NCBI GenBank assembly: GCA_013360195.1
Contig: JABWCQ010000010.1
Location: 1-64,000 of the forward strand
Direction of reading: 5' to 3'
DNA: 64,000 nt
DNA from: a bacterium
GTDB lineage: Bacteria; Electryoneota; RPQS01
Of this stretch, positions 1 through 64,000 are shown in pieces; the stretch's first letter is position 1, and the number at the start of each line of letters is the position of its first letter. Position numbers and translations under genes: made by a program. Below the pieces are notes generated by a model. The model saw only the letters and a list, made by a program, of their open reading frames with translations, searched no databases and was not told the DNA's origin.

Positions 1-1
1 G

Positions 2-181
2 TTTCGAGACAGCGAACAATCGAAGGAACTCGAAAAAGAGTTCTTCAACGGCACTGCTACCGTTAACCTGGCAGATTACTTAAGCGCACACAAACAACTA
101 AAAACACTCATATTTAACCTACGGAGAAATGCTTATGGAGATGCGGAATATGAACTACACAGAAGACCTTTCAGTTTCTAA
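2..181 (+). CDS. C-terminal end of an unrecognised protein (5' end outside window)
   Basis: An open frame runs in from the left edge and stops at a TAA ending at 181, giving 59 residues with a charged, helix-like composition (DSEQSKELEKEFF near the start, NLRRNAYGD later). It overlaps the start of the primase-helicase gene by about 47 bases, which is common in packed mobile-element operons. I do not recognise the family. The frame could be fortuitous because so little of it is visible. Confidence 0.35.
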   Translation, partial: FRDSEQSKELEKEFFNGTATVNLADYLSAHKQLKTLIFNLRRNAYGDAEYELHRRPFSF

Positions 182-2750
182 TATTAATGATAATAAATTT
201 GAACTTACACTCTCGGTTTCGACCGTTACAGTAGCTACTAAGGAAGAGGCTAAGAAAGTCGTTGACTTTCAGAAGCAGGCATTTATCGCCGAACCCGGCT
301 CCTTGGAGCTGGAACATCTCTTTACGACACAGTTATACTCCACAAATCTATGGTCCAGCGGTTGCAGCAACGCTGCATATATCGGCATGACTGGCGTCAC
401 GCTGGACTTCGATCATGGATATACGATTGACGAAGCGCAGCAAGCGTTTGCCGATTATAACTATATACTACATACAAGCAGAACACACCAGTATTCGGAA
501 GACAACAATCTAGGGGAAGACCGTTTTCGCGTGATTCTGCCCTTTGAACCAGGCGTCATGCAATTTACTTCAGCATCCGAAGCTGCAAAGGTCTATTACA
601 AGCTGATGACCTTGTATCCTAAGGCAGATCAAGCTTGCTCTAACCCAGGCCGCAAGTTCTTTCCTAGCACCCGTGAACTAAACACACCATTTCTTCTGGA
701 TGTGCATGTTTCCGGGAAGTACTTCAGCATGGATGTTAGTGATGTACCTGTAGTGAAGCCTTTTGTGCAAGTTAACTACATTCCGCCAACTGAACTAGAT
801 ACCCACGAAGAACTCTACCGCATGCTGAAGTTTGACAAGTTTATCCCATGGTGCCAAGGGGAGGCCAGCAATGGCCTTCCCGAACCACTGTGGCATGCGA
901 TGATTTCTAATCTTTGCCGTTTCGAAGGGGGGCGCGAACTGATTCATGAAATCAGTGCCAAGGATCCCGTCATTGGGCGTTACGACTTTGATGAAACTGA
1001 AGACAAAATCCAGCATGCGTTGGAATCAAGCGGTCCCATTGGATACGAAGAAATCGTGAAGCGCGGATGGTCGGGGGTTGCACCTGTTGCACCCCTGGCG
1101 CCAGCTGGCTTCGCTAAGATTGGTAGTATTCAGAACAGAAAGTCGCTGTTTGCATCTGACAAGAATCCGGATATCTACTTGAAACACGATGATTGGATTC
1201 TTGTAGATGACAAGGGTATTTTGTCAGCGATTATATTCGGTGACTTGAAACAGAAAGTCAAAGAAGAAGGGTGCACGGTTTCGGCGGTGTGCCCCTTCTG
1301 CGATACTGATGGCGCAAAGATTCGTACCAACACATTTCACTTTGCATACCTGCATTGCGAACAATGCAATCGCAGCTACTGGGAACATCCGGATTCCCCC
1401 GAACTGTTCAGCTACAACGGCGAACTGCTTCGTATTGAAATGAAGGGTAACAAGTTTATCAGCCACGAAAAGCTGAAACCGGTGAATTTCCGGAATGGCC
1501 TTGAATGGGACTACGCTTGCAAAGCTGTAATGAATGACCCAAAACGCCGTTTCATTGGAGATAGCTTCACAATCAATCGCATTGGCGATGCGAGTTTCGG
1601 TGAACTTGGTTATGAAATGCTGCCCGAAGAGAATTCTGTTGTCTTTGAATTCCCCGCGATTGGTGTCGATGTCCAAGATAATGCTTTCATTGACCGTTTT
1701 CTGGATCGCATGTTTCGTGATCGAGCTGACTTTGTAAAGAACTGGATGGCATTGTATGCCTATACAAACTATGTGTCTTTGCCGGTAATCGTATTGACGG
1801 GCCCGCGTAGCTGCGGCAAGAATACATTTGCCGATCTTGTGGGCGAGATATTCCCGTCGCTGAAGGCGACCTGGGATGGCGACAAGGAACAATTCAACGA
1901 TTTTGCAAAAGCGAAACTTGTGTTCGTGGATGAAAATCGCCATTCAGATAAGCCTGTCCAGTACGCCGAAATCAAACGTTTGACCGGCAGCCGAACGATT
2001 AAGATCAATGAAAAGCATATTCGCCAGTATTACGTAAGAAACAATGCTAAGTTTATCTTTGCTACAAATGATCCTCGTCCCATTGCCCTACATTGGCGTG
2101 AAGAACCCGAATCAGAAAAAACAAACAACTTTTTTATCTATTCTTGTCCGGCGGTATCGTCAGATGATATTGATGGAGAGTTGTTTGATAAGCTGAAAGC
2201 TCGATTGGGCCATTATGTCCGCACCGAACTTAAGAAGCGATTCGAAGCCTGGAAGCAATCTGGGAACGCAAATACACGCTATGCTTTGAAAACGCCAATA
2301 ACCGATCTGGCAAAACAGCTATTTGGTGCCAGTAAGAGTTTGATTGAATTGGAAGCAGAAGAATTGGCGCAATATTTAGTTTGTGGCTATCAACGAAATG
2401 ACGGAAGCCTACTTTATCCAAAAACATATTCATTTTCGCCTGTTATGGCGGCCGGAGGTTTGTACGTTCAGCAGCAAGATCTGCGCGAACTGGTTCAAAA
2501 GCTGAACTTCAAAGGCCATTCCAACTACAAATCCTATATTACAGTGCTTCAGGATCACGGTGTGCTGTCATACAAGAATGACAATCGCGTAAGTGGTCAG
2601 CGCCTTGGATACCAAATTCTTCGTAAACCTGAATACTATACGACCGCCAGCGGCTCGATAGCAGCAGAAGAAGGGGTTATTACCTCATCGGCCGGATTAT
2701 CGATTTGTCACACGACTTCGTCTTCTAATGGCCGAGTCGTTTTCGAATGA
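135..2750 (+). CDS. Primase-helicase (AEP-type primase plus SF3/D5-like helicase)
   Basis: This is a replication protein of the kind carried by phages, plasmids and integrative elements. The N-terminal third has archaeo-eukaryotic primase marks: an acidic DFD motif near residue 92, SRTH near 116 and an FRVILPFE strand near 133. A four-cysteine zinc knuckle (CPFC ... CEQC) lies near 387-412. The C-terminal half is a P-loop ATPase with Walker A GPRSCGKN near 555, Walker B KLVFVDEN near 595 and a sensor-1 FIFATND near 643, matching SF3/D5-type helicases. I chose the second ATG (135) because ACGGAG at 121-126 sits 8 bases before it; an ATG at 129 lies too close to that site. The array of phased ATGAC units directly downstream fits an origin. 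The family assignment is from motifs; its exact element type is inferred. Confidence 0.85.
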   Translation: MEMRNMNYTEDLSVSNINDNKFELTLSVSTVTVATKEEAKKVVDFQKQAFIAEPGSLELEHLFTTQLYSTNLWSSGCSNAAYIGMTGVTLDFDHGYTIDEAQQAFADYNYILHTSRTHQYSEDNNLGEDRFRVILPFEPGVMQFTSASEAAKVYYKLMTLYPKADQACSNPGRKFFPSTRELNTPFLLDVHVSGKYFSMDVSDVPVVKPFVQVNYIPPTELDTHEELYRMLKFDKFIPWCQGEASNGLPEPLWHAMISNLCRFEGGRELIHEISAKDPVIGRYDFDETEDKIQHALESSGPIGYEEIVKRGWSGVAPVAPLAPAGFAKIGSIQNRKSLFASDKNPDIYLKHDDWILVDDKGILSAIIFGDLKQKVKEEGCTVSAVCPFCDTDGAKIRTNTFHFAYLHCEQCNRSYWEHPDSPELFSYNGELLRIEMKGNKFISHEKLKPVNFRNGLEWDYACKAVMNDPKRRFIGDSFTINRIGDASFGELGYEMLPEENSVVFEFPAIGVDVQDNAFIDRFLDRMFRDRADFVKNWMALYAYTNYVSLPVIVLTGPRSCGKNTFADLVGEIFPSLKATWDGDKEQFNDFAKAKLVFVDENRHSDKPVQYAEIKRLTGSRTIKINEKHIRQYYVRNNAKFIFATNDPRPIALHWREEPESEKTNNFFIYSCPAVSSDDIDGELFDKLKARLGHYVRTELKKRFEAWKQSGNANTRYALKTPITDLAKQLFGASKSLIELEAEELAQYLVCGYQRNDGSLLYPKTYSFSPVMAAGGLYVQQQDLRELVQKLNFKGHSNYKSYITVLQDHGVLSYKNDNRVSGQRLGYQILRKPEYYTTASGSIAAEEGVITSSAGLSICHTTSSSNGRVVFE

Positions 2751-2968
2751 CAATTATGACATTTTGCGGGGTGGTGGATTCAGAATTTGTCATCCCCTAA
2801 GTGCTCAAAATACGGATACTTACGATAGCCAATGACGCCTATGACACTTATGACACTACCTTTCAAGTTTAGAATTTAGAAATCTGGTCCTAGAGAATAG
2901 CGCCCTAGCCAGTAGCTCCGTAGAATAGTAAACTGGGACATGGCTGTCATATGCGTCATATGCGTCAT
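2747..2968. repeat. Array of 9-bp-phased ATGAC units (iteron-like)
   Basis: ATGAC occurs at 2747, 2756, 2832, 2841 and 2850 on the plus strand. Its complement GTCAT occurs at 2789, 2946, 2955 and 2964. Within each cluster the spacing is exactly 9 bases. The triplet at 2832-2854 and the triplet at 2946-2968 form an inverted pair around about 90 bases. The array begins in the last codons of the primase-helicase gene and fills the gap to the next gene. The layout resembles origin iterons or a multi-site operator. No similar cluster was seen elsewhere in the window. Confidence 0.6.
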
Positions 2969-3003
2969 CGGAAACCCAATACAACAAAAAAACTACTTCT
3001 ACC

Positions 3004-3240
3004 ATGCCATACACAACAAAAAAATCACTAAAACAACTGGGCTTCAAACGAAACCCCAGTACATGTCGTCTACCCTTTGACGTGAAGAGGGACATTCCCA
3101 TTCAGCCCGATGTCGATTGGTCACCTGAGCCTGAACGTGTACCGCAGGCACCTAATTATTCCCAGATGTGGATCGACCACTTCAGTAACTACGGGAATAT
3201 ACGGAATCCGTTGGGTTCACCGATGGAATCGGGCGCCTAA
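3004..3240 (+). CDS. Small unrecognised protein (78 aa)
   Basis: The predicted product is proline-rich and soluble, with a basic start (MPYTTKKSLKQLGFKR) and a middle rich in Pro, Asp and Glu. I recognise no family. It starts right after the ATGAC array and is followed 76 bases later by a clear intrinsic terminator on the same strand, which supports a transcribed unit here. There is no obvious ribosome-binding site before the ATG, so the start and the reality of the gene are uncertain. Confidence 0.4.
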   Translation: MPYTTKKSLKQLGFKRNPSTCRLPFDVKRDIPIQPDVDWSPEPERVPQAPNYSQMWIDHFSNYGNIRNPLGSPMESGA

Positions 3241-3315
3241 AAGCATTCTTTCAGAAAGACTCGTGCTTGCAGTCTAACCCGACAGTATCTCTTCCCGGCT
3301 AATACCCTAAGAATC

Positions 3316-3356
3316 ATTCCAAACCTGGTAGCGAAACCGAGTTTGGAATTTTTTTT
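3316..3356 (+). terminator. Intrinsic terminator
   Basis: A perfect 9-bp stem (ATTCCAAAC / GTTTGGAAT) is followed by a run of eight T on the plus strand. It would end transcription from the primase and small-protein side, facing the minus-strand cassette. Confidence 0.8.
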
Positions 3357-3548
3357 GTTGGAATATTTGGCTCTGGATACCTCCCAACGTAGTCTTCGAC
3401 CACCTTGTTGTTAGTTGGATTCGTGGTGATCCAATAATAGAAGAAGATCTGGGAACTCAGGTCTTCTTCAGCCTCGAAGGCTCCAGTTTCATACTTGGAG
3501 CTCTATTATTTTTTCAAGGAGCCTTTCTCTATGGTTCATCCGATCGAA
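3357..3548. other. Gap with a second hairpin and no supported gene
   Basis: Between the terminator and the DUF4282-like gene there is a plus-strand hairpin (about 3476-3512, GCTCCA / TTGGAGC) followed by a T-rich tract that may be a second terminator. The minus strand holds a protein-like open frame of about 60 codons ending at 3314, but a stop precedes it and there is no start codon, so it is not called as a gene. Confidence 0.4.
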
Positions 3549-3911
3549 TTACTCATCACTGGTTCGACTTTCCGATCTCGCATCATGCCGCGCCAGAACA
3601 TCGTGAATCCGAAAGAACACAATTGTCGTCTCGCAGACAACGCGCCACGACAGATTTGATCCCACAAGGAAGCCAATCCAGTAACATATGGTGAAAAATG
3701 CGTGTCCCGAGTCAATCGAGAATTTGCTTCCGAATGAAGAGCCGGGAAGCTCTCCGAACTCGCCAAGGAAGCTGATTAGCGAGACCACACAAATGGCAAG
3801 AACACCGAGCGGGTACATGACGCGCATGAGTTTCGGTGTTACAAGAGTGCCAAAACCCATCGAAGGCGCGGGAGAATCAAAGCTTGATTTTAGGTCAGAT
3901 GAATGTGACAT
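3549..3911 (-). CDS. DUF4282-like small membrane protein
   Basis: The 120-residue product has a membrane segment near residues 32-50 (YPLGVLAICVVSLISFLG) and a second hydrophobic stretch near 72-86. It ends in a VCETTIVFFRIHD motif. That pattern of two membrane helices followed by an E-x-x-I-V-x-F-x-R-I-x-D tail is what I know from the DUF4282 family, whose function is unknown. AAGGA seven bases before the ATG supports the start. The motif TGGCATAAGA lies about 60 bases upstream and recurs upstream of two other minus-strand genes of this island. It follows the coiled-coil gene and may share a transcript with it. Confidence 0.72.
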   Translation of the reverse strand: MSHSSDLKSSFDSPAPSMGFGTLVTPKLMRVMYPLGVLAICVVSLISFLGEFGELPGSSFGSKFSIDSGHAFFTICYWIGFLVGSNLSWRVVCETTIVFFRIHDVLARHDARSESRTSDE

Positions 3912-3966
3912 GCTGAAGTCCTTTCACTTTTGCTTGTATTGCATTTATGGTCACGATAGTAACCAT

Positions 3967-3977
3967 TTCTTATGCCA
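3967..3977 (-). promoter_or_regulatory. Shared upstream motif TGGCATAAGA, copy 1
   Basis: On the minus strand this reads TGGCATAAGAA, about 56-66 bases before the start of the DUF4282-like gene. The same ten bases occur in the same orientation before the 26-residue peptide gene (4735-4747) and before the Ubl gene (17637-17650). It may be a promoter or operator element shared by island genes. Confidence 0.35.
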
Positions 3978-4000
3978 AAGTTTTCGTTGCTTGCCTAATA

Positions 4001-4336
4001 TCACTTTGACAACACCACCGTCAATATGACAATAACTCCCGCTGCCACAAACAACATAACCTTTGCCAACCGGAGTTTTGATCGAAGTTGCTCTACTTCC
4101 GATATCAGTAATTCAATTTCTTCAGCCTGTGATTCGTTTTCTGCAATCAGTGCATTAATATGGCCCACTGCCACATTCAGTTCACCTTCCAGCCGCTGAA
4201 TCTCCTCTTTTAGCCGTTTGTTGCCAAACACCTTATCGAGCAATTCTCTGAGGGCTCCGGCAATCGCCGGTCCCCAAGTCATTACAAACTCCTTTGCCTT
4301 CTTGACCGTGGCCGGATCAACTTTGGGCAACTTCAT
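4001..4336 (-). CDS. Coiled-coil protein with C-terminal membrane anchor
   Basis: The product is about 111 residues. A short N-terminal region (MKLPKVDPATVKKAKEFV) leads into a heptad-rich coiled coil, roughly residues 35-85, and ends in a single membrane helix (VMLFVAAGVIVILTVVL), so it is probably tail-anchored. I prefer the ATG at 4336 because AGGAG lies 8 bases before it; an in-frame ATG at 4354 with GGAG 5 bases upstream is a second choice. The gene lies just downstream of a structured RNA with its own terminator, so it may be controlled by that element. No family is recognised; small coiled-coil membrane proteins like this are frequent in phage-like cassettes. Confidence 0.72.
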   Translation of the reverse strand: MKLPKVDPATVKKAKEFVMTWGPAIAGALRELLDKVFGNKRLKEEIQRLEGELNVAVGHINALIAENESQAEEIELLISEVEQLRSKLRLAKVMLFVAAGVIVILTVVLSK

Positions 4337-4403
4337 AAGTGCGGCTCCTGACATGCTGGCTCCATTATTTAGCGATAGAAAAGAATCCAAGGTCGGTCAC
4401 CAG

Positions 4404-4566
4404 CACAAAAAAAGACCTCTGGCGTCTTTGCTGGCGGCTTACCACTTGTCCTACCAAGCGGAGAACCTGCACAACGTGAACGACCAGAGGCCAGAACCCT
4501 TGTGGGTACTGGCCGCCAGCATCAGAATAGTTGTACAGGAAACCCGAAGGCCTCCGCTTGGTAGGA
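4404..4566 (-). ncRNA. Candidate structured RNA with intrinsic terminator (possible attenuator)
   Basis: Read on the minus strand, a perfect 14-bp helix P1 pairs 4552-4565 with 4450-4463. Inside it a 10-bp helix P2 (4530-4539 with 4466-4475) has one U-G pair that would be an A-C mismatch on the other strand. An apical hairpin P3 (4504-4514 with 4489-4499) has an ACAA loop, and a small CC-UUCG-GG hairpin sits between P1 and P2. A terminator (4411-4429, loop GCCAGAG) with a T run follows. Two further perfect complements cross this fold: 4512-4520 with 4430-4438 (9 bp) and 4484-4490 with 4416-4422 (7 bp). Both would open P3, and the second pairs the terminator loop. This could be a free RNA or a switch ahead of the coiled-coil gene. 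I do not recognise an RNA family. Confidence 0.6.
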
Positions 4567-4601
4567 TTCTGTAAGATACTAAGGAACGGGTGGGAAGTCA
4601 A

Positions 4602-4619
4602 GAGGGTCGCTAGACCCTC
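4602..4619 (-). terminator. Hairpin overlapping the stop codon of the 26-residue peptide gene
   Basis: A perfect 7-bp stem GAGGGTC / GACCCTC with a four-base loop begins inside the TGA stop of the peptide gene. The T run after it is weak, so it may be an mRNA-stabilising hairpin rather than a full terminator. Confidence 0.4.
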
Positions 4620-4698
4620 AAAGTCGCTTCAAGATCACCTTCAAGACCTTAGACAGTCCCCCGAGAAATTCCTTCAGCATTTCAGCTTTATCTTTCAT
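4618..4698 (-). CDS. 26-residue amphipathic peptide
   Basis: A short frame encodes MKDKAEMLKEFLGG followed by LSKVLKVILKRL, a strongly amphipathic, basic helix. The ribosome-binding site ACGGAG sits 9 bases before the ATG and is the same hexamer seen before the primase-helicase. A hairpin starts at the stop codon. The shared motif TGGCATAAGA lies about 40 bases upstream. Size and character recall type I toxin peptides or other membrane-active peptides, but this is inference from physical properties only. The frame could still be a chance reading. Confidence 0.45.
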   Translation of the reverse strand: MKDKAEMLKEFLGGLSKVLKVILKRL

Positions 4699-4734
4699 TC
4701 GTTGAATCTCCGTTTGTTTTGTCCCTGGACTAAA

Positions 4735-4747
4735 TCTTATGCCAGAA
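4735..4747 (-). promoter_or_regulatory. Shared upstream motif TGGCATAAGA, copy 2
   Basis: The minus strand reads TTCTGGCATAAGA here, 37-49 bases before the 26-residue peptide gene. It matches 13 bases at 17638-17650 upstream of the Ubl gene, and ten of its bases match copy 1 at 3967-3977. Confidence 0.35.
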
Positions 4748-4777
4748 AAAGAAAGAGCCCCACGATTGTGAGGCTCT
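4745..4777 (-). terminator. Intrinsic terminator of the T9SS cargo operon
   Basis: On the minus strand the stem AGAGCCUCAC / GUGGGGCUCU (one G-U pair) is followed by TTCTTTTT. It sits 25 bases after the stop of the 2290-residue cargo protein. Confidence 0.75.
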
Positions 4778-4801
4778 ATTGATTTACCAAACAAGAATGC
4801 C

Positions 4802-7800
4802 CTATCTAATCAGCATCATCTTCTTGGCGTCTTGGAAATTCGCCGTCTTGATCTGGTAGACATAGATGCCCGACGCAACGGTGAGACCCGCAGCGTTTTT
4901 ACCATCCCAGAGGATGCGATAGGCGCCGGCATTGCGGACGTCATCTACAAGCGTCGCAACCTCTTGGCCGAGGATGTTGAAGATTTTCAGTTCAACACGA
5001 ATTGCCTCAGGTAAGTCAAAGCGGATTTCCGTCGTGGGGTTGAACGGGTTCGGGTAGTTTTGGTAGAGGGCGTACGTTGAAGGCACAACTTCCGGATCAT
5101 CTTCGGGTGATGTTTTCGCGCCATCAAGCTGCATGGCTAACTCCCTGATTCTTGCTTTGAACTCAGGCAGCGATTCTGTTCGCACGGCTGCAAGTGTCGG
5201 GCTTAGGTCGTGCGTGTGCTTGAACGCTTGATAGAGCCCAACGGCGTCGGCCAGCGCGCAAATCGAATCTCTTCTGGTTTGTGCTGCCTGAGCAAGCTTC
5301 TCCAATCCACTCAGCGCCGCTTGGGGGTTGCCTTCATGTGCTTTGGCGATCAACGCTTTTCGTGCAAACAGAGAGCGCAGGCTCGCGTTCTTCGTTTCCA
5401 ACGCCTTTTGCTCGAAGTAGGATGATAAACCACTCTTCCCAAATGCGCGGCTGGCCAGCGCCGTCAATTGTACAACCACAGCGGGAACAAGAGTTGAATT
5501 GGGATTCTCATTGATGAAGCGCTTGCCCTGCTCGATTGCAGTCCGCTTGTTTTCTCCAATAGTTGCCGCGTCACGGAACGCTCGCCACTGTGCAAGCTCA
5601 TGGTGGTGATCTTGTACTGCACTATTCTTGGCAACCACGCCGCTCTTCTGCGGAGCAAATGATTTGCTTTCAAACTCATTTTTCTTCGTCAATTCGCCCG
5701 CGCCGGTGGAAAATGTGCCCGACTCTTCATCGCCAATCACAATCAGATCGCTTCCGCCGACTGAGTTTCCACCGCCGCCACCGCATTCGATAAAGTTTGC
5801 AAGCGACGAATCAACGGTCCACTTCGCGGGGGTTGTCGGGTACAACTTATTGAAGAAGCCGCTCGCCGTCGGGATCAACGGCTCCCAGGCGTTATAGGTA
5901 ATATCCCAGACTGCCGTCGTGTCGCCCGACTTCAAGTAGGTACCGGAAGACGTGTAAAACTCCAAACCGTTCTCGCCGTCTTCAAGATCAACATAGGAGG
6001 GGTGCCCGGCATAAATCAGCAAACCGTTGCTATCGGCAACGTGCGTGTAGCCTTCCATCAGGTTGAGCGAACCGTCCTCAACCCAAATCTCGGCAAGCGT
6101 GTCGCCGTTTTCGGTGAAACTGCCGCAATCAATCGTGATGTTCGTCGTATTCCAAGCGAGGAAGCCATAACTGCCGCTCCCGCTAACCTCAAACTCCGTC
6201 AAATCTACGGCATCGCAATCGTAGCCGTAAACACCCAATTCATCGCTATCCACAATCTGACAATTTTCAAGGACGACGTCCGAACAGAAGGCCAGCGAAA
6301 GTCCTGAGCCTTGTCCGCTATAGCTACCGGCACCGCCGCCCATTGACTCGAAAACACAATTGGTGATGGCGCAGGAGTCGTGCACGCCATAGAGCCACAT
6401 GCCGTCATCAAATCCAGTAAACGTGCAAGAGTCGGCGTAGAAAATCGGCGTGCGTGACGTTTCAAACACATCTTCATTTAAGTTAACCCAACCCTTGCCT
6501 TGCAGGTTGGCATGTTCCAAATCAACATAGCCGCGTCTGGACTCGATGTTGATCCATGCGGTCGTGGAGTCCCACTCCAGCGTCACGCGATTGTCCGGCT
6601 CACCCTGCACATAGAGGCGCCCGCGCGCATACTGCGAGTCCCAGCCCTGTACGAGAATTGAACCGTCGCCTCTGAAGCGAATCGTGGGATCATCGGAGCC
6701 CGGATGCGGTAGAATCGTCAAGCGCCCGTTGGGTTGACTAATCGTGATCAGACCTTCAACCGTAGTGGGAGCATACATCACAACGCTGTCACTGATCGTA
6801 GTTTGGTTCCACACCTTCATCACTTCCAGCACTTTCTGCGCTGAATCCAAGTAGGCAACGCACTCCGATGCCGTGTACTCACCCGTATGACTGCGCAGTG
6901 CTCGAATACCCAGTAAGCGCATTTGCACCAGCGCGGCCACTCGATCAAACCGCGTCGGCGTGTTCTTCGCCAACGAGTCTAATATCTTCGCGGCGTTGGT
7001 TGAATCGTTCGCTTCCGCAAAGCACCACGCTTGGCCCTCCTTAAGCCAGCGCTTCAACGCGGCATCGGAGGAGCCGTTGAAGAGTGTAACCATTGTGTCT
7101 TTGAGGGCTGTAAACGTCTTGAACTGCTTCAGGTTGTTGGCCAACATACGATCAACAGCTGATAGCGCATAGTCTGAACTCGGCGACGTTCGAACTATCG
7201 CCTTGTACCCGGAGTCGGCACGCGTATGTTGTGCGGACAGTTCCGCATTGTGCGGCAGCAAGTAGATATGCACCAAAGAGTCATGAACACTATTATCCGC
7301 CGTGAACGTTGGGCACACCGTGCGTGACGAGTCTATTCTGACCAACGTGACGTTAGAGGGTAGCTTCGACTTAATTGCTGTCGTGTCCGTGCTGCCCCAA
7401 TAGACATCAGCCCAGCGGTCCGATCCCACCTGATCTTCCCAATGAACCAGCTTGCCTTCGCCAGTCGTATCCCAGATGCAATTGTTGCCATTCCAGAGCG
7501 CTAACGCCGTGCGATTGCGCAATGTGATCTGACCTTCGTAGGGAATCGTCGCGTTGTGTTCAATGCGATTCCCTTGCCACTGCCACAGCGTGTCCCCCAC
7601 GGTCTTCACTGAGGTGAGCATGATCACTCCGCCGTAGGCCGTGATCCCCGAACCGACATTTGCATCCACTTCCGTACACTCCATGAACAACGTCGAACCC
7701 GTGTATAGCCCGATTCCTCCGGCCAAACCGTCGCCGTCATTGTTGTTCACGACACACTCTTCCAAGTAGAACGAAGCACGCGACAAACCCTTCAGGCCGG

Positions 7801-10800
7801 GACCAATATTGTCAGTAAGCACAACGCCGTTCAGTTCAACGGATGAGAGGTTCGTTGCCACGATGCCGACTTCATTTGCACTCAGCGAGCACTCCTTTGC
7901 TTCGAACCACGCGCCGTTGTTCGCTAACACGCCGTACTTATTCTGCGTGAATATGCAGTGCTCGGCATAGCCTTGCGCGCGATCCACGAGCACACCCGCA
8001 ACCGCACCGGACATGTTCACGTACTTCAGTGAACACGCCGCCATCTGGCTATCGGCTTCACAATGAATCCCTTCCCACGGCAGACTATCCACCGCCGCCT
8101 TGAACACAATCCCCGTCGTATCATTGCCGAAGGCTTTGAGCTTTCCGCCTTTCTTGACAATCAGTTGGCCGCTTTCAAAGAACGAAAGTGCGCTGCCCGG
8201 CAGTATCGTCAACGTCGCGCCGTTTTCGACAATCAGCTTGTTAAACGTCGCAGTGCCGGTAATTTCTGAGGGGCCTTTTACGAGCACCGTGTCATCAAAT
8301 GCAGCCTCGTTGAACTGAGCTTTCGAGTCACCTGTAGCGTTCTTGAGCACCAACGCCTCGCCCGTACCCTCATGGAAAGTCACGTAGTTCTTCACGACCA
8401 CACCGACACTGTCAAAGATACCCTTCCACTTACAGGTGTCGCATAACGGCTTTACGTGAATGTAACTCGTGTCGGTTCCGTTGAAAACAATCTGCGGACG
8501 CTGATTCCCGGAGCCCGTCCACGTTGTCGTGACTTTGGCATCGTCACCGACGTATAGCGTTGCATGCTTATATCCCGGCAGCGGTTGAAACACCAACTTC
8601 CCGTTCGGCGCAACCTTGTGCTCCTTCGTAATCACGCCCGGCAGCCAGAACGTGTCCGGCTTCACAATTGCGTCGTCCTTGCGGCGTTCGAAGGTGAAAT
8701 AGGAACGCTCGCCGGAATCGGGGTCGGTCCATTTTGTGCCGTAAGGCGGATACGAGCCATATCTTCCCAAATCATCAAACGACCACACACGGTACTCTAC
8801 AAACCCGCCCGAATCCGGAAGACTCAAACTGAAGTCGTACAAACTGTCGGACTGATAAGAAACCTTCTGCTTGCTCCATGACGTATTGCCACGGAAACGG
8901 TACTGTAGAACGACGCTGTCCATCTCAACCGTGTGGTCATCAGGGTAAGGGACGGGGTAGGAGCGGAAGATAGCAATATTGTTTGTCTCAAAATCCGGAA
9001 CGAAGCGAGCGAACGGTGGAACCCCAATTACTGCCGGATCGTTTTTCCACCAAATTTGCAGCATAGAGATTCGCTCAAGATATTCATCCCACGTTTCTGA
9101 GAGTAGTGGTGCAGAATCGTAAATCAGTCCGCCGCCTGTGAAGCTTCGTCCTTCCTCACGTCGCGACTTTGCTGCCAACCCAACATGTTCAAACCACTCT
9201 TCGTTGGCCTCCCAATAGTTAGAGTCATCCGGCTCCGGCAGGTACGCAAGAATGACTTCCCAATCCGTGCTTGAGTCTGCGAGAGGTGTGAGCGCATCAA
9301 CCAATTCTTGCGCAATTATGCTGTCTCGAACTTCCTTCTTCCACCAATCGACGAATACAACTGGTTGCTCGGCATTCACGCCTGAAAGCCCATGCACTTC
9401 AACATCATAGCCATTTGTTTCAAATGGATTGTTTACGCGCGTGACTCTCTGACCGTTATGAAGTGGGTTAAACATGTCTGCGAATATCAACATCGCACGT
9501 TCAGAGCCTTCAATTGCCTGATTTAGCGTGTCAATGATCTCCGAATTGAAGTTACCGTATATGTCTGCTTGGGTCCAATTGCTGTCTATCGCTAACTTTC
9601 GATCTTTTTTTGTCCAGCCAGTAGTACGTATCTCGTTTGAGCGGTTAAAATACCCAGAAACATTGCTCCCAGGTCCAGAGTTGTTCCAGAGCGAGTCGAA
9701 CACTTGCATATTCATGGTAATTTGCGGTGCCATGACCGCCGGATCATTGTCAGTCCACTCATAAGATGCACCAAACTTAAAAGCGTCTGAAGAATCAGCG
9801 TAACCTGCGAACGGTCCTAATGTATCCACTCGGTCAAAGAATGCTGGCAATTCTGCAAGACATGCAGCGTGAAAAAGAAGCTCTGCCTTGTAGCCATAGC
9901 TCGCATTTTGCAGTGTATCCCAACTTTCAAACGAGTCAAACCGACTGAAGTCGGCACGCGAAAATCGTATCCTACCATGATACACCATACTGGAGTGGTC
10001 CTGAGCACGTGTCTGAAGTTCGGCACATCTTGCACTATTGTTATTCGTCAGAGAATCTACACGAACTCCGTTGCTATCAAGCACAAACAACTCTAAGTAG
10101 CCAAAATCAGGATTGAGCGTACTATCAAGAAGCCCGTGAATGAAGTATGTATCTGAATCGTAAAGGCGTACCCTGTCGAAGTCAACGGTAGCAGCTGAAT
10201 TCCCTACATTCTTGAAATAGAACGTTGGGTGATCAACCTTCAGTCCATATGTGTAGAAAACAACGTACTTTCTTGTCCAAGCAGTGTTTGTTATGGTGGT
10301 TTTGAACGAGTTTGGTTTCTGTCGGTGCCTGCGGTCGAATATTCTGTAGTCGCCGTAGTCGAGGGCATCAGTGGGACTGCTTTCAATACCATTGCTGTCA
10401 GGTGGCATCAGCGATTCGATCCAAATCTCGACCTCGTCACCGTCGGTGACGCGCGCATCAAATTCAAGCACAACCTGCCGCATAGGAAGCCCAACAGTGT
10501 CCTGAAGATGCCAATAGGTAGATATCTTTGCTGAATCACCAACATTGATTAAAGGGCTATGGGCATAACGATCACCGATTGTACCAAGTCGTTCCCATCC
10601 AGCATCGTTCTCCCAGCCCTCGAAAACGACGCCCGAGAGCACTTCAAAATCCGCATTGGGCACGGGGATATCAATACTTTCTGGAACAATAGTGATACGA
10701 TTACTTACAACTGGCCCAAAGGCGCACAGTTTGCGAACAAGTGCTGACTTTCGCTCATTATTCTTCAGCGGGTCATTACCCCATGCGTAGATTCCTTGAT

Positions 10801-11674
10801 ACCAGTCCATCCCCAAGTCTTGCCAGGTGTCTTCATAGACATAAGTTGTGTCAATGCCGTCGCGAAGAGTTTCAAACACTTCGGCGGCATTGCCACTCGA
10901 GTCAAGCTGCGCAACTGCGCCAAATTGAATCAGCCCGTTCCCTTTATTGTCGAGCAAGACATTCCGCGCGCCGGAAATTAATCCTAAGCCGTGTTGCACG
11001 GGATTGGCAAATTGAGCAGGCTTTCCCAGATCGTACTTGTCTCCGATAATCCGTCGCTCGAATGTCGGAAAATCCACAACGTAGCCCTCGGGCCAATAGA
11101 GGTTGTCGTTTGCAAATATGGCCGCCTTCCACATCGTTGTCACAGCATATAGCGCGGCTCGAACCGTTGGAGCAACGATGACAGCCTTGACGAACGGCGT
11201 AGGTGCCAACGAATCGCTATGAATGCCGTTCTGAACCCAGATGTAGTACCCCTCCCGACTGCCAGTGCGAACGTCCGGCGGCACTCCAAAATCCGGCAAG
11301 GAGGATTCCTGAAGGAACTGCTCAAGCGCGCTCGGGCTCTCCTCGTTCCACAAATCAATGAGAATCCAGCGTCGTGACGTGTCCTCGCTTTGAACGTCGA
11401 ACAGCTGTTCCAGCGGGATGTGGTTAGCTTTAACATCCTGATTGCTCCAACCAGTCATACTAAGAAGCTGTGATTTCAACTCATATGCGGTCCAAGCCAA
11501 CGAATCGCTTAAGAAGCTAATATGGATTTTATCTCCAAATGACACGGAGTCCACTCCCAGGGTATCAAGCGGCTCAATAGCCTGAATGCTCGGGTAAACG
11601 CTCTCCCACGACGTCTGCGCGAAGAGATTTCCTGCTGCCAAGACAGTAATGATCAATCGGAACATTGCTTTCAT
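4802..11674 (-). CDS. Giant secreted protein with two β-helix regions and T9SS sorting domain
   Basis: This 2290-residue protein starts with a signal peptide (MKAMFRLIITVLAAGNLFAQ). A jelly-roll-like region lies near residues 340-500. Two blocks of short repeated strands typical of right-handed parallel β-helices follow, at roughly 1120-1420 and 1680-1900. An Ala/Lys-rich helical region is near 1980-2170. The end (YPNPFNPTTEIRFDLP ... FNILGQEV ... MLIR) is a type A type IX secretion sorting domain, so export and cell-surface attachment or release are expected. GGGAG before the ATG supports the start. The gene lies 25 bases after the SBBP-type cargo gene and probably shares its transcript. β-helices often bind or cut polysaccharide, but no catalytic motif is visible, so the substrate is unknown. 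Confidence 0.87.
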   Translation of the reverse strand: MKAMFRLIITVLAAGNLFAQTSWESVYPSIQAIEPLDTLGVDSVSFGDKIHISFLSDSLAWTAYELKSQLLSMTGWSNQDVKANHIPLEQLFDVQSEDTSRRWILIDLWNEESPSALEQFLQESSLPDFGVPPDVRTGSREGYYIWVQNGIHSDSLAPTPFVKAVIVAPTVRAALYAVTTMWKAAIFANDNLYWPEGYVVDFPTFERRIIGDKYDLGKPAQFANPVQHGLGLISGARNVLLDNKGNGLIQFGAVAQLDSSGNAAEVFETLRDGIDTTYVYEDTWQDLGMDWYQGIYAWGNDPLKNNERKSALVRKLCAFGPVVSNRITIVPESIDIPVPNADFEVLSGVVFEGWENDAGWERLGTIGDRYAHSPLINVGDSAKISTYWHLQDTVGLPMRQVVLEFDARVTDGDEVEIWIESLMPPDSNGIESSPTDALDYGDYRIFDRRHRQKPNSFKTTITNTAWTRKYVVFYTYGLKVDHPTFYFKNVGNSAATVDFDRVRLYDSDTYFIHGLLDSTLNPDFGYLELFVLDSNGVRVDSLTNNNSARCAELQTRAQDHSSMVYHGRIRFSRADFSRFDSFESWDTLQNASYGYKAELLFHAACLAELPAFFDRVDTLGPFAGYADSSDAFKFGASYEWTDNDPAVMAPQITMNMQVFDSLWNNSGPGSNVSGYFNRSNEIRTTGWTKKDRKLAIDSNWTQADIYGNFNSEIIDTLNQAIEGSERAMLIFADMFNPLHNGQRVTRVNNPFETNGYDVEVHGLSGVNAEQPVVFVDWWKKEVRDSIIAQELVDALTPLADSSTDWEVILAYLPEPDDSNYWEANEEWFEHVGLAAKSRREEGRSFTGGGLIYDSAPLLSETWDEYLERISMLQIWWKNDPAVIGVPPFARFVPDFETNNIAIFRSYPVPYPDDHTVEMDSVVLQYRFRGNTSWSKQKVSYQSDSLYDFSLSLPDSGGFVEYRVWSFDDLGRYGSYPPYGTKWTDPDSGERSYFTFERRKDDAIVKPDTFWLPGVITKEHKVAPNGKLVFQPLPGYKHATLYVGDDAKVTTTWTGSGNQRPQIVFNGTDTSYIHVKPLCDTCKWKGIFDSVGVVVKNYVTFHEGTGEALVLKNATGDSKAQFNEAAFDDTVLVKGPSEITGTATFNKLIVENGATLTILPGSALSFFESGQLIVKKGGKLKAFGNDTTGIVFKAAVDSLPWEGIHCEADSQMAACSLKYVNMSGAVAGVLVDRAQGYAEHCIFTQNKYGVLANNGAWFEAKECSLSANEVGIVATNLSSVELNGVVLTDNIGPGLKGLSRASFYLEECVVNNNDGDGLAGGIGLYTGSTLFMECTEVDANVGSGITAYGGVIMLTSVKTVGDTLWQWQGNRIEHNATIPYEGQITLRNRTALALWNGNNCIWDTTGEGKLVHWEDQVGSDRWADVYWGSTDTTAIKSKLPSNVTLVRIDSSRTVCPTFTADNSVHDSLVHIYLLPHNAELSAQHTRADSGYKAIVRTSPSSDYALSAVDRMLANNLKQFKTFTALKDTMVTLFNGSSDAALKRWLKEGQAWCFAEANDSTNAAKILDSLAKNTPTRFDRVAALVQMRLLGIRALRSHTGEYTASECVAYLDSAQKVLEVMKVWNQTTISDSVVMYAPTTVEGLITISQPNGRLTILPHPGSDDPTIRFRGDGSILVQGWDSQYARGRLYVQGEPDNRVTLEWDSTTAWINIESRRGYVDLEHANLQGKGWVNLNEDVFETSRTPIFYADSCTFTGFDDGMWLYGVHDSCAITNCVFESMGGGAGSYSGQGSGLSLAFCSDVVLENCQIVDSDELGVYGYDCDAVDLTEFEVSGSGSYGFLAWNTTNITIDCGSFTENGDTLAEIWVEDGSLNLMEGYTHVADSNGLLIYAGHPSYVDLEDGENGLEFYTSSGTYLKSGDTTAVWDITYNAWEPLIPTASGFFNKLYPTTPAKWTVDSSLANFIECGGGGGNSVGGSDLIVIGDEESGTFSTGAGELTKKNEFESKSFAPQKSGVVAKNSAVQDHHHELAQWRAFRDAATIGENKRTAIEQGKRFINENPNSTLVPAVVVQLTALASRAFGKSGLSSYFEQKALETKNASLRSLFARKALIAKAHEGNPQAALSGLEKLAQAAQTRRDSICALADAVGLYQAFKHTHDLSPTLAAVRTESLPEFKARIRELAMQLDGAKTSPEDDPEVVPSTYALYQNYPNPFNPTTEIRFDLPEAIRVELKIFNILGQEVATLVDDVRNAGAYRILWDGKNAAGLTVASGIYVYQIKTANFQDAKKMMLIR

Positions 11675-11699
11675 GATCTTCTCCCATTCACAATCTTTC

Positions 11700-14249
11700 T
11701 TATCTCAGTAACAACAGTTTGGAAACAGCTCTTTCGTCGGCTACTCCCAATATGGCAAAGTAAAGTCCCGTGGATAAGCTTGAAGCGTCAAACGCATGCC
11801 TGTGCGCACCTCCGGTCAAGCGTCCTAAATTCAGGCGCTCAACCTCTTGGCCGAGGATGTTGACGATACGAAGCTCAACATCGCCGGTCTTTGGTAAGGT
11901 GAAATTTAGAGTGGTATGAGAATTGAACGGATTGGGGTACGCGGACAACGCAAACTCTGATGGAAAAGGTCTGTTATCGGCCGCGCTGGTCGTGTCCTCT
12001 GTCGTGTCAATCGCGAAATGGATAACGAATGCGCTGCTGAGCGGATTGTCATTAGGCTGAAAGGCATCTGGCGTCACGGGAAAATCAACAGACGTCGTTG
12101 TCCCGACTAACCAAAGGCTGTCCGCATTTACTACCCAACCCGTTGCATAGGACTCAGAGTGTGAGCCCCCAACAAAGCTTCCGTAGAGCATAGCCGACAA
12201 GCCCCTGTCCAATTTCAGCACAAAAGCATCGCTCTCCTGGCCGAACCCATTGTTCAACACCCTATCATATGCGTCTCCGGTTGTCGGGAAGTCATTGCTG
12301 TTGGTTACGCCAGCTATCATGACATAGTCGTCTCCTACCCAATTCCCGTCGCCAAAAATGAATTCAGATTCATCCCTGCCAATGTACGTCCCCCGATACT
12401 CGCCTGTTTCCCAGTTCAAGCGCGCTACAAAGCCCTCCGGTGCATCGCCAGCTTCTTGCGGCCCAATCGAATCAAAAGCATCCGGCGAAGTCGGGAAATC
12501 AGTCGAAACTGTATATCCCGAAAGGTAGACTGTGGCATCTATTTCCAAGAGTGAAAACAAATGATCAAACCCACTCCCTCCAATGTAGCTGCAATACTCT
12601 AATGACGCCGGATTAAGGGTAAGTAGTAAAAAGAATGCGTCATTTGTTTGGAATTCTCCGCTGTCATTGAAACTTGGCTGAAAGGAATTTTCAGTAACTG
12701 GAATGTCTGGACTATTGGTTTCACCAATAAGCCAAATGTGTCCTTCTGGCGTCAAATACGAATCCCAAACAAGTTCTGGCGCACCTTCACCGCTGCCTCC
12801 GAAGTACGTTGAAAATACTATTTCATGTGTATTAGGGTCCCAGATCAATAGGGTGCTCTCGCCCCCTCCTCTAATCTCTGTGAATAGGGCGTCCTCCGAC
12901 AGCGGGAAGTCTGGAGAATTTGTTTCGCCCGCGGCATAGATCCTTCCGAGACTGTCAATTTCAATTCCGTAGTTGTAGTCGTATTGGCTTCCCCCCAAAT
13001 AAGAACAGTAGCTGAGGGTGGTTAAGTCCTCGCTCAATCTGAGTATGAAAGACTCGCCAAGTTGTATCACCGTATCCATTGCATCATGTGTCAGTGGCCA
13101 ATCTGGATATGCAAGACCACACATCCAAAGGCCGTTACGTCCCGAATCGAATACCATGTCCTGGACTCCGCCCTCGGTGTTTCTATTCTCCGATGTCTGG
13201 ATTTCACCAAACAATGTAGACGCCAAAAACTCTCCTTGAGCATTGAAGTGGCTGACGAATTCTCGTGCGCCCGGAAAAAGCCCTGTTTCATCATAAGCTC
13301 CCGGCGTTGTCGGAAATCCCGATAGCGCGTCGGTCCCTCCGGCCACATAGACCCCGCCGTCTGGTGCAGGACAAACGACATGGCACTCATCCACCCCCCC
13401 TCCTCCCAAGTATGTACCGTAAAGCAGCGGATCCACGATCAATTCTTTCGTCGAATCATATCCGTCAAGCTCAAACATCACGAGGTTGTCATTCACCACG
13501 CGATAGCGCGACTCGACTCGTTGTTGCGTCCGTGACATCTGCTGAAATGCAAACGGCGCTTGCTCTTTTATATCGCCCACTGAAGTCGGGAGAATGAGAT
13601 TGCCCTGTGCGTCTACTCTTAGCGGCGCATCGAGGCCGAGGTACTCCATTTGGATTTGCGATGGGTCGGCGCCGGGGTTGACGTGATAGACTGTTTCGAC
13701 ACCAAGCTTGTCGGCGCGGTATTCGACGTCAATGCCGGGCCAGACTTCGGGGACGATGATGTTTTGGTAGTGGCTTACGCGGCTGCGCCATTTTGTGCTG
13801 TCTCTTCCGAAGAAGTAGTTGGAGTAGTGGGGGAGCTTGTGCTTGCCCCGTGCCCCCAGACTCCCTTGCCGTTCCCCCGTAAACGGAGGAAGGCCAGAGT
13901 AGTGAATCTGCACGACATGCCCCCGCACCGTCACCGAATCGCGCTCCTCGTGCCGCTCCAAATGGGCCAGCGGGTCCCTCGAATTCCTCGCTTTGGGATA
14001 GCGCCTGAACTCCCGAAAGTCCACCGTCATCCCTTTTGGTGTGACATAATAGACTGTACTTCCAACTTCGCATTTGAACTGAAAATCGCCTTCCCATTGC
14101 CCTTCGTTGGCAATGAAGTAGGTCGAGTTTGGCGCGTTAACCGTTATGGGGGCAGCACTTATTTTGTTGTTTGACAGGATTCCCAAAAACAGAAAAGCGA
14201 ACCACCATCGCCCGTTTTTCGGGTAATACGATAGAGTTCGCTCGTACAT
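11700..14249 (-). CDS. Secreted SBBP β-propeller protein with T9SS sorting domain
   Basis: The product is about 849 residues. A signal peptide lies near residues 14-32 (WWFAFLFLGILSNNKISA). The first 250 residues form the domain that commonly precedes SBBP repeats (FIANEGQWEGDF, then VWPGIDVEYR). Several copies of the SBBP pattern follow, each with Y-x-S/T-Y-x-G-G-S then D-x-x-G-x-I-Y-x-x-G-x-T-x-S-x-x-F-P. The C-terminus (YPNPFNSHTTLNFTLP ... VNILGQEVERL) is a type IX sorting domain. The frame is open for 50 more codons upstream, but GGAGG five bases before the ATG at 14249 marks the likely start. It leads a two-gene transcript with the 2290-residue cargo. SBBP proteins act outside the cell; the binding partner is unknown. 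Confidence 0.87.
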   Translation of the reverse strand: MYERTLSYYPKNGRWWFAFLFLGILSNNKISAAPITVNAPNSTYFIANEGQWEGDFQFKCEVGSTVYYVTPKGMTVDFREFRRYPKARNSRDPLAHLERHEERDSVTVRGHVVQIHYSGLPPFTGERQGSLGARGKHKLPHYSNYFFGRDSTKWRSRVSHYQNIIVPEVWPGIDVEYRADKLGVETVYHVNPGADPSQIQMEYLGLDAPLRVDAQGNLILPTSVGDIKEQAPFAFQQMSRTQQRVESRYRVVNDNLVMFELDGYDSTKELIVDPLLYGTYLGGGGVDECHVVCPAPDGGVYVAGGTDALSGFPTTPGAYDETGLFPGAREFVSHFNAQGEFLASTLFGEIQTSENRNTEGGVQDMVFDSGRNGLWMCGLAYPDWPLTHDAMDTVIQLGESFILRLSEDLTTLSYCSYLGGSQYDYNYGIEIDSLGRIYAAGETNSPDFPLSEDALFTEIRGGGESTLLIWDPNTHEIVFSTYFGGSGEGAPELVWDSYLTPEGHIWLIGETNSPDIPVTENSFQPSFNDSGEFQTNDAFFLLLTLNPASLEYCSYIGGSGFDHLFSLLEIDATVYLSGYTVSTDFPTSPDAFDSIGPQEAGDAPEGFVARLNWETGEYRGTYIGRDESEFIFGDGNWVGDDYVMIAGVTNSNDFPTTGDAYDRVLNNGFGQESDAFVLKLDRGLSAMLYGSFVGGSHSESYATGWVVNADSLWLVGTTTSVDFPVTPDAFQPNDNPLSSAFVIHFAIDTTEDTTSAADNRPFPSEFALSAYPNPFNSHTTLNFTLPKTGDVELRIVNILGQEVERLNLGRLTGGAHRHAFDASSLSTGLYFAILGVADERAVSKLLLLR

Positions 14250-14530
14250 CGTGGCCTCCATGCAAAGTTGTTTCTCAAGCATCCCAAGACCTATATTCAT
14301 GGTACAACTGATTATCGGCACAGTCAAGCGATTTATGATTACGATTTCATTTGAGTTACTGCGAAGAAACCGATGCAGGCAAACAAACCATATCTGCATT
14401 TAAGTTCTGATAATTCAGCAACTTTGAATTAGTCAACCTGTCTATATTCAATTTACATTGTTCTTCCATGTTTATCAATAGAAACCGGGGAGGAGGCAAT
14501 AATAGACTACGATTCAGTCCAGAATAGGCT
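14250..14530. other. Intergenic region upstream of the cargo operon
   Basis: No gene is supported here. The minus strand contains a TTGACT at about 14427-14432 that could be a -35 element for the cargo operon, but no good -10 lies at the right distance. Confidence 0.3.
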
Positions 14531-14555
14531 AAAAGATAGGGTTTCCCCTATCTTT
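14531..14555 (-). terminator. Intrinsic terminator of the ubiquitin-like operon
   Basis: A perfect 10-bp stem AAAGATAGGG / CCCTATCTTT closes a GAAA tetraloop when read on the minus strand and ends in TTTT. It lies just after the last gene of the conjugation operon. Confidence 0.8.
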
Positions 14556-14561
14556 GTATTA

Positions 14562-14813
14562 TCAGCCAACGGAGTTGTCAAGCAGTTTCTTCAGCTTCTT
14601 TTCGCCTTTGATAGTCTTGTTGGTGTCGTTGTTTGTCACTTCAAGAATGGAGAACACCTCTTGAATTGGATTGCACCCTTGATACTCAGCGCTGGTATAT
14701 GGCACCCTCCCAGATGTGACCATTCGAATTGCGGCTTCAAGAGTAGGCGCATCAACAACATACTGCACAACATGATCCCAACGTTCGTGCGTCGTGATTT
14801 GGAAATTGGGCAT
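14562..14813 (-). CDS. Small unrecognised protein closing the Ubl operon (83 aa)
   Basis: The 83-residue product reads as a small mixed α/β protein (FQITTHERWDHVVQYVVDAP ... EVFSILEV) with a lysine-rich tail (IKGEKKLKKLL). I do not recognise a family; the pattern β-strand, helix TLEAAIRMV, then a second β pair resembles small ferredoxin-like accessory proteins. It begins 4 bases after the E1-like gene stop without its own clear ribosome-binding site, so it is probably translationally coupled. Its fixed place before the operon terminator suggests a role in the conjugation system, for example as target, adaptor or inhibitor. That role is inference. Confidence 0.7.
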   Translation of the reverse strand: MPNFQITTHERWDHVVQYVVDAPTLEAAIRMVTSGRVPYTSAEYQGCNPIQEVFSILEVTNNDTNKTIKGEKKLKKLLDNSVG

Positions 14814-14817
14814 ACGG

Positions 14818-15471
14818 CTATAACATCATTGTAAATGTTGCCAGATCAAGTACAATCCGCGCTGGTATCATCTCATCGCAAAGATACCGCTTCACCAAGG
14901 AGCAGATTACACTCCCAGCCATCAAAGGCGTATAGCATATTGCCCGTGCTGTGCATGGTTCTTGAAGAGCCTGATCATCTGGTACAAGCGAACGCGTATA
15001 CTCTACGCGTTCAGTTTTGATCTGTGGTTTTACAGCATGCACGATTAAGGTCTCCAGCCCCATTCGGGCATCAATGTACAATTGCACCTGTGGTTGATCA
15101 CGAATAGACTTCCAGATAGTCTCGCGTGACTTCATTGAATCCACAGCGGAAATCACGATGCCAGATAGCTGCCGACCGTCGAAGTGCATTCCAATCGCAT
15201 TCGGAAGCACTCTGGTCTGGTTCTCTACTAGGATTGAGAACGCATCTGCTTTCAGAAGCCCCACATCAGACATCCCATAAGCCTGGTTGCTGACATTGTG
15301 AATATCCACAACATCGGCATCGAAACAGGTCACTTTGCATACGCCCATCTTGGCAAGATACAACCCCGTGACGCTCCCAATGGAACCCAGACCGATCAGT
15401 GTAACCTGCAAGTTCGCAAGTTTCTCGGCATCGACAACATCTTTTTGGCGTAAGAATCGCATATCGTTCAT
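14818..15471 (-). CDS. E1-like Ubl-activating enzyme (ThiF/MoeB family)
   Basis: The 217-residue protein matches the Rossmann-type adenylating domain of ThiF, MoeB and ubiquitin E1. Visible marks are GLGSIGS at 27-33 for ATP, D51-A-D-V after the second strand, HNVSNQ at 58-63 in the place of the usual N-x-x-R-Q element, and an aspartate at 111. EPCTARAICYTP at 171-182 places a cysteine (C173) where family members carry the thiolate that accepts the activated Ubl. It lacks the paired CxxC zinc motifs of housekeeping MoeB and ThiF, and is shorter than they are. AGGAG five bases before the ATG supports the start. It lies 8 bases after the JAMM gene. It should adenylate the C-terminal glycine of the Ubl encoded at 17361-17570. 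Confidence 0.9.
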   Translation of the reverse strand: MNDMRFLRQKDVVDAEKLANLQVTLIGLGSIGSVTGLYLAKMGVCKVTCFDADVVDIHNVSNQAYGMSDVGLLKADAFSILVENQTRVLPNAIGMHFDGRQLSGIVISAVDSMKSRETIWKSIRDQPQVQLYIDARMGLETLIVHAVKPQIKTERVEYTRSLVPDDQALQEPCTARAICYTPLMAGSVICSLVKRYLCDEMIPARIVLDLATFTMML

Positions 15472-15479
15472 GTGGTCTC

Positions 15480-16196
15480 CTAGAATGGTTCAAAATTGTC
15501 ACGTTCAATTCCTAGCCAGTTCAGTTCATCGTCGAGTTCATCGGCAGTTAAAGCACCACGAGCACTTGCTTCGTCAAGTTCATCGATAATCATATCGCGC
15601 TTCATCAGTTGATCATCACGCGTTCGCTTCAGAAACGTTGTCTCGCGTACTTTGGCTTTGAATTCATCGAAGCACGCTTCTGCAAGTCCGTCTACGGTGG
15701 GGAACTTCGTTTCCCACTGAATTTCAGGAATGTACATGTGACTCGGGTGAAACTGATCTAGACGCATCTGGGTATCGCGACGCTTGTTCACGACCAGGGA
15801 TAGTAGCCATTCACCATTGGCAAGTCCACTGATACATGATTCATCCTGACCAGACCAGAAGACGCTCATCGTCCCGTGGGAGTGTGCCCAACAGCGAAGT
15901 TTGTGTGAGTCGATTCCTTTCGCTTCAAGCTCGGATATCAATCGAGCAACATCGACGACATCCATATCGGTTTCGTCGGAACTGCAATTCTGCTTTACCA
16001 GAAAGAAGTCTGTGACAATCAATGCTGTTGTGCGACCAGTATCGGTGTTCACAACTTCATCTACGAGCCCGAGACAACTAACTTCACCTTTGGCAAAGTC
16101 CGTCCACAGCCATAACTTCTGCATCGCAGTTGCTTCAACATGAATCTTCACGCCTGCATCAACCGGCTGTCGCTGTGTCCTCTGCAAGTTCTGCAT
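15480..16196 (-). CDS. JAMM/MPN metallopeptidase (Ubl-processing or deconjugating)
   Basis: The 238-residue protein carries the full JAMM zinc motif: H105-S-H107, seven residues, S115, two residues, D118 (AHSHGTMSVFWSGQD), with an upstream glutamate E38 in KGEVSCLG as the catalytic acid. This is the signature of Rpn11-type and prokaryotic JAB isopeptidases. In this setting it probably trims the Ubl precursor, removes Ubl from targets, or both. The frame is open far upstream inside the E2-like gene, but AGGAGG six bases before the ATG at 16196 fixes the start. That overlaps the E2-like gene by 38 bases. The C-terminal 50 residues are acidic and helical. Confidence 0.9.
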   Translation of the reverse strand: MQNLQRTQRQPVDAGVKIHVEATAMQKLWLWTDFAKGEVSCLGLVDEVVNTDTGRTTALIVTDFFLVKQNCSSDETDMDVVDVARLISELEAKGIDSHKLRCWAHSHGTMSVFWSGQDESCISGLANGEWLLSLVVNKRRDTQMRLDQFHPSHMYIPEIQWETKFPTVDGLAEACFDEFKAKVRETTFLKRTRDDQLMKRDMIIDELDEASARGALTADELDDELNWLGIERDNFEPF

Positions 16197-17262
16197 CGGC
16201 ATCCTCCTCTTCTTCGTCTTCATCTTTTGGGTGATTTGGGCATTCATCGGCATCGTGATCATCGTATTGCTGACAGTGCTCGCACCACCAGCAAGATTCG
16301 CAGTCTGAAACATCATGGCCGTAATCGTCACACCACGAACAATACGGTTCATCGTCATCGCTTTCATCGACCCAGTCCGGATCCCATTTCTCGATCTTTT
16401 GAAACGGATCACTACTGTTGTAACTATGCAGAAACTGATGTACCAACTGAAGCAATCCATGCAGGTCGAGTTCACCAGCAAGACGTGACACCAAATGTGA
16501 GATGTTGCCCCAGCATACATTGTTAGGATCATCTGTGACATGCGGATGAATGTAGCCGTTCATTTCAGTGCCGCCTGAAATCAGCACTTTGCCCTTGTCC
16601 AAGTCCACTTCAACTACGTAAGGTTCGAAGTTGTAACTACCACCGTCGTGTTCAAGTGTGATCGGATACGTTTCGGCGAGCACAGACTTGTCGACGACGT
16701 TGATATGCGAGTAGCACGATGGCACAAGTTTCATCATCTCCACAAATGTCCTTGTCGCCTTTGCCTTGATGAAGTCAGGTGCTCTGCTGAACATATTCAG
16801 AATCTCGCGGTCACCTTCGATCTTCCGCGACAATGTCATCACTTGCATACAAAGACGCTCGAGTTCATATCGGTCGTCGCGAAGCGTCCGAGCCAGTTCC
16901 TGTTTGCGTTCAACGGCTACAATCTGCGTCGTATCAATCAACGCCATTCGTTGTGCACTGCGAAATGCACGGCACATACGCGGCAGATGCGCGTCGAGAA
17001 TATTCGAAGTGACATCTAAGCGTGGTGCGCCGTACAATACCAGCCATGTAGGTGACACTTTGCCAAGGAGTACATCTTCCATGACGATGGCATCACCAAC
17101 GAGGTCTTTGCAGAATGTCGAGTTCTTGTCGGCATTGATATGAACTGCAATCCCGACCTCGTGCCAAGCGTGAACATCAAGATCCTGCTTGACCAGCGTT
17201 ATCGGCGTATGCCACTTCTGGGCATGGAAGTCACACAGCGTTCGAATCTGTGGTTCAATCAT
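16159..17262 (-). CDS. E2-like Ubl-conjugating protein with Cys-rich acidic tail
   Basis: In this 367-residue protein, residues 185-290 follow the order of an E2 (UBC) fold. There is a β-meander, then YIHPHV (239-242, the HPN position), C250 in NNVCWGN at the catalytic cysteine position, then LLQLVHQFLHSYNSSDPF, which resembles the E2 helix and its N-x-x-D-P end. Residues 308-341 hold seven cysteines (CSWC, CESC, CEHC and C341) and several histidines, likely one or two zinc sites. The tail is almost wholly acidic. The N-terminal 180 residues are unrecognised and largely helical. GGAGG seven bases before the ATG supports the start. The E2 call rests on motif order and on the flanking Ubl, E1 and JAMM genes, and structure prediction would settle it. 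Confidence 0.75.
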   Translation of the reverse strand: MIEPQIRTLCDFHAQKWHTPITLVKQDLDVHAWHEVGIAVHINADKNSTFCKDLVGDAIVMEDVLLGKVSPTWLVLYGAPRLDVTSNILDAHLPRMCRAFRSAQRMALIDTTQIVAVERKQELARTLRDDRYELERLCMQVMTLSRKIEGDREILNMFSRAPDFIKAKATRTFVEMMKLVPSCYSHINVVDKSVLAETYPITLEHDGGSYNFEPYVVEVDLDKGKVLISGGTEMNGYIHPHVTDDPNNVCWGNISHLVSRLAGELDLHGLLQLVHQFLHSYNSSDPFQKIEKWDPDWVDESDDDEPYCSWCDDYGHDVSDCESCWWCEHCQQYDDHDADECPNHPKDEDEEEEDADAELAEDTATAG

Positions 17263-17281
17263 AAGCGTTCCTCCGGAGGAA

Positions 17282-17318
17282 AGAGAGGGCCATGACCACT
17301 TGGATCACAGCCCTCTCT
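17282..17318 (-). terminator. Hairpin between the Ubl and E2-like genes
   Basis: A 9-bp stem AGAGAGGGC / GCCCTCTCT lies in the gap, followed on the minus strand by TTTCC. It may stop part of the transcription, leaving more Ubl message than enzyme message. It sits immediately before the E2 ribosome-binding site. Confidence 0.5.
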
Positions 17319-17360
17319 GAAACTTGAGACTACGTAGGACAGGTAGTCTGAAGCTTGCTC

Positions 17361-17570
17361 CTATGCGCCCCCTTTTACTTGTGGCACGAGGGTCAAAACC
17401 GCGTTGTCGACAAGCACATCTGTGTCGAAACACGGACTGCCGTTCAAGTGTCGGGTGTAGCTGGAATCTTTCGGGAACCCGGCTTCCGCGATGGCCTGTT
17501 CGACGGTCGTGCCGTCACTGACGTTGATTTCTTTTGCCGAACGGCCGAGGCAGAGGACTTTGACTTTCAT
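17361..17570 (-). CDS. Ubiquitin-like β-grasp protein ending in GGA
   Basis: The 69-residue product fits the ThiS/MoaD β-grasp pattern: MKVKVLCLGRSAKEINV as the first hairpin, TTVEQAIAEAGF as the helix, HLNGSPC as the third strand and VLTLVPQVKGGA at the end. The last residues are G67-G68-A69. Sulfur carriers and mature ubiquitin end in GG, so one alanine must be removed before activation, and the JAMM peptidase in the same operon is the obvious candidate. AGGAG six bases before the ATG marks the start. It is the first gene of the operon and is separated from the E2-like gene by a hairpin. A role in ordinary thiamine or molybdopterin synthesis is unlikely given these neighbours. Confidence 0.9.
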   Translation of the reverse strand: MKVKVLCLGRSAKEINVSDGTTVEQAIAEAGFPKDSSYTRHLNGSPCFDTDVLVDNAVLTLVPQVKGGA

Positions 17571-17598
17571 GGGAAACTCCTGAGCAGGTTGAAATGAA

Positions 17599-17625
17599 AA
17601 GAGCCCTGCACAATGCAGAGCTCTT
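17599..17625 (-). terminator. Hairpin in the leader of the Ubl gene
   Basis: Read on the minus strand, a 12-bp stem (AAGAGCUCUGCA / UGCAGGGCUCUU, one U-G pair) with a three-base loop ends in TTTTC, 29 bases before the Ubl start. It could be a leader attenuator or the end of an earlier transcript. Confidence 0.5.
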
Positions 17626-17636
17626 GCTTCTGTAAA

Positions 17637-17664
17637 TTCTTATGCCAGAATCAAGGCATAAGAA
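17637..17664. promoter_or_regulatory. Inverted repeat upstream of the Ubl operon; motif copy 3
   Basis: TTCTTATGCC (17637-17646) and GGCATAAGAA (17655-17664) form a perfect 10-bp inverted repeat with an 8-base spacer. One arm plus spacer is the TTCTGGCATAAGA motif found upstream of two other minus-strand island genes. The symmetry suggests an operator for a dimeric regulator of the Ubl operon. Confidence 0.45.
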
Positions 17665-18110
17665 TACAAGATGGTCGTGAGATAGCTAGAATTCCCAAAC
17701 TTGTCGACACCACAAGATGTAGTGTCTGTCTCGAATCTGTCTCTGTCGCTTTGTAACCTACTGTTTCGAGAGGCGCGACTCCTGATTGCCAATCTATTGG
17801 CAAATCCGAGAAGTCTCGAAGCCGGGTCGAAACGAGTCCCTAGCAAAACACTGGAAGAGCTTCAACTTACGACTTGCATCAACACCTTTAGACAACAGTG
17901 CATATTGTGCTGTTCGTTCTTAATGCCTACAGTCTGAAACCTGCGTTCGCATGACTTATAGACCAGCCAAGTTATTGACTCGTCGGGTACCCGTACAGAG
18001 GACCGAATTCCGTCGAGAAAGGATAGAAAGCTTGTTTCGATCCAAATTGTTAAATTCTTTCACCGTTTGACGTTGTCTTTGTCATAAGCAATTGTTTATT
18101 CATGTCTTAT
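17665..18110. other. Divergent intergenic region without a supported gene
   Basis: About 450 bases between the Ubl operon and the copper operon. Short open frames on both strands lack ribosome-binding sites and protein-like composition. A small inverted repeat GACAC / GTGTC lies near 17704-17729. Nothing else is recognised. Confidence 0.4.
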
Positions 18111-18113
18111 ATC

Positions 18114-18130
18114 TTGGTCCAAAGATTGCT
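18114..18130 (+). promoter_or_regulatory. σ54-type (-24/-12) promoter of the copper operon
   Basis: TTGGTCC, five bases, TTGCT has GG at 18116-18117 and GC at 18128-18129, exactly ten bases apart as σ54 requires. Transcription would start near 18141, just before the outer-membrane factor gene. The σ54 activator encoded at 29447-30769 in the same gene cluster fits this promoter. Confidence 0.55.
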
Positions 18131-18146
18131 TTAATCGTCATCTAGT

Positions 18147-19517
18147 ATGCTCAACGCTATGTCATCACTACACTCAACATTGAACCGACTAGCCTTTTTG
18201 GCCCGCGCGGTCCCCTTGTCGATTCTAATTGTGCTTTGTGCAATTAGCTCATCTGCACAAGGGTTTGAGAGCGACAGCTTGCTTGCGAGTTATGTCGCTG
18301 AATCTTGGAAGTCCCATCCCAACATCGAACGCATGCAGGCAATGATTGCTGTGGAAAGAAGTCGTGCTACCATGAACAACTCGTGGATGAATCCGGAATT
18401 GCGCGCCGGACTAATGAATGTTCCGGAGAGTTTTGATGTGCATTCGGATCCGATGACTATGTTTCAGATTGGTGCCATGCAGCAGATTCCTTTCCCCGGG
18501 AAACTAAATGCGGCAAGACAAGCAGGTGAAGCTCGGGTCCGTGCCGCAACCTCCATTCTTGATCAAGAAAGATTTCGAATGGCTGCGATGGTGGCGATGG
18601 CTTATTACGATTTAGCGGCAGCTCTTGAAACACGCCAAATGCTTGAACAAGGACTTGTATTAACAAAACAGGCTGTTGACGCTGCAGCATCGTTGCTTTC
18701 CACAGGGAAGGGATCACGGACAGAAGTGTTGCGAGCAGGTCTTGAACAAGAGGAGTGGGATCTTAAATTGCTAGCGAACGCATCAGAGATTGACCAAAAA
18801 CGCGCAGAGCTGGCCTACTCCATTGGAAGGACTAATGACAATGCACTGGTTAACCCTATTCTACCGAATGCTCTGCCACCTTTGATAGACCTTGACGCAG
18901 GACTTGCGTTGGTTGAAAATGCATCAACTCCGCAAGTCAAAATCGCGCAGGCGCAGTTACGAGCTACCGAATTTGAACTTCGAAGAGCCAAGCTTGATTA
19001 TTGGCCGGACGTCAAGTTGGGGCTTGCTTATGGTATAAGAGGAGCATTGAAGGGTGCGGGGACAGATCCCCATACAGGCGAACCGATTTCTCAGTCACTC
19101 AAACAAGATAACATGGTCACTATAGAAGTGTCCGCTTCTATTCCGCTGTTATCCCGAGGTAATCAGCAAGCAAAGATAAGCGAAGCTCGCGCTATGAGCC
19201 GCAGTCAACAAAGCGAACAAAAAGAGTCGATGCTCAACCAGCAGCAGGAATTACGAATCGTTCACTCGGAATTTGCGAAAACGATTAATCAATACGAGGT
19301 AAATCGCCAAGTTGTCGAACAATCAGAGGCTGCCTGGCGCTCAGCGCTTGTGGACTATCAGGCGGGAGTGTATCCCTACATGGGACTTTCAGACGCACGT
19401 ACGGTCTTAGTCATGGCACAAATAGAATCAGTCATGTATCGCGCGAAGGCATGGGCCACGTACCGTCAATGGCAGAGCTTGCTTGGAAATTACTCTGTTG
19501 ACGCAACGGAACAATAA
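18147..19517 (+). CDS. cusC: Outer-membrane efflux factor, CusC/TolC family
   Basis: The 456-residue protein begins with a signal peptide (ARAVPLSILIVLCAISSSAQ). It then has two long helical repeats with the TolC-family mix of coiled coil and short strands (ELRAGLMNVPES; QIPFPGKLNAARQAG; ASIPLLSRGNQQAKISEAR). It should form the outer-membrane channel of a tripartite metal exporter with the next two genes. An ATG at 18159 is an alternative start and would leave a longer leader behind the predicted σ54 start site near 18141. No clear ribosome-binding site is seen for either. The stop is 9 bases before cusB. The product could be called a generic TolC protein; the metal role comes from its partners. 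Confidence 0.9.
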   Translation: MLNAMSSLHSTLNRLAFLARAVPLSILIVLCAISSSAQGFESDSLLASYVAESWKSHPNIERMQAMIAVERSRATMNNSWMNPELRAGLMNVPESFDVHSDPMTMFQIGAMQQIPFPGKLNAARQAGEARVRAATSILDQERFRMAAMVAMAYYDLAAALETRQMLEQGLVLTKQAVDAAASLLSTGKGSRTEVLRAGLEQEEWDLKLLANASEIDQKRAELAYSIGRTNDNALVNPILPNALPPLIDLDAGLALVENASTPQVKIAQAQLRATEFELRRAKLDYWPDVKLGLAYGIRGALKGAGTDPHTGEPISQSLKQDNMVTIEVSASIPLLSRGNQQAKISEARAMSRSQQSEQKESMLNQQQELRIVHSEFAKTINQYEVNRQVVEQSEAAWRSALVDYQAGVYPYMGLSDARTVLVMAQIESVMYRAKAWATYRQWQSLLGNYSVDATEQ

Positions 19518-19526
19518 GAAGGCGAC

Positions 19527-21083
19527 ATGAGAACAACAACTGCAAAATGGCTTCCTTGGTTAACTCTGTTTATCATCGCGAGTATGGGACTTACTGGTTG
19601 GCTATTGTGGGGCAACCGCGCTCAAACCGGGACAGAGACAACACGATCATCGACTGCCGAAATTTACACTTGTCCCATGGATCCCGAGGTTCAGCAGGAT
19701 CAGCCCGGGAAGTGTCCGATATGCGGGATGAATCTCGTTCTTAAGAAAGCTGATTCGGCTCAACCAAAGAGTGATAAGTCGGAGAGCGCTGAGAACGAAA
19801 CTAAATCTGAAAGCACAGACAAATATCAGTGTCCGATGCACCCTGCCATCGTACAGGATCACCCGGGTGATTGCCCAATCTGCGGAATGAAACTTGTTAG
19901 GATGAAGGGATCGGCATCTGACCAATCGAAGCCAAGTTCGTCATCGTCACACAAAGTGGCATTCTATCGTTCACCAATGAATCCAAATCAGACTTCGCCT
20001 GTCCCACGCAAAGATGAGATGGGCATGGATTATTTGCCTGTATACGAGGAGGATTCAAGCGGCGACTCAGATGTTAATGGCCGAGCGGCGGTAGAAATCG
20101 ATCCTAAACGACAGCAGTTAATCGGACTGCGAATCGCTAAGGCCGAGAAAGCAGGCATTTCTGGAGGCTGGCGAACTGTCGGGCGCGTCGAAATTGACCC
20201 AACAAGAGTCAGCCGCATCAACGTCAAAGTTGCAGGATTCGTTGAGCACGTGTTTGTAGATTTCGTCGGTCGTGCCGTGAAGCGGGGAGAACCATTGTTC
20301 ACACTTTATAGTCCTGATTTGCTTGCTGCGCAACAAGAGTATCTCCTTTCATTAGAGAATCGCGAGAACAACACGAATGAAGGTCAGGCTTCGACGTACG
20401 ACGCGGTTGTGCTTGCAGTTCGAAACAAACTCAAGAATTGGGACGTACCCGAGTCCGCCATCGTTCGCATGGAGGAGACTCGGGAAACAACTAAGGCGCT
20501 GACTTTTACCTCTCCAGTTAGTGGAGTTGTAACTTTGAAAGATGTAGTCGAGGGAGCAACGCTTGAGTCTGGTGCTGTTCCGTACGAAGTAACTGATTTG
20601 AACGTAGTTTGGGTAATGGCAGATGCCTACCAGCCTGACCTCGCACACGTACATGTGGGAACACGAGCATCCATGTCATTTGAAGCACTACCTGATCGTG
20701 TGATTATTGGCACAGTGGCATTTATTGATCCGATTCTTGACGTGCAAAGCAGAACAGCCAAAGTAAGGCTTGAAGTAGAAAATGAAAATCGTGACTTAAA
20801 ACCCGGCATGTTTGGTGAAGTGCTTTTCAAAGGGGAAAGTCGCGAGTCATTGACTATTCCGTCCGATGCGTTGATTCCGACTGGAAGTGGATTCTATGTC
20901 TTTGTCGCATTAGGCGAAGGTCAGTTTGAGCCGCGCGCTGTAATGCTTGGAGATAAATCTGGAGAGAGAGTTGAGATTATAGAGGGTCTAAGCGAAGGAG
21001 AATCAGTTGTAACGCGTGCTAATTTCCTGGTGGACTCGGAATCATCTTTGCGTGCAGCGCTGTCAGCGGTGGAAGGCAATTAA
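19527..21083 (+). CDS. cusB: RND efflux adaptor with metal-binding N-terminus, CusB family
   Basis: This 518-residue periplasmic adaptor links CusA to CusC. After a membrane anchor (residues 9-29) come two heavy-metal-binding modules of the CPM-x-P ... G-x-CPICGM type, near 49-72 and 99-122. A third, cysteine-free copy (FYRSPMNPN ... [10 protein letters not shown]) lies near 147-175. Barrel-sandwich, hairpin and β-barrel parts follow ([51 protein letters not shown]). The paired CxxC and Met motifs suggest Cu(I) or Ag(I). The gene starts 9 bases after cusC and ends 2 bases before cusA, so the three are one transcript. Confidence 0.92.
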
Positions 21084-21085
21084 CG

Positions 21086-24000
21086 ATGCAGGAAAACTTA
21101 ACAGTTCTCCAACGCATCATCCGCTTCTCTGCTGAGAATCGCTGGCTTGTCATTGCGGCAACGCTTGTGGCAATCGTGATTGCTGCGTGGACCATGCAGC
21201 ACATCCCATTGGACGCGTTGCCCGACTTGTCTGATACACAGGTCATCGTTTACTCACGTTGGGACCGCAGTCCGGATATCATTGAGGATCAGGTCACATA
21301 TCCGATCGTCAGTTCGCTGCTCGGCGCGCCAAAAGTAAAGGCCATCCGAGGTTTTTCGGATTTCGGATACAGCTTCATCTATGTCATTTTCGAAGATGGA
21401 ACAGACATTTACTGGGCGCGAACACGCGTGCTGGAGTACCTTTCCAAGATTACTGCGCAGCTGCCAACCGGTGTAAAAACGGAGTTAGGGCCGGATGCAA
21501 CAAGCCTTGGGTGGGTCTTTCAATATGCACTCGTTGATCGCTCGGGCAAGAACACAAGCGACGAGTTACGCAGCTATCAAGACTGGTATCTAAGGTATGC
21601 CATTTCGTCTGTGCCCGGCGTTGCAGAAGTTGCCGCAGTTGGCGGTCAGGTCAGGCAGTATCAGATTACCGTTGATCCCAATGCCTTGGCCGCTTACAAT
21701 CTACCGTTAGAGGCAGTGATCCAGGCAGTTCGTAAGGGAAATAATGACGTCGGTGGAAGGCTTGTCGAAATCTCTGGCCGTGAATATATGGTTCGTGGCC
21801 GTGGGTATGTGGAGTCCATCGCGGATCTGGAACAGCTCGTTCTCCTGTCTCAGGGAGGGACGCCGGTTACAGTCAAAGATGTCGCAACAGTTGCACTTGG
21901 TCCGGAGTTGCGGCGGGGTATTACTGACTATAATGGTGAAGGCGACGTTGTCGGAGGAATTGTCGTCATGCGGCAGGGCGAAAATGCGTTAAATGTCATT
22001 GAACGAATCAAAGCAAGGATTGAAGAGCTAAGGCCTTCTTTGCCCGAAGGGGTCGAAATCGTCACGACGTATGACCGATCTGAATTAATCGGGCGAGCAA
22101 TTGATACAGTCGAAGGCAAATTGATAGAAGAACTCATCATTGTTTCTATTATCATCCTGATCTTTCTATGGCATGTTCCATCTGCTGCCATACCGATTGT
22201 CACGATTCCAATAAGCGTGGTACTGGCGTTCATACCCATGTACATGATGGGTTTGACCGCAAACATCATGTCCCTTGCCGGAATCGCGATTTCGGTTGGT
22301 GTTTTGGTGGACGGAGCGATTGTCGAAGTCGAGAACGCATACAACAAGATTTACCATTGGCAAGCCGGAGGTATGAAGGGAGACTTCCACAAGGTTCGAC
22401 TAGATGCATTGATGGAAGTTGGGCCGACAGTATTTTTCTCGCTGCTGGTAATTGCGGTCGCGTTCATTCCGGTGTTTACGTTAGTAGATCAGGAAGGCCG
22501 GTTGTTCAAGCCACTCGCCTTTTCAAAGAACATTGCGATGGCGATTGCTGCGGTGCTTGCCATCACACTTGATCCGGCGCTGCGAATGATGTTTGCACGG
22601 ATCGACCCATTCAAGTTTCGACCCAAATTTCTGGCCTGGACTGCGACTAAGTTTGCGGTTGGGACTTACTACTCAGAGGAAAAGCACCCCATAAGCAGGT
22701 TCCTACATAGAATTTATGAGCCGCCCTGTCGCTTCGTCTTGCGCCATCCTAAGGCAACCATATTCGCAAGTCTTCTGTTAGTCGCGTTGACCATCCCAGT
22801 TTATCTGCAGCTTGGTCATGAGTTCATGCCGCCCTTGCGTGAAGGGAGCTTGCTCTACATGCCTTCAGCAGTTCAACCCGGAATGTCTGTTGCCGAAGCG
22901 CAGAAGGCATTGCAGGTGCAAGACAAGCTTCTGATGACATTCCCCGAAGTAGATCGCGTCTTTGGCAAAGCCGGTCGTGCTGAGACGTCCACCGATCCGG
23001 CTCCATTCACGATGATGGAAACAACCATCCTGTTGAAGCCCGAATCTGAATGGCGGGAGAAACCTCGTTGGTATTCAAGTTGGTCGCCTGAATGGTTGAA
23101 GGCAATACTTAGAACTGCATGGCGCGACAGGATTACAGAGGCCGAACTTGTCAGCGAGATGGACGAGCGGCTTCAGTTGCCCGGGATTAGCAATGCATGG
23201 ACAATGCCGATCAAGGCTCGTCTTGACATGTTATCGACCGGAATACGAACACCTGTTGGCATAAAGATATCTGGAAGCGATCTTGCTGTTGTGCAGCAAA
23301 TCGCTGTAGAGATGGAATCGGCGTTACAGGGAGTTCCGGATACTCGAAGTGTGTATGCTGAACGTGTTGCAGGTGGCTACTTCCTTGACTTTGATTTGCG
23401 CCGTGACCAGCTTGCCCGATACGGGTTAACTGTTGATGACGCAAATATGATGGTGATGACGGCTGTAGGCGGAGACAATCAGACGACGACCGTCGAAGGT
23501 CGGGCGCGATACGGCGTCAATGTGCGTTATGCCCGAATCTTTCGCGACAATCTTGATGCACTCCAGCGTGTGCTCATTTCCTTGCCGAATAATCAGGGAC
23601 AGATTCCTATGTCTGAAATCGCAGACATTAAGCTAGTTGAGGGACCGGCAATGATCCGTGATGAGAACGGATTACTTGCAGGTTACGTCTATGTAGATTT
23701 CGATCCTTCAAAGGTTGATGTAGGTGGATATGTGGAGCATGCCAAGCAAGCTGTATCAGCTTCAGTAAAGATCCCAACGGGCTATTCAGTGGTTTGGAGC
23801 GGGCAGTACGAGAACATGTTGCGCGTCAAAGAACGGCTCAAGCTCATAATTCCACTAACACTTATTTTGATCTTTGGGCTCTTGTACATGAACACGAAGT
23901 CGAGCTTCAAGTCGTTCATGGTCATGCTGGCAGTTCCCTTTTCTGCCATCGGTGCCGTTTGGTTAATGTATTTCCTCGATTACAATGTCTCTATCGCGGC

Positions 24001-24412
24001 ATGGGTTGGCATGATCGCTTTGCTTGGGCTTGATGCTGAGACGGGCGTATTTATGTTGCTATTTCTCGACCTTTCGCACAATGAAGCAAGGGTCCGAGGA
24101 CAATTGCGAACTACGGGGGACTTAGTTGAAGCTATCGTACATGGAGCCGTCAAGCGGGTTCGTCCGAAAGCCATGACCGTGTGCGCCGCTTTCATTGGAC
24201 TACTTCCCATCATGTGGTCCACGGGTGCAGGCTCAGACCTGATGAAACGCGTAGCTGCACCAATGGTGGGAGGATTGGTTACCTCCTTTGCCTTAGAACT
24301 TTTGGTCTATCCGGCAATCTACTATCTGTGGAAACGCAAAACTGTTGTCCCCGGGCCGGAATCATCTGCCGACAACGGCGAGAATACGGCGGCAACACTT
24401 GTTCCTTGCTGA
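21086..24412 (+). CDS. cusA: Heavy-metal RND efflux pump, CusA family
   Basis: At 1108 residues this is a full-length HME-RND transporter. It shows the N-terminal helix, DALPDLSDTQVIV typical of metal pumps, the loop SVPGVAEVAAVGG, and the transmembrane motif VGVLVDGAIVEVENA with the charged residues that relay protons. The second half repeats the architecture (WVGMIALLGLDAETGVFML). It should drive proton-coupled export of Cu(I) or Ag(I) through CusC. Start and stop are tightly placed after cusB. Metal choice is inferred from neighbours with Met/His-rich and YHS proteins and a copper-type ATPase. Confidence 0.93.
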   Translation: MQENLTVLQRIIRFSAENRWLVIAATLVAIVIAAWTMQHIPLDALPDLSDTQVIVYSRWDRSPDIIEDQVTYPIVSSLLGAPKVKAIRGFSDFGYSFIYVIFEDGTDIYWARTRVLEYLSKITAQLPTGVKTELGPDATSLGWVFQYALVDRSGKNTSDELRSYQDWYLRYAISSVPGVAEVAAVGGQVRQYQITVDPNALAAYNLPLEAVIQAVRKGNNDVGGRLVEISGREYMVRGRGYVESIADLEQLVLLSQGGTPVTVKDVATVALGPELRRGITDYNGEGDVVGGIVVMRQGENALNVIERIKARIEELRPSLPEGVEIVTTYDRSELIGRAIDTVEGKLIEELIIVSIIILIFLWHVPSAAIPIVTIPISVVLAFIPMYMMGLTANIMSLAGIAISVGVLVDGAIVEVENAYNKIYHWQAGGMKGDFHKVRLDALMEVGPTVFFSLLVIAVAFIPVFTLVDQEGRLFKPLAFSKNIAMAIAAVLAITLDPALRMMFARIDPFKFRPKFLAWTATKFAVGTYYSEEKHPISRFLHRIYEPPCRFVLRHPKATIFASLLLVALTIPVYLQLGHEFMPPLREGSLLYMPSAVQPGMSVAEAQKALQVQDKLLMTFPEVDRVFGKAGRAETSTDPAPFTMMETTILLKPESEWREKPRWYSSWSPEWLKAILRTAWRDRITEAELVSEMDERLQLPGISNAWTMPIKARLDMLSTGIRTPVGIKISGSDLAVVQQIAVEMESALQGVPDTRSVYAERVAGGYFLDFDLRRDQLARYGLTVDDANMMVMTAVGGDNQTTTVEGRARYGVNVRYARIFRDNLDALQRVLISLPNNQGQIPMSEIADIKLVEGPAMIRDENGLLAGYVYVDFDPSKVDVGGYVEHAKQAVSASVKIPTGYSVVWSGQYENMLRVKERLKLIIPLTLILIFGLLYMNTKSSFKSFMVMLAVPFSAIGAVWLMYFLDYNVSIAAWVGMIALLGLDAETGVFMLLFLDLSHNEARVRGQLRTTGDLVEAIVHGAVKRVRPKAMTVCAAFIGLLPIMWSTGAGSDLMKRVAAPMVGGLVTSFALELLVYPAIYYLWKRKTVVPGPESSADNGENTAATLVPC

Positions 24413-24476
24413 GAATTGCCTACTAACGACTAATTCACTTCGTCACGCAACGACACATACTTCAAAGGATTTCCTG

Positions 24477-25328
24477 ATGTCAAAGCTATTTTACATTCTT
24501 CTGTTCCCGGTTATTCTTGCAGTGGCTATTCTAACGGGCTGCAAAAGCGATAGCGGTGACGATACTCAGACCATAGACGATCAAGTGCTTGTGACAGTTA
24601 CCCCGGCAGATAATGCTGTAAATGCTCCGACCCAGTCCACCATTACGGTGACGTTTGATCATGCGATGATGGTCATGGACCATATGGACGAGATGTTTAT
24701 GCTGCACCAAGGATGGGGAATTGGCACGGCACCGGTTGCAGTAACATACTCATGGAACAACGACAACACCATCCTGACCATGCAGCCCACTGCAGCACTG
24801 CAAGAGAACATGACCTACACCGTTCACCTTATGGGTATGATGATGGGTATGGACGGGATGATGTATCACATGATGATGGACACGATGGGAATGGGTGGCA
24901 TGGGGAATGGCATGATGATGGGTGGAATGGGTGATGATGAAATTCGGACGGCGTTTTCAACCGGTCCGGCAATCGTCCACCAAATCACGCTTGACATTTC
25001 GCAAGACGTAGTCTTTGTCGCAGACGGAGGATCAGGTGATATTGCTGTAATTAACCCCGAGACAAACACGTTGATTGGAATTCAGCCCATTGATTCGGTT
25101 GGCTATTTACACCATATCTATCTTTCGGCAGATAACACGAAGCTGATTGTATCAGACCCCAACGAAGATTTGAGCACAGGACATGAAGAGAGTGGAGGAA
25201 ATGGCGGTCACGGAGGCCACGGTGGGGGAAATGAAACCATGATGTCCAGGATAATTCTGCTGGATTCACGAACGTTGCTTGAAACAAACAGGATTACCTT
25301 TGAGGGTATGACTCACAATGCACGATGA
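24477..25328 (+). CDS. Met/His-rich lipoprotein, N-terminal part of a frameshifted propeller protein
   Basis: AAGGA seven bases before the ATG supports this start. The product has a lipoprotein signal (FPVILAVAILTGC). A Big_5-like Ig domain follows (VTVTPADNAVNAPTQSTITV) and contains a striking run of methionines (GMGGMGNGMMMGGMG), a feature of periplasmic copper binders. The first blades of a YVTN/YncE-type β-propeller come next (DVVFVADGGSGDIAVINPE), with a GHGGHGGG patch. The frame ends at a TGA (25326-25328), while the next frame continues the propeller without loss. A single missing base near 25325 would explain this. It is probably a surface or periplasmic copper-binding lipoprotein. 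Confidence 0.82.
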   Translation: MSKLFYILLFPVILAVAILTGCKSDSGDDTQTIDDQVLVTVTPADNAVNAPTQSTITVTFDHAMMVMDHMDEMFMLHQGWGIGTAPVAVTYSWNNDNTILTMQPTAALQENMTYTVHLMGMMMGMDGMMYHMMMDTMGMGGMGNGMMMGGMGDDEIRTAFSTGPAIVHQITLDISQDVVFVADGGSGDIAVINPETNTLIGIQPIDSVGYLHHIYLSADNTKLIVSDPNEDLSTGHEESGGNGGHGGHGGGNETMMSRIILLDSRTLLETNRITFEGMTHNAR

Positions 25329-25972
25329 CTCCCGACGGTGAGTTCATCATCGCAGCAAATTCGATGCACAATATGGTGCACAAATATTCCGCCACAACGC
25401 TTACTGAAGTGGGTAGCTACATGGTTGGCACATCGCCCCTGGAAGTTACGCTCACCCCGGATGGCGAACACGCCTTGACCGCGAACAACGGATCAGGGAC
25501 AGTTTCTAAGGTGCACTTCGAGGAGTCCGCCACAGTTCAGCACGTCAATGTAGGTAGTGGCCCAGTGGGTGCCTGGATCACGCCGGACGGCACCCAGGCA
25601 TGGGTGACAAACGAAGTGTCCAAGACTATTTCAGTTATTGCTATTGAATCATTTGCTGTCGATACAACCTTGGCACTCGGTTACACGCCTGGTCAGGCGA
25701 TCCATAGTCCTACGCGCACTGAAGTGTACGTCGCCGATGAAGACAACGGTTCCGTGCATGTCTTTGATCTCCAGACGCGCACATGGGTTGCAGATATTGT
25801 CACTGGAAGCCGTGCGCACGGAATCTCGTTCAAGCCAGACGGCAGCCGGGCCTATGTCACGAATGAAATGGACAGATCTGTATCGGTAATTGACTGCGAG
25901 TCAAAAACGGTCATAGCAACTATTCGTGTGGGCGTTTCTCCGAATGGGATTATTTACCGCCCGGCCTTGTAG
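25325..25972 (+). CDS. C-terminal part of the frameshifted YVTN propeller lipoprotein
   Basis: The 215 residues continue the β-propeller of the preceding frame in the -1 register. Repeated blades read LTPDGEHALTANNGSGTVSK, ITPDGTQAWVTNEVSKTISV and FKPDGSRAYVTNEMDRSVSV. There is no signal peptide, and its first residues (MTPDGEF) are themselves a blade start, so it is not a complete protein. The ATGA overlap with the previous frame could allow coupled translation, but a one-base deletion or sequencing error is simpler. Confidence 0.8.
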   Translation: MTPDGEFIIAANSMHNMVHKYSATTLTEVGSYMVGTSPLEVTLTPDGEHALTANNGSGTVSKVHFEESATVQHVNVGSGPVGAWITPDGTQAWVTNEVSKTISVIAIESFAVDTTLALGYTPGQAIHSPTRTEVYVADEDNGSVHVFDLQTRTWVADIVTGSRAHGISFKPDGSRAYVTNEMDRSVSVIDCESKTVIATIRVGVSPNGIIYRPAL

Positions 25973-26036
25973 TTGTGCGAAACTGGATATTCTATCACTG
26001 GTCTTTGGTTTCAGAAACACAGAAAGAGAAACGACA

Positions 26037-26717
26037 ATGGGAACTACGATGGTATTCATAATGGCTGCTATGATGGCGACAATGGCTGTTGGCGGAATTA
26101 TTGGACTTGGCCAGGGAGACCGTCACGGTGTACAAAGTCAGACAAACGTCGTCAGTTGCTGCGCGACAACAAGTGATGGTCACTCAGAGGGACACGAACA
26201 GGGAGAAGCGCTTCTTGCTTCTGCCGACCCAGTGAACACGAAATCTGCCCATTCCGACGCGCCAGCTGAAGAAAAACTCGCCTATCCGATAGACAACTGT
26301 ATTGTGTCAGGCGAGAAGCTTGGTGAAATGGGCGAACCGGTGACGAAAGTGTACGAGGGACGCGAAGTCAAGTTTTGCTGCAATATGTGCCCTGAAAAGT
26401 TTGAGAAGGATCAGGCGAACTTCATGAAGAAGCTTGATGACGCGATCATTGCCAAGCAGAAGCCCGGCTACCCGCTTGAGACTTGTATTGTAAGCGGTGA
26501 AGCCTTTGGGGGAGAAATGGGAGATCCTGTTGACTTCGTGTATGACAACCAGTACTTCAAGCTATGTTGCAAAGGCTGCATCAAGAATATCAAGAAGGAG
26601 CCTGCAAAGTACTTGGAGAAACTTAGCGCCGCCTATGAATCTAAACGAGGTATGGTGCCCGAAGAATCAAATCAAGTGAAGACTGAACATCAGAACGGAC
26701 ATGAAGGCCACCACTAA
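26037..26717 (+). CDS. Exported protein with two YHS-type metal-binding domains
   Basis: The frame is open upstream, but the ATG at 26037 gives a signal-like N-terminus (TTMVFIMAAMMATMAVGGII). Two YHS-like modules follow: one has CIVSGEKLGEMG then VKFCCNMCPEKF, the other CIVSGEAFGGEMG then FKLCCKGCIKNI. Each supplies a CIVSG site plus a CC-x-x-C cluster. His-rich ends (HSEGHEQGE; HQNGHEGHH) add ligands. It overlaps the next gene by 17 bases. Periplasmic capture of copper or silver is the likely role, inferred from the family and the operon; no exact function is known to me. Confidence 0.82.
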   Translation: MGTTMVFIMAAMMATMAVGGIIGLGQGDRHGVQSQTNVVSCCATTSDGHSEGHEQGEALLASADPVNTKSAHSDAPAEEKLAYPIDNCIVSGEKLGEMGEPVTKVYEGREVKFCCNMCPEKFEKDQANFMKKLDDAIIAKQKPGYPLETCIVSGEAFGGEMGDPVDFVYDNQYFKLCCKGCIKNIKKEPAKYLEKLSAAYESKRGMVPEESNQVKTEHQNGHEGHH

Positions 26718-27573
26718 GTTCCATCGACTTGGATTTGCTCTGATTGTGATAGCGGGGCTCGCCGGAGCCCCGCTTGCTCTTTCGAAGCTTCCTGTAGCCG
26801 TACAGGTTCGCAACGAATTTTGTCCCGTGTTGCCCGACGAGAAGGTAGATTCGACAATCTACACGAATTATAAAGGACAGCGGGTATATTTCTGTTGCAC
26901 GCGTTGTCGCCGTGACTTCCTTCGAAGTCCGGGTCTTTATCTGGCAAACCTCTCGCAATTTCATTCGGCTAATTCTACAATCCCGGACTCTGAAGGACAC
27001 CAGGACAGCGCTGCGTATTCCATGGGGGAGAGTTCTGATCTGGAACCCAAACACCACGGAGATGAGCACACCTCGACGCATGAAGAAATACATGAACATG
27101 CAACAGATCATGTCCAGGAAAGCGATGCCAAACTGAATTGGGTCAATTTCGCGGGGAAGTTTCATCCACTGGTGGTTCATTTCCCAATCGCGCTTCTCAT
27201 TACTGCGGCGCTTGCTGAATTGTCATCGTGGGCGTCCAGCAAAAAGAGATTGCAAGCTTTTAGCCGACATTTCATCTACTTCACAGCAGCGTGCTCGGTG
27301 GTAGCGGCCACACTGGGCTGGGCAGCCGCGTGGAATGCACACTACCCTATCGACCTTATGCAATACTTGACTTTTCATCGCTGGGTCGGGACGTCAGTTG
27401 CTGGGCTATCCATGGTTGCGGCCTATTTCGCTTGGGCGGCAGAGCGATCTTCAACATCAGTATGGTTTAAATGGGCATTACGCGGAGTGCTATTGCTTGC
27501 TGCTATAGGTGCAGGGCTCGCGGGGCATCTTGGATCTATAATAGTCTTGGGTCCCGACCACTTCGCATTCTAA
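26701..27573 (+). CDS. YHS-like plus DUF2231 membrane protein
   Basis: The 290-residue protein has an N-terminal hydrophobic signal (residues 10-28). A YHS-like segment follows (NEFCPVLPDEK ... VYFCCTRCRRDFL) and then a His/Glu-rich linker (HHGDEHTSTHEEIHEHATDH). The C-terminal half is a DUF2231-type four-helix membrane domain beginning KFHPLVVHFPIALLI, where the two histidines are the conserved mark of that family. A metal or haem role is commonly suspected for such proteins but not established. It overlaps the preceding YHS gene, so the two are co-translated. Confidence 0.82.
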   Translation: MKATTKFHRLGFALIVIAGLAGAPLALSKLPVAVQVRNEFCPVLPDEKVDSTIYTNYKGQRVYFCCTRCRRDFLRSPGLYLANLSQFHSANSTIPDSEGHQDSAAYSMGESSDLEPKHHGDEHTSTHEEIHEHATDHVQESDAKLNWVNFAGKFHPLVVHFPIALLITAALAELSSWASSKKRLQAFSRHFIYFTAACSVVAATLGWAAAWNAHYPIDLMQYLTFHRWVGTSVAGLSMVAAYFAWAAERSSTSVWFKWALRGVLLLAAIGAGLAGHLGSIIVLGPDHFAF

Positions 27574-27666
27574 GCGGAAATGTCTGCGCGTAATGATGCA
27601 GTTGCAGGCACATATTGTGGTGCATTGTGACTTTACCCTTAACTATTGCTTTTGTATATTCACACC
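27574..27666. other. Short gap before the sensor-kinase gene
   Basis: About 90 bases with no terminator. A weak σ70-like pair (TTTACC, 17 bases, TATATT) may give the regulator genes their own promoter; no σ54 spacing is present. Confidence 0.25.
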
Positions 27667-29445
27667 ATGGCTGTTTTTGGCAAAATAGGCAAGCGGCTAC
27701 TTAGCTGGTTCGTGCTTGTAGCTTTAATCCCTTTGCTCTTTATGGGTTATCAGGGCTACTATTTCGCGCGCCTTGCTGTCAAGAAAGAGGCCTATCTTCA
27801 TATTCAGGCAATATCCCAACAGAAGAAAAGTCAGATAGAACAATGGTTTGCCGAGCGGAGGGCAGACACTGAAGTCCTATCCGCAAACCCTTCAATAGTG
27901 GAGGCATGTCAGCTAGGGGCCATATCTGCGGACAACCGACGGAGCCTTGAGAGGCTCCTAGATTCCTATAAAGCACAATCACAGGCCTACGAGTTCATTT
28001 GTGTTTACTCAATATCCGGAACAATGCTGGCATGCACAAAGCACACAGATGAAACTCTGGCCGAAATGCATGACTTTGTCCTTGAGGCAATGAATTCAAG
28101 CCAGCCCTTGACAAGTCCGATTCATCTGCACAACGAATTCGGGTTGACGATTCATCTTAGCGGCCGCGTTACTAATGAGTTCGGAAAGCCAGTAGGAGTA
28201 GTAATCACGACGCTTGGTTTGGCTTACACCTTGAATCCGATAATTCTCGATACGACAGGACTTGGGTTCTCAGGTCAAGCCTACTTGGTTGACAAAAACA
28301 AGGTAATGCTCACGCCGTCGCGTTTCATGAACCACCCAAAGCCACTGACTCATACAATGGATTCGCGGGGGATTCAACTTGCCCTCCAGGGTTCAAGCGG
28401 CGTGGAATTATATCACGATTTTGAAGGTCGCGATGTCATCGGAGCTTGGGACTTTTTACCGAATGAACAATGGGCTCTGATCACTGAGATTGACGCAAAT
28501 GAAGCGTTTGCGTCATTACAAATGTTACGCAGAAACGCAATGCTGGTAGCGATCGGCACACTTGGGTTGATTCTCATCGTTGTTGCGTTTATCTCGCGTA
28601 CATTAAGCAAGCCAATCAGGGAATTGGCAAACGCAAGCTCTGCAGTTTCAAAGGGTGATTTGGGCAGGAGAGTCGCCATCCAGTTGAATGACGAGCTGGG
28701 CGACTTAGCTGCAAGTTTCAATCAGATGGTTCAGTCGCTGAAGGATTCACAAAAACAGCTTGTTCAATCCGAACGGCTCGCTGCAATCGGCGAGCTGGTT
28801 GCCAGCGTCGTCCACGAGATCCGAAATCCGCTTTCTGCCATTAAAATGAACTTGCGGATATTAGAGACAAAGGATCTTCAAGGCGAACTGGTTCATTCAG
28901 AGCATTTCCAATTGGCGAAGAGTCAAACGGAGCGCATTGAAACCATGCTGACGGAGCTTTTAGATTATTCAAAAACAATCACAATCCAGAAACGCAATGT
29001 GACCGTTCTGGAGCTATTTAACCGAGTATCAAGAGATTTTTCAACGCTACTCGATGAGCGCAATGCAGTACTGCATGCCAGACATCAGAATCCTCTAGAT
29101 GTTGTGAGCGTTGACGACGAGCGGTTCATGCAAGTATTCTGGAATCTCATCACTAATTCCCTTCAAGCGATTGACGCCTCGGGCCGGTCGGATGGAAAGA
29201 TTGAACTGATTTCAGAGTCAAGTCCTCATGCTACAGTTCTATCCATCAAAGACAACGGCATGGGTCTTCAAGAAGAGAGCGTGAAACACGTATTCGAGCC
29301 GTTCTTTACAACAAGGAAGAATGGTACGGGACTGGGGTTAGCCATCGCCAAAAAGATTGTCGATGCGCATGAGGGACATATCACATTCAGGAGCCGGATG
29401 AACGAAGGTTCCGAAATTAGCATTTCACTGCCACGGTCAACGTAG
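27667..29445 (+). CDS. Membrane sensor histidine kinase (NtrB/ZraS type)
   Basis: The start is taken at ATG 27667 (MAVFGKIGKRLLSW); an ATG 21 bases upstream is also in frame. The 592-residue product has one membrane helix (FVLVALIPLLFMGYQGYYF), a periplasmic dCache-like sensor of about 240 residues, a second helix (LVAIGTLGLILIVVAFI) and a HAMP domain. The H-box is VVHEIRNPLSAI. ATP-binding motifs are FWNLITNSLQ, KDNGMGL and GTGLGLAIAKK. It is followed after one base by a σ54 response regulator, so the pair should sense periplasmic metal and control the copper operon. The signal is inferred from context. Confidence 0.9.
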   Translation: MAVFGKIGKRLLSWFVLVALIPLLFMGYQGYYFARLAVKKEAYLHIQAISQQKKSQIEQWFAERRADTEVLSANPSIVEACQLGAISADNRRSLERLLDSYKAQSQAYEFICVYSISGTMLACTKHTDETLAEMHDFVLEAMNSSQPLTSPIHLHNEFGLTIHLSGRVTNEFGKPVGVVITTLGLAYTLNPIILDTTGLGFSGQAYLVDKNKVMLTPSRFMNHPKPLTHTMDSRGIQLALQGSSGVELYHDFEGRDVIGAWDFLPNEQWALITEIDANEAFASLQMLRRNAMLVAIGTLGLILIVVAFISRTLSKPIRELANASSAVSKGDLGRRVAIQLNDELGDLAASFNQMVQSLKDSQKQLVQSERLAAIGELVASVVHEIRNPLSAIKMNLRILETKDLQGELVHSEHFQLAKSQTERIETMLTELLDYSKTITIQKRNVTVLELFNRVSRDFSTLLDERNAVLHARHQNPLDVVSVDDERFMQVFWNLITNSLQAIDASGRSDGKIELISESSPHATVLSIKDNGMGLQEESVKHVFEPFFTTRKNGTGLGLAIAKKIVDAHEGHITFRSRMNEGSEISISLPRST

Positions 29446-29446
29446 T

Positions 29447-30769
29447 ATGGAAAAAATCCTCATTATTGATGACGATGACGCCATTCGCCGAACAATGGAA
29501 CTTCATTTGGCGGACAAGGGCTTCCGGGTATTCTGCGGAGACTCTCTCAGATCAGGCAAGGATCTCTGGAACCGCCATAATCCTGAAATTGTTCTATTAG
29601 ATCTAAAACTGCCAGACGGCGAGGGCACTTCACTTCTGAAAGAGCAAATGGAAGCAGGTAGCGAAGCGATCGTGTTGATGATCACGGGCCATCAAGACAT
29701 GGAATATGCTATCCATGCGATGAAGCACGGAGCCTTTAACTATCTTCACAAGCCTTTGAACATTGACGAACTGGATTTGTCACTTGAAGATGCGGTCAGA
29801 GAGCTTCGCGTAAGTCGAAAAACTATCGCGATAAATCAACATGAGAACGAGTTCAACGCAGGACGAATAGCTGGAGTTAGTGCGTCCATCCTCAATACTC
29901 ACAAGCAAATTGGGATGGCGGCTAAATCAAAGGTTAATGTTCTCATTTCCGGCGAAAGCGGGACGGGCAAGGAACTTGTTGCAAGAGCTATTCATTATAA
30001 CTCAACACCGGATGAACCATTCGTTGCCGTAAACTGTTCAGCAATCGTTTCGCAGCTTATGGAGTCGGAGATGTTTGGTCATGAGAAGGGCGCTTTTACC
30101 GGAGCAGTTGACCGTAAACTGGGGAAATGCGAATACGCTGGGCATGGCACCCTCTTCCTGGATGAGATCGGTGACTTGTCAATGGAGCTCCAGGCAAAGC
30201 TATTGCGGGTCCTTCAGGAGCGTTGTTTTGAGCGGGTTGGCGGTACAGCGCAAATCCCGTTTTTGGCTCGTGTCATCGCAGCTACACATCAACATCTTGA
30301 AAGTTTGACAGGGACTCGCGAGTTTCGTGAAGACTTGTACTTTCGGCTGAATGTATTTCAAATCAACTTGCTTCCGCTCCGCGAGCGAAAAGAAGACATA
30401 CTGCCGCTCGTGGAACACCTGCTTGAGAAAATCAATTTAGATCTGCACAGAAAAGTAAACAAAGTCCCAGAGCCAGTTGTGAAGCGACTCATGAACTATT
30501 CTTGGCCGGGCAATGTTCGTGAACTTGAGAACGTCTTGACTCAGGCAGTAGTTCGAAGTACTGGCGACACGTTGTCAGTAGATTTTCTGGAACCTGCTTC
30601 ACACCCAACTGGAGCTAAAAGAGAACTTCAGGCCTTGGCAGAAGTCGAAAAAGAGCATATCAAATGGGTGTTAGGACAAGTCGGCGGGAACTTAGGAAAA
30701 GCTTGTGAAGTACTGGGGATTACGCGTCCGACTTTGCGGAAGAAGATGGAGGATTACAGCATCAGTTAG
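29447..30769 (+). CDS. σ54-dependent response regulator (NtrC/ZraR type)
   Basis: The 440-residue protein has a receiver domain with acidic pocket IIDDDDA and phospho-acceptor aspartate in VLLDLKLPDG. An AAA+ domain follows with Walker A GESGTGKE and an intact GAFTGA loop for σ54 contact (GHEKGAFTGAVDRK). The C-terminus is a Fis-type DNA-binding helix-turn-helix (NLGKACEVLGITRPTLRKKM). It should activate the σ54-type promoter found upstream of cusC at 18114-18130. It is translated together with the kinase gene. Confidence 0.93.
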   Translation: MEKILIIDDDDAIRRTMELHLADKGFRVFCGDSLRSGKDLWNRHNPEIVLLDLKLPDGEGTSLLKEQMEAGSEAIVLMITGHQDMEYAIHAMKHGAFNYLHKPLNIDELDLSLEDAVRELRVSRKTIAINQHENEFNAGRIAGVSASILNTHKQIGMAAKSKVNVLISGESGTGKELVARAIHYNSTPDEPFVAVNCSAIVSQLMESEMFGHEKGAFTGAVDRKLGKCEYAGHGTLFLDEIGDLSMELQAKLLRVLQERCFERVGGTAQIPFLARVIAATHQHLESLTGTREFREDLYFRLNVFQINLLPLRERKEDILPLVEHLLEKINLDLHRKVNKVPEPVVKRLMNYSWPGNVRELENVLTQAVVRSTGDTLSVDFLEPASHPTGAKRELQALAEVEKEHIKWVLGQVGGNLGKACEVLGITRPTLRKKMEDYSIS

Positions 30770-30874
30770 TTGTTCCATCGCCTTGGTATGAATCAACGCC
30801 GTTGTTGTGCCTTACCAGCGGGGCGAAAGTTGAGACCGAGTATTGGTAACTGATTATTCAGGGGAGAAATTTGA

Positions 30875-33271
30875 TTGGATCATTCAAAGCACAACGAACA
30901 CACGCAATCAGGTCCATCTAAGGAGGTGAACCTGGCAATAGACCCGGTATGCGGGATGAAGGTGGACCCATCTGTTGCGCGCTTTTCACATCACCACGAA
31001 CATAATACCTACTACTTTTGCAGTCAAGGCTGCCTAAACAAGTTCCAAGGGAATCCGGTTCAGTATCTGGTTAGAAACATGCCTGATAGCGCCACCAAAG
31101 ACAGCCATGCCAAAGTCAAGCCATCTCCGAAAAGACAGAGCACTTCGGAGGAGGGTATTTACACATGTCCGATGCACCCGGAAATTCGGCAAACCGGACC
31201 TGGTTCATGCCCAATCTGCGGCATGGCATTGGAGCCGCTCGTAGCGATACTGACAGAGCACGAAGAGAATCCTGAGCTGGAAGAGATGTCGCGGAGGTTT
31301 TGGATCAGCAGCGTATTCTCGGTTGTGGTGATGGTTCTCGCAATGTGGGGTATGGGCATTCATTCTAAATTGTTTGGCTCGTTGCCCGTTTCTTCACTAT
31401 TGTGGCTCCAAGCATTGCTTACTACGCCTGTCGTAATCTGGGGAGGCTGGCCTTTCTTTGTGCGTGGTTGGAATTCGATTATCAGCTTCAACCTGAATAT
31501 GTTCACGCTGATTTCTATCGGAGTGGGGACTGCATACCTTTACAGCATAATTGCAATCGTTCTGCCAAGTGTCTTCCCCGTCGCAATGCACGATGAGATG
31601 GGTTTGATACCTGTTTACTTTGAAGCTGCGGCTATTATCGTTACTCTCGTTTTGCTTGGGCAAGTGCTCGAACTTCGTGCTCGAAGCAAAACGTCAAGCG
31701 CCATTAAGGCACTCTTAGGATTAGCACCCAAAACTGCACGAGTTGTTCAACAGAACGGTGACGAGAGTGACATCCTTCTTGAAAACGTAATTGCCGGTAA
31801 CCTGCTCAGGGTCAGGCCCGGGGAGAAGGTTCCTGTTGACGGCACGATTGAGGCAGGTTCGAGCAATGTGGACGAGTCCATGATTACCGGTGAACCCATT
31901 CCTGCGGCAAAAGCAACTGGCGATCGTGTGATCGGGGGAACGGTGAATGGCACAGGCAGCTTTGTAATGCGTGCAGAGCATGTTGGTTCCGAGACGGTGC
32001 TTGCGCAGATTGTTCGGATGGTAAGCGATGCGCAACGGAGCAGGGCACCGATCCAGAGACTTGCTGATATTGTATCTGCTTGGTTTGTGCCTGCAGTTGT
32101 AGTTACAGCTGTTCTCACATTTATTATTTGGTTGATTTGGGGACCGAATCCGGCACTGGCCTATGCGATGGTAAACGCTGTCGCGGTTTTGATCATCGCT
32201 TGTCCGTGCGCTCTGGGTTTGGCCACGCCAATGTCCATCATGGTTGGAACCGGGCAAGGTGCTCGCTCTGGTGTGCTTATCAAAAGTGCGGAAGTCCTTG
32301 AAACAATGATCAAGATTGATACTTTGGTCGTCGATAAGACTGGCACCCTGACTGAAGGCAAGCCTCAAGTCGTGAGCATAGAGCCGACAGGCGAGTTGAG
32401 CGCCAACGACCTCTTGAAACTTGCTGCGAGCTTGGAACAAGGTAGCGAGCATCCACTTGCCGAGGCAATTGTTAAGGCCGCCAAAGACCGAGAGCTCGAG
32501 CTAAGCGCAGCTTCCGATTTTCAGTCGAAGACTGGGCAAGGTGTGATTGGTACAATTAGCGGGAAAGGGGTCGCCCTTGGCAATATGACGCTTTTGAAAA
32601 GTCTGGGAATAACAGATAATAAGTTGCTTGCGCGAGCCGAAGCACTTAGAACAGAAGGTCAGACCGTCATGCATGTGGTAGTCGACAACGGTCTCGCCGG
32701 CCTAATCGGAGTTGCTGATCCGGTAAAAGCGTCAACACCGAACGCGATTGCACAATTGCGCGAAGCTGGTATCGAGCTAATCATGTTGACAGGTGACAAT
32801 CTGACGACGGCGAAAGCAGTTGCTACAAAGCTAGGTATTGAAACGGTTGAAGCAGATGTACTTCCTGAAGGAAAGATTGAGGTCATTAAGCGCTTGCAAA
32901 AGGAAGGCCGAAAAGTCGCGATGGCTGGCGATGGAGTCAATGATGCCCCGGCATTAGCCCAGGCTGACGTTGGAATTGCAATGGGAACTGGGACTGACGT
33001 GGCTATGGAAAGCGCGGGCATAACTTTGGTAAGGGGTGATCTACGCGGAATTGTTAAGGCACGGAATCTGAGCGGTGCCACAATGCGAAACATCAAGCAG
33101 AATTTGTTCTTCGCTTTCATTTACAACGTTCTTGGTGTTCCGATTGCTGCTGGTATTCTCTATCCGTTCTTCGGATTGCTCTTAAGTCCGGTGATTGCAA
33201 GTGCCGCAATGACGTTCAGTTCTGTCTCAGTTATCCTAAACGCGCTACGGTTGAACCGAGTAAGGCTGTAA
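30875..33271 (+). CDS. copA: P1B-type Cu(I)/Ag(I)-exporting ATPase with YHS and metal-binding modules
   Basis: The 798-residue pump starts at a TTG with GGAG 8 bases upstream; no ATG is nearby. Instead of the usual HMA domain it has a YHS domain ([12 protein letters not shown] ... YYFCSQGC) and one CPMHP ... CPICGM module before the first membrane helix. The core shows the ion-binding CPC motif ([11 protein letters not shown]), the phosphorylated [14 protein letters not shown] in MITGEPIP and [20 protein letters not shown]. It would move Cu(I) or Ag(I) out of the cytoplasm and feed the CusCBA system. It is the last gene of the copper cluster, 105 bases after the regulator gene. Confidence 0.93.
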
Positions 33272-33628
<357 letters not shown>

Positions 33629-33631
33629 TGT

Positions 33632-33668
33632 AAAGCCCTGCTAAAACATTGTTTTACAGGGCTTTTTT
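33632..33668 (+). terminator. Intrinsic terminator after the tRNA fragment
   Basis: A long stem AAAGCCCTG, bulged C, TAAAAC / GTTTTACAGGGCTTT is followed by TTT on the plus strand. It is probably the original terminator of the tRNA gene and now also ends read-through from the copper cluster. Confidence 0.85.
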
Positions 33669-34119
33669 GTTTGACTGATTTGTTCGGACGTTCATTACTA
33701 AATGCAGATTCTAGAGATAGATGTCGTGCATCCCCCTTGCTTATACGAATTAGAGTTTGGTCCTTGGCGCGTTCGCTTCGAAACGTGGCAATCCCAACCT
33801 GAAGCCCTTGTACAGAGTGCCGTTTAGTACACTCTGGTCCATCTTAAGCACGATTCAGAGCAGTTTTCATGTCATGATTTACTGCTCGCATGTTCAATTT
33901 TATTTCGGAACTGAAACCAAAACGCAAAATAATTGTTTACAATATTTTATGCGCTTGAGTTTGTTCATCACAAGTTGAACAGAGGCACGACGGTCAACTT
34001 GTCAAGATATGACTTTCATTTGCAGGTATTGGACACGCTTGACTTGGGGTTTGTTTCTTCGTATCCTTCAAAGTCCTATCTGCGGGTTCACCGCGAAACT
34101 CCATTTTATTCCAATAATT
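33669..34119. other. Intergenic region before the transporter genes
   Basis: About 450 bases without a supported gene. A small hairpin CAGAGTG / CACTCTG lies near 33815-33835. No clear promoter is identified. Confidence 0.35.
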
Positions 34120-35604
34120 ATGATTACATCTGAAACTCAAGCGGGCCGCACTTTGCTCGGTTTCCGTATGGGCTACTGGATGCTCTGCATCATCGAGATG
34201 TTTGAGCGGCTGGCCTATTTTACAGTTCGCAGTGTTGTGGCGGTCTATATCATGCAGGCGGATGATCCCGGTGGACTGCACTTTACGGCAGCTGATAAGG
34301 GCACTATCTTCGCATGGTGGTTCGTATTTCAATCGGTACTTCCGATGTTCACTGGAGGTTATGCCGACCGCTACGGATACAAGAAGACAATTTTCTTTTC
34401 CGTGACGATGAACATCATCGGTTTTGTGATGATGGCTTATCTCCGAACGTTCTGGGGATTCTTTGCGGGTGTGCTGGTGCTCGCCACGGGAACTGCATTT
34501 TTCAAACCGGGCTTGCAGGGCTCGCTGGCGCAGAATCTGGACAAGACTAATTCCTCGGTGGGCTGGGGTATCTTCTATTGGATTGTCAATGTCGGGGCTT
34601 TCATCGCTCATCCGCTGGCCGGAGTTCTTCAAGTCGGAATCGGCTGGAAAGCTGTATTCCTGGGCTCAGCAGCGTTCACGGCATGCAACTACATCATGCT
34701 GTTCACATTCAAGGACTTTGACTCGAAGGCGGACAAGACGGAAGGACCGATTCATGTATTCCTGCGGACAATTAAGAACATCTTCGAGCCGCGTCTACTG
34801 GCGTGGTTAGGAATCATGTCCTGCTTCTGGCTGATGATGTATCAGCTATGGGACCTCCATCCGAATTTCCTCACAGACTGGGTGGATAGTTCCGGTGTGG
34901 CGGGTATCTTGCCGGAGTTCATGTCGAGATCGACTGATCGAGGTACCCAAGTCTTACAGCAGAATATGCTCGCTCTGAACTCGTTACTGATCGTGATTTG
35001 TATGATTCCCGTCTCCTGGCTTGTTCGCAAGCTGCGGACGTTGGAAGCGATGGTTATCGGAATGCTGATTGCCACGGGTGGAATCCTCGTCGCTGGATTT
35101 ACAGCAAGTGGTTGGGTGTTTCTGTTGGGTGTGGTTTTCTTCAGTGCCGGTGAAATGCTCACAGGTCCGAAGAAGAATGAGTACCTTGGACTTATAGCTC
35201 CGGAAGGCAAAAAAGGACTCTACCTTGGCTACGTGAACATACCGGTAGGAATCGGAGGTTTCTTCGGGTCAAAACTTGCGGGCTACTTGTACGGCAATTT
35301 CGGCGAAAAGGCCGTGCTTGCCCAGAAGTACATTCTTGAGCATACGCCAATGGGCAGCGGCAAGAGTTGGAACGGCGATCCCGAAAGCCTGTCCACCCTG
35401 TTAGGAGTCGAGAGAACTGATGCCTTCCTGAAGCTGCAGGAGCTCACCGGAAAGGATGCTGTGCAGGCTACGCAACTGCTCTGGGACACGTACTCCCCGC
35501 AATATGCCGTATGGATTCCATTTGCAATCATCGGCATTCTTGCAGTTATAGCCTTGATCATCTTCGCCCGTATGGCCAAGCGCTGGTCAGACATGAATGC
35601 CTAA
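34120..35604 (+). CDS. POT-family (proton-coupled oligopeptide) MFS transporter
   Basis: The frame is open from 34009, but the first 37 codons are not protein-like; the ATG at 34120 begins MITSETQAGRTLLGFRMGYW. The product has about 12-14 membrane helices and the POT-family E-x-x-E-R signature early in helix 1 (IIEMFERLAYF). An MFS loop motif follows (GGYADRYGYKKTIF). POT proteins take up di- and tripeptides with protons; distant members move nitrate or other acids, so the substrate is not certain. A second POT gene follows 44 bases downstream. Confidence 0.85.
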   Translation: MITSETQAGRTLLGFRMGYWMLCIIEMFERLAYFTVRSVVAVYIMQADDPGGLHFTAADKGTIFAWWFVFQSVLPMFTGGYADRYGYKKTIFFSVTMNIIGFVMMAYLRTFWGFFAGVLVLATGTAFFKPGLQGSLAQNLDKTNSSVGWGIFYWIVNVGAFIAHPLAGVLQVGIGWKAVFLGSAAFTACNYIMLFTFKDFDSKADKTEGPIHVFLRTIKNIFEPRLLAWLGIMSCFWLMMYQLWDLHPNFLTDWVDSSGVAGILPEFMSRSTDRGTQVLQQNMLALNSLLIVICMIPVSWLVRKLRTLEAMVIGMLIATGGILVAGFTASGWVFLLGVVFFSAGEMLTGPKKNEYLGLIAPEGKKGLYLGYVNIPVGIGGFFGSKLAGYLYGNFGEKAVLAQKYILEHTPMGSGKSWNGDPESLSTLLGVERTDAFLKLQELTGKDAVQATQLLWDTYSPQYAVWIPFAIIGILAVIALIIFARMAKRWSDMNA

Positions 35605-35648
35605 GTTGAAGTGGACTATGAACAAATATACGAAGCGAATTTCAGCCT

Positions 35649-36962
35649 ATGACTAGTCACTCTGTCGCTAACACTCCCGCGGTCAAACACAGGCATCCGC
35701 CGGGGCTGACCGTACTATTCTTTACTGAGATGTGGGAGCGCTTCAGTTTTTACTGTATGCTCGCGATTCTCGCGCTGTACATGAACGAGAGTCTGGGGTT
35801 CGACACTAAAACAGTCGGACAGGTATATGGTGGATACATCGCCCTGGTCTATTTCAGCCCGTTGTTCGGCGGGTTGCTGGCCGACCGATGGCTCGGGTTC
35901 CGCAAAGCCATCCTCATTGGCGGTGTTTTCATGGGCATGGGGCATTTGTTGCTCGCCTTTCCGCCGTTGCCCACGTTTTTTGCCGGACTCTGCTGCCTGA
36001 TTATCGGCAACGGATTATTCAAGCCAAACATCTCCGTATTGTTGGGCAATCTGTACAGGGACATGCCTGAAAAGCGGGACGACGCGTATAATATCTTTTA
36101 CATGGGTATTAACGTCGGCGCGTTCTTTTCACCGATTGTCGCCGCATATCTTCGCAATAATTTTGGTTGGCACTGGGCGTTCGGAGCGGCCGGTGTCGGC
36201 ATGATGTTTTCGCTCTTGATTTTTACGCTCTTTCGCAAACACGTTTTGGCAGGCGACGTTGCGGCAATGAAGGCCGCCGCGGACGTGAATCCGAACGCAG
36301 TGGCACTGACTCCGAAACAGGAACGTGCACGAATCAACGCATTGTTGCTAGTCTTTGGCGTGGTCATCGTGTTCTGGATGGCCTTCCATCAAAACGGATT
36401 CACCCTTACGTTTTGGGCTCGTGATTGCACGGACACAACGTGGTCGCCGGAATTATTCCAGGTGATTAACCCCGCGTTTGTCTTGCTGTTCACACCGCTT
36501 CTGGTCTTGTTGTGGACGCTGCTGCGCAAGCGAAATGCCGAGCCATCCACAGCAGCGAAAATTGGTATTGGCATGCTCCTGACTGCCGCGGCATATACTA
36601 TCATGACATTTGCAGGTCTTGCCGGAGGAGATACTGGACGTGTTAGCGAGTGGTGGCTCGTATCCACCTATGCGGTCATCACCATAGGCGAGCTATGCCT
36701 TTCACCCATGGGACTTTCGCTCGTGAACAAGGTTGCTCCGGCCAGAATGCGCGGCCTGCTGATGGGCGGTTGGTTCGCCGCTACTGCAACCGGAAATTAT
36801 CTTTGCGGCCTTGTCGGCGGATTGTGGGATGACATGCCTCACAGCACGTTCTTTGCGATTCTGGTCGCGGCATCGCTAGGTGCTGCGGCGCTGCTGTTCA
36901 TGGTGATCAAACATATCAGACCGACAATTCAAGAGGCTGAAGCTCACGCGACCACGAAGTAA
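35649..36962 (+). CDS. POT-family peptide MFS transporter
   Basis: The 437-residue protein has the POT signature TEMWERFSFY in helix 1, the MFS loop GGLLADRWLGFRKAI, and the GNGLFKPNISVLLGNLY segment conserved in peptide transporters. It also has NIFYMGINVGAFFSP, close to the family's FYLAINLGS pattern. Twelve or so membrane helices are visible. It is nearer to classical DtpT/DtpA proteins than its upstream neighbour. The two genes probably form one transcript ended by the strong hairpin at 36982. Confidence 0.9.
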   Translation: MTSHSVANTPAVKHRHPPGLTVLFFTEMWERFSFYCMLAILALYMNESLGFDTKTVGQVYGGYIALVYFSPLFGGLLADRWLGFRKAILIGGVFMGMGHLLLAFPPLPTFFAGLCCLIIGNGLFKPNISVLLGNLYRDMPEKRDDAYNIFYMGINVGAFFSPIVAAYLRNNFGWHWAFGAAGVGMMFSLLIFTLFRKHVLAGDVAAMKAAADVNPNAVALTPKQERARINALLLVFGVVIVFWMAFHQNGFTLTFWARDCTDTTWSPELFQVINPAFVLLFTPLLVLLWTLLRKRNAEPSTAAKIGIGMLLTAAAYTIMTFAGLAGGDTGRVSEWWLVSTYAVITIGELCLSPMGLSLVNKVAPARMRGLLMGGWFAATATGNYLCGLVGGLWDDMPHSTFFAILVAASLGAAALLFMVIKHIRPTIQEAEAHATTK

Positions 36963-36981
36963 GTTACACTCCAATAAATCA

Positions 36982-37012
36982 AAAGCCAGCGGCGAGAGCC
37001 GCTGGCTTTCTT
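36982..37012. terminator. Bidirectional intrinsic terminator
   Basis: A perfect 12-bp stem AAAGCCAGCGGC / GCCGCTGGCTTT with loop GAGA lies between the converging transporter and T9SS genes. T-rich sequence follows on the plus strand and A/T flanks serve the other direction. Confidence 0.88.
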
Positions 37013-37030
37013 ATTGATTGTTTTGGGATG

Positions 37031-40000
37031 TTATTTCAGCAGCATCAGTTTCCTGGTCTGCGTGAACTCGCCGGAAGTCAGTCGCGCGAAATAGATCCCG
37101 CTTGAAAGATCCACGCCTCCGGCATCGCGGCCGTTCCATCTTACAACGTGGTGACCGGCGGGCTGATTGCCGCTGACGAGTGTTGTAATAAGCTGACCAG
37201 TAATGTTGTAAATCGCCAGTTGTGCGTCGCCGCTCCTTCCCAGTGTGAACGGAATCACCGTCTCGGGATTGAATGGATTGGGGTAGTTTTGCTGTAAACC
37301 GTATTCATAGACGATACCGGGTGCAGATTGATTGGCTTCCGATACGATATCGCCTACTCCGGTCCGAATCATGAAGTTTGAAGGCTGATTCTGCCAACCG
37401 GTTGCCCCTTGGTGCCAGAAGCTGCGCCCTTCGTTGCCGTTTCCGTCGGTCGCGATCCCGGGCTCTGACGGACGGTCGGATGCCCAGTCAAGTGTTGTCC
37501 AGAATGACCCGAACGGAGCGGGTGGATTCTCACCGGGAATATGCACTGTGAAAAGCTCGAGAGCCACCGGCGGAATAATGAAATAGGGTCCGAACTGCTG
37601 TGCACCGGGAACTCCACCGTTGTCATCCGCCACGCCAATTCCAATCGGCGCAATAGAGTTTACTGCTAATTGGACAGTATAAACAAAGTCACGGTCCGGC
37701 GGCATGTCGCATCGCACCGCAAAGCGGTTCTGATCGTACAAGCCCGAGACAATCATGAAAAACTCCCATGTGCCGTCGTCGTAGACCAAATACTCAACTT
37801 CGGGCGCCGCACCGGCGTACTCGCCGACGGCAAGCGACCGGGGTCCGTCGAAATCTTCTTCTCCTTCCATGATAAATCCGCTCAGAGAATAGTCATACCA
37901 CGCGCCATAGGCGACCGTTTCATCCGTGTAGACCTCTTCGCCGATCGGAACATAGTCCAGGAGTTCGCCGTTGCGGTACAGCTTTATGCCGGCAAGTCCA
38001 GCGACCGGCAAATCGTCGATGCCAAGCGTCGGGTCTTCCCATGTCACGTTAAGAAGGTTTCCGTTTCTTGTCACTTGAACATTCCCAGGCGCCGCTGGTG
38101 GAACCGCCAGAGTGGCCTGAATAGACGAGTTGCTGAAGTACTCCGGATTACTTACGATCGAGGGGATGTTTTGCGGCCAATAGCCGTCGAAAATTGCAAC
38201 TCCGGCTTGACGCTGAATGACGAAGAAGCCGATGCCCGGAGTCTTATCAGGTCCGTAAAGGGCAGTTTCATAGAGTTCATGAAATCCAAGCGGAATGGCA
38301 ACCTCGCCTGTGAAATAGCCTGCGGATGTCGAAAACCCGATTTGCGGGTTTGTGAATGAGTAATACGGATCAACATTGTACGGCGCACCGGACAGTGAGC
38401 GATATCTGAGTGTCGAACCCGACGCAAAGTAATAGGCCCAGTAATTCCCTTCACTTCCGGGGCGTGAGTAGGTCCATGTGTCGGAATCGTCATCGTCCAC
38501 GTAGATGCCGAAACCTTCACCGTCATCAAGTGAAGGATTCGCGTGATCTTCACAAGCGAGATACAGCATGTCAGCTGTGTCATCGTACTTCATGTACAAG
38601 AACGCCGTTTGCGGAGCATTTCGACCGTCGTACCCCAGAACATCGGAAATGTCTATGCGTACAGCATCCGACCATTCGTTGGGCGAGAGAATTCCGTCAA
38701 ACACTACAGGGTTGACGATTGCCGGCACGACCGGGTCGTAAACCAAATAAGAGTCGTCCAGAGCGCCTGCCGCTTCGTTTGAATAGCTTGTTTCTCCGTT
38801 GCTGTATACCCCAGTTACAACGTAGTAGTAAGTTACGCCGGGATAGACATTCAGACTGTCGTTATAGGACGTCAATGAACCGGAAATGGAAGCGACAAGA
38901 CTGTACGGACCGCCGGACAACGGGGCGCGCCAGACATGGATAGAATCCGGGTCGTCAAGAACTCCGTCTCGGCCGTTGCGAGGTTCAGAGTTTAGTGCCC
39001 AACCCGGCTCAACAATCGATCTGACCGGTCCTGGCAAGAGGGCCGGATTCTGCAGAATGTCCCCAACGGCATAGAGAGCCTCAAGTTCGCGGGCACGTTC
39101 CCGGGCTAGTCCAGCCAAATCCCAGGACAGGCCGATGGTTGTTAACTGCCCGCTCACGGCTATTAGATTCTGCGGCGGTGATTCCATTGGCGTGAGAACG
39201 AAGTTCACTCCGCCAGTCAAGCCATCTTCAGTGACGACAACGTTGCTGACTGATGCCGTCGAATAGCCAAGCTTGCGGGCTGTTATAGTGTAAGTACCCG
39301 CTGGAATATGGTCGATTTGATAGGCACCGGAAGCCGATGAAAAGGCATGCAAGTGGGTTCCAATCGCTTCAATCCATACGCCAGAATCGTCATTTGTGCC
39401 CTGAATGTCCACGCTGCCGCCAACGCTTCCGCCTTCGAGGTCGAGCTCAAAAACATACGCGCGGCCACCATTTCCAAAAGTCCGGTTGTGAACACCCTTT
39501 CCGCCGGCAATTAATCTTGTTCCGTCAGCTGATATGTCCAAATCGTTGGGAGAACCGGGGTGTGTGTATGTGTAAAAGGGGGTCGAGCTGTACTTCTGCC
39601 AGACGCGGATATCCGGTTGGCTGTCGTTCAGATATCCCCAGGAACATGCGGCGATGGTCAGCCCATCGTCGGAGATTTCCATTCCGCCGACGAGGTCACC
39701 CATACCAGCAGACACCCAAAGCGGGACTCCGCCTCCGTTCGTCTCAAACACCGCCACATACCCTTCGAATCCCGTCGATGTGAACTGCATGGAGCCGGCG
39801 GCAATCGTCTCGCCATTTCGCGAGACCGCGGTAGCTGTGCCCCAGTTCGAGGTTCCGCCGCTGAACCGATACTCCCAGAATTGAATGTACGTGGAGTTGG
39901 CCTCATCCCAGATATAGCAATGCACTTTGCCATCATTGTTCGCTGCCGTGGCGATAATCCGGCCATCACCCGATATCGTGGCCGGATGTTCGGTGTTGCG

Positions 40001-40771
40001 GCCATCTTCGTTCCAAACAACCGCTCCCGTCTGTGAATCGAGAACATATATGCGGAAACGGGTGGTTGCCACAATCCTGGAACCGTCGCCCGATATTTTC
40101 GCGCCAATCCAGTGGTTATTGGAAATCGTATTGGGAATGTAGGATTCCCCAATTTGTTCACCCGTTGCCGTGGATAGGAGCATGACGGCAAATGTGTCCG
40201 GTCCAATAGTGGCCAAAGCGACGATCCACTCTCCATCGCTTGAAAGTGCCATTCCGTTAAAGCTGTGATTGCCTTCGAGGGTCAGGGACCAAATCTCGTT
40301 TCCTTCATCGCCGGGATAAACCCGTAAGGCCCGATTCTGACACCACACGACATGAGACCCGTTCGGGCTTACTGCCACGCTGCTCAGCCCATCGTTGCCA
40401 GGCACCTCGTAGTTTAGAGCCCCTGAGACTGCATCAAATACCCGCAGGCTGTGGTTGTTCAGACTAACTCCGATAGCGGCAATGCTGCCATTATCGGCGA
40501 TGGCCACGTTGTCCATCAAACCGACCGCATCACCTACCTGCCACAGCAGACTGCCGACTGCCGAAATGGGAATTTCACCGCCCCCGGACGGGACCACATA
40601 CGCCGGCGCAGCCGGGGAGGCGACCGGAACCGGGGTGGTGAACTGCACCTCCCGACCAGAGTCGCACGCCCGATACTTCGTCTGAATGTTTCCATTTGAC
40701 TCAGATGCAAAGCAGACAGCCGACACGGCCAGCGCTAGGAAGTTTGTGAAAAATTTTGCCGATCTTGCCAT
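37031..40771 (-). CDS. Secreted WD40/PQQ-like propeller protein with T9SS sorting domain
   Basis: The product is about 1246 residues. AGGAG six bases before the ATG at 40771 marks the start; the frame is open 26 codons further. After a signal peptide (FFTNFLALAVSAVCFASES) comes an N-terminal β-propeller with WD40-like blades (VSPNGSHVVWCQNRALRVYP; ISGDGSRIVATTRFRIYVLD). A carboxypeptidase-regulatory-like β-sandwich follows (AGTYTITARKLGYSTASVSN), then fibronectin III-like parts and a region near 700-860 resembling carbohydrate-binding DOMON/CBM9 domains. The C-terminus (NYPNPFNPETVIPFTLG ... IYNITGQLITTL) is a type IX sorting domain. No catalytic motif is visible. Confidence 0.85.
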   Translation of the reverse strand: MARSAKFFTNFLALAVSAVCFASESNGNIQTKYRACDSGREVQFTTPVPVASPAAPAYVVPSGGGEIPISAVGSLLWQVGDAVGLMDNVAIADNGSIAAIGVSLNNHSLRVFDAVSGALNYEVPGNDGLSSVAVSPNGSHVVWCQNRALRVYPGDEGNEIWSLTLEGNHSFNGMALSSDGEWIVALATIGPDTFAVMLLSTATGEQIGESYIPNTISNNHWIGAKISGDGSRIVATTRFRIYVLDSQTGAVVWNEDGRNTEHPATISGDGRIIATAANNDGKVHCYIWDEANSTYIQFWEYRFSGGTSNWGTATAVSRNGETIAAGSMQFTSTGFEGYVAVFETNGGGVPLWVSAGMGDLVGGMEISDDGLTIAACSWGYLNDSQPDIRVWQKYSSTPFYTYTHPGSPNDLDISADGTRLIAGGKGVHNRTFGNGGRAYVFELDLEGGSVGGSVDIQGTNDDSGVWIEAIGTHLHAFSSASGAYQIDHIPAGTYTITARKLGYSTASVSNVVVTEDGLTGGVNFVLTPMESPPQNLIAVSGQLTTIGLSWDLAGLARERARELEALYAVGDILQNPALLPGPVRSIVEPGWALNSEPRNGRDGVLDDPDSIHVWRAPLSGGPYSLVASISGSLTSYNDSLNVYPGVTYYYVVTGVYSNGETSYSNEAAGALDDSYLVYDPVVPAIVNPVVFDGILSPNEWSDAVRIDISDVLGYDGRNAPQTAFLYMKYDDTADMLYLACEDHANPSLDDGEGFGIYVDDDDSDTWTYSRPGSEGNYWAYYFASGSTLRYRSLSGAPYNVDPYYSFTNPQIGFSTSAGYFTGEVAIPLGFHELYETALYGPDKTPGIGFFVIQRQAGVAIFDGYWPQNIPSIVSNPEYFSNSSIQATLAVPPAAPGNVQVTRNGNLLNVTWEDPTLGIDDLPVAGLAGIKLYRNGELLDYVPIGEEVYTDETVAYGAWYDYSLSGFIMEGEEDFDGPRSLAVGEYAGAAPEVEYLVYDDGTWEFFMIVSGLYDQNRFAVRCDMPPDRDFVYTVQLAVNSIAPIGIGVADDNGGVPGAQQFGPYFIIPPVALELFTVHIPGENPPAPFGSFWTTLDWASDRPSEPGIATDGNGNEGRSFWHQGATGWQNQPSNFMIRTGVGDIVSEANQSAPGIVYEYGLQQNYPNPFNPETVIPFTLGRSGDAQLAIYNITGQLITTLVSGNQPAGHHVVRWNGRDAGGVDLSSGIYFARLTSGEFTQTRKLMLLK

Positions 40772-41172
40772 GGAATTCTCCTGAGGTCTGGTCTGGATAC
40801 TGAACGGAGACAATACCCAAAAAATACAAATTCGGGAGTTACAATTCAATTTCCCAAGGACAGATTTCCAGATTTTCCCAATTTCATAATATTGATTACT
40901 TTGGATGCTTGCCGGAGAAACGACAAAGGTAGACTCGTTTAATATGGTAATTCACCTTCTGTAACCTGCGATGTAATTCTTCCACAATTTGTCCAATTCA
41001 GATAGCTTAATTGCCCGTGCTCACGAAAGCGGGACGGATGAGTTGCAGAACTGCGCGGAACATGCTATTTTGAAGAAAACCGCTTGGAATCAATTTGACT
41101 TCTTCAGGCGTTTAATAGTCAGGATTGAGCCGACTCATCGATTTCTCCACTTTTATCGGGAGAACTTTTGCC
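40772..41172. other. Divergent intergenic region, no gene seen
   Basis: About 400 bases separating the T9SS cargo and the kinase-like gene. It is AT-rich near 40860-40960 and probably holds both promoters, but no convincing element is identified. Confidence 0.3.
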
Positions 41173-41898
41173 ATGAAAAATCCATTACCTTCCCGCGCTG
41201 AACAGAATCTTGAAGCGCAGATACGTGTAGCTTCGCGGCTGAAGGAGCTTTCAACTTCCCGTGAACACGCGCCGAAACCATTTATAACTATCTCGCGTCA
41301 ATTTGGCTGTGAAGCTGTTGCACTTGCTGAATACTTGGCACCGCAACTGGATTCCTGTGAAAAGTTGGACACCGGCTCGTGGCAAGTTTACAGCCGCCGC
41401 CTAATTGAAGCAATGGCCGATCAGCAATACTCGTATGACCAGTTGATGTCCGCCCTTGATTCCAGAGCGCGCACTGCTATTGAGGATTTCTTCGACACAA
41501 TCTTCGGCCAGATTTCCGACTTACGACTTCTTCATAAGCTTGTCAGCACAATGAGAGCAACTGCGTCTCTTGGTCACTGCATTATTGTGGGGCGCGGAGG
41601 TGCAATCGTTACACACGATCTCCCCGGAGGATTGCATATCAGACTGGTGGCTCCGGAGGAATACAGGCTGCGCGGACTGATGGAGCGGCGCGGCTGGAGT
41701 GTCGAGGAAGCACTAAGACATATGCGCGAGCAGGATATGGCACGAAGGAGTTTTTATCAGAAGTACTTGCATCGCGACTCAAATGAGCAGGAGATCTATG
41801 ATCTCATCCTGAATACGGCGCGGCTGACACAAGTAGAAATGGCCGAACAGGTGGTCTCACTGTTTCGAAGCAGGCTGACAAAATTTACCAATCGTTGA
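41173..41898 (+). CDS. Cytidylate-kinase-like family protein
   Basis: The product is about 241 residues, starting at ATG 41173 with GGGAG 11 bases upstream (an upstream in-frame ATG is less likely). ITISRQFGCEAVALAEYLAP replaces the classical P-loop start and IIVGRGGA appears mid-protein. LRGLMERRGWSVEEALRHM and MARRSFYQKYL supply the arginines expected in the lid and base-binding regions. This is the pattern of the Cytidylate_kin2 family, found in many anaerobes and FCB bacteria. Its substrate is unproven; it is not the main cmk gene by sequence. A clear terminator follows. Confidence 0.78.
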   Translation: MKNPLPSRAEQNLEAQIRVASRLKELSTSREHAPKPFITISRQFGCEAVALAEYLAPQLDSCEKLDTGSWQVYSRRLIEAMADQQYSYDQLMSALDSRARTAIEDFFDTIFGQISDLRLLHKLVSTMRATASLGHCIIVGRGGAIVTHDLPGGLHIRLVAPEEYRLRGLMERRGWSVEEALRHMREQDMARRSFYQKYLHRDSNEQEIYDLILNTARLTQVEMAEQVVSLFRSRLTKFTNR

Positions 41899-41929
41899 GT
41901 GTGGTTTCGATTTCCGGATTGTTTGCCGA

Positions 41930-41955
41930 GGGGCCACGGACCGTGTCCCCTTTTT
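41930..41955 (+). terminator. Intrinsic terminator
   Basis: The stem GGGGCCACG / CGTGTCCCC with a C-T mismatch is followed by TTTTTC, 31 bases after the kinase-like gene. Confidence 0.8.
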
Positions 41956-41973
41956 CTTGTCTCTTTGCTTACC

Positions 41974-41990
41974 GCGACAAAAAATGTCGC
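41974..41990. promoter_or_regulatory. Palindrome GCGAC-N7-GTCGC, copy 1
   Basis: A 5-bp-arm inverted repeat with a 7-base centre lies between the kinase-like gene and the WYL regulator. The same palindrome with another centre occurs at 43333-43349, just after the WYL gene. It is a possible binding site of the WYL regulator. Confidence 0.4.
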
Positions 41991-42029
41991 ACACCTCTCT
42001 CGGGCGCATTCCGCAATGTGCCGAGGCTT

Positions 42030-42059
42030 CTTATTGCCCCGACTGAATGGGGCAGTAAG
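42030..42059 (+). promoter_or_regulatory. Stem-loop in the long leader of the WYL regulator gene
   Basis: CTTATTGCCCC and GGGGCAGTAAG pair over 11 bp (one U-G pair when read as plus-strand RNA) around an 8-base loop. The leader between the upstream terminator and the WYL start is about 400 bases long and otherwise holds no gene. Confidence 0.35.
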
Positions 42060-42353
42060 AGCATCACAACATTGCATCTCGTCTTCACCTTGCGGCATTC
42101 GGGTTGTCCTGATTATACCTAAATAAAACAAAATCAGACAATGGTTTGAGTCCGTCACTTGCGGGAAATCAGGTGTGTATGTTTTTTCACACCTTGACCG
42201 CTGAACTTTGGTGAATTTTGTAGATTTAGCCTGGGGGACTTGCAAAACTGTTGTAAATTTTCGATTTTTGTAATAGGGAACGGCGACGTGCTACGCGCTG
42301 AGTGCACTTCCTATTTCAAGAGTACATCACCCGGGTCTTACCACTTACTTCCT

Positions 42354-43325
42354 ATGCAAGACCACACCTCCCTCCAGCGGGCGCTGCGCATTCTTCAGCG
42401 TATGTCCACTCATGACCGAGTGACAATTGAAGAGCTATATCAGCTCTTTGATGGAGAAGTTACCAAGCGATCGCTTCAACGATTGATGAAGTCCATTGAA
42501 GGCGCGAATATTCCTCTGACGGTCGAAGTCGGAGCGCACGGCGAACATCATTGGTCGTTGCATCGTAACTTTGATTTTATTCCGATTGTTCTCGAGCCGG
42601 ATGAGCTGCTGGCTGCGATTCTGCTTGGGCAGTTCCGCGAATTGTTTGCAGGCACACGAATCGGTGAGAGCCTGGAACGAGTCTACGACCGGCTCGAACA
42701 GATTGCACCGGTTGACAGTGTGGAAATGATTGACGCATTCTTGAATCTGCGGGACGGGTTCGCCTTCCATGAGCCAGGCAAGGTTGATTTAAGACCTGCA
42801 GGACCGGCTCTTCTAGAGCTGTTTCGAGCTCTGCTTCTGCAGCGTGTATGCAATGTTACTTATAACGGCAAGCAGTATCCGATTCATCCTTACAGCCTGC
42901 TTCTTCATCGCGGTGCAATTTACGCCGTGGTCTTTCAGCCACGCCACAAGAACTGGATCTATCTGAGCCTCACCAAGGTTGCACAATTGGAGGTGACAAA
43001 CGATGTCTTTGAACGCGACCAATCATTCAGCTTATCAGAATTCTTGAAGTCTAATTTTGGTTTGTGGCGGGCTGAGCCAGAGCTGATTGAAATGAAATTC
43101 AGCAGAACGATACGCACGTCGATCGAGGGACGACTTTGGCATTCGTCACAAAAAATTCTTGAAACAGTGGACGGGGACATTGTACTTTCCATGAATGTTG
43201 GGGTGACAGAAGAATTAATTGCATGGATCTTAAGATGGGGAACATATGTGCAAGTTCTCGGGCCTGAATCGCTTCGAAAGACACTCAAAGAGAGGCTTCA
43301 CGAAATGCTATCGCGATATAATTGA
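42354..43325 (+). CDS. WYL-domain transcriptional regulator
   Basis: The product is about 323 residues from ATG 42354 (MQDHTSLQRALRILQRMSTH); an open frame extends 38 codons upstream without a start signal. The N-terminal 60 residues form a winged helix (TIEELYQLFDGEVTKRSLQRLM). A WYL-type ligand domain follows (LLQRVCNVTYNGKQYPIHPY ... GAIYAVVF), with a conserved C-terminal helical part (LRWGTYVQVLGPESLRKTLK). WYL regulators respond to nucleotides or nucleic acids in several defence and DNA-damage systems. Identical GCGAC-N7-GTCGC palindromes lie on both sides of the gene and suggest autoregulation and control of the next gene. Confidence 0.85.
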   Translation: MQDHTSLQRALRILQRMSTHDRVTIEELYQLFDGEVTKRSLQRLMKSIEGANIPLTVEVGAHGEHHWSLHRNFDFIPIVLEPDELLAAILLGQFRELFAGTRIGESLERVYDRLEQIAPVDSVEMIDAFLNLRDGFAFHEPGKVDLRPAGPALLELFRALLLQRVCNVTYNGKQYPIHPYSLLLHRGAIYAVVFQPRHKNWIYLSLTKVAQLEVTNDVFERDQSFSLSEFLKSNFGLWRAEPELIEMKFSRTIRTSIEGRLWHSSQKILETVDGDIVLSMNVGVTEELIAWILRWGTYVQVLGPESLRKTLKERLHEMLSRYN

Positions 43326-43332
43326 GTATTCC

Positions 43333-43349
43333 GCGACGAGTATTGTCGC
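43333..43349. promoter_or_regulatory. Palindrome GCGAC-N7-GTCGC, copy 2
   Basis: This copy lies 7 bases after the WYL regulator stop and 22 bases before the Fis-type gene, a typical operator position. Confidence 0.4.
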
Positions 43350-43371
43350 TCTGCGGTGCTAATATTGGCAC

Positions 43372-43605
43372 ATGCAAAAGAAGAAACGCCCTGGCACACG
43401 ACGACGCAAGTCGTTACGGCTCACATTTGGCCCACTTCCTATAAACCTCCGCGCGGCTTCGCGGGCATTCTGCCTGCGTTTTATAACGGAGGCATTGCGA
43501 GTCCACAAGGGGAACATTTCACAGACAGCAATAGCTTTGGGGATCAGCAGAAGAAGTCTTCAATTGAAGATGAAACAATACGGTCTCAAGGCTGATGATT
43601 TCTGA
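43372..43605 (+). CDS. Orphan Fis-type HTH protein (77 aa)
   Basis: After a basic N-terminus (MQKKKRPGTRRRKSLRL), residues 38-74 form a Fis/HTH_8 helix-turn-helix (GNISQTAIALGISRRSLQLK). This domain normally ends NtrC-type activators; here it stands alone. It resembles the other orphan at 47820-48062 in the recognition helix (RRSLQLKM versus RRTLQLQM). It follows the WYL gene and a possible operator. It may bend DNA or act as a nucleoid-type regulator; the target is unknown. Confidence 0.7.
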   Translation: MQKKKRPGTRRRKSLRLTFGPLPINLRAASRAFCLRFITEALRVHKGNISQTAIALGISRRSLQLKMKQYGLKADDF

Positions 43606-43706
43606 ACCTGGAGCAGGTGCAAATAGCTCTTGAGGTGTGTTAACTTATTCCTCCTTGCTTGGTAGGTGGGTGTGACTTGCGTGAGCACAAGATTTTTCAG
43701 AATGCC

Positions 43707-43730
43707 AAATGCCCTCGGGGGCATTTTATT
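43707..43730 (+). terminator. Intrinsic terminator
   Basis: The stem AAATGCCC / GGGCATTT with loop TCGG is followed by TATTTTTG. It would end the WYL and Fis-type transcript. Confidence 0.75.
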
Positions 43731-43861
43731 TTTGTGAAGAAAATTAAGATTGCAATTGAATATTTGAGTAATACCGGGGTTACCACTTTTGGTGACTGCC
43801 TCTGCACGGACAATCGTGGTGTATTCAAGATACCCATGTCCACAAAACAGCTGGTATTGGA

Positions 43862-43951
43862 ACATATGCAATTACATATGTTTAGGAAAGAGAATGTGTG
43901 AAAAATATTTCACGTTTGACGCGCCTAACTGATACATGGCAAACTGTATCA
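43862..43951. promoter_or_regulatory. Three palindromes upstream of the propeller-sensor kinase
   Basis: ACATATG-N6-CATATGT (43862-43881), GTGAAA-N4-TTTCAC (43898-43913) and TGATACA-N8-TGTATCA (43930-43951) are each perfect and of different sequence. They lie within 90 bases and end 53 bases before the kinase start, which suggests several regulators act here. Confidence 0.45.
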
Positions 43952-44004
43952 ATCTTGCCTAGAAGTGCTTAGATTTATACAAAAGTCATTTCTTTTTCCT
44001 CTTC

Positions 44005-46119
44005 ATGATCCGCCCTGCTTCTGTCACTCTTGTCATCTGCCTGTTTTGTGCCTCTCCGTCGTTCAGTCTGGAATGGTGGCCAAAGAGGCACCACTTCACG
44101 TCCGTTCGCGCTGAGTCTTTCCCTCAGAATACTGTGCCAACGATCTTGGTTTGGCACCAGCCGCAAGAGAGTTGGGACAGGCTGGTACGCTGGTATAATG
44201 AAGACCCCGCTGGCGGTCGTTCATATCTTGGCCATGTGACGATTGAGGACGATGCGGGAAACACAATCAAAGCAGTGAATTTTCGATTACCGGTTTTTGC
44301 TATCTTCGAGTGCCAAGCCGACTCGGACACTGCTCTTGAGTTGTGTGTGACCTACAAGGACAAGCAGCAGTTCGGTATGAGCCTTTTTGACTGGCCAGAG
44401 ATGAACAAGATCGGGCAGGAATTCAAGTTCCTTCAGTCAGACTTTGCAGAACGTGGAAATGATCACTGGGATATATGGATGAAGCCTTGTTTTCTCTTGC
44501 CGGGTGGCGGCCTGAATGGAGGAGACGGGCTTGCGTTTCAGGTCTTTGCCGGCTGGCAGCAAATCCCACGAGGCATTCTAGTCATTGATGTCGCAACCGG
44601 AAAGGAAGTATGGCACAATTGGAAAGCCGCGCCGCCGGATGCAGTATCTCTTGACTCGTCTCGCCCGGATTCCCTCGTGATATTGTGGGCCGCCGGTGCG
44701 CCAGCGACTGGCGCACGCGCAATTGACACGGCAGACACCTGCGGGTACATTATCGGCCTCTCGGCAACAGGGCGTGATTTGTGGAAACGCGGGTATCCAG
44801 TGACGTTTTCCATTGTCAATTGCGTCAGCTTTGACGGTCTTTCTGGCCGCGCAAGTTCCTTCGAGCTTGTGTCGGCCTATGACAAGGAAAAGCAGCCGAC
44901 CGTTCTGCGCAGAATTGATGCTTACACCGGGGAAATTCTGAAGGAACGGCGATTAGAAGTCTCGGATGGACGATGTTATCTTGCCGGTTCGGAGACAGGC
45001 GACGGCGATCGTAGGTTGATCGTCTACAATTACCATTCGAAGTTAACAGTCTTCAATGATGACTTGGACAGTTTGTGGTCCACCAGACACGTATCGGCCT
45101 TATATGGAACCTTTGACTTGAACGGGGACGGGACACACGAAATTCCGGTGACAACGCCTGATGGACTGCTGGAAGTCTATGATCTGGACGGAAATGTTCT
45201 TATCGCCGAGAAGCTGCATGGCCTGGTCAAAGATACGCAACGCATTCGGAGCGGAGAAATTTCCCGAGTATGGATGATCACCGACCAAGCCTACACGGGA
45301 TATGACATCACTGAAAACCGATGGTACTATGCTCAATTTGCGGCGGCTTCAAGCGGCTATGCCGTTAGCGTTTTGATCATCTTCTGGTTGATGGCATGGT
45401 CGTACCGTACTCGACGTGCCTACGTTCGTGCGCGGAACGAGAAACTCGTACTTGAAGGATGGGCACAGCTTACCGCGTTTCAGGCGCATGATAGCAAGAA
45501 GCCCATTGCGGTAGCACAGCGGACTCTTGACAATCTTGAGACCAGGATATCGCAACAGTATCCCGATGCAAACGTCAGAGCGCAAATAGACAGATTACGA
45601 GGCGAGTTTGGACGAATGCTGCAGACAACGAGGCAAATTCAAGTGGTCAGTCGTGTCAACAAACCAGATTTTCAAGAGCACGACCTCAACGATCTTGTGG
45701 CAAACACTGTTGAGCGCATGAATCTGCTTGAATTAGCACCGGTCGTCTTCAAGAATTCGGAAAGTCATATTAGGATCCGCTTCGATTACAGACTTGTGGA
45801 GTCTCTTCTTGAAAATGTAATTGGGAATGCCATGGAGGCTTCAAGTAATGGCTGCCCTGTGGACGTAGGGATTGAACGCGCCGAAACGGGTAAGGATGGA
45901 ATATTGATTACCGTTTCGGACAGCGGTCCGGGAATGAGTCCCGAGGTAATAGAAGGAATTCTTCAATCAAAGGGAAGCTTAAAGCCCGGAGGTCAGGGGC
46001 TCGGAATTCTAAGCGCAAAATGGATCGCTGAGACTCATCATGGCACTCTTCTTATTGAAAGCCAAGTAGGCAATGGAACAACCGTATCAGTTTTCTTGCC
46101 GGCAAACGGAGGTGAATAG
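44005..46119 (+). CDS. Histidine kinase with periplasmic β-propeller sensor
   Basis: The 704-residue protein has a signal or first membrane helix (VTLVICLFCASPSFSLEW) and a periplasmic region of about 420 residues. That region has PQQ/FG-GAP-like blades (GILVIDVATGKEVWHNW; FDLNGDGTHEIPVTTPDG). A membrane helix lies near 450-468. The phosphorylation region reads FQAHDSKKPIAVAQ, with H495 followed by D instead of the usual E. ATP-binding motifs are LLENVIGNAMEAS, VSDSGPGMS and GGQGLGILSAKW. No HAMP domain is evident. It overlaps the following response-regulator gene by one base, so the two form a two-component pair with an unknown, possibly cell-envelope, signal. Confidence 0.85.
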   Translation: MIRPASVTLVICLFCASPSFSLEWWPKRHHFTSVRAESFPQNTVPTILVWHQPQESWDRLVRWYNEDPAGGRSYLGHVTIEDDAGNTIKAVNFRLPVFAIFECQADSDTALELCVTYKDKQQFGMSLFDWPEMNKIGQEFKFLQSDFAERGNDHWDIWMKPCFLLPGGGLNGGDGLAFQVFAGWQQIPRGILVIDVATGKEVWHNWKAAPPDAVSLDSSRPDSLVILWAAGAPATGARAIDTADTCGYIIGLSATGRDLWKRGYPVTFSIVNCVSFDGLSGRASSFELVSAYDKEKQPTVLRRIDAYTGEILKERRLEVSDGRCYLAGSETGDGDRRLIVYNYHSKLTVFNDDLDSLWSTRHVSALYGTFDLNGDGTHEIPVTTPDGLLEVYDLDGNVLIAEKLHGLVKDTQRIRSGEISRVWMITDQAYTGYDITENRWYYAQFAAASSGYAVSVLIIFWLMAWSYRTRRAYVRARNEKLVLEGWAQLTAFQAHDSKKPIAVAQRTLDNLETRISQQYPDANVRAQIDRLRGEFGRMLQTTRQIQVVSRVNKPDFQEHDLNDLVANTVERMNLLELAPVVFKNSESHIRIRFDYRLVESLLENVIGNAMEASSNGCPVDVGIERAETGKDGILITVSDSGPGMSPEVIEGILQSKGSLKPGGQGLGILSAKWIAETHHGTLLIESQVGNGTTVSVFLPANGGE

Positions 46120-47468
46120 TGGCGCGCAAGAGTATTGTTTTGATAATTGAAGATGACCGCGCATTGCGAGAAGAACTGACCGACACGTTTGAACTCGAGG
46201 AGTATGAGGTCTGGCAAGCACAGGACTGTGCGTCAGCGAAGAAGGTCCTTGAGCAAGCGCAACCTGATGCAATACTGCTTGATATTCAGTTGCCGGACGG
46301 AGACGGGTTGGAATTGCTGCCTTGGATTCTACGCGAGCATGCGGGAATTCCCGTTGTAATCGGTACGGCACACGCAACCTATGATCGAGCCGTTCGCGCC
46401 ATTCGGCAAGGTGCGTATGATTTCATCGAGAAGACCGCTAATCGCGAGGAACTGCTGCTCCCAATTCGGAATGCCGTTGAGAAGCGTAGACTCGAAAGAG
46501 TGCAGGCAGGGCTTCGCAGGCAGTTGCGAGGAGACAACTATCTCATCGCCGAAAGCGGAATCATGAAGGAACTGCTGGCAAGAATCGACCGGATTGCTGC
46601 AACTGATGAAAAGGTTCTGCTGACCGGGGAGAGCGGTACTGGAAAGGAGCTTGTTGCCGAGTATCTTCACTCTCAGAGTAAACGCGCAGACGGGCCTTAT
46701 ATTCCGTTTAACTGCGCTGCGTTTCCGGAAACTCTCGTCGAAAGCGAGTTGTTCGGGTACGAGCAGGGTTCACACGCCACGGCCTATAGCCGCAAAGACG
46801 GGCTATTTCACGCGGCCGATGGGGGAACCATATTCCTGGACGAAATTGGAGACATGTCAACTAGCGTACAGACAAAACTGCTGCGCGTCCTTGAGAATGG
46901 AATGGTGCGTCGGATCGGACAGAATGCCGAAGCAAAAGTAGATGTGCGAGTCATTGCGGCGACAAACAAGGATTTAGCGGCTAGAGTAAAACTAAAGGAA
47001 TTTCGGGAGGATTTGTACGAAAGGCTGAATGTGTTTACATTCAATATCCCGCCGTTGAGAGAGCGTATTGAGGACATGTTCCTTATCCTCGAACGTGAAC
47101 TTGCTGTTGCGGCCACGAAATTTGACCGTCGACCGCCTGCGCTTTCCCCCGAGGCAAAGGCAACTCTGGCCGCGTTGAGTTGGGAAGGCAATGTCCGTAC
47201 GGTCCAGCGATTGGCCAAGCGTCTTACGGCGTATGTTGCAGGTGACACAGTCTATCCCGAGGACATTAGAAGAGTAATTGGCCAGCCGGATCACGAGCCC
47301 GAGACGTTCCGACAATCCAGAGTGAGATGGGAACGGGAGTGGTTCAGCAAGTTACTCATGGCCACAGGAGGCAACAGAACAAGGGCCGCTCAAATTGCTG
47401 ATATCGACCCAAAGACCTTGTATACTAAACTCAGAGATCTCGGACTCGGGGAGATTTCACCCGATTGA
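46119..47468 (+). CDS. NtrC-family response regulator lacking the GAFTGA motif
   Basis: This gene starts at GTG with GGAGG seven bases upstream, overlapping the kinase stop. The 449-residue product has a receiver domain (phospho-acceptor D55 in LLDIQLPDGDG), an AAA+ domain with Walker A GESGTGKE (170-177) and Walker B TIFLDEIGD, and a C-terminal Fis-type HTH (NRTRAAQIADIDPKTLYTKL). At the position of GAFTGA it reads GSHATA (217-222). That loop is what contacts σ54, so this protein may work without σ54, as TyrR- and HupR-like members do. The targets are unknown. Confidence 0.88.
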   Translation: MARKSIVLIIEDDRALREELTDTFELEEYEVWQAQDCASAKKVLEQAQPDAILLDIQLPDGDGLELLPWILREHAGIPVVIGTAHATYDRAVRAIRQGAYDFIEKTANREELLLPIRNAVEKRRLERVQAGLRRQLRGDNYLIAESGIMKELLARIDRIAATDEKVLLTGESGTGKELVAEYLHSQSKRADGPYIPFNCAAFPETLVESELFGYEQGSHATAYSRKDGLFHAADGGTIFLDEIGDMSTSVQTKLLRVLENGMVRRIGQNAEAKVDVRVIAATNKDLAARVKLKEFREDLYERLNVFTFNIPPLRERIEDMFLILERELAVAATKFDRRPPALSPEAKATLAALSWEGNVRTVQRLAKRLTAYVAGDTVYPEDIRRVIGQPDHEPETFRQSRVRWEREWFSKLLMATGGNRTRAAQIADIDPKTLYTKLRDLGLGEISPD

Positions 47469-47499
47469 TCGTAGAGAATTCTCTCAGTTTCCAGGAATT

Positions 47500-47805
47500 A
47501 TGTGTGTAACTTATTGTTTTTTGACTGGCACTCTTCTTGAATCTATACAATACTGTCAAAACCTGCAAAGAACTACTCAATCCGGGCAATTGATACACAA
47601 TTCGCTGACATCTGACTCGCTGCTCTCGCTCCGAGAAGCGGCCGACATTCTGGGAGTGTCGCGTTCAACCTTGAGGCGCTGGGCCAAGCAAGGAGATATT
47701 GCCTATTTCCGGATTAGCACTCGCGGCGACATTAGAATTTCACGTGAAATACTAAGTCGGTTCATTTCCGACCGGCTTGCCAACTCTGAAACCGATCATA
47801 ATTGA
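47500..47805 (+). CDS. Excisionase/MerR-type HTH protein
   Basis: The C-terminal 55 residues read LSLREAADILGVSRSTLRRW and then a wing (AYFRISTRGDIRISREIL), the pattern of the excisionase-type HTH_17 family. The N-terminal part is not conserved-looking and the start is uncertain: ATG 47500 has AGGA five bases before it, but a later TTG could be used. It overlaps or abuts the orphan Fis-type gene that follows. These proteins are often phage excisionases, yet a local gene regulator is as likely in this cluster of regulators. Confidence 0.65.
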   Translation: MCVTYCFLTGTLLESIQYCQNLQRTTQSGQLIHNSLTSDSLLSLREAADILGVSRSTLRRWAKQGDIAYFRISTRGDIRISREILSRFISDRLANSETDHN

Positions 47806-47819
47806 GTCACCTCGCAACC

Positions 47820-48062
47820 ATGAAACACAGAAAGCGTGGGCAAGAAGCTTGCATCGACCAGGACGGTATGTTCAGAGTTACTCTGCCGCGTGCCGTTTAT
47901 CCAGCCAATTGGCGAACCGCTAATGATCAGTTTCAACGCCGATTCCTGCTCGCTGTGCTGGCACGGCATGATTGGAACAAGACGTGCACCGCACGAACAT
48001 TAGGAATTGCGCGGAGAACGCTGCAACTCCAAATGCAAGCTCTGGATATTGAATTGGATTGA
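47820..48062 (+). CDS. Orphan Fis-type HTH protein (80 aa)
   Basis: The start is taken at ATG 47820 (MKHRKRGQEACIDQDG); an upstream TTG is possible. The C-terminal half is a Fis/HTH_8 domain (WNKTCTARTLGIARRTLQLQ) without an attached AAA+ or receiver domain. It pairs with the 43372-43605 gene as a second stand-alone domain of this kind in 5 kb. It follows the excisionase-type gene with no gap and is closed by a strong terminator. Confidence 0.68.
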   Translation: MKHRKRGQEACIDQDGMFRVTLPRAVYPANWRTANDQFQRRFLLAVLARHDWNKTCTARTLGIARRTLQLQMQALDIELD

Positions 48063-48105
48063 CTTGAATACAGGTTAAACAGACATCTGTTGAGTGCAAG
48101 AAAAG

Positions 48106-48135
48106 AAAGAGGGTTTGCCACGGCAAACCCTCTTT
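48106..48135. terminator. Bidirectional intrinsic terminator
   Basis: A perfect 14-bp stem AAAGAGGGTTTGCC / GGCAAACCCTCTTT lies between the converging Fis-type gene and the nitrate island. T runs follow on both strands. Confidence 0.88.
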
Positions 48136-48153
48136 TGCGTTCTGAAGCAGTTG

Positions 48154-48852
48154 CTAATTCCCGGCAAGTGCACGGGGAAAGAGAATATTATTCTCCTTGT
48201 GAATATGCCAGTGCAGGTCACGTTCCAGCTCCTCCAAACCGGCAAATAGCCCGCGATATGTATTACAGGCACCGGCAGGCGGCATGTAGTTCAATGTAAG
48301 TTCCCGCAATTGTTCAAGAGCACGGCCAGCGGAATCATGTTCGGCCTCCATTACACTTATCGGCCCGAATAACTGAGCAGCGGCTTCCCGCGGAAGCTGA
48401 CCTTGCTCAATTCGCCTAATGGCAGGGAAGAGAATGTTTTCCTCTTTGAACATGTGCGAATCAAGCTCAGCATATAGTCCGGAGAAGACTTCGAGCACAG
48501 TGCGCAGTTCCGGATGATTCTCTCCATGCACCCGGAACACTTTCTCTGCCATTTCGCCCAAGTGGGGGAGCGCTTTCCTGAGGTACTCATGATGGGTATT
48601 AACAATATTGTCTACAAGCTCTGACATCGGTCTCTTCGACCAATCAGGCTCGTTTTCTGAGGACGGCAAGTTCTCCTGTAAGGCAAGTTCCGCAAGAACA
48701 ACTTGCGGATCGAGATTCTTCTTCGTGCATGCTTCACCCAGCGGGTGCGCCCCCCCACAGCAGTAATCAATATGAAACTGCTGAAATACACGTGCACGGC
48801 TTGGCCTGTCCACGACAAGCTGACCAACGGGCGATTCGAGTGTGACGTTCAT
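48154..48852 (-). CDS. ytfE: Di-iron Fe-S cluster repair protein (RIC; YtfE/ScdA family)
   Basis: The product is about 232 residues from the ATG at 48852, which has GGAG four bases upstream (an ATG 15 bases earlier is possible). The N-terminal ScdA domain has the mark HIDYCCGG. The hemerythrin-like helical domain carries spaced histidines and glutamates (NTHHEYLRKALPHL; HMFKEENILFPAI; EAEHDSAG; HWHIHKENNILFP) that bind the di-iron site. RIC proteins restore Fe-S clusters after nitric oxide or oxidative damage. Its place at the end of a nitrate-respiration island, under an NsrR-like regulator, fits that role. Confidence 0.92.
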   Translation of the reverse strand: MNVTLESPVGQLVVDRPSRARVFQQFHIDYCCGGAHPLGEACTKKNLDPQVVLAELALQENLPSSENEPDWSKRPMSELVDNIVNTHHEYLRKALPHLGEMAEKVFRVHGENHPELRTVLEVFSGLYAELDSHMFKEENILFPAIRRIEQGQLPREAAAQLFGPISVMEAEHDSAGRALEQLRELTLNYMPPAGACNTYRGLFAGLEELERDLHWHIHKENNILFPRALAGN

Positions 48853-48891
48853 TTTTCTCCAATCCATTTATGGCTAAATCAAGGCAATTGC

Positions 48892-50439
48892 CTAGCATTT
48901 TATCTCGGCATTCTTGCGGGCGTAGAACCACCAATTCACGATCAAACAACTGACGTAGTAGACTGCAAATCCATACAGTGCCGCCTCCGGCCGCCCCGCT
49001 TTTATCTGCGAACCAAACACATTTGGGATAATAAAAGCACCGTACGCTGCGATGGCTGATGTCCAGCCCAAAACCGGACCCGCGTGCTTTGAATCAAAGA
49101 TTATCGGGATCATCCGAAAGGTGGATCCGTTTCCAATTCCGGTCGCGACAAAGAGCAGCAGGAAAAGGACAAGGAAAGGCAGGAAGTACGCCTCAGGTGT
49201 CGCCGAATTGCTGGCCGCTTTGATATTGTAGGCTACACCGAGCGCAGCAGCAATCATCACCAGTGTATCCCAATGTGTTACACGCGCTCCCCCGAACTTA
49301 TCTGACAGCCAGCCTCCGAACGGGCGAATTAGTGAGCCTACCAGCGGCCCTAGCCACGCATAGGAGAATGGATTCGGGGCATTTGGATTGATCGAACCAT
49401 CTGGCAAGTAACCGAATACGTCTTGAATCAGCTTGGGAAATGCCGCGGAGTAACCGATGAAGGATCCGAAGGTCATAACGTATAACCAACTCATGACCCA
49501 GTTGTGCTTTTCCTTAAAGATCGCAAATTGATTTCCGAGATTCGCGCGAATCCGCGATGGTGACAGAAAACGAATCAAAGCCAATGTGAGTATGATGGTA
49601 ATTGGGAGCACAATCCACATATTCACGTTGAGTTGCACCAGAAAGTACAGCCCAACCGCCGAACCCGCAAAACCAAGCAAAAGAAGATACAGCATCCGCC
49701 CGATTGCTATTGGCGCATGTCCAACTTTGTGCGATTCCATGTTGTTCATCAGGAACCATGCCAACAGTGCAAGTACCACGAGAATTGGCACCCAGATGAA
49801 ACCTCCGTTCTGAATCCATACTTCGGCACCGGAGCTACTCGTTACTCTAGGATCTCCTCCTAATACACCAAAAGCCGAAAAGGTCATGACAAAAGGCAAT
49901 AGGACTTGCATAACGCTGACACCAAGATTACCCAGGCCGGCATTCAAACCAAGCGCAAAACCCTGCATTCTCTTCGGGAAAAAGAGGCTTATGTTCGACA
50001 TTGACGATGCAAAAGCGCCGCCGCCAATTCCTGACAGAGCGGCAAGGACTACAAAAGTTGAGTATGACGTGCCGCTGTCCCGTAAGGCGAGTCCCAGCCC
50101 CAATGCAGGAAGAATCAACAATGCGGTCGTCGCCGCAATCACATTCCTTCCTCCACTCAAGGCGATGAAAAAGGAATTGGGAATCCTCAAAGTCGCGCCT
50201 GTCAAACCTGCAATTGAAATTAGCGTGTAGAATAGCGCTTTGTTCTTTGCGGGATCGGGATCAAACTGAAATCCGAGCACCTGCATTTTTGTGGTCACGA
50301 TTGACCAATACATCCACACAGCAAAACCGCATAACAGACACGGAATCGAAATCCACAGATTTCGCAAGGCAACTTGCCTTCCCTCTTGCTCCCAAAATGC
50401 GTCATCCTCGACGCGCCAGTTTAGCAGATTCTGTGCCAT
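48892..50439 (-). CDS. narK: Nitrate/nitrite MFS transporter (NarK2-like)
   Basis: The 515-residue protein has about 12 membrane helices and the nitrate-porter signatures of the NNP family. Glycine-rich segments read GIGGGAFASSMSNISLFFP and, in the second half, GIGNGSTFRMIPIIF. The arginine in TLRIPNSFF is one of the two that bind nitrate in this family. It is the last transporter of the nar operon and starts 24 bases after the other NarK gene. NarK2-type proteins exchange nitrate for nitrite, but direction cannot be read from sequence. Confidence 0.9.
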   Translation of the reverse strand: MAQNLLNWRVEDDAFWEQEGRQVALRNLWISIPCLLCGFAVWMYWSIVTTKMQVLGFQFDPDPAKNKALFYTLISIAGLTGATLRIPNSFFIALSGGRNVIAATTALLILPALGLGLALRDSGTSYSTFVVLAALSGIGGGAFASSMSNISLFFPKRMQGFALGLNAGLGNLGVSVMQVLLPFVMTFSAFGVLGGDPRVTSSSGAEVWIQNGGFIWVPILVVLALLAWFLMNNMESHKVGHAPIAIGRMLYLLLLGFAGSAVGLYFLVQLNVNMWIVLPITIILTLALIRFLSPSRIRANLGNQFAIFKEKHNWVMSWLYVMTFGSFIGYSAAFPKLIQDVFGYLPDGSINPNAPNPFSYAWLGPLVGSLIRPFGGWLSDKFGGARVTHWDTLVMIAAALGVAYNIKAASNSATPEAYFLPFLVLFLLLFVATGIGNGSTFRMIPIIFDSKHAGPVLGWTSAIAAYGAFIIPNVFGSQIKAGRPEAALYGFAVYYVSCLIVNWWFYARKNAEIKC

Positions 50440-50463
50440 GAATGTTGTTTGGTTGAACTTTGT

Positions 50464-51981
50464 CTATTGTTTGGATTCACTTGGATGATCGTGTCTGTCC
50501 TCAATATGCCTCATCAGCGTTGGTGCTTTCGAGTGCATCATTCTCTGAATCACAAAATGCATCCACAAGATACAGATCAGCGATACTGCGGCGAGGAACA
50601 TCCATGACGTAGTCCAGATTCCCGTCCATCTGAGCATGTAGCCGAAGAGTATGGGACAGAAGAATCCGCCAAGTCCGCCGACCACACCGACGATCCCCCC
50701 TACCACTCCAATCTGCTCGGGATAATAGTCGGGAATATGGCGATATACAGCCGCTTTTCCAATTCCCATCATGATTCCAACTACGAAGACTAGGAAAGTA
50801 AAGATCCACACATTCGCTTGAAAGAACAGGTGCGTTATGCCCCGAGCAAGCAATTGTTTCTTCATCACGATGTCGCCAACCTCGACAGCGGGCTTGTGCC
50901 AAAATTCGCCTGAGGGGAATACAAGAAATGTGGACTCTTGATTTCGGCGCCATGATGATGGTTCCGGACGAATTCTGTATTCACGTTGATCAACTAGTAT
51001 CAGCGAATCGGAAACAAATGTCACTGTACCTCCTCGGACCGCAGTTACTCCAGATCCTGGTGACTCAATATCCATGCGAGGAACACACAGAAGAACACAA
51101 CACGTCAGACAGCTTCCCAATACCCAGTACATCACTCGACGGGCGCCAAATCTGTCGGACATCCAACCGCCAAGCGCGCGGATCACTCCTGAAGGCAAGC
51201 TGAAGATGGACGCCATCAGTCCGGCCGTAGCGACGCTCATAGTGTAAACATTCACATAGTACGGAATCAGCCACTGTGCGAGCGCTACGAACGCTCCAAA
51301 CACAAGGAAGTAATACAGTCCAAATCGCCATACGCGAACGAATTTAAGAGGCTCAAGTCTCTGCCTAAGCGTGAGTCCGGAACTGTGCTCAGTTCTCTTC
51401 TCGAACGTAAGAAAATAGAACGCAATTGCCATTACGATGAGTGCTGCTGCGTAAAGCTTTGGCAGTGTTCGCCAGTTCTCAATATGCTGACCACCGTCAG
51501 TCAGCCACTTAAGTGCAATTGGCGCTCCCATGCTCGTTAGGGCAGAGCCTGCGTTTCCAACACCGAAAATTCCAAGCGCCGTGCCCTGACGCTCCTTGGG
51601 AAACCACACCGACGTGTAGGCGATGCCCACGGCAAATGCAGCGCCGGTCAACCCAAATCCCAGACTTGCACCGATGAACTCGTAATACTCATTAGCCATG
51701 CTGGTCATGTACATAGGAACGGCCGCTACGAGCATCAGCAACGTGTATACCCGCCGCCCTCCATACTTGTCTGTCAAGACTCCAACAGGAAGCCGCATGA
51801 TCGAACCCGTCAGTACGGGAATTCCTATCAACCAGCCCATTTGTGCCTTGTCCCATTGAAATACATCGTTGTCAACAAGGTATGTAATCAGGACTCCGTT
51901 CATCATCCACCCTGCAAAGCAGACGGTGAAAGCAACGGTGTTTAGAATCAATACTTGAATTGCACGCGCCCGGTCTTGCAT
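50464..51981 (-). CDS. narK: Nitrate MFS transporter (NarK1-like) with soluble insertion
   Basis: The 505-residue NNP-family transporter shows the first-half signature GLTGAAFAVGIAYTSVWFPK and second-half GIMMGIGKAAVYRHIPDYYP. Arginine RLPVGVLTDKYGGRR lies at the nitrate-binding position. Between helices 8 and 9 there is a β-rich soluble insertion of about 75 residues (MDIESPGSGVTAVRGGTVTF and on to AVEVGDIVMKKQLLARG). Such a loop is unusual for E. coli NarK. It starts 14 bases after the upstream c-type cytochrome gene. Proton-driven nitrate import is the likely role. Confidence 0.9.
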   Translation of the reverse strand: MQDRARAIQVLILNTVAFTVCFAGWMMNGVLITYLVDNDVFQWDKAQMGWLIGIPVLTGSIMRLPVGVLTDKYGGRRVYTLLMLVAAVPMYMTSMANEYYEFIGASLGFGLTGAAFAVGIAYTSVWFPKERQGTALGIFGVGNAGSALTSMGAPIALKWLTDGGQHIENWRTLPKLYAAALIVMAIAFYFLTFEKRTEHSSGLTLRQRLEPLKFVRVWRFGLYYFLVFGAFVALAQWLIPYYVNVYTMSVATAGLMASIFSLPSGVIRALGGWMSDRFGARRVMYWVLGSCLTCCVLLCVPRMDIESPGSGVTAVRGGTVTFVSDSLILVDQREYRIRPEPSSWRRNQESTFLVFPSGEFWHKPAVEVGDIVMKKQLLARGITHLFFQANVWIFTFLVFVVGIMMGIGKAAVYRHIPDYYPEQIGVVGGIVGVVGGLGGFFCPILFGYMLRWTGIWTTSWMFLAAVSLICILWMHFVIQRMMHSKAPTLMRHIEDRHDHPSESKQ

Positions 51982-51995
51982 GATTGAATCTTATA

Positions 51996-52577
51996 TCAGA
52001 AGTGATTCTTGACAGACTGTGCACTTGACTGGGCAGCTAACCCGTGAAGCAGATGGCTAAGACCATAAAAGCCCGCAATCGTTGCGAGTAGTATCATCAC
52101 GACGTGTAGCTTGTACACTTGAAGATTGTGAACGAACAGTTTCCACGGATTTCCGTGAGTTTTGTTCAACGGGTGTGTGCCATCAAGGTACTCTTGCGCG
52201 TCGGGGATTCCGTCCAGATCCAAGTCGCTCGAAAAGCCGTATACGTCCGCGAGGAGCTCGGGATGTGCGCGCAACTCCAGAAACTTCGTCTTCCCGACAA
52301 CTGTGATTATCTTATTCCCAAATTCATTTAGGATTGGGCTCTGCACCGCCATTCCCGGGGCAAATGCCGCTCGCGCAGCGTTGAGACGGTTCAGTTCTTC
52401 CGGCGTAAGGCTACCGATCTGACCGCGTGACGCACCTTCCGGACCATCAGAATTCGAGTGGCACATGGAACAATTTATCGGACGTCCTGAATTCTGCTGA
52501 GAGAACCTTTGAAACTCAGGATACGCGCGACTGTCTGCGGCGGACAGAAGGACTGCAAGGACAAGTATTTGAATCAT
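51996..52577 (-). CDS. Membrane-anchored monohaem c-type cytochrome of the nar operon
   Basis: The 193-residue protein has a signal peptide (MIQILVLAVLLSAADSRA), one haem-binding CSMCH motif near residue 37-41 and a calcium-binding-like acidic loop (SDLDLDGIPDAQEYLDGTHP). It ends in a C-terminal membrane helix (VVMILLATIAGFYGLSHLL). Its ATG overlaps the stop of cytochrome b by 4 bases, so it is translationally coupled. It may be the electron exit of the quinol-oxidising module formed with the Rieske and cytochrome b proteins. I do not know a named family. Confidence 0.8.
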   Translation of the reverse strand: MIQILVLAVLLSAADSRAYPEFQRFSQQNSGRPINCSMCHSNSDGPEGASRGQIGSLTPEELNRLNAARAAFAPGMAVQSPILNEFGNKIITVVGKTKFLELRAHPELLADVYGFSSDLDLDGIPDAQEYLDGTHPLNKTHGNPWKLFVHNLQVYKLHVVMILLATIAGFYGLSHLLHGLAAQSSAQSVKNHF

Positions 52578-53680
52578 TGGGCACCCTTAATCGCGTGGTA
52601 GATTTGCTCACCGAACAGGGTCATGACTACCATGTAAGCAGCAATCGCCGAGGCAATCCAGCGCATTGTCCTGTGACTGGTGTCCTTGAATATCCACGGC
52701 GCTGCAAACAGGCCGATCGTTGCAATCGTCATGACGACAATAATCACCCAGAACGGGAGCAGCTCCATTGGATAGTATATGAAGTAAAAGTACCATTCAG
52801 GCTTGATACCGTCCGGAGTTGAACCGAGTGCATTGTAAGGTTCAAGCAACGGGTAAGGGAAAAGTGAATCAAACGGAAGACATAACGCGAGTGTAAACAG
52901 TACCAGGAATGCAATTCCCCACTCCTTGAAGTCCTTTAGGACAAATACGGGAAAAAACTTCTCCTTTCGCTTCGGCTTTCCTTCAATGCCCGGACTCATG
53001 CCATGAAGTTGAACAGAAAGAACGTGAAGGCCAATTACTGCGAAAACGAGCAGGGGGAGAATGACAACATGCAAAGCGAAGAATCTGCTTAGCGTCGCCT
53101 GACCGATTGCAGGTGCACCTTGGATTGTTACCCGGACGTCTTCTGCCAGGTGAGAGAGCGCGGCCGGGAGATACTGGCCGACCTGATCAATTGACGCTAG
53201 TCCGACTTTTGTGGCATTCACGGCAATTTGATTCCAAGGCAAGAGATAGCCAGTGAAGCCAAAGCCGAACGTGATTAGTACGAGCAACACGCCTGCAACC
53301 CAAGTAATCTCACGCGGTTTCGCAAATGCTTTCATAGCCAAAGCACTAAGCATGTGGACAATCACACAGAAAATCATGAACGAAGCCGACCATGCGTGAA
53401 GATTTCGGATAAGGCCGCCCATAGTCACGAAGTGAGTGATGTATTCCACCGACTCATGCGCTTCACTCACCGTCGGTTCATAGTAGAACAGAAGCATGAC
53501 ACCTGTAATTACCTGAATGCCGAAAAAGAATAGTGCAAGACCACCCATATAGTAGCCCCATGACATCCGGTGCACAGGAACTTCCTTTTCGGTAATCATG
53601 TGCTTCACATTCAGCTTTTCCAGTGGTATTCTTTCAGCAAGGAAGTCAGCGAGCGCGCTCAATGGAAGTCGTTTCATCAC
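52574..53680 (-). CDS. Cytochrome b (b6/f-type spacing) of a nitrate-linked quinol module
   Basis: The 368-residue protein combines the b6-like N-terminal and subunit-IV-like C-terminal parts of cytochrome b. Haem ligands are H95 and H109 in one helix and H204 and H219 in the other. The 14 residues between the second pair match the b6f rather than the mitochondrial bc1 spacing. A PEWYF quinol-site motif lies after the fourth helix. It overlaps the NarI-Rieske gene by 4 bases. It should pass electrons from quinol together with the Rieske domain, in parallel to or feeding the nitrate reductase. Confidence 0.9.
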   Translation of the reverse strand: MMKRLPLSALADFLAERIPLEKLNVKHMITEKEVPVHRMSWGYYMGGLALFFFGIQVITGVMLLFYYEPTVSEAHESVEYITHFVTMGGLIRNLHAWSASFMIFCVIVHMLSALAMKAFAKPREITWVAGVLLVLITFGFGFTGYLLPWNQIAVNATKVGLASIDQVGQYLPAALSHLAEDVRVTIQGAPAIGQATLSRFFALHVVILPLLVFAVIGLHVLSVQLHGMSPGIEGKPKRKEKFFPVFVLKDFKEWGIAFLVLFTLALCLPFDSLFPYPLLEPYNALGSTPDGIKPEWYFYFIYYPMELLPFWVIIVVMTIATIGLFAAPWIFKDTSHRTMRWIASAIAAYMVVMTLFGEQIYHAIKGAQ

Positions 53681-54993
53681 GCCTCCGATGTCAACGATTT
53701 GACGATGAATACGGACAGATCACTGGCCAACTGCGGATCAATCCGGCCTGTTCGCGTGCCACGGACACTTTCGGTTGCAATTTCATTTCCTTGCTCGTCC
53801 CGCACTACCCATGCTATGCGGTCAAGGGGCGCTTTGGCGGGAGCGCCAGTGTTGGGCATACCGGTCTTAATATCGAAATAGGATACATGACATGGGCAGA
53901 GTATTCTTCCGTTGGAATCCACCTGATTTCCAACTGTGCAGCCCAAGTGCGTGCATTTTGCCGACAGCAGCATCGGCCAGCCATCGTCCCCTAGAAATGC
54001 AAGACCCGGCCTCATCGAATAGTCAATGAAGTATTTTCCTGCCTTCCCATTCAGCTCAGACAGTTTTGCAACATATATCGATGAGCTGCGTAGTCGTTCC
54101 AATTCCAGTTCCTTCTCTTCAGCTGTAAGTTGAAGACGGCGAAGCCTTGTTTCTAGGAGATTAGCCTCCTCGTCGTGATGAAGCCCTGGCATTTGAAAGA
54201 ACCGCCCAAGCTTGTCCAATACGCCGATTGACAGCAGCACTCCCGCAGCACTCAGACCGAATGCCGCCTTCAAGAAATGTCGTCTCGATTCCTGAGTCGC
54301 ACGCGCTGAGACCGCATGTTGAACTCGACGAGGGTTGCTCCACACCACCTTTTGCGGTGAACGAAAGAGATAGTGTATAGGAACCGAAATCATATGTATA
54401 AGCCGGGTGAACGGAAAAACAAGCAGAATAAGCCACGCGCCGACAACATGCAGTTGAATCGTTAACGGCATATCCCGAAGGACCGTGATATCAGGGCTCA
54501 ACGTTATCAGACTCCAAACATATGAAGACAGAGTGCCCGTTGACCAGCTTGCTCCCCAGCGATATCCAACTGCAATCATCAAACCGAGTACGATCTGGAA
54601 TAGCAAGAGGCCTGATACGACAAAATCGGCAAGTTTCGTGGTTTGTTGCAGTCGGCCGGTTGTTATCCTGCGGCCTATCAACACAATTAATCCCAGAATG
54701 CAAAGGACTGTTGCAGCAAGACCAATAATCTCAACAGTGACAAGGAGAACAGGCACTGCCATGAGCCGTTGCCAGAGCCCAGGGACCAGAAAGGCAACAA
54801 GATGTCCAAGGAAGATGATTATGATACCGATGTGCCACGGCGCCGAACCCCATAACAACTTCTTGCCCTCAAGAAACTGCGACGACAATGTTGTGATTCC
54901 ATATTGGTCTTTCCGAAATCGCCAAATTACTCCGGTAATGCAGATCAGTATGGCAGCGTACGGGAGACCTGCGAATGCGAATAGCTCAAGCAT
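53677..54993 (-). CDS. narI: Fusion of nitrate reductase γ subunit (NarI) and Rieske Fe-S protein
   Basis: Residues 1-225 are NarI-like with five membrane helices and all four haem-b ligands at the E. coli spacings: H54 and H64 (10 apart), H182 and H200 (18 apart). Residues 236-242 read SRRHFLK, a twin-arginine motif before a further membrane helix. Residues 300-438 are a Rieske domain with CTHLGC (347-352) and CPCH (366-369). Thus the NarI part should sit in the membrane and the Rieske head be moved outside by Tat. GGAG seven bases before the ATG supports the start; the gene overlaps narJ by 8 bases. The fusion couples nitrate reductase and a bc-type module in one polypeptide. Confidence 0.93.
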   Translation of the reverse strand: MLELFAFAGLPYAAILICITGVIWRFRKDQYGITTLSSQFLEGKKLLWGSAPWHIGIIIIFLGHLVAFLVPGLWQRLMAVPVLLVTVEIIGLAATVLCILGLIVLIGRRITTGRLQQTTKLADFVVSGLLLFQIVLGLMIAVGYRWGASWSTGTLSSYVWSLITLSPDITVLRDMPLTIQLHVVGAWLILLVFPFTRLIHMISVPIHYLFRSPQKVVWSNPRRVQHAVSARATQESRRHFLKAAFGLSAAGVLLSIGVLDKLGRFFQMPGLHHDEEANLLETRLRRLQLTAEEKELELERLRSSSIYVAKLSELNGKAGKYFIDYSMRPGLAFLGDDGWPMLLSAKCTHLGCTVGNQVDSNGRILCPCHVSYFDIKTGMPNTGAPAKAPLDRIAWVVRDEQGNEIATESVRGTRTGRIDPQLASDLSVFIVKSLTSEA

Positions 54994-55522
54994 TATGTAA
55001 CTCCACTGCAGGGGTTTTCAGGGTTATTGCAGACGCGGCGCATAACAGGTGCGTATATGGATTCAACTTTGAGCCCAACAGATTAGCCATTTTCCCTAAT
55101 GCCGGCCGCACTATGAAGCCCACAATTTCTTCTCTCTCCATTGGCGATGCGAACGGAAGAAAGCCAAAGAGCGTTGCCATGTGGTCTGCAGCCTCACCTC
55201 GGTATTCAAAGCCTGCCTGCGCGTACGTATCTATCAATCCAACCATTAAGTGGGAACGCTTGAAGCTCTCAACTCCAAATAGGTGTACGCTCAGCGCAGG
55301 GGAGCAGACTGGAGACAGATCGAACGTTCGCGTATAGAGCTCTTGAAGCTCTGAAGTGCTCATTAAACTTACGTCGTCGTGAAATCTACTTAAACTCTCA
55401 AAGGGTTCCTTTTGATCACGCACGATCTCCAGAAGTTGACTAAGGACAAGCATAAATTCGCTCTTTGGATATCGTAGCAGTTCGGACATCATCTCGCATT
55501 GCAGTCGAAACATCGAGTTCAC
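54986..55522 (-). CDS. narJ: Nitrate reductase assembly chaperone NarJ
   Basis: The product is about 178 residues, all-helical, of the NarJ/TorD family (LLRYPKSEFMLVLSQLL; ELQELYTRTFDLSPVCSPAL; PALGKMANLL). NarJ binds apo-NarG and helps insert the molybdenum cofactor. I place the start at GTG 55522, with GGAGG 8 bases upstream and 2 bases after the narH stop. An open frame into narH (to 55576) and an internal ATG at 55513 are alternatives. Confidence 0.88.
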   Translation of the reverse strand: MNSMFRLQCEMMSELLRYPKSEFMLVLSQLLEIVRDQKEPFESLSRFHDDVSLMSTSELQELYTRTFDLSPVCSPALSVHLFGVESFKRSHLMVGLIDTYAQAGFEYRGEAADHMATLFGFLPFASPMEREEIVGFIVRPALGKMANLLGSKLNPYTHLLCAASAITLKTPAVELHNA

Positions 55523-55524
55523 TG

Positions 55525-57015
55525 TCACTTCCTCCCTGCTCCGGATACGTTGCCGAACCCACAGCTGCCTTTGCATTCCTGAACATTGCAGGTGGCCTCA
55601 ATAGATTCCTCGCGTTGAAGCGGTGGCAGGACGTAGCGCCGATTCACAGTTGGCACCGCAGTCAACATGTAGATCTCCTCTGCCTCTTCGGGAGTTACAG
55701 CAGCCTCCCGCATTATTCTCCGAACTTTGTCATCTTGAACATCGCCAACCTGCTGCATCCGCTTGAAATACCTAACCGCCATTAGTTTCTTTAGCGCTGC
55801 AGTGACGATTGTTTCATTCCCCGCGCTGAAAAGTCGCGCCATGTATTTGATCGACAACCTTGACTTGTCCAGTGAAGTGAAGAAGGTGTCTTCGGCATGG
55901 TCATATGGTTGATCGCCATCCTTCCCCATTACGGGCAGCAAGGGCGGCACATAAAAGAGCATTGGCATTGTCCGATACTCGATATGGAGAGGAAGGGCAA
56001 GTTTCCATTCGATGACGTATTTATATACCGGCGACTTCCGGGCCGCGTCAATGAATTCTTCGCTGATGCCATTGGACCGGGCAGACGCGATTACTGACTC
56101 GTCATTCGGATCACAGATGACGTCGCGCTGTGCTTCCACGAGTAGTGGCTCGGAAGTGCTCATCGCGCTTTCAATGCGATCTGCGTCATAAAGCAGCACA
56201 CCAAGATAACGAATTCGGCCAACGCACGAGTGAAAACACGCTGGTGCCTGGCCTGTCTCGAGCCGCGGGTAGCAAAGAATGCATTTCTCCGATTTTCCTG
56301 TCACCCAATTGTAGTAGATCTTCTTGTACGGGCAGGCGGAAATGCAAGCCCTCCAGCCGCGGCAAATGTCTTGGTTGATCAACACAATTCCGTCCTCTCC
56401 TCGCTTGTAGAGCGCACCCGACGGACATGATGCTACACAACTGGGATTTGCACAGTGGTTACAGATACGCGGCAGATACATGAAGGCAACCCGCTGAATC
56501 TCGAACAACTGCTGCCGTTCATCTTCCGTTAAGCCTTCAAAATTGACGTCATTTGCGGCGTAAAGCGGAGATCCCGAGAGGTCGTCGTCCCAGTTTGGCC
56601 CGGCATTTATGCGAATCTCTTCACCGGTTATTTGAGACACCGGACGTGCCGTCGGCTGATCATCGGACTCCTGTGCATCAAACAGGTTTTCGTATTCATA
56701 GGTCCATGGCTCATAGTAGTCTTCAAGACCCGGTTGGTTTGGATTGTAGAAAAGCTTAAGTAAACCGTCAAGCTTTCCTTGTGACTTCAACTGCAGTTTG
56801 TTTCCTGAAGTCCTCTTCCATCCGCCTCGATACTTCTCCTGGTCTTCCCACATGCGCGGGAAACCGGTTCCAGGCTTGGTTTCGACGTTATTCCACCACA
56901 TGTACTCGGCGCCGGGACGGTCCGTCCATACATTCTTGCAGGCAACGCTGCACGTGTGGCACCCGATGCATTTGTCGAGGTGAAAAACCATGGAGACTTG
57001 TGCTCTAACATCCAT
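55525..57015 (-). CDS. narH: Nitrate reductase β subunit NarH
   Basis: The 496-residue iron-sulfur subunit has four clusters of cysteines. CIGCHTC and C26 lie near the N-terminus, then CNHCANPSCVASCP, then CRGWRACISACP with the tryptophan that marks the 3Fe-4S site of NarH, and CILCYPRLETGQAPACFHSC. It passes electrons from NarI haems to NarG. It is 10 bases downstream of narG in the expected order G-H-J-I. No Tat signal is present, which fits a cytoplasm-facing complex. Confidence 0.95.
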   Translation of the reverse strand: MDVRAQVSMVFHLDKCIGCHTCSVACKNVWTDRPGAEYMWWNNVETKPGTGFPRMWEDQEKYRGGWKRTSGNKLQLKSQGKLDGLLKLFYNPNQPGLEDYYEPWTYEYENLFDAQESDDQPTARPVSQITGEEIRINAGPNWDDDLSGSPLYAANDVNFEGLTEDERQQLFEIQRVAFMYLPRICNHCANPSCVASCPSGALYKRGEDGIVLINQDICRGWRACISACPYKKIYYNWVTGKSEKCILCYPRLETGQAPACFHSCVGRIRYLGVLLYDADRIESAMSTSEPLLVEAQRDVICDPNDESVIASARSNGISEEFIDAARKSPVYKYVIEWKLALPLHIEYRTMPMLFYVPPLLPVMGKDGDQPYDHAEDTFFTSLDKSRLSIKYMARLFSAGNETIVTAALKKLMAVRYFKRMQQVGDVQDDKVRRIMREAAVTPEEAEEIYMLTAVPTVNRRYVLPPLQREESIEATCNVQECKGSCGFGNVSGAGRK

Positions 57016-57025
57016 TTCCCACCTC

Positions 57026-60000
57026 CTACCAGATCACTTTTTCGAGTTTCTTCACGGCCACAAATGTATCCCGGTTCACTCCTTGCGGCCCCCAATAATT
57101 GAAGGCATAGGTGAACTGCCCATATCCGCCAACCATGAACAAAGGCTTCAGTTTTGCTCTTGTTAAACTGTTGTGCCCGCCCGCTCTGCGATTGCCGCGT
57201 TCGGGAGACTTCGGAATGCCAAGAGTTCGTTCCGGTGAGTGATAGATGAAGCACATTCCGCGTGGTATTCTCGCGCTGACATTTGCAACAGTGCACATGA
57301 CGCCGTGGTCGTTGAATATCTCGACCCAATCGTTGTCCACTATGCCAAGCAGCAGCGCATCCTTGTCGTTTATCCAAATAGGATCATGACCCCGGCTTAA
57401 CGTTCGCATACGCAATGTGTCGCCGTATGTGGAGTGAATTGACCATTTTCCATGCGGCGTGAGGTAATTCAGGATCAGTGTTCCGCCTTCGGGTTTTGAC
57501 ATTCGCAAGTCACCTAATAGTTCACGCGGGGGACGCGGTTTGTAGGTTGGCAAGTGTTCTCCGTATGCGATATAGGTTTCATGGTCAAGATAGTAATGCT
57601 GTCTCCCGCTCAGTGTACGCCAGGGAATCAGTCCTTCAACATTCTGACAGTACGCCGAATAGGTGCGGTCATCGCTTGTTACGCCGGTCCAGAACGGAGT
57701 TGTCAATATACGCCTCGGCTGCGCCGCAATATCGTCAAATGTGATACGAACTGACCTCGTTTTCTCGGCAGCGTGACTATGATCTAGCCCAGTCTTCGCA
57801 GCCTCGGCTTTGTATGCCCGGAAAGCCAATTCGCCGTTTGTTTCCGGTGCAAAATGCAGTATTGCCTCGCACACAAGTAGGTCTTCACGCAAAGAGGGAT
57901 ACTCGCCGCCGCCCCACTTCTCAGTCGGATTGCTTTCCTTGTATGCGTCGTAGAAGTCTGCTACTTCAAATTGAAGTCCATGCATTCCAAGGCCGTTACG
58001 AAAGTTCGGGCCAAGACTTATGAATCGATTGAAGACGTTGCGGTAGTCTCGCTTCACTATTTTCATGGCCGGCATCGTCTTTCCCGGGATGGCCTCACAC
58101 TCGCCCTTAGACCAGTCTTTGACCTTCCGCTGCGCGATTTCTGCGGGAGTGTCATGAGCAAGTGGTGTAGCAACAAGATCTTCCAACGGTTCGGCAATGT
58201 ACTTTTCAGCTAGCTTCGATGTCTTGCGCGCGATTTCGCGGAAGATGTCCCAATCACTTTTGGACTCCCAACAGGCAGGCACAGCGGCCTGAAGCGGGTG
58301 AATGAAGCTGTGCAGGTCTGTCGAATTCAAGTCATTTTTCTCATAGTACGTTGCTGCCGGAAGAATGATGTCTGAATACAGGGCAGATGAGTCCATGCGG
58401 TAGTTCAAGTCTACGACCAGATCCATTTTGCCGAGCTCGACTTTATCATGCCAGATTACATCCTCTACGTGCTCTTTAGCTTGTTCCTCTGCAATCAGAT
58501 TCGTATGTGTGCCAAGATAATGCTTCAGGAAGTACTCATGACCTTTTGCGGACGATAGAAGTGCATTGCCGCGCCAAATGTAGAATAACCTCGGAAAGTT
58601 CTCGGGTGCATCCGGATCCTCGACGGCAAATTTCAGCTTGCCGGACTTGAGCTGCTCAACAACGTTCTTGATGACTTCTGTCTCGTCTTTTGCTCCTCCG
58701 GCTTTCGCGTGACTCACTACTTCGAGCGACGATTGATTGAACTGCGGATATGATGGCAGCCAGCCCGCACGGACCGCCTGGATTTGCCTGTCGATAGTGT
58801 GACCGTGCGCCATTGAATGAGATCGATCTGCTACAGGGCAAATGTCATCAAACTTCGCGTCATATCGCCATTGATCGGAGTTTACATAGTGAAAAGACGG
58901 TGCGTTCTGCAGCCGCGGTGGTGCCGCCCAATCCGTTCCAAAGGCGATTGGTGCCCATGATGTCTGCGGCACCAGCTTTTCCTGCCCGACATAATGGTTC
59001 AGACCGCCGCCGTTCTTCCCAACACAGCCGCACAGCATCAAGCTCGAGATTATGGACCGGTAGATAAGATTGTTGTGATACCAATGATTAACGCCAGCTC
59101 CAATTATGACGCTGCACTTGCCTTTACTTCGTTCCGCGGTAGTTGCCCATTCGCGCGCGAAGCGGAGTACAACGTCACCGGCTACACCTGTGAACCGTTC
59201 CTGCCAGGCCGGAGTGTAAGCGTGTTCAGGCTCATCATACGGCACCTGAGCTTCGCCGTTCTTTCTCACGCCGTATCTCGCTTTCAGAAGCTCAAATGAG
59301 GTAGTAACGACTTTCTCTCCTGCTGACGTCTTGATTCTGCGGACCGGTATCTTTGCGGTCACCGTTCCGTCACCTTTTTCGAGCGAGAATTCAGGTAAGG
59401 AAATTTCGAGTATCTCCGACTTTTCGTCCATCATTAGAACAGGGTCAAATTCCAGCCCGCTGCGCTCGTCCTTCAACTGCAGATTCCATTGCCCTTTCTT
59501 TTCCTGCCAGCGATGGCCAACAGTACCGATCGGAAGCCGCAATTCACCCGAGGAAGAGTCCAGCATGAGGAACTTCCACTCGGAATTCTCAACTCCGGCG
59601 GTCTCGGTTACATCTGAGGCTCTCACGTATTGACCGGGCTCATGGCAACCGTCCGCACGTGGAAGCAACTCTACCAGTATCGGACCATCGGTGAACTGCT
59701 TTTGATAGTTGATGAAATATGGAACCTGTTTTTCAATATAGAACTCGCGCAGAATCGTATGTCCGACCGCCATCCAGAAGGCGGCATCTTGTCCTTGGTG
59801 AATTGGTACCCATTCATCAGATACTTTTGAAACCATCGAAAAGTCCGGCGAAAAGACAACGACCTTAGCTCCGCGATGCCTTGCTTCCACAAGAAAGTGC
59901 GCGTCAGGTGTCCTGGTCATCAATACGTTGGAGCCGACAACTGCAATGAAATTGGATTTGAACCAGTCTGCGCTCTCTGCAACGTCCGTCTGTTCGCCCC

Positions 60001-60646
60001 AGATCTCGGGTGACGCAGGTGGCAGGTCACAATACCAGTCATAGAAGGAAAGCGATACGCCGCCCATCAGTTGCATGAACCGCGCACCGGCAGCATAGCT
60101 GACCATGGACATTGCCGGTATTGGCGAGAACCCTGCGATCCTGTCGGGGCCGTGTTTAAGAACTGTGTGGATGTTGGCTGCAGCAATAATCTCCGTTGCT
60201 TCATCCCACGAGAAGCGGCGGAATCCACCTTTTCCGCGTGCCTGTTGGTACCGGCGGCGCGACTCCGGATTGCTGACAATTGAGTTCCAGGCGGCCACCG
60301 GATCGTTAGGATGTTCAGCCTTCGCCTCGCGCCAGAGATCAATCAACGCACCGCGCACGTAGGGATACTTTACTCTAATCGGACTGTAAATGTACCATGA
60401 ATAGGATATGCCGCGCTGGCAGCCTCGCGGCTCGTACGGAGGAATGTCTTTGTCTATAATGGGGTAGTCCAGCGCTTGCATTTCCCACGTGACAATCCCG
60501 TTCTTGACATAAATGTTCCAACTGCAGCCTCCGGTACAATTCACTCCATGAGTACTGCGAATAATCTTGTCATAGGACCAACGATTCCGATAGAAGTCCT
60601 CCCATTCACGCTGTTTCGGGTCGAACAGGTCTGTTATCCAACTCAT
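57026..60646 (-). CDS. narG: Nitrate reductase α subunit NarG (Mo-bisMGD)
   Basis: The 1206-residue catalytic subunit reduces nitrate to nitrite at a molybdenum bis-MGD centre. The N-terminal Fe-S site is H-x-x-x-C-x-x-x-C ([18 protein letters not shown]). [17 protein letters not shown] contains the aspartate that binds Mo in E. coli NarG. The C-terminal MGD-binding region is also visible ([19 protein letters not shown]). No twin-arginine leader is present at the N-terminus ([15 protein letters not shown]), so it should face the cytoplasm. Its ATG overlaps the dihaem cytochrome stop by 4 bases. Length is close to other NarG proteins. Confidence 0.96.
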
Positions 60647-61440
60647 TGGGCACCTCTGAAACGGTGTGATATTGCGCGCTCGCGTTTGCGATACAATGTT
60701 ACAACTATGAATAATCCTATTGCTCCAATGAGCGTCCCAACCAGACTCACAGAATTCTCAGCGCTCGATTGCGGCATTTTGTCCGGAAACGACAGATACT
60801 CGGCAAGATGTACAGCTTCTTGCGCCGTTATCGGGGAATTTGCATAAGCACCCGACATCACTTTGAACTGAGATTGTTGAATCGCCGAAGTCATTGCGAT
60901 TTTCCCCATTCGGGTGCTGACAGCCGTCAAATCCGGTCCCAAGGTCCCGCCGCTTGCACCGGCTCGGTGACAAGTGATGCATGCTAAACCACCGTTTGCA
61001 AGGGGCTGAGTTCCATCGAAGAGCTCGCGGCCTACCGATTGAGAAGCTGGTTCAAGTGTCGCAGCTACGGCCTTACTCGCTAGCTCCTGAGCAATCTTCA
61101 CTCTGGCGTCCGCACGCGCATCCTGAAGCAAACTCACATAGTCACTTACTTCGTCATCGGTCAACGGGCCGACACGTGGTTCCATTAGTTTGACTTTGGC
61201 AGCCAATTCAGACTTCGGCCATGCACGCGTCGGCAGAAGGTCAGGACCTGTCAGTCTGCCTCCGCCGATGGTATGACAGCCAAGGCACTTCTGGACATAG
61301 CGCTGTGCCGCCAAGTCTATGACTATCGACGTATCCTCAGAAATCGTCACTGCTGAGTCGAACCTTGATTCCACAGTATCCGTTAAGCTTTTGCTGTACG
61401 CGTTCGCCAGCAACAGGCAGGAAAATAGTATCCTAATCAT
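60643..61440 (-). CDS. Membrane-anchored dihaem c-type cytochrome
   Basis: The 265-residue protein has a signal peptide ([16 protein letters not shown]), two haem sites (CLGCH near 52-56 and CITCH near 154-158), distal Met candidates, and a C-terminal membrane helix ([20 protein letters not shown]). It overlaps both neighbours by 4 bases (ATGA), so it is co-translated with narG. NarC-like cytochromes upstream of narG are known from Thermus nitrate reductases. Here it may accept electrons from the Rieske and cytochrome b module or feed NarI. Confidence 0.87.
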
Positions 61441-61967
61441 GCCGCCGCCTCATTTTCGCTGCTGTCTGCGCACTGCATTTCATCTGCAGACACGACACAT
61501 ATAGTGTCCCCGACGCGGATTTCACCGCCTCGCTTGACTGTCGCAAAGATTCCCTCCCGCGGCATGACGCAGTCTCCTGCTCGAAAGAAAATGGCGCACT
61601 TGGTATGGCACTCTTTGCCAATCTGCGTGATTTCGAGTTCTGCCTCACCTATTCGAATACGCGTGCCAACTTGAAGATTCGGGACATCAATAAATTCCGT
61701 GGTGATGTTTTCTGCAAATGCTCCAGGTCTGACCGGTACACCTCTGTCACGAATTTTCTGCACGCTTTCCAGCGCAAGAATGCTTACCTGCCGATGCCAG
61801 TTGCCGCCGTGAATGTCGCCCTCCAATCCCCAATTCTCAATTAGTTTCACTTTGTCACAATTGGACTTTGGAATGCCGCGACGTGTGCTCGTGGAAATCG
61901 CAGCTATTCGTCCCTTGTGAGATATTTCACTTGAATCTGTGCAGTTCGTGGGTTTGAGGTCGCTCAT
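61437..61967 (-). CDS. MOSC-domain protein (molybdenum cofactor handling)
   Basis: The 176-residue protein consists of one MOSC domain with the marks GLEGDIHGGNWHRQVSIL, PGAFAENITTEFIDV and the conserved cysteine in IGKECHTKCAIF. It resembles stand-alone YiiM-type and MoaB-linked MOSC proteins that bind or sulfurate molybdenum cofactor. It lies 1 base after moaA and overlaps the dihaem cytochrome gene. Its precise reaction is unknown. Confidence 0.88.
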   Translation of the reverse strand: MSDLKPTNCTDSSEISHKGRIAAISTSTRRGIPKSNCDKVKLIENWGLEGDIHGGNWHRQVSILALESVQKIRDRGVPVRPGAFAENITTEFIDVPNLQVGTRIRIGEAELEITQIGKECHTKCAIFFRAGDCVMPREGIFATVKRGGEIRVGDTICVVSADEMQCADSSENEAAA

Positions 61968-61968
61968 G

Positions 61969-63015
61969 CTATCCTCCTATTTCTATCATACTCAGATCAT
62001 TCAAAGCTTCAAGCCGTTCCGGCTCAGGATGTCCCTCAGGTTTCTGACCAACAACCTGTCTTATTGCTCGCTTGAGTTCTTCGTCGTCCGCATCACTTCT
62101 CATCAGGGTCCGCAATTGTCCTTGCGCAGGATAGAACAAGCACGCCTTTAGTGCGCCGTCCGACGTCAGTCTGAGCCGAGAGCATGCGGAACAAAAACTT
62201 CTGGTCATGGAGGCGATAATGCTGATTCTTCCGCGAAAACCGGGGATCGTGAAGTCTTCTGCGATGCGGTTTGTCGTGAATGTTTCAGGCAGTGCGTGCA
62301 GAGGATACATTTGCTCAATCTTGCTGCGCATGTCATCATAAGAGACAATCCCACTGCCTTCCCACCGGTTTCCCTTGAATGGCATGTACTCAATGAACCG
62401 GACGTTGAGCGGGTTGTCCTTCGCCAACTCAACAAAGTCCAGCAGTTCGTGCTCATTTACCCCGGCCATTACAACAACGTTTATCTTTACAGCAGCGAAA
62501 CCGCACTCTAGCGCCGCATGCACGGAACTCAGCACGTGCTGAAGTGCGTCCCGACGGGCTATTCGTATGAAGTTCTCCCTGTCCAGACTGTCAAGGCTGA
62601 TGTTCACGCCGTACAATCCCGCCGCTTTGAGATCCTCGGCAAAGCGTGCAAACAGCACTCCGTTTGTCGTTAAAGAGACTGTTTCTATGCCATCAATGCT
62701 GTGTAGCTGAGCGACCAGTCCCGCCAGTCCGGTCCGAGTGGTCGGTTCGCCTCCGGTGAGCCGGATTTTGCGAACGCCCAGGCTTGCCATCACCTTTCCG
62801 ACACGCACAATTTCCGCGTCCGTCAAAAGGTCGCTGCGCCGCTTCCAAACTACTCCTTCTGCGGGCATGCAGTAAGTGCAACGCAGATTGCAGCGGTCTG
62901 TCACCGAGATTCTCAGGTAGTCCTGAATCCGCCCAAATCTGTCTACAAGCGCTCCGCTCATTTCTGGCCGCCTGCTTGTATGCTTGGAGAGTTCATGCAT
63001 GACCATGGGTGTCAT
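61969..63015 (-). CDS. moaA: GTP 3',8-cyclase MoaA
   Basis: The 348-residue radical SAM enzyme begins molybdopterin synthesis from GTP. The N-terminal cluster motif is CNLRCTYCMPAEG. GGEPTTR lies in the SAM-binding part, and the C-terminal cluster shows CSACSRLRLTSDGALKACLF. GGGAG nine bases before the ATG at 63015 supports this start, but an ATG at 63000 overlapping the preceding stop is possible. It overlaps the Rrf2 gene by 23 bases. It would supply cofactor for NarG. Confidence 0.95.
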   Translation of the reverse strand: MTPMVMHELSKHTSRRPEMSGALVDRFGRIQDYLRISVTDRCNLRCTYCMPAEGVVWKRRSDLLTDAEIVRVGKVMASLGVRKIRLTGGEPTTRTGLAGLVAQLHSIDGIETVSLTTNGVLFARFAEDLKAAGLYGVNISLDSLDRENFIRIARRDALQHVLSSVHAALECGFAAVKINVVVMAGVNEHELLDFVELAKDNPLNVRFIEYMPFKGNRWEGSGIVSYDDMRSKIEQMYPLHALPETFTTNRIAEDFTIPGFRGRISIIASMTRSFCSACSRLRLTSDGALKACLFYPAQGQLRTLMRSDADDEELKRAIRQVVGQKPEGHPEPERLEALNDLSMIEIGG

Positions 63016-63439
63016 CTCCCGCGTCAGTTCTGTGCTTGCTTCTCATTGCAAGCGCCTCTATTGTAATGAAATCAAGGAAACTGGATATCGCTTCGGAGTG
63101 GTCATGCCATAGCGCGCTCATTGGGCAGCTATTGCAGCTCCCACAGTCGCCGTAGGCCAGCACGCACTCGTTCAGGCGGTCTTCCGAATCAAACAGCGAG
63201 GCAATTCGTCGCAGCGTGATTCGGCTTGGGTCTTCCGCCAGGGCGTACCCGCCGCGTGGTCCGCGAATTGAGTTCACGAAGCCTTCCGCTTTTAGAGTTC
63301 CAAGTACTTTACTAAGATAGGGTTGAGGTATGCGCTCTTCCCTGGCAACGTCTGTGGCCAGCCAGCGTGTCTCTTTCGGTTGGCAGGCCAACCAAACAAG
63401 GGCACGTATGGCATAAGCGGCTGAGTGGGAAAAAAGCAT
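62993..63439 (-). CDS. Rrf2-family regulator with Fe-S cysteines (NsrR/IscR-like)
   Basis: The 148-residue protein has the Rrf2 winged helix (SHSAAYAIRALVWLA ... PQPYLSKVLGTLKAEGFVNS) and RGPRGGYALAEDP in the wing. Cysteines C92, C99, C102 and C105 (CVLAYGDCGSCNSC) match the three-cysteine cluster site of NsrR and IscR plus one. NsrR senses nitric oxide, which fits a nitrate-respiration operon ending in a repair protein. It is the first gene after the promoter at 63466-63494 and so probably controls its own operon. Whether the trigger is NO, oxygen or Fe-S status is not readable. Confidence 0.9.
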   Translation of the reverse strand: MLFSHSAAYAIRALVWLACQPKETRWLATDVAREERIPQPYLSKVLGTLKAEGFVNSIRGPRGGYALAEDPSRITLRRIASLFDSEDRLNECVLAYGDCGSCNSCPMSALWHDHSEAISSFLDFITIEALAMRSKHRTDAGDDTHGHA

Positions 63440-63465
63440 TTAAGAGTATTGTATCTTTTTATCCA

Positions 63466-63494
63466 AATATATATTATGAATCTGAGCCTGTCAA
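63466..63494 (-). promoter_or_regulatory. σ70-type promoter of the nitrate island
   Basis: On the minus strand TTGACA (63494-63489), 17 bases, TATATT (63471-63466) is close to the σ70 consensus. Transcription would start near 63459, about 20 bases before the Rrf2 gene. AAAAAGATACAATACTCTT between the -10 and the ATG is a possible Rrf2 site. Confidence 0.75.
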
Positions 63495-63669
63495 GAGGAA
63501 CTGTGGCAATAAGTCAAAATTATTTAGTTATTATTTATATTATGCTTATGGAATTCTCGACGCCCACTGGCGTGACTATTCAATCCTCGATTTTATCCCA
63601 TTTGTGTGTGCTGGCCTCTCAAAAATCTGTCCAGTTTGGTCTGAACTTCAAATTTTAGTACCTTTTTGA

Positions 63670-64000
63670 ATGGCTGGTTCACGCCAAATCACTCTCCCAA
63701 TAGCAGGAGCCATCCTCGCCGGAGGGCACAGCTCGCGCATGGGGGTTCCGAAAGCCGGAATTGTGCTTTCCTCCGGTGAGACTATGTTTGAACTGGTCCT
63801 GCGGCAATTCACCGGCCTAGACCTGCGATGTGTTGTCGTCGGCCACAGCGATGGAATCGACAAGTCCTTATATGATGATGTCATTTTCCTTCCCGACCAG
63901 ATACATGACCGCGGCCCGGTAGGGGCTTTGTTTGGTTTGTTCCAAAGCGGAATTGCCTCGAGTTATCTCGTAGCCGGATGTGATCAAATTCTGTTGAACC
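63670..64000 (+). CDS. mobA: Molybdenum cofactor guanylyltransferase MobA (cut by window end)
   Basis: The 110 visible residues start MAGSRQITLPIAGAILAGG and contain the nucleotide-binding motif ILAGGHSSRMGVPKAG, then FLPDQIHDRGPVGALFGL and LVAGCDQ, all in the order of MobA. MobA links GMP to molybdopterin to form the MGD needed by NarG. It is divergent from the nitrate operon, with the 230-base gap holding the operon promoter. The 3' end lies outside the window. No clear ribosome-binding site is seen. Confidence 0.9.
   Translation, partial: MAGSRQITLPIAGAILAGGHSSRMGVPKAGIVLSSGETMFELVLRQFTGLDLRCVVVGHSDGIDKSLYDDVIFLPDQIHDRGPVGALFGLFQSGIASSYLVAGCDQILLN

What the first reader, a model, noticed from the sequence alone, without database searches (positions are those of the whole stretch)
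14562..17570. Compact operon with a full ubiquitin-like conjugation set in an FCB-group mobile island
Seen: a Ubl ending GGA, an E2-like protein with HPHV and a cysteine at the expected place, a JAMM peptidase with the full H-x-H-x7-S-x-x-D motif, and an E1-like adenylating enzyme, all in one tight minus-strand operon with overlapping or coupled genes. Known: comparative genomics has described predicted bacterial operons combining Ubl, E1, E2 and JAB genes, and Bil systems act against phage. Inference: this cassette is a cargo system for protein or lipid modification, possibly defence. The large E2 with a Cys-rich acidic tail, the minimal E1 and the extra 83-residue protein do not match the gene layout I know for Bil, CBASS or PRTRC sets.
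Basis: partly seen in the sequence, partly recalled or inferred. Interest (0 to 1): 0.8.

Follow-up and report, generated by a model that had tools for sequence, protein, structure and literature searches.

The report
Ubiquitin-like tagging operon on mobile elements
A four-gene bacterial version of the ubiquitin protein-tagging machinery, related to the plasmid-borne PRTRC cassettes, travels as a constant part of tRNA-integrating mobile elements in a little-known bacterial phylum and may serve the element itself or protect the cell.

Summary
On the minus strand lie a Ubl ending VKGG-A, an E2-like protein, a JAMM peptidase, a single-domain E1 and an optional 83-aa protein. The core order Ubl-E2-JAMM-E1 is kept wherever all four genes can be seen (15 loci, 10 genomes, 3 copies in the window's own genome), under strong purifying selection. 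Active-site residues are invariant except in the E2 His-Pro-His motif, and every complete Ubl carries 1-4 extra residues after Gly-Gly, as a JAMM-trimmed precursor should.

The operon belongs to a family of tRNA-integrating elements. In the sister genome it sits in a 16-kb element between 57-bp tRNA-Asp repeats. Typically a tyrosine integrase lies at one end and a primase-helicase at the other, with secreted T9SS proteins between.

The closest known system is PRTRC (operon type 6d of Iyer et al. 2006). Gene order matches (C-F-B-A-ThiF minus F); E1 and JAMM are homologous; the E2 match is weak; the Ubl is different (SAMP2/ThiS-like); PRTRC proteins E and F are not seen. It is not Bil or CBASS. 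The E2 also carries two CCHC zinc knuckles.

AlphaFold/Foldseek could not confirm the UBC fold (low confidence). Biological role is inferred: element maintenance or defence.

The parts
17361..17570 (-). Ubl, 69 aa, precursor ending VKGG-A
   Evidence: profile match to SAMP2/ThiS-like beta-grasp proteins, E about 1e-7; VKGG invariant with a variable 1-4 residue tail in 14 of 14
16159..17262 (-). E2-like protein: N-terminal domain (1-80), long helix (82-160), UBC-like region (about 160-300; HPHV then Cys250), two CCHC zinc knuckles (308-341)
   Evidence: Cys250 invariant; hhalign to PRTRC_B and eukaryotic E2 aligns on the catalytic Cys; structure prediction inconclusive
15480..16196 (-). JAMM/JAB peptidase, 238 aa
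   Evidence: E38, H105, H107, S115, D118 invariant; Prok-JAB in 14 of 14 members, best E 5e-4
14818..15471 (-). E1-like adenylating enzyme, 217 aa, single domain, invariant C173-T174
   Evidence: Pfam ThiF 5.5e-13; PRTRC ThiF profile E=1e-16 over 193 columns
14562..14813 (-). optional 83-aa protein of unknown fold
   Evidence: relatives after E1 in 3 other loci; no family match
17638..17647 (-). promoter-like motif TGGCATAAGA upstream of the Ubl
   Evidence: kept, with a few mismatches, upstream of Ubl in 14 loci; function inferred
17597..17626 (-). hairpin followed by T-run between the motif and the Ubl start (possible leader attenuator)
   Evidence: read from sequence; similar hairpins in several relatives
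129..2750 (+). primase-helicase (873 aa) at the far end of the element
   Evidence: DUF5906 E=1.5e-16; PHROG DNA primase E=3e-11
3278..3371 (-). repeat shared with the right ends of the two other copies in this genome
   Evidence: blastn 93% to C6 and C26
4802..11674 (-). T9SS-sorted secreted protein, 2290 aa (variable cargo)
   Evidence: Por_Secre_tail hit at C10:4814-5056
11700..14399 (-). T9SS-sorted secreted protein, 899 aa, DUF7948 and SBBP (variable cargo)
   Evidence: Pfam

Best explanation
A dedicated ubiquitin-like conjugation and deconjugation cassette of the PRTRC (type 6d) lineage, carried as a constant module of tRNA-integrating, primase-encoding mobile elements. Proposed steps: (1) JAMM cuts the short tail off the Ubl to expose Gly-Gly; (2) E1 adenylates the Ubl and holds it on Cys173; (3) it passes to Cys250 of the E2; (4) the E2, guided by its own zinc knuckles in place of a separate E3, attaches it to a target; (5) JAMM reverses it. 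Shown here: the genes, their conserved order and active-site residues, the precursor-type Ubl tail, and the link to the elements. Inferred: every reaction step, the target, and the role, which I place first in the element's own replication, partition or excision control and second in defence.
For: 15 loci with fixed gene order; invariant JAMM, E1 Cys-Thr and E2 Cys; VKGG plus 1-4 residues in 14 of 14 Ubls; purifying selection. PRTRC gene order and homology: E1 score 111.6 (shuffled max 24.6), JAMM 41.4 (max 23.3), E2 28.7 (max 22.9 of 60). Mobility: 57-bp att repeats in G028, 82-bp in G000 C6, 32-bp in G027 C2; integrase on the divergent side, usually beside a tRNA, in 10 of 13 assessable loci; the matching tRNA-Asp site in the window's genome holds a different island. 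Primase-helicase in 9 of 10 assessable loci; all six DUF5906 primases on a contig with an operon lie 8-25 kb from it. The most divergent copy (G001) has a ParB gene 0.7 kb after E1.
Against: No UBC fold could be shown by structure prediction. The E2-PRTRC_B match is weak and the match to eukaryotic E2s is within the shuffled range. The Ubl has no detectable relation to PRTRC_C. The E1 lacks the usual NRQ arginine (sequence reads SNQ). One E2 copy (G029) has an in-frame stop and one (G027 C5) has lost the first His of HPH. The G028 element has no primase. The window copy itself has no adjacent integrase. No target is known.
Confidence: 0.66

Rival explanations
1. The cassette is anti-phage defence cargo, working like Bil or CBASS Cap2/Cap3: it tags a phage protein or a hidden effector after infection. 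This shares the chemistry above and differs in purpose.
Against: No nuclease, nucleotidyl cyclase or other killing effector in the operon; PADLOC gives only generic E1 matches; the operon stays constant between elements whose cargo is swapped.
Confidence: 0.3
2. A Ubl system without a true E2: the 367-aa protein is a substrate or adaptor with a chance HPHV-Cys motif, and E1 alone attaches the Ubl, as with archaeal SAMPs.
For: The Ubl is SAMP2-like; low-confidence models with no UBC match.
Against: Cys250 and flanks are invariant, the PRTRC_B match aligns on that Cys and beats 60 of 60 shuffles, and the gene sits where PRTRC has its E2.
Confidence: 0.13
3. A sulphur-carrier (ThiS/MoaD-type) system delivering sulphur to a metabolite or tRNA.
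For: Ubl matches ThiS models; E1 matches ThiF.
Against: A trimmed tail, JAMM and E2-like partners; no rhodanese or thiamine/molybdopterin genes seen in the neighbourhoods read; Iyer et al. note that JAB does not occur with thiamine/Moco operons.
Confidence: 0.05
4. The system modifies or controls the large T9SS-secreted proteins encoded just after it, acting as a processing module for the cargo.
For: One or two same-strand T9SS proteins follow E1 in about 7 of 11 loci with enough sequence.
Against: At least 150 such genes in this genome make some adjacency expected; the secreted proteins differ between copies and are absent in G027 C2 and G001.
Confidence: 0.06

Closest known systems
PRTRC cassette (ParB-related, ThiF-related cassette; most like Iyer et al. 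2006 operon type 6d)
   Same: Order Ubl-E2-JAMM-E1; single-domain E1 homologous over 193 columns with a Cys-Ser/Thr motif; JAMM with HSHG-x3-F[FW]S-x2-D; E2 with [VI]C[WL]G around the Cys; on mobile DNA; one copy beside parB
   Different: No PRTRC E or F seen, usually no ParB; Ubl unrelated in sequence and ending GG plus a tail instead of mostly a terminal single G; E2 367 aa against about 240-275, with an extra N-terminal domain, zinc knuckles and HPH; on chromosomal tRNA-integrating elements instead of plasmids
Bil (BilABCD)
   Same: Four genes Ubl, E2, JAMM, E1 with precursor trimming
   Different: BilA has two Ubl domains, BilB a CEHH motif, BilD a two-domain E1 with a Cys domain (PMC11354881); here one Ubl, HPH plus Cys, and a 217-aa E1
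Type II CBASS Cap2/Cap3
   Same: E1, E2 and JAMM activities
   Different: Cap2 is an E2-E1 fusion and the conjugated protein is the cyclase itself; no CD-NTase here
Archaeal SAMP2/UbaA
   Same: Closest Ubl by sequence and a MoeB/ThiF-type E1
   Different: No E2 needed (PMC11354881); no such operon
P4/PICI-like integrative satellites
   Same: tRNA site, tyrosine integrase and HTH excisionase-like gene at one end, primase-helicase at the other (likeness from general knowledge)
   Different: No packaging or capsid genes recognised; carries the Ubl operon and T9SS proteins

Membership tests
PRTRC | ThiF/E1 homologous to PRTRC ThiF | tested here: met
   hhalign E=1e-16, 193 columns; score 111.6 against shuffled max 24.6; below the NCBIfam cut-off, 33 of 144.75 bits
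PRTRC | JAMM homologous to PRTRC_A | tested here: met
   hhalign E=2e-5; 41.4 against shuffled max 23.3; below the NCBIfam cut-off
PRTRC | E2 homologous to PRTRC_B | tested here: inconclusive
   score 28.7 against max 22.9 of 60 shuffles, probability only 24%, aligned on the Cys
PRTRC | Ubl homologous to PRTRC_C | tested here: not met
   score 12.9 against shuffled max 15.0
PRTRC | Order C-(F)-B-A-ThiF | tested here: met
PRTRC | Companion ParB, E and F genes | tested here: not met
   not recognised in the neighbourhoods read; only G001 has ParB 0.7 kb away; not every neighbour was scanned with HMMs
Bil | Two-domain E1 with Cys domain, tandem-Ubl BilA, CEHH E2 | tested here: not met
   E1 217 aa, Ubl 69 aa, no CEHH; features from PMC11354881
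CBASS type II | CD-NTase plus E1-E2 fusion | tested here: not met
   separate E1 and E2; no cyclase or effector in the operon
ThiS/MoaD sulphur carriers | Linked thiamine or molybdopterin genes, no JAMM | tested here: not met
   JAMM present; no such genes seen in the neighbourhoods read
Ubiquitin-like conjugation systems | Covalent Ubl adducts | not testable with these tools
   needs biochemistry
Ubiquitin-like conjugation systems | UBC fold in the E2 | tested here: inconclusive
   AlphaFold pLDDT 69.4 and 63.5; no Foldseek hit at E<=0.001

The most novel reading that the evidence does not exclude
Integrative elements that use a private ubiquitin-like conjugation system, with a self-targeting zinc-knuckle E2 in place of an E3, to control their own replication, partition or excision: a ubiquitin-like pathway serving a mobile element instead of the host.
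Probability: 0.3. Interest if true: 0.85.

Novelty: new variant of a known kind. Interest (0 to 1): 0.6.

Why it matters
PRTRC-type systems are common on plasmids (339 plasmid records match one PRTRC_B), yet I found no paper in the library searched that tests what they do. Here a reduced relative is tied to small elements with identifiable ends, integrase and primase, down to 16 kb in size, so the question whether such ubiquitin-like systems serve mobile-element maintenance or defence becomes testable. The E2 fused to two zinc knuckles would be a simple natural case of an E2 that carries its own target- or nucleic-acid-binding domain. It also adds an FCB phylum to the groups with apparently complete E1-E2-Ubl-JAMM sets.

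Tried and rejected
Searches for relatives in phage and plasmid records and IMG/VR gave nothing. AlphaFold of the whole E2 and of the UBC crop gave low-confidence models with no PDB match. A sigma-54 promoter for the divergent AAA activator was considered and not supported: the TGGCATAAGA motif lacks a -12 GC and occurs elsewhere. An empty-site comparison for the tRNA-Lys fragment in the window was inconclusive, since its neighbour maps 58 kb away in the sister genome. Work on other bacterial Ubl pathways in subscription journals or preprints could not be read.

Full report
Observation. The JAMM gene starts at 16196 (the start kept in relatives), overlapping the E2 gene by 38 nt. Pfam finds ThiF in the E1 (5.5e-13) and sub-threshold ThiS in the Ubl and Prok-JAB in the JAMM; the JAMM model matches all 14 aligned members at E up to 1.

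Conservation. The E2 has three copies in the window's own genome G000 and 15 in ten genomes of the phylum; Ubl-E2-JAMM-E1 order is fixed wherever all four are on the contig. The host phylum is Electryoneota: two of the genomes carry contigs of the same length as RPQS01000120 and MWJR01000211 (Calditrichaeota bacterium AABM5.125.24) (PMC10439189). Invariant: JAMM E38, H105, H107, S115, D118; E1 GxGxxG, D51, K74, D111, C173-T174; E2 Cys250 with W-G after it. The HPH before Cys250 is kept in most copies but is SPH in G027 C5. All 14 complete Ubls read VKGG plus 1-4 variable residues, as expected of a precursor trimmed by JAMM. dN/dS against the nearest copies is 0.05-0.16.

The E2-like protein. 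Residues 150-305 align with PRTRC_B above 60 of 60 column shuffles (28.7 against 22.9) and on the catalytic Cys; against eukaryotic E2s the register is right (HPHV on HPNI, Cys on Cys, YNSSDPF on PNPDDPL) but the score is not above shuffles. AlphaFold models are poor (pLDDT 69.4 whole, 63.5 crop) with no Foldseek match. The UBC assignment is therefore likely but not shown. The tail holds two CCHC zinc knuckles.

Mobile context. In G028 the operon lies in a 16-kb element flanked by a 57-bp repeat of the tRNA-Asp 3' end (C5:157666 and 173656) with tyrosine integrase, HTH protein, AAA activator, operon and two T9SS proteins. G000 C6 has 82-bp tRNA-Ser-type repeats 45 kb apart and G027 C2 has 32-bp repeats 29.5 kb apart. 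Ten of 13 assessable loci have an integrase on the divergent side, usually beside a tRNA. The tRNA-Asp site of G000 holds a different 39.6-kb island between copies of the same repeat, without the operon, so occupancy varies within the genus. At the other end, 9 of 10 assessable loci have a primase-helicase (DUF5906 or AEP-TOTE type); all six DUF5906 primases found on a contig that also holds an operon lie 8-25 kb from it, chance product about 2e-8 for the five within 25 kb. In the window the primase is at 129-2750 and the integrase end is missing: an efflux operon follows at 18147. A tRNA-Lys 3' fragment at 33578-33713 matches an intact tRNA-Lys on contig C15 with its own integrase, suggesting that the first 33.6 kb of the window is island DNA; this is an inference across contigs.

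Comparison. PRTRC loci from plasmids read ParB-E-C-F-B-A-ThiF. Ours is C-B-A-ThiF in order. E1 (E=1e-16) and JAMM (2e-5) are homologous, E2 is borderline, the Ubl is not related and is instead SAMP2/ThiS-like. The most divergent copy (G001) sits between a DUF5683 gene and a ParB gene, which may be the chromosomal parB locus; it is suggestive because PRTRC is defined by ParB. Iyer et al. 2006 (PMC1779556) predicted such cassettes as mobile modification systems. Bil and CBASS fail on E1, Ubl and E2 architecture.

Verdict. A new variant of the PRTRC/6d kind of Ubl-E2-JAMM-E1 operon, tied to integrative elements. Chemistry and role are predicted, not shown.

Noticed in passing
window 1-191 and L017 15518-15708: Two different primases (DUF5906 type and AEP-TOTE type) share their upstream region and first ~20 codons at 93% DNA identity; the first T9SS genes after E1 likewise share their 5' ends (MTRI.S.FNLLKRVGFA) but not their bodies. 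This looks like cassette swapping behind a constant leader.
   Followed up: partly
window 18147-33713: Metal-resistance island (outer-membrane efflux, CusB-like, AcrB-like, P-type ATPase with YHS) ending in a truncated tRNA-Lys 3' fragment; the intact tRNA-Lys and another integrase are on contig C15.
   Followed up: partly
G000 contig C15 67711-107418 (L100-L102): A different 39.6-kb island in the same tRNA-Asp site that holds the Ubl element in the sister genome.
   Followed up: partly
L026 9295-10422: The E2 of genome G029 has one in-frame TAG, so this copy may be decaying or misassembled.
   Followed up: no
L018 6968-8767, L016 3505-5697, L023 11317-13341: The gene divergent from the Ubl is exchanged between copies: sigma-54-type AAA activator in some, a 674-730 aa protein without family in others.
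   Followed up: no
L018 5227-6066, L016 1613-2296: Conserved ~230-280 aa protein next to the integrase; the L018 member has no family match in Pfam, PHROGs or NCBIfam.
   Followed up: partly
window 17638-17647 and other places: Motif TGGCATAAGA after terminators and before genes, possibly a general promoter element of this phylum.
   Followed up: no
whole genome G000: At least 150 Por_Secre_tail (T9SS) matches in a 3.2-Mb genome.
   Followed up: no
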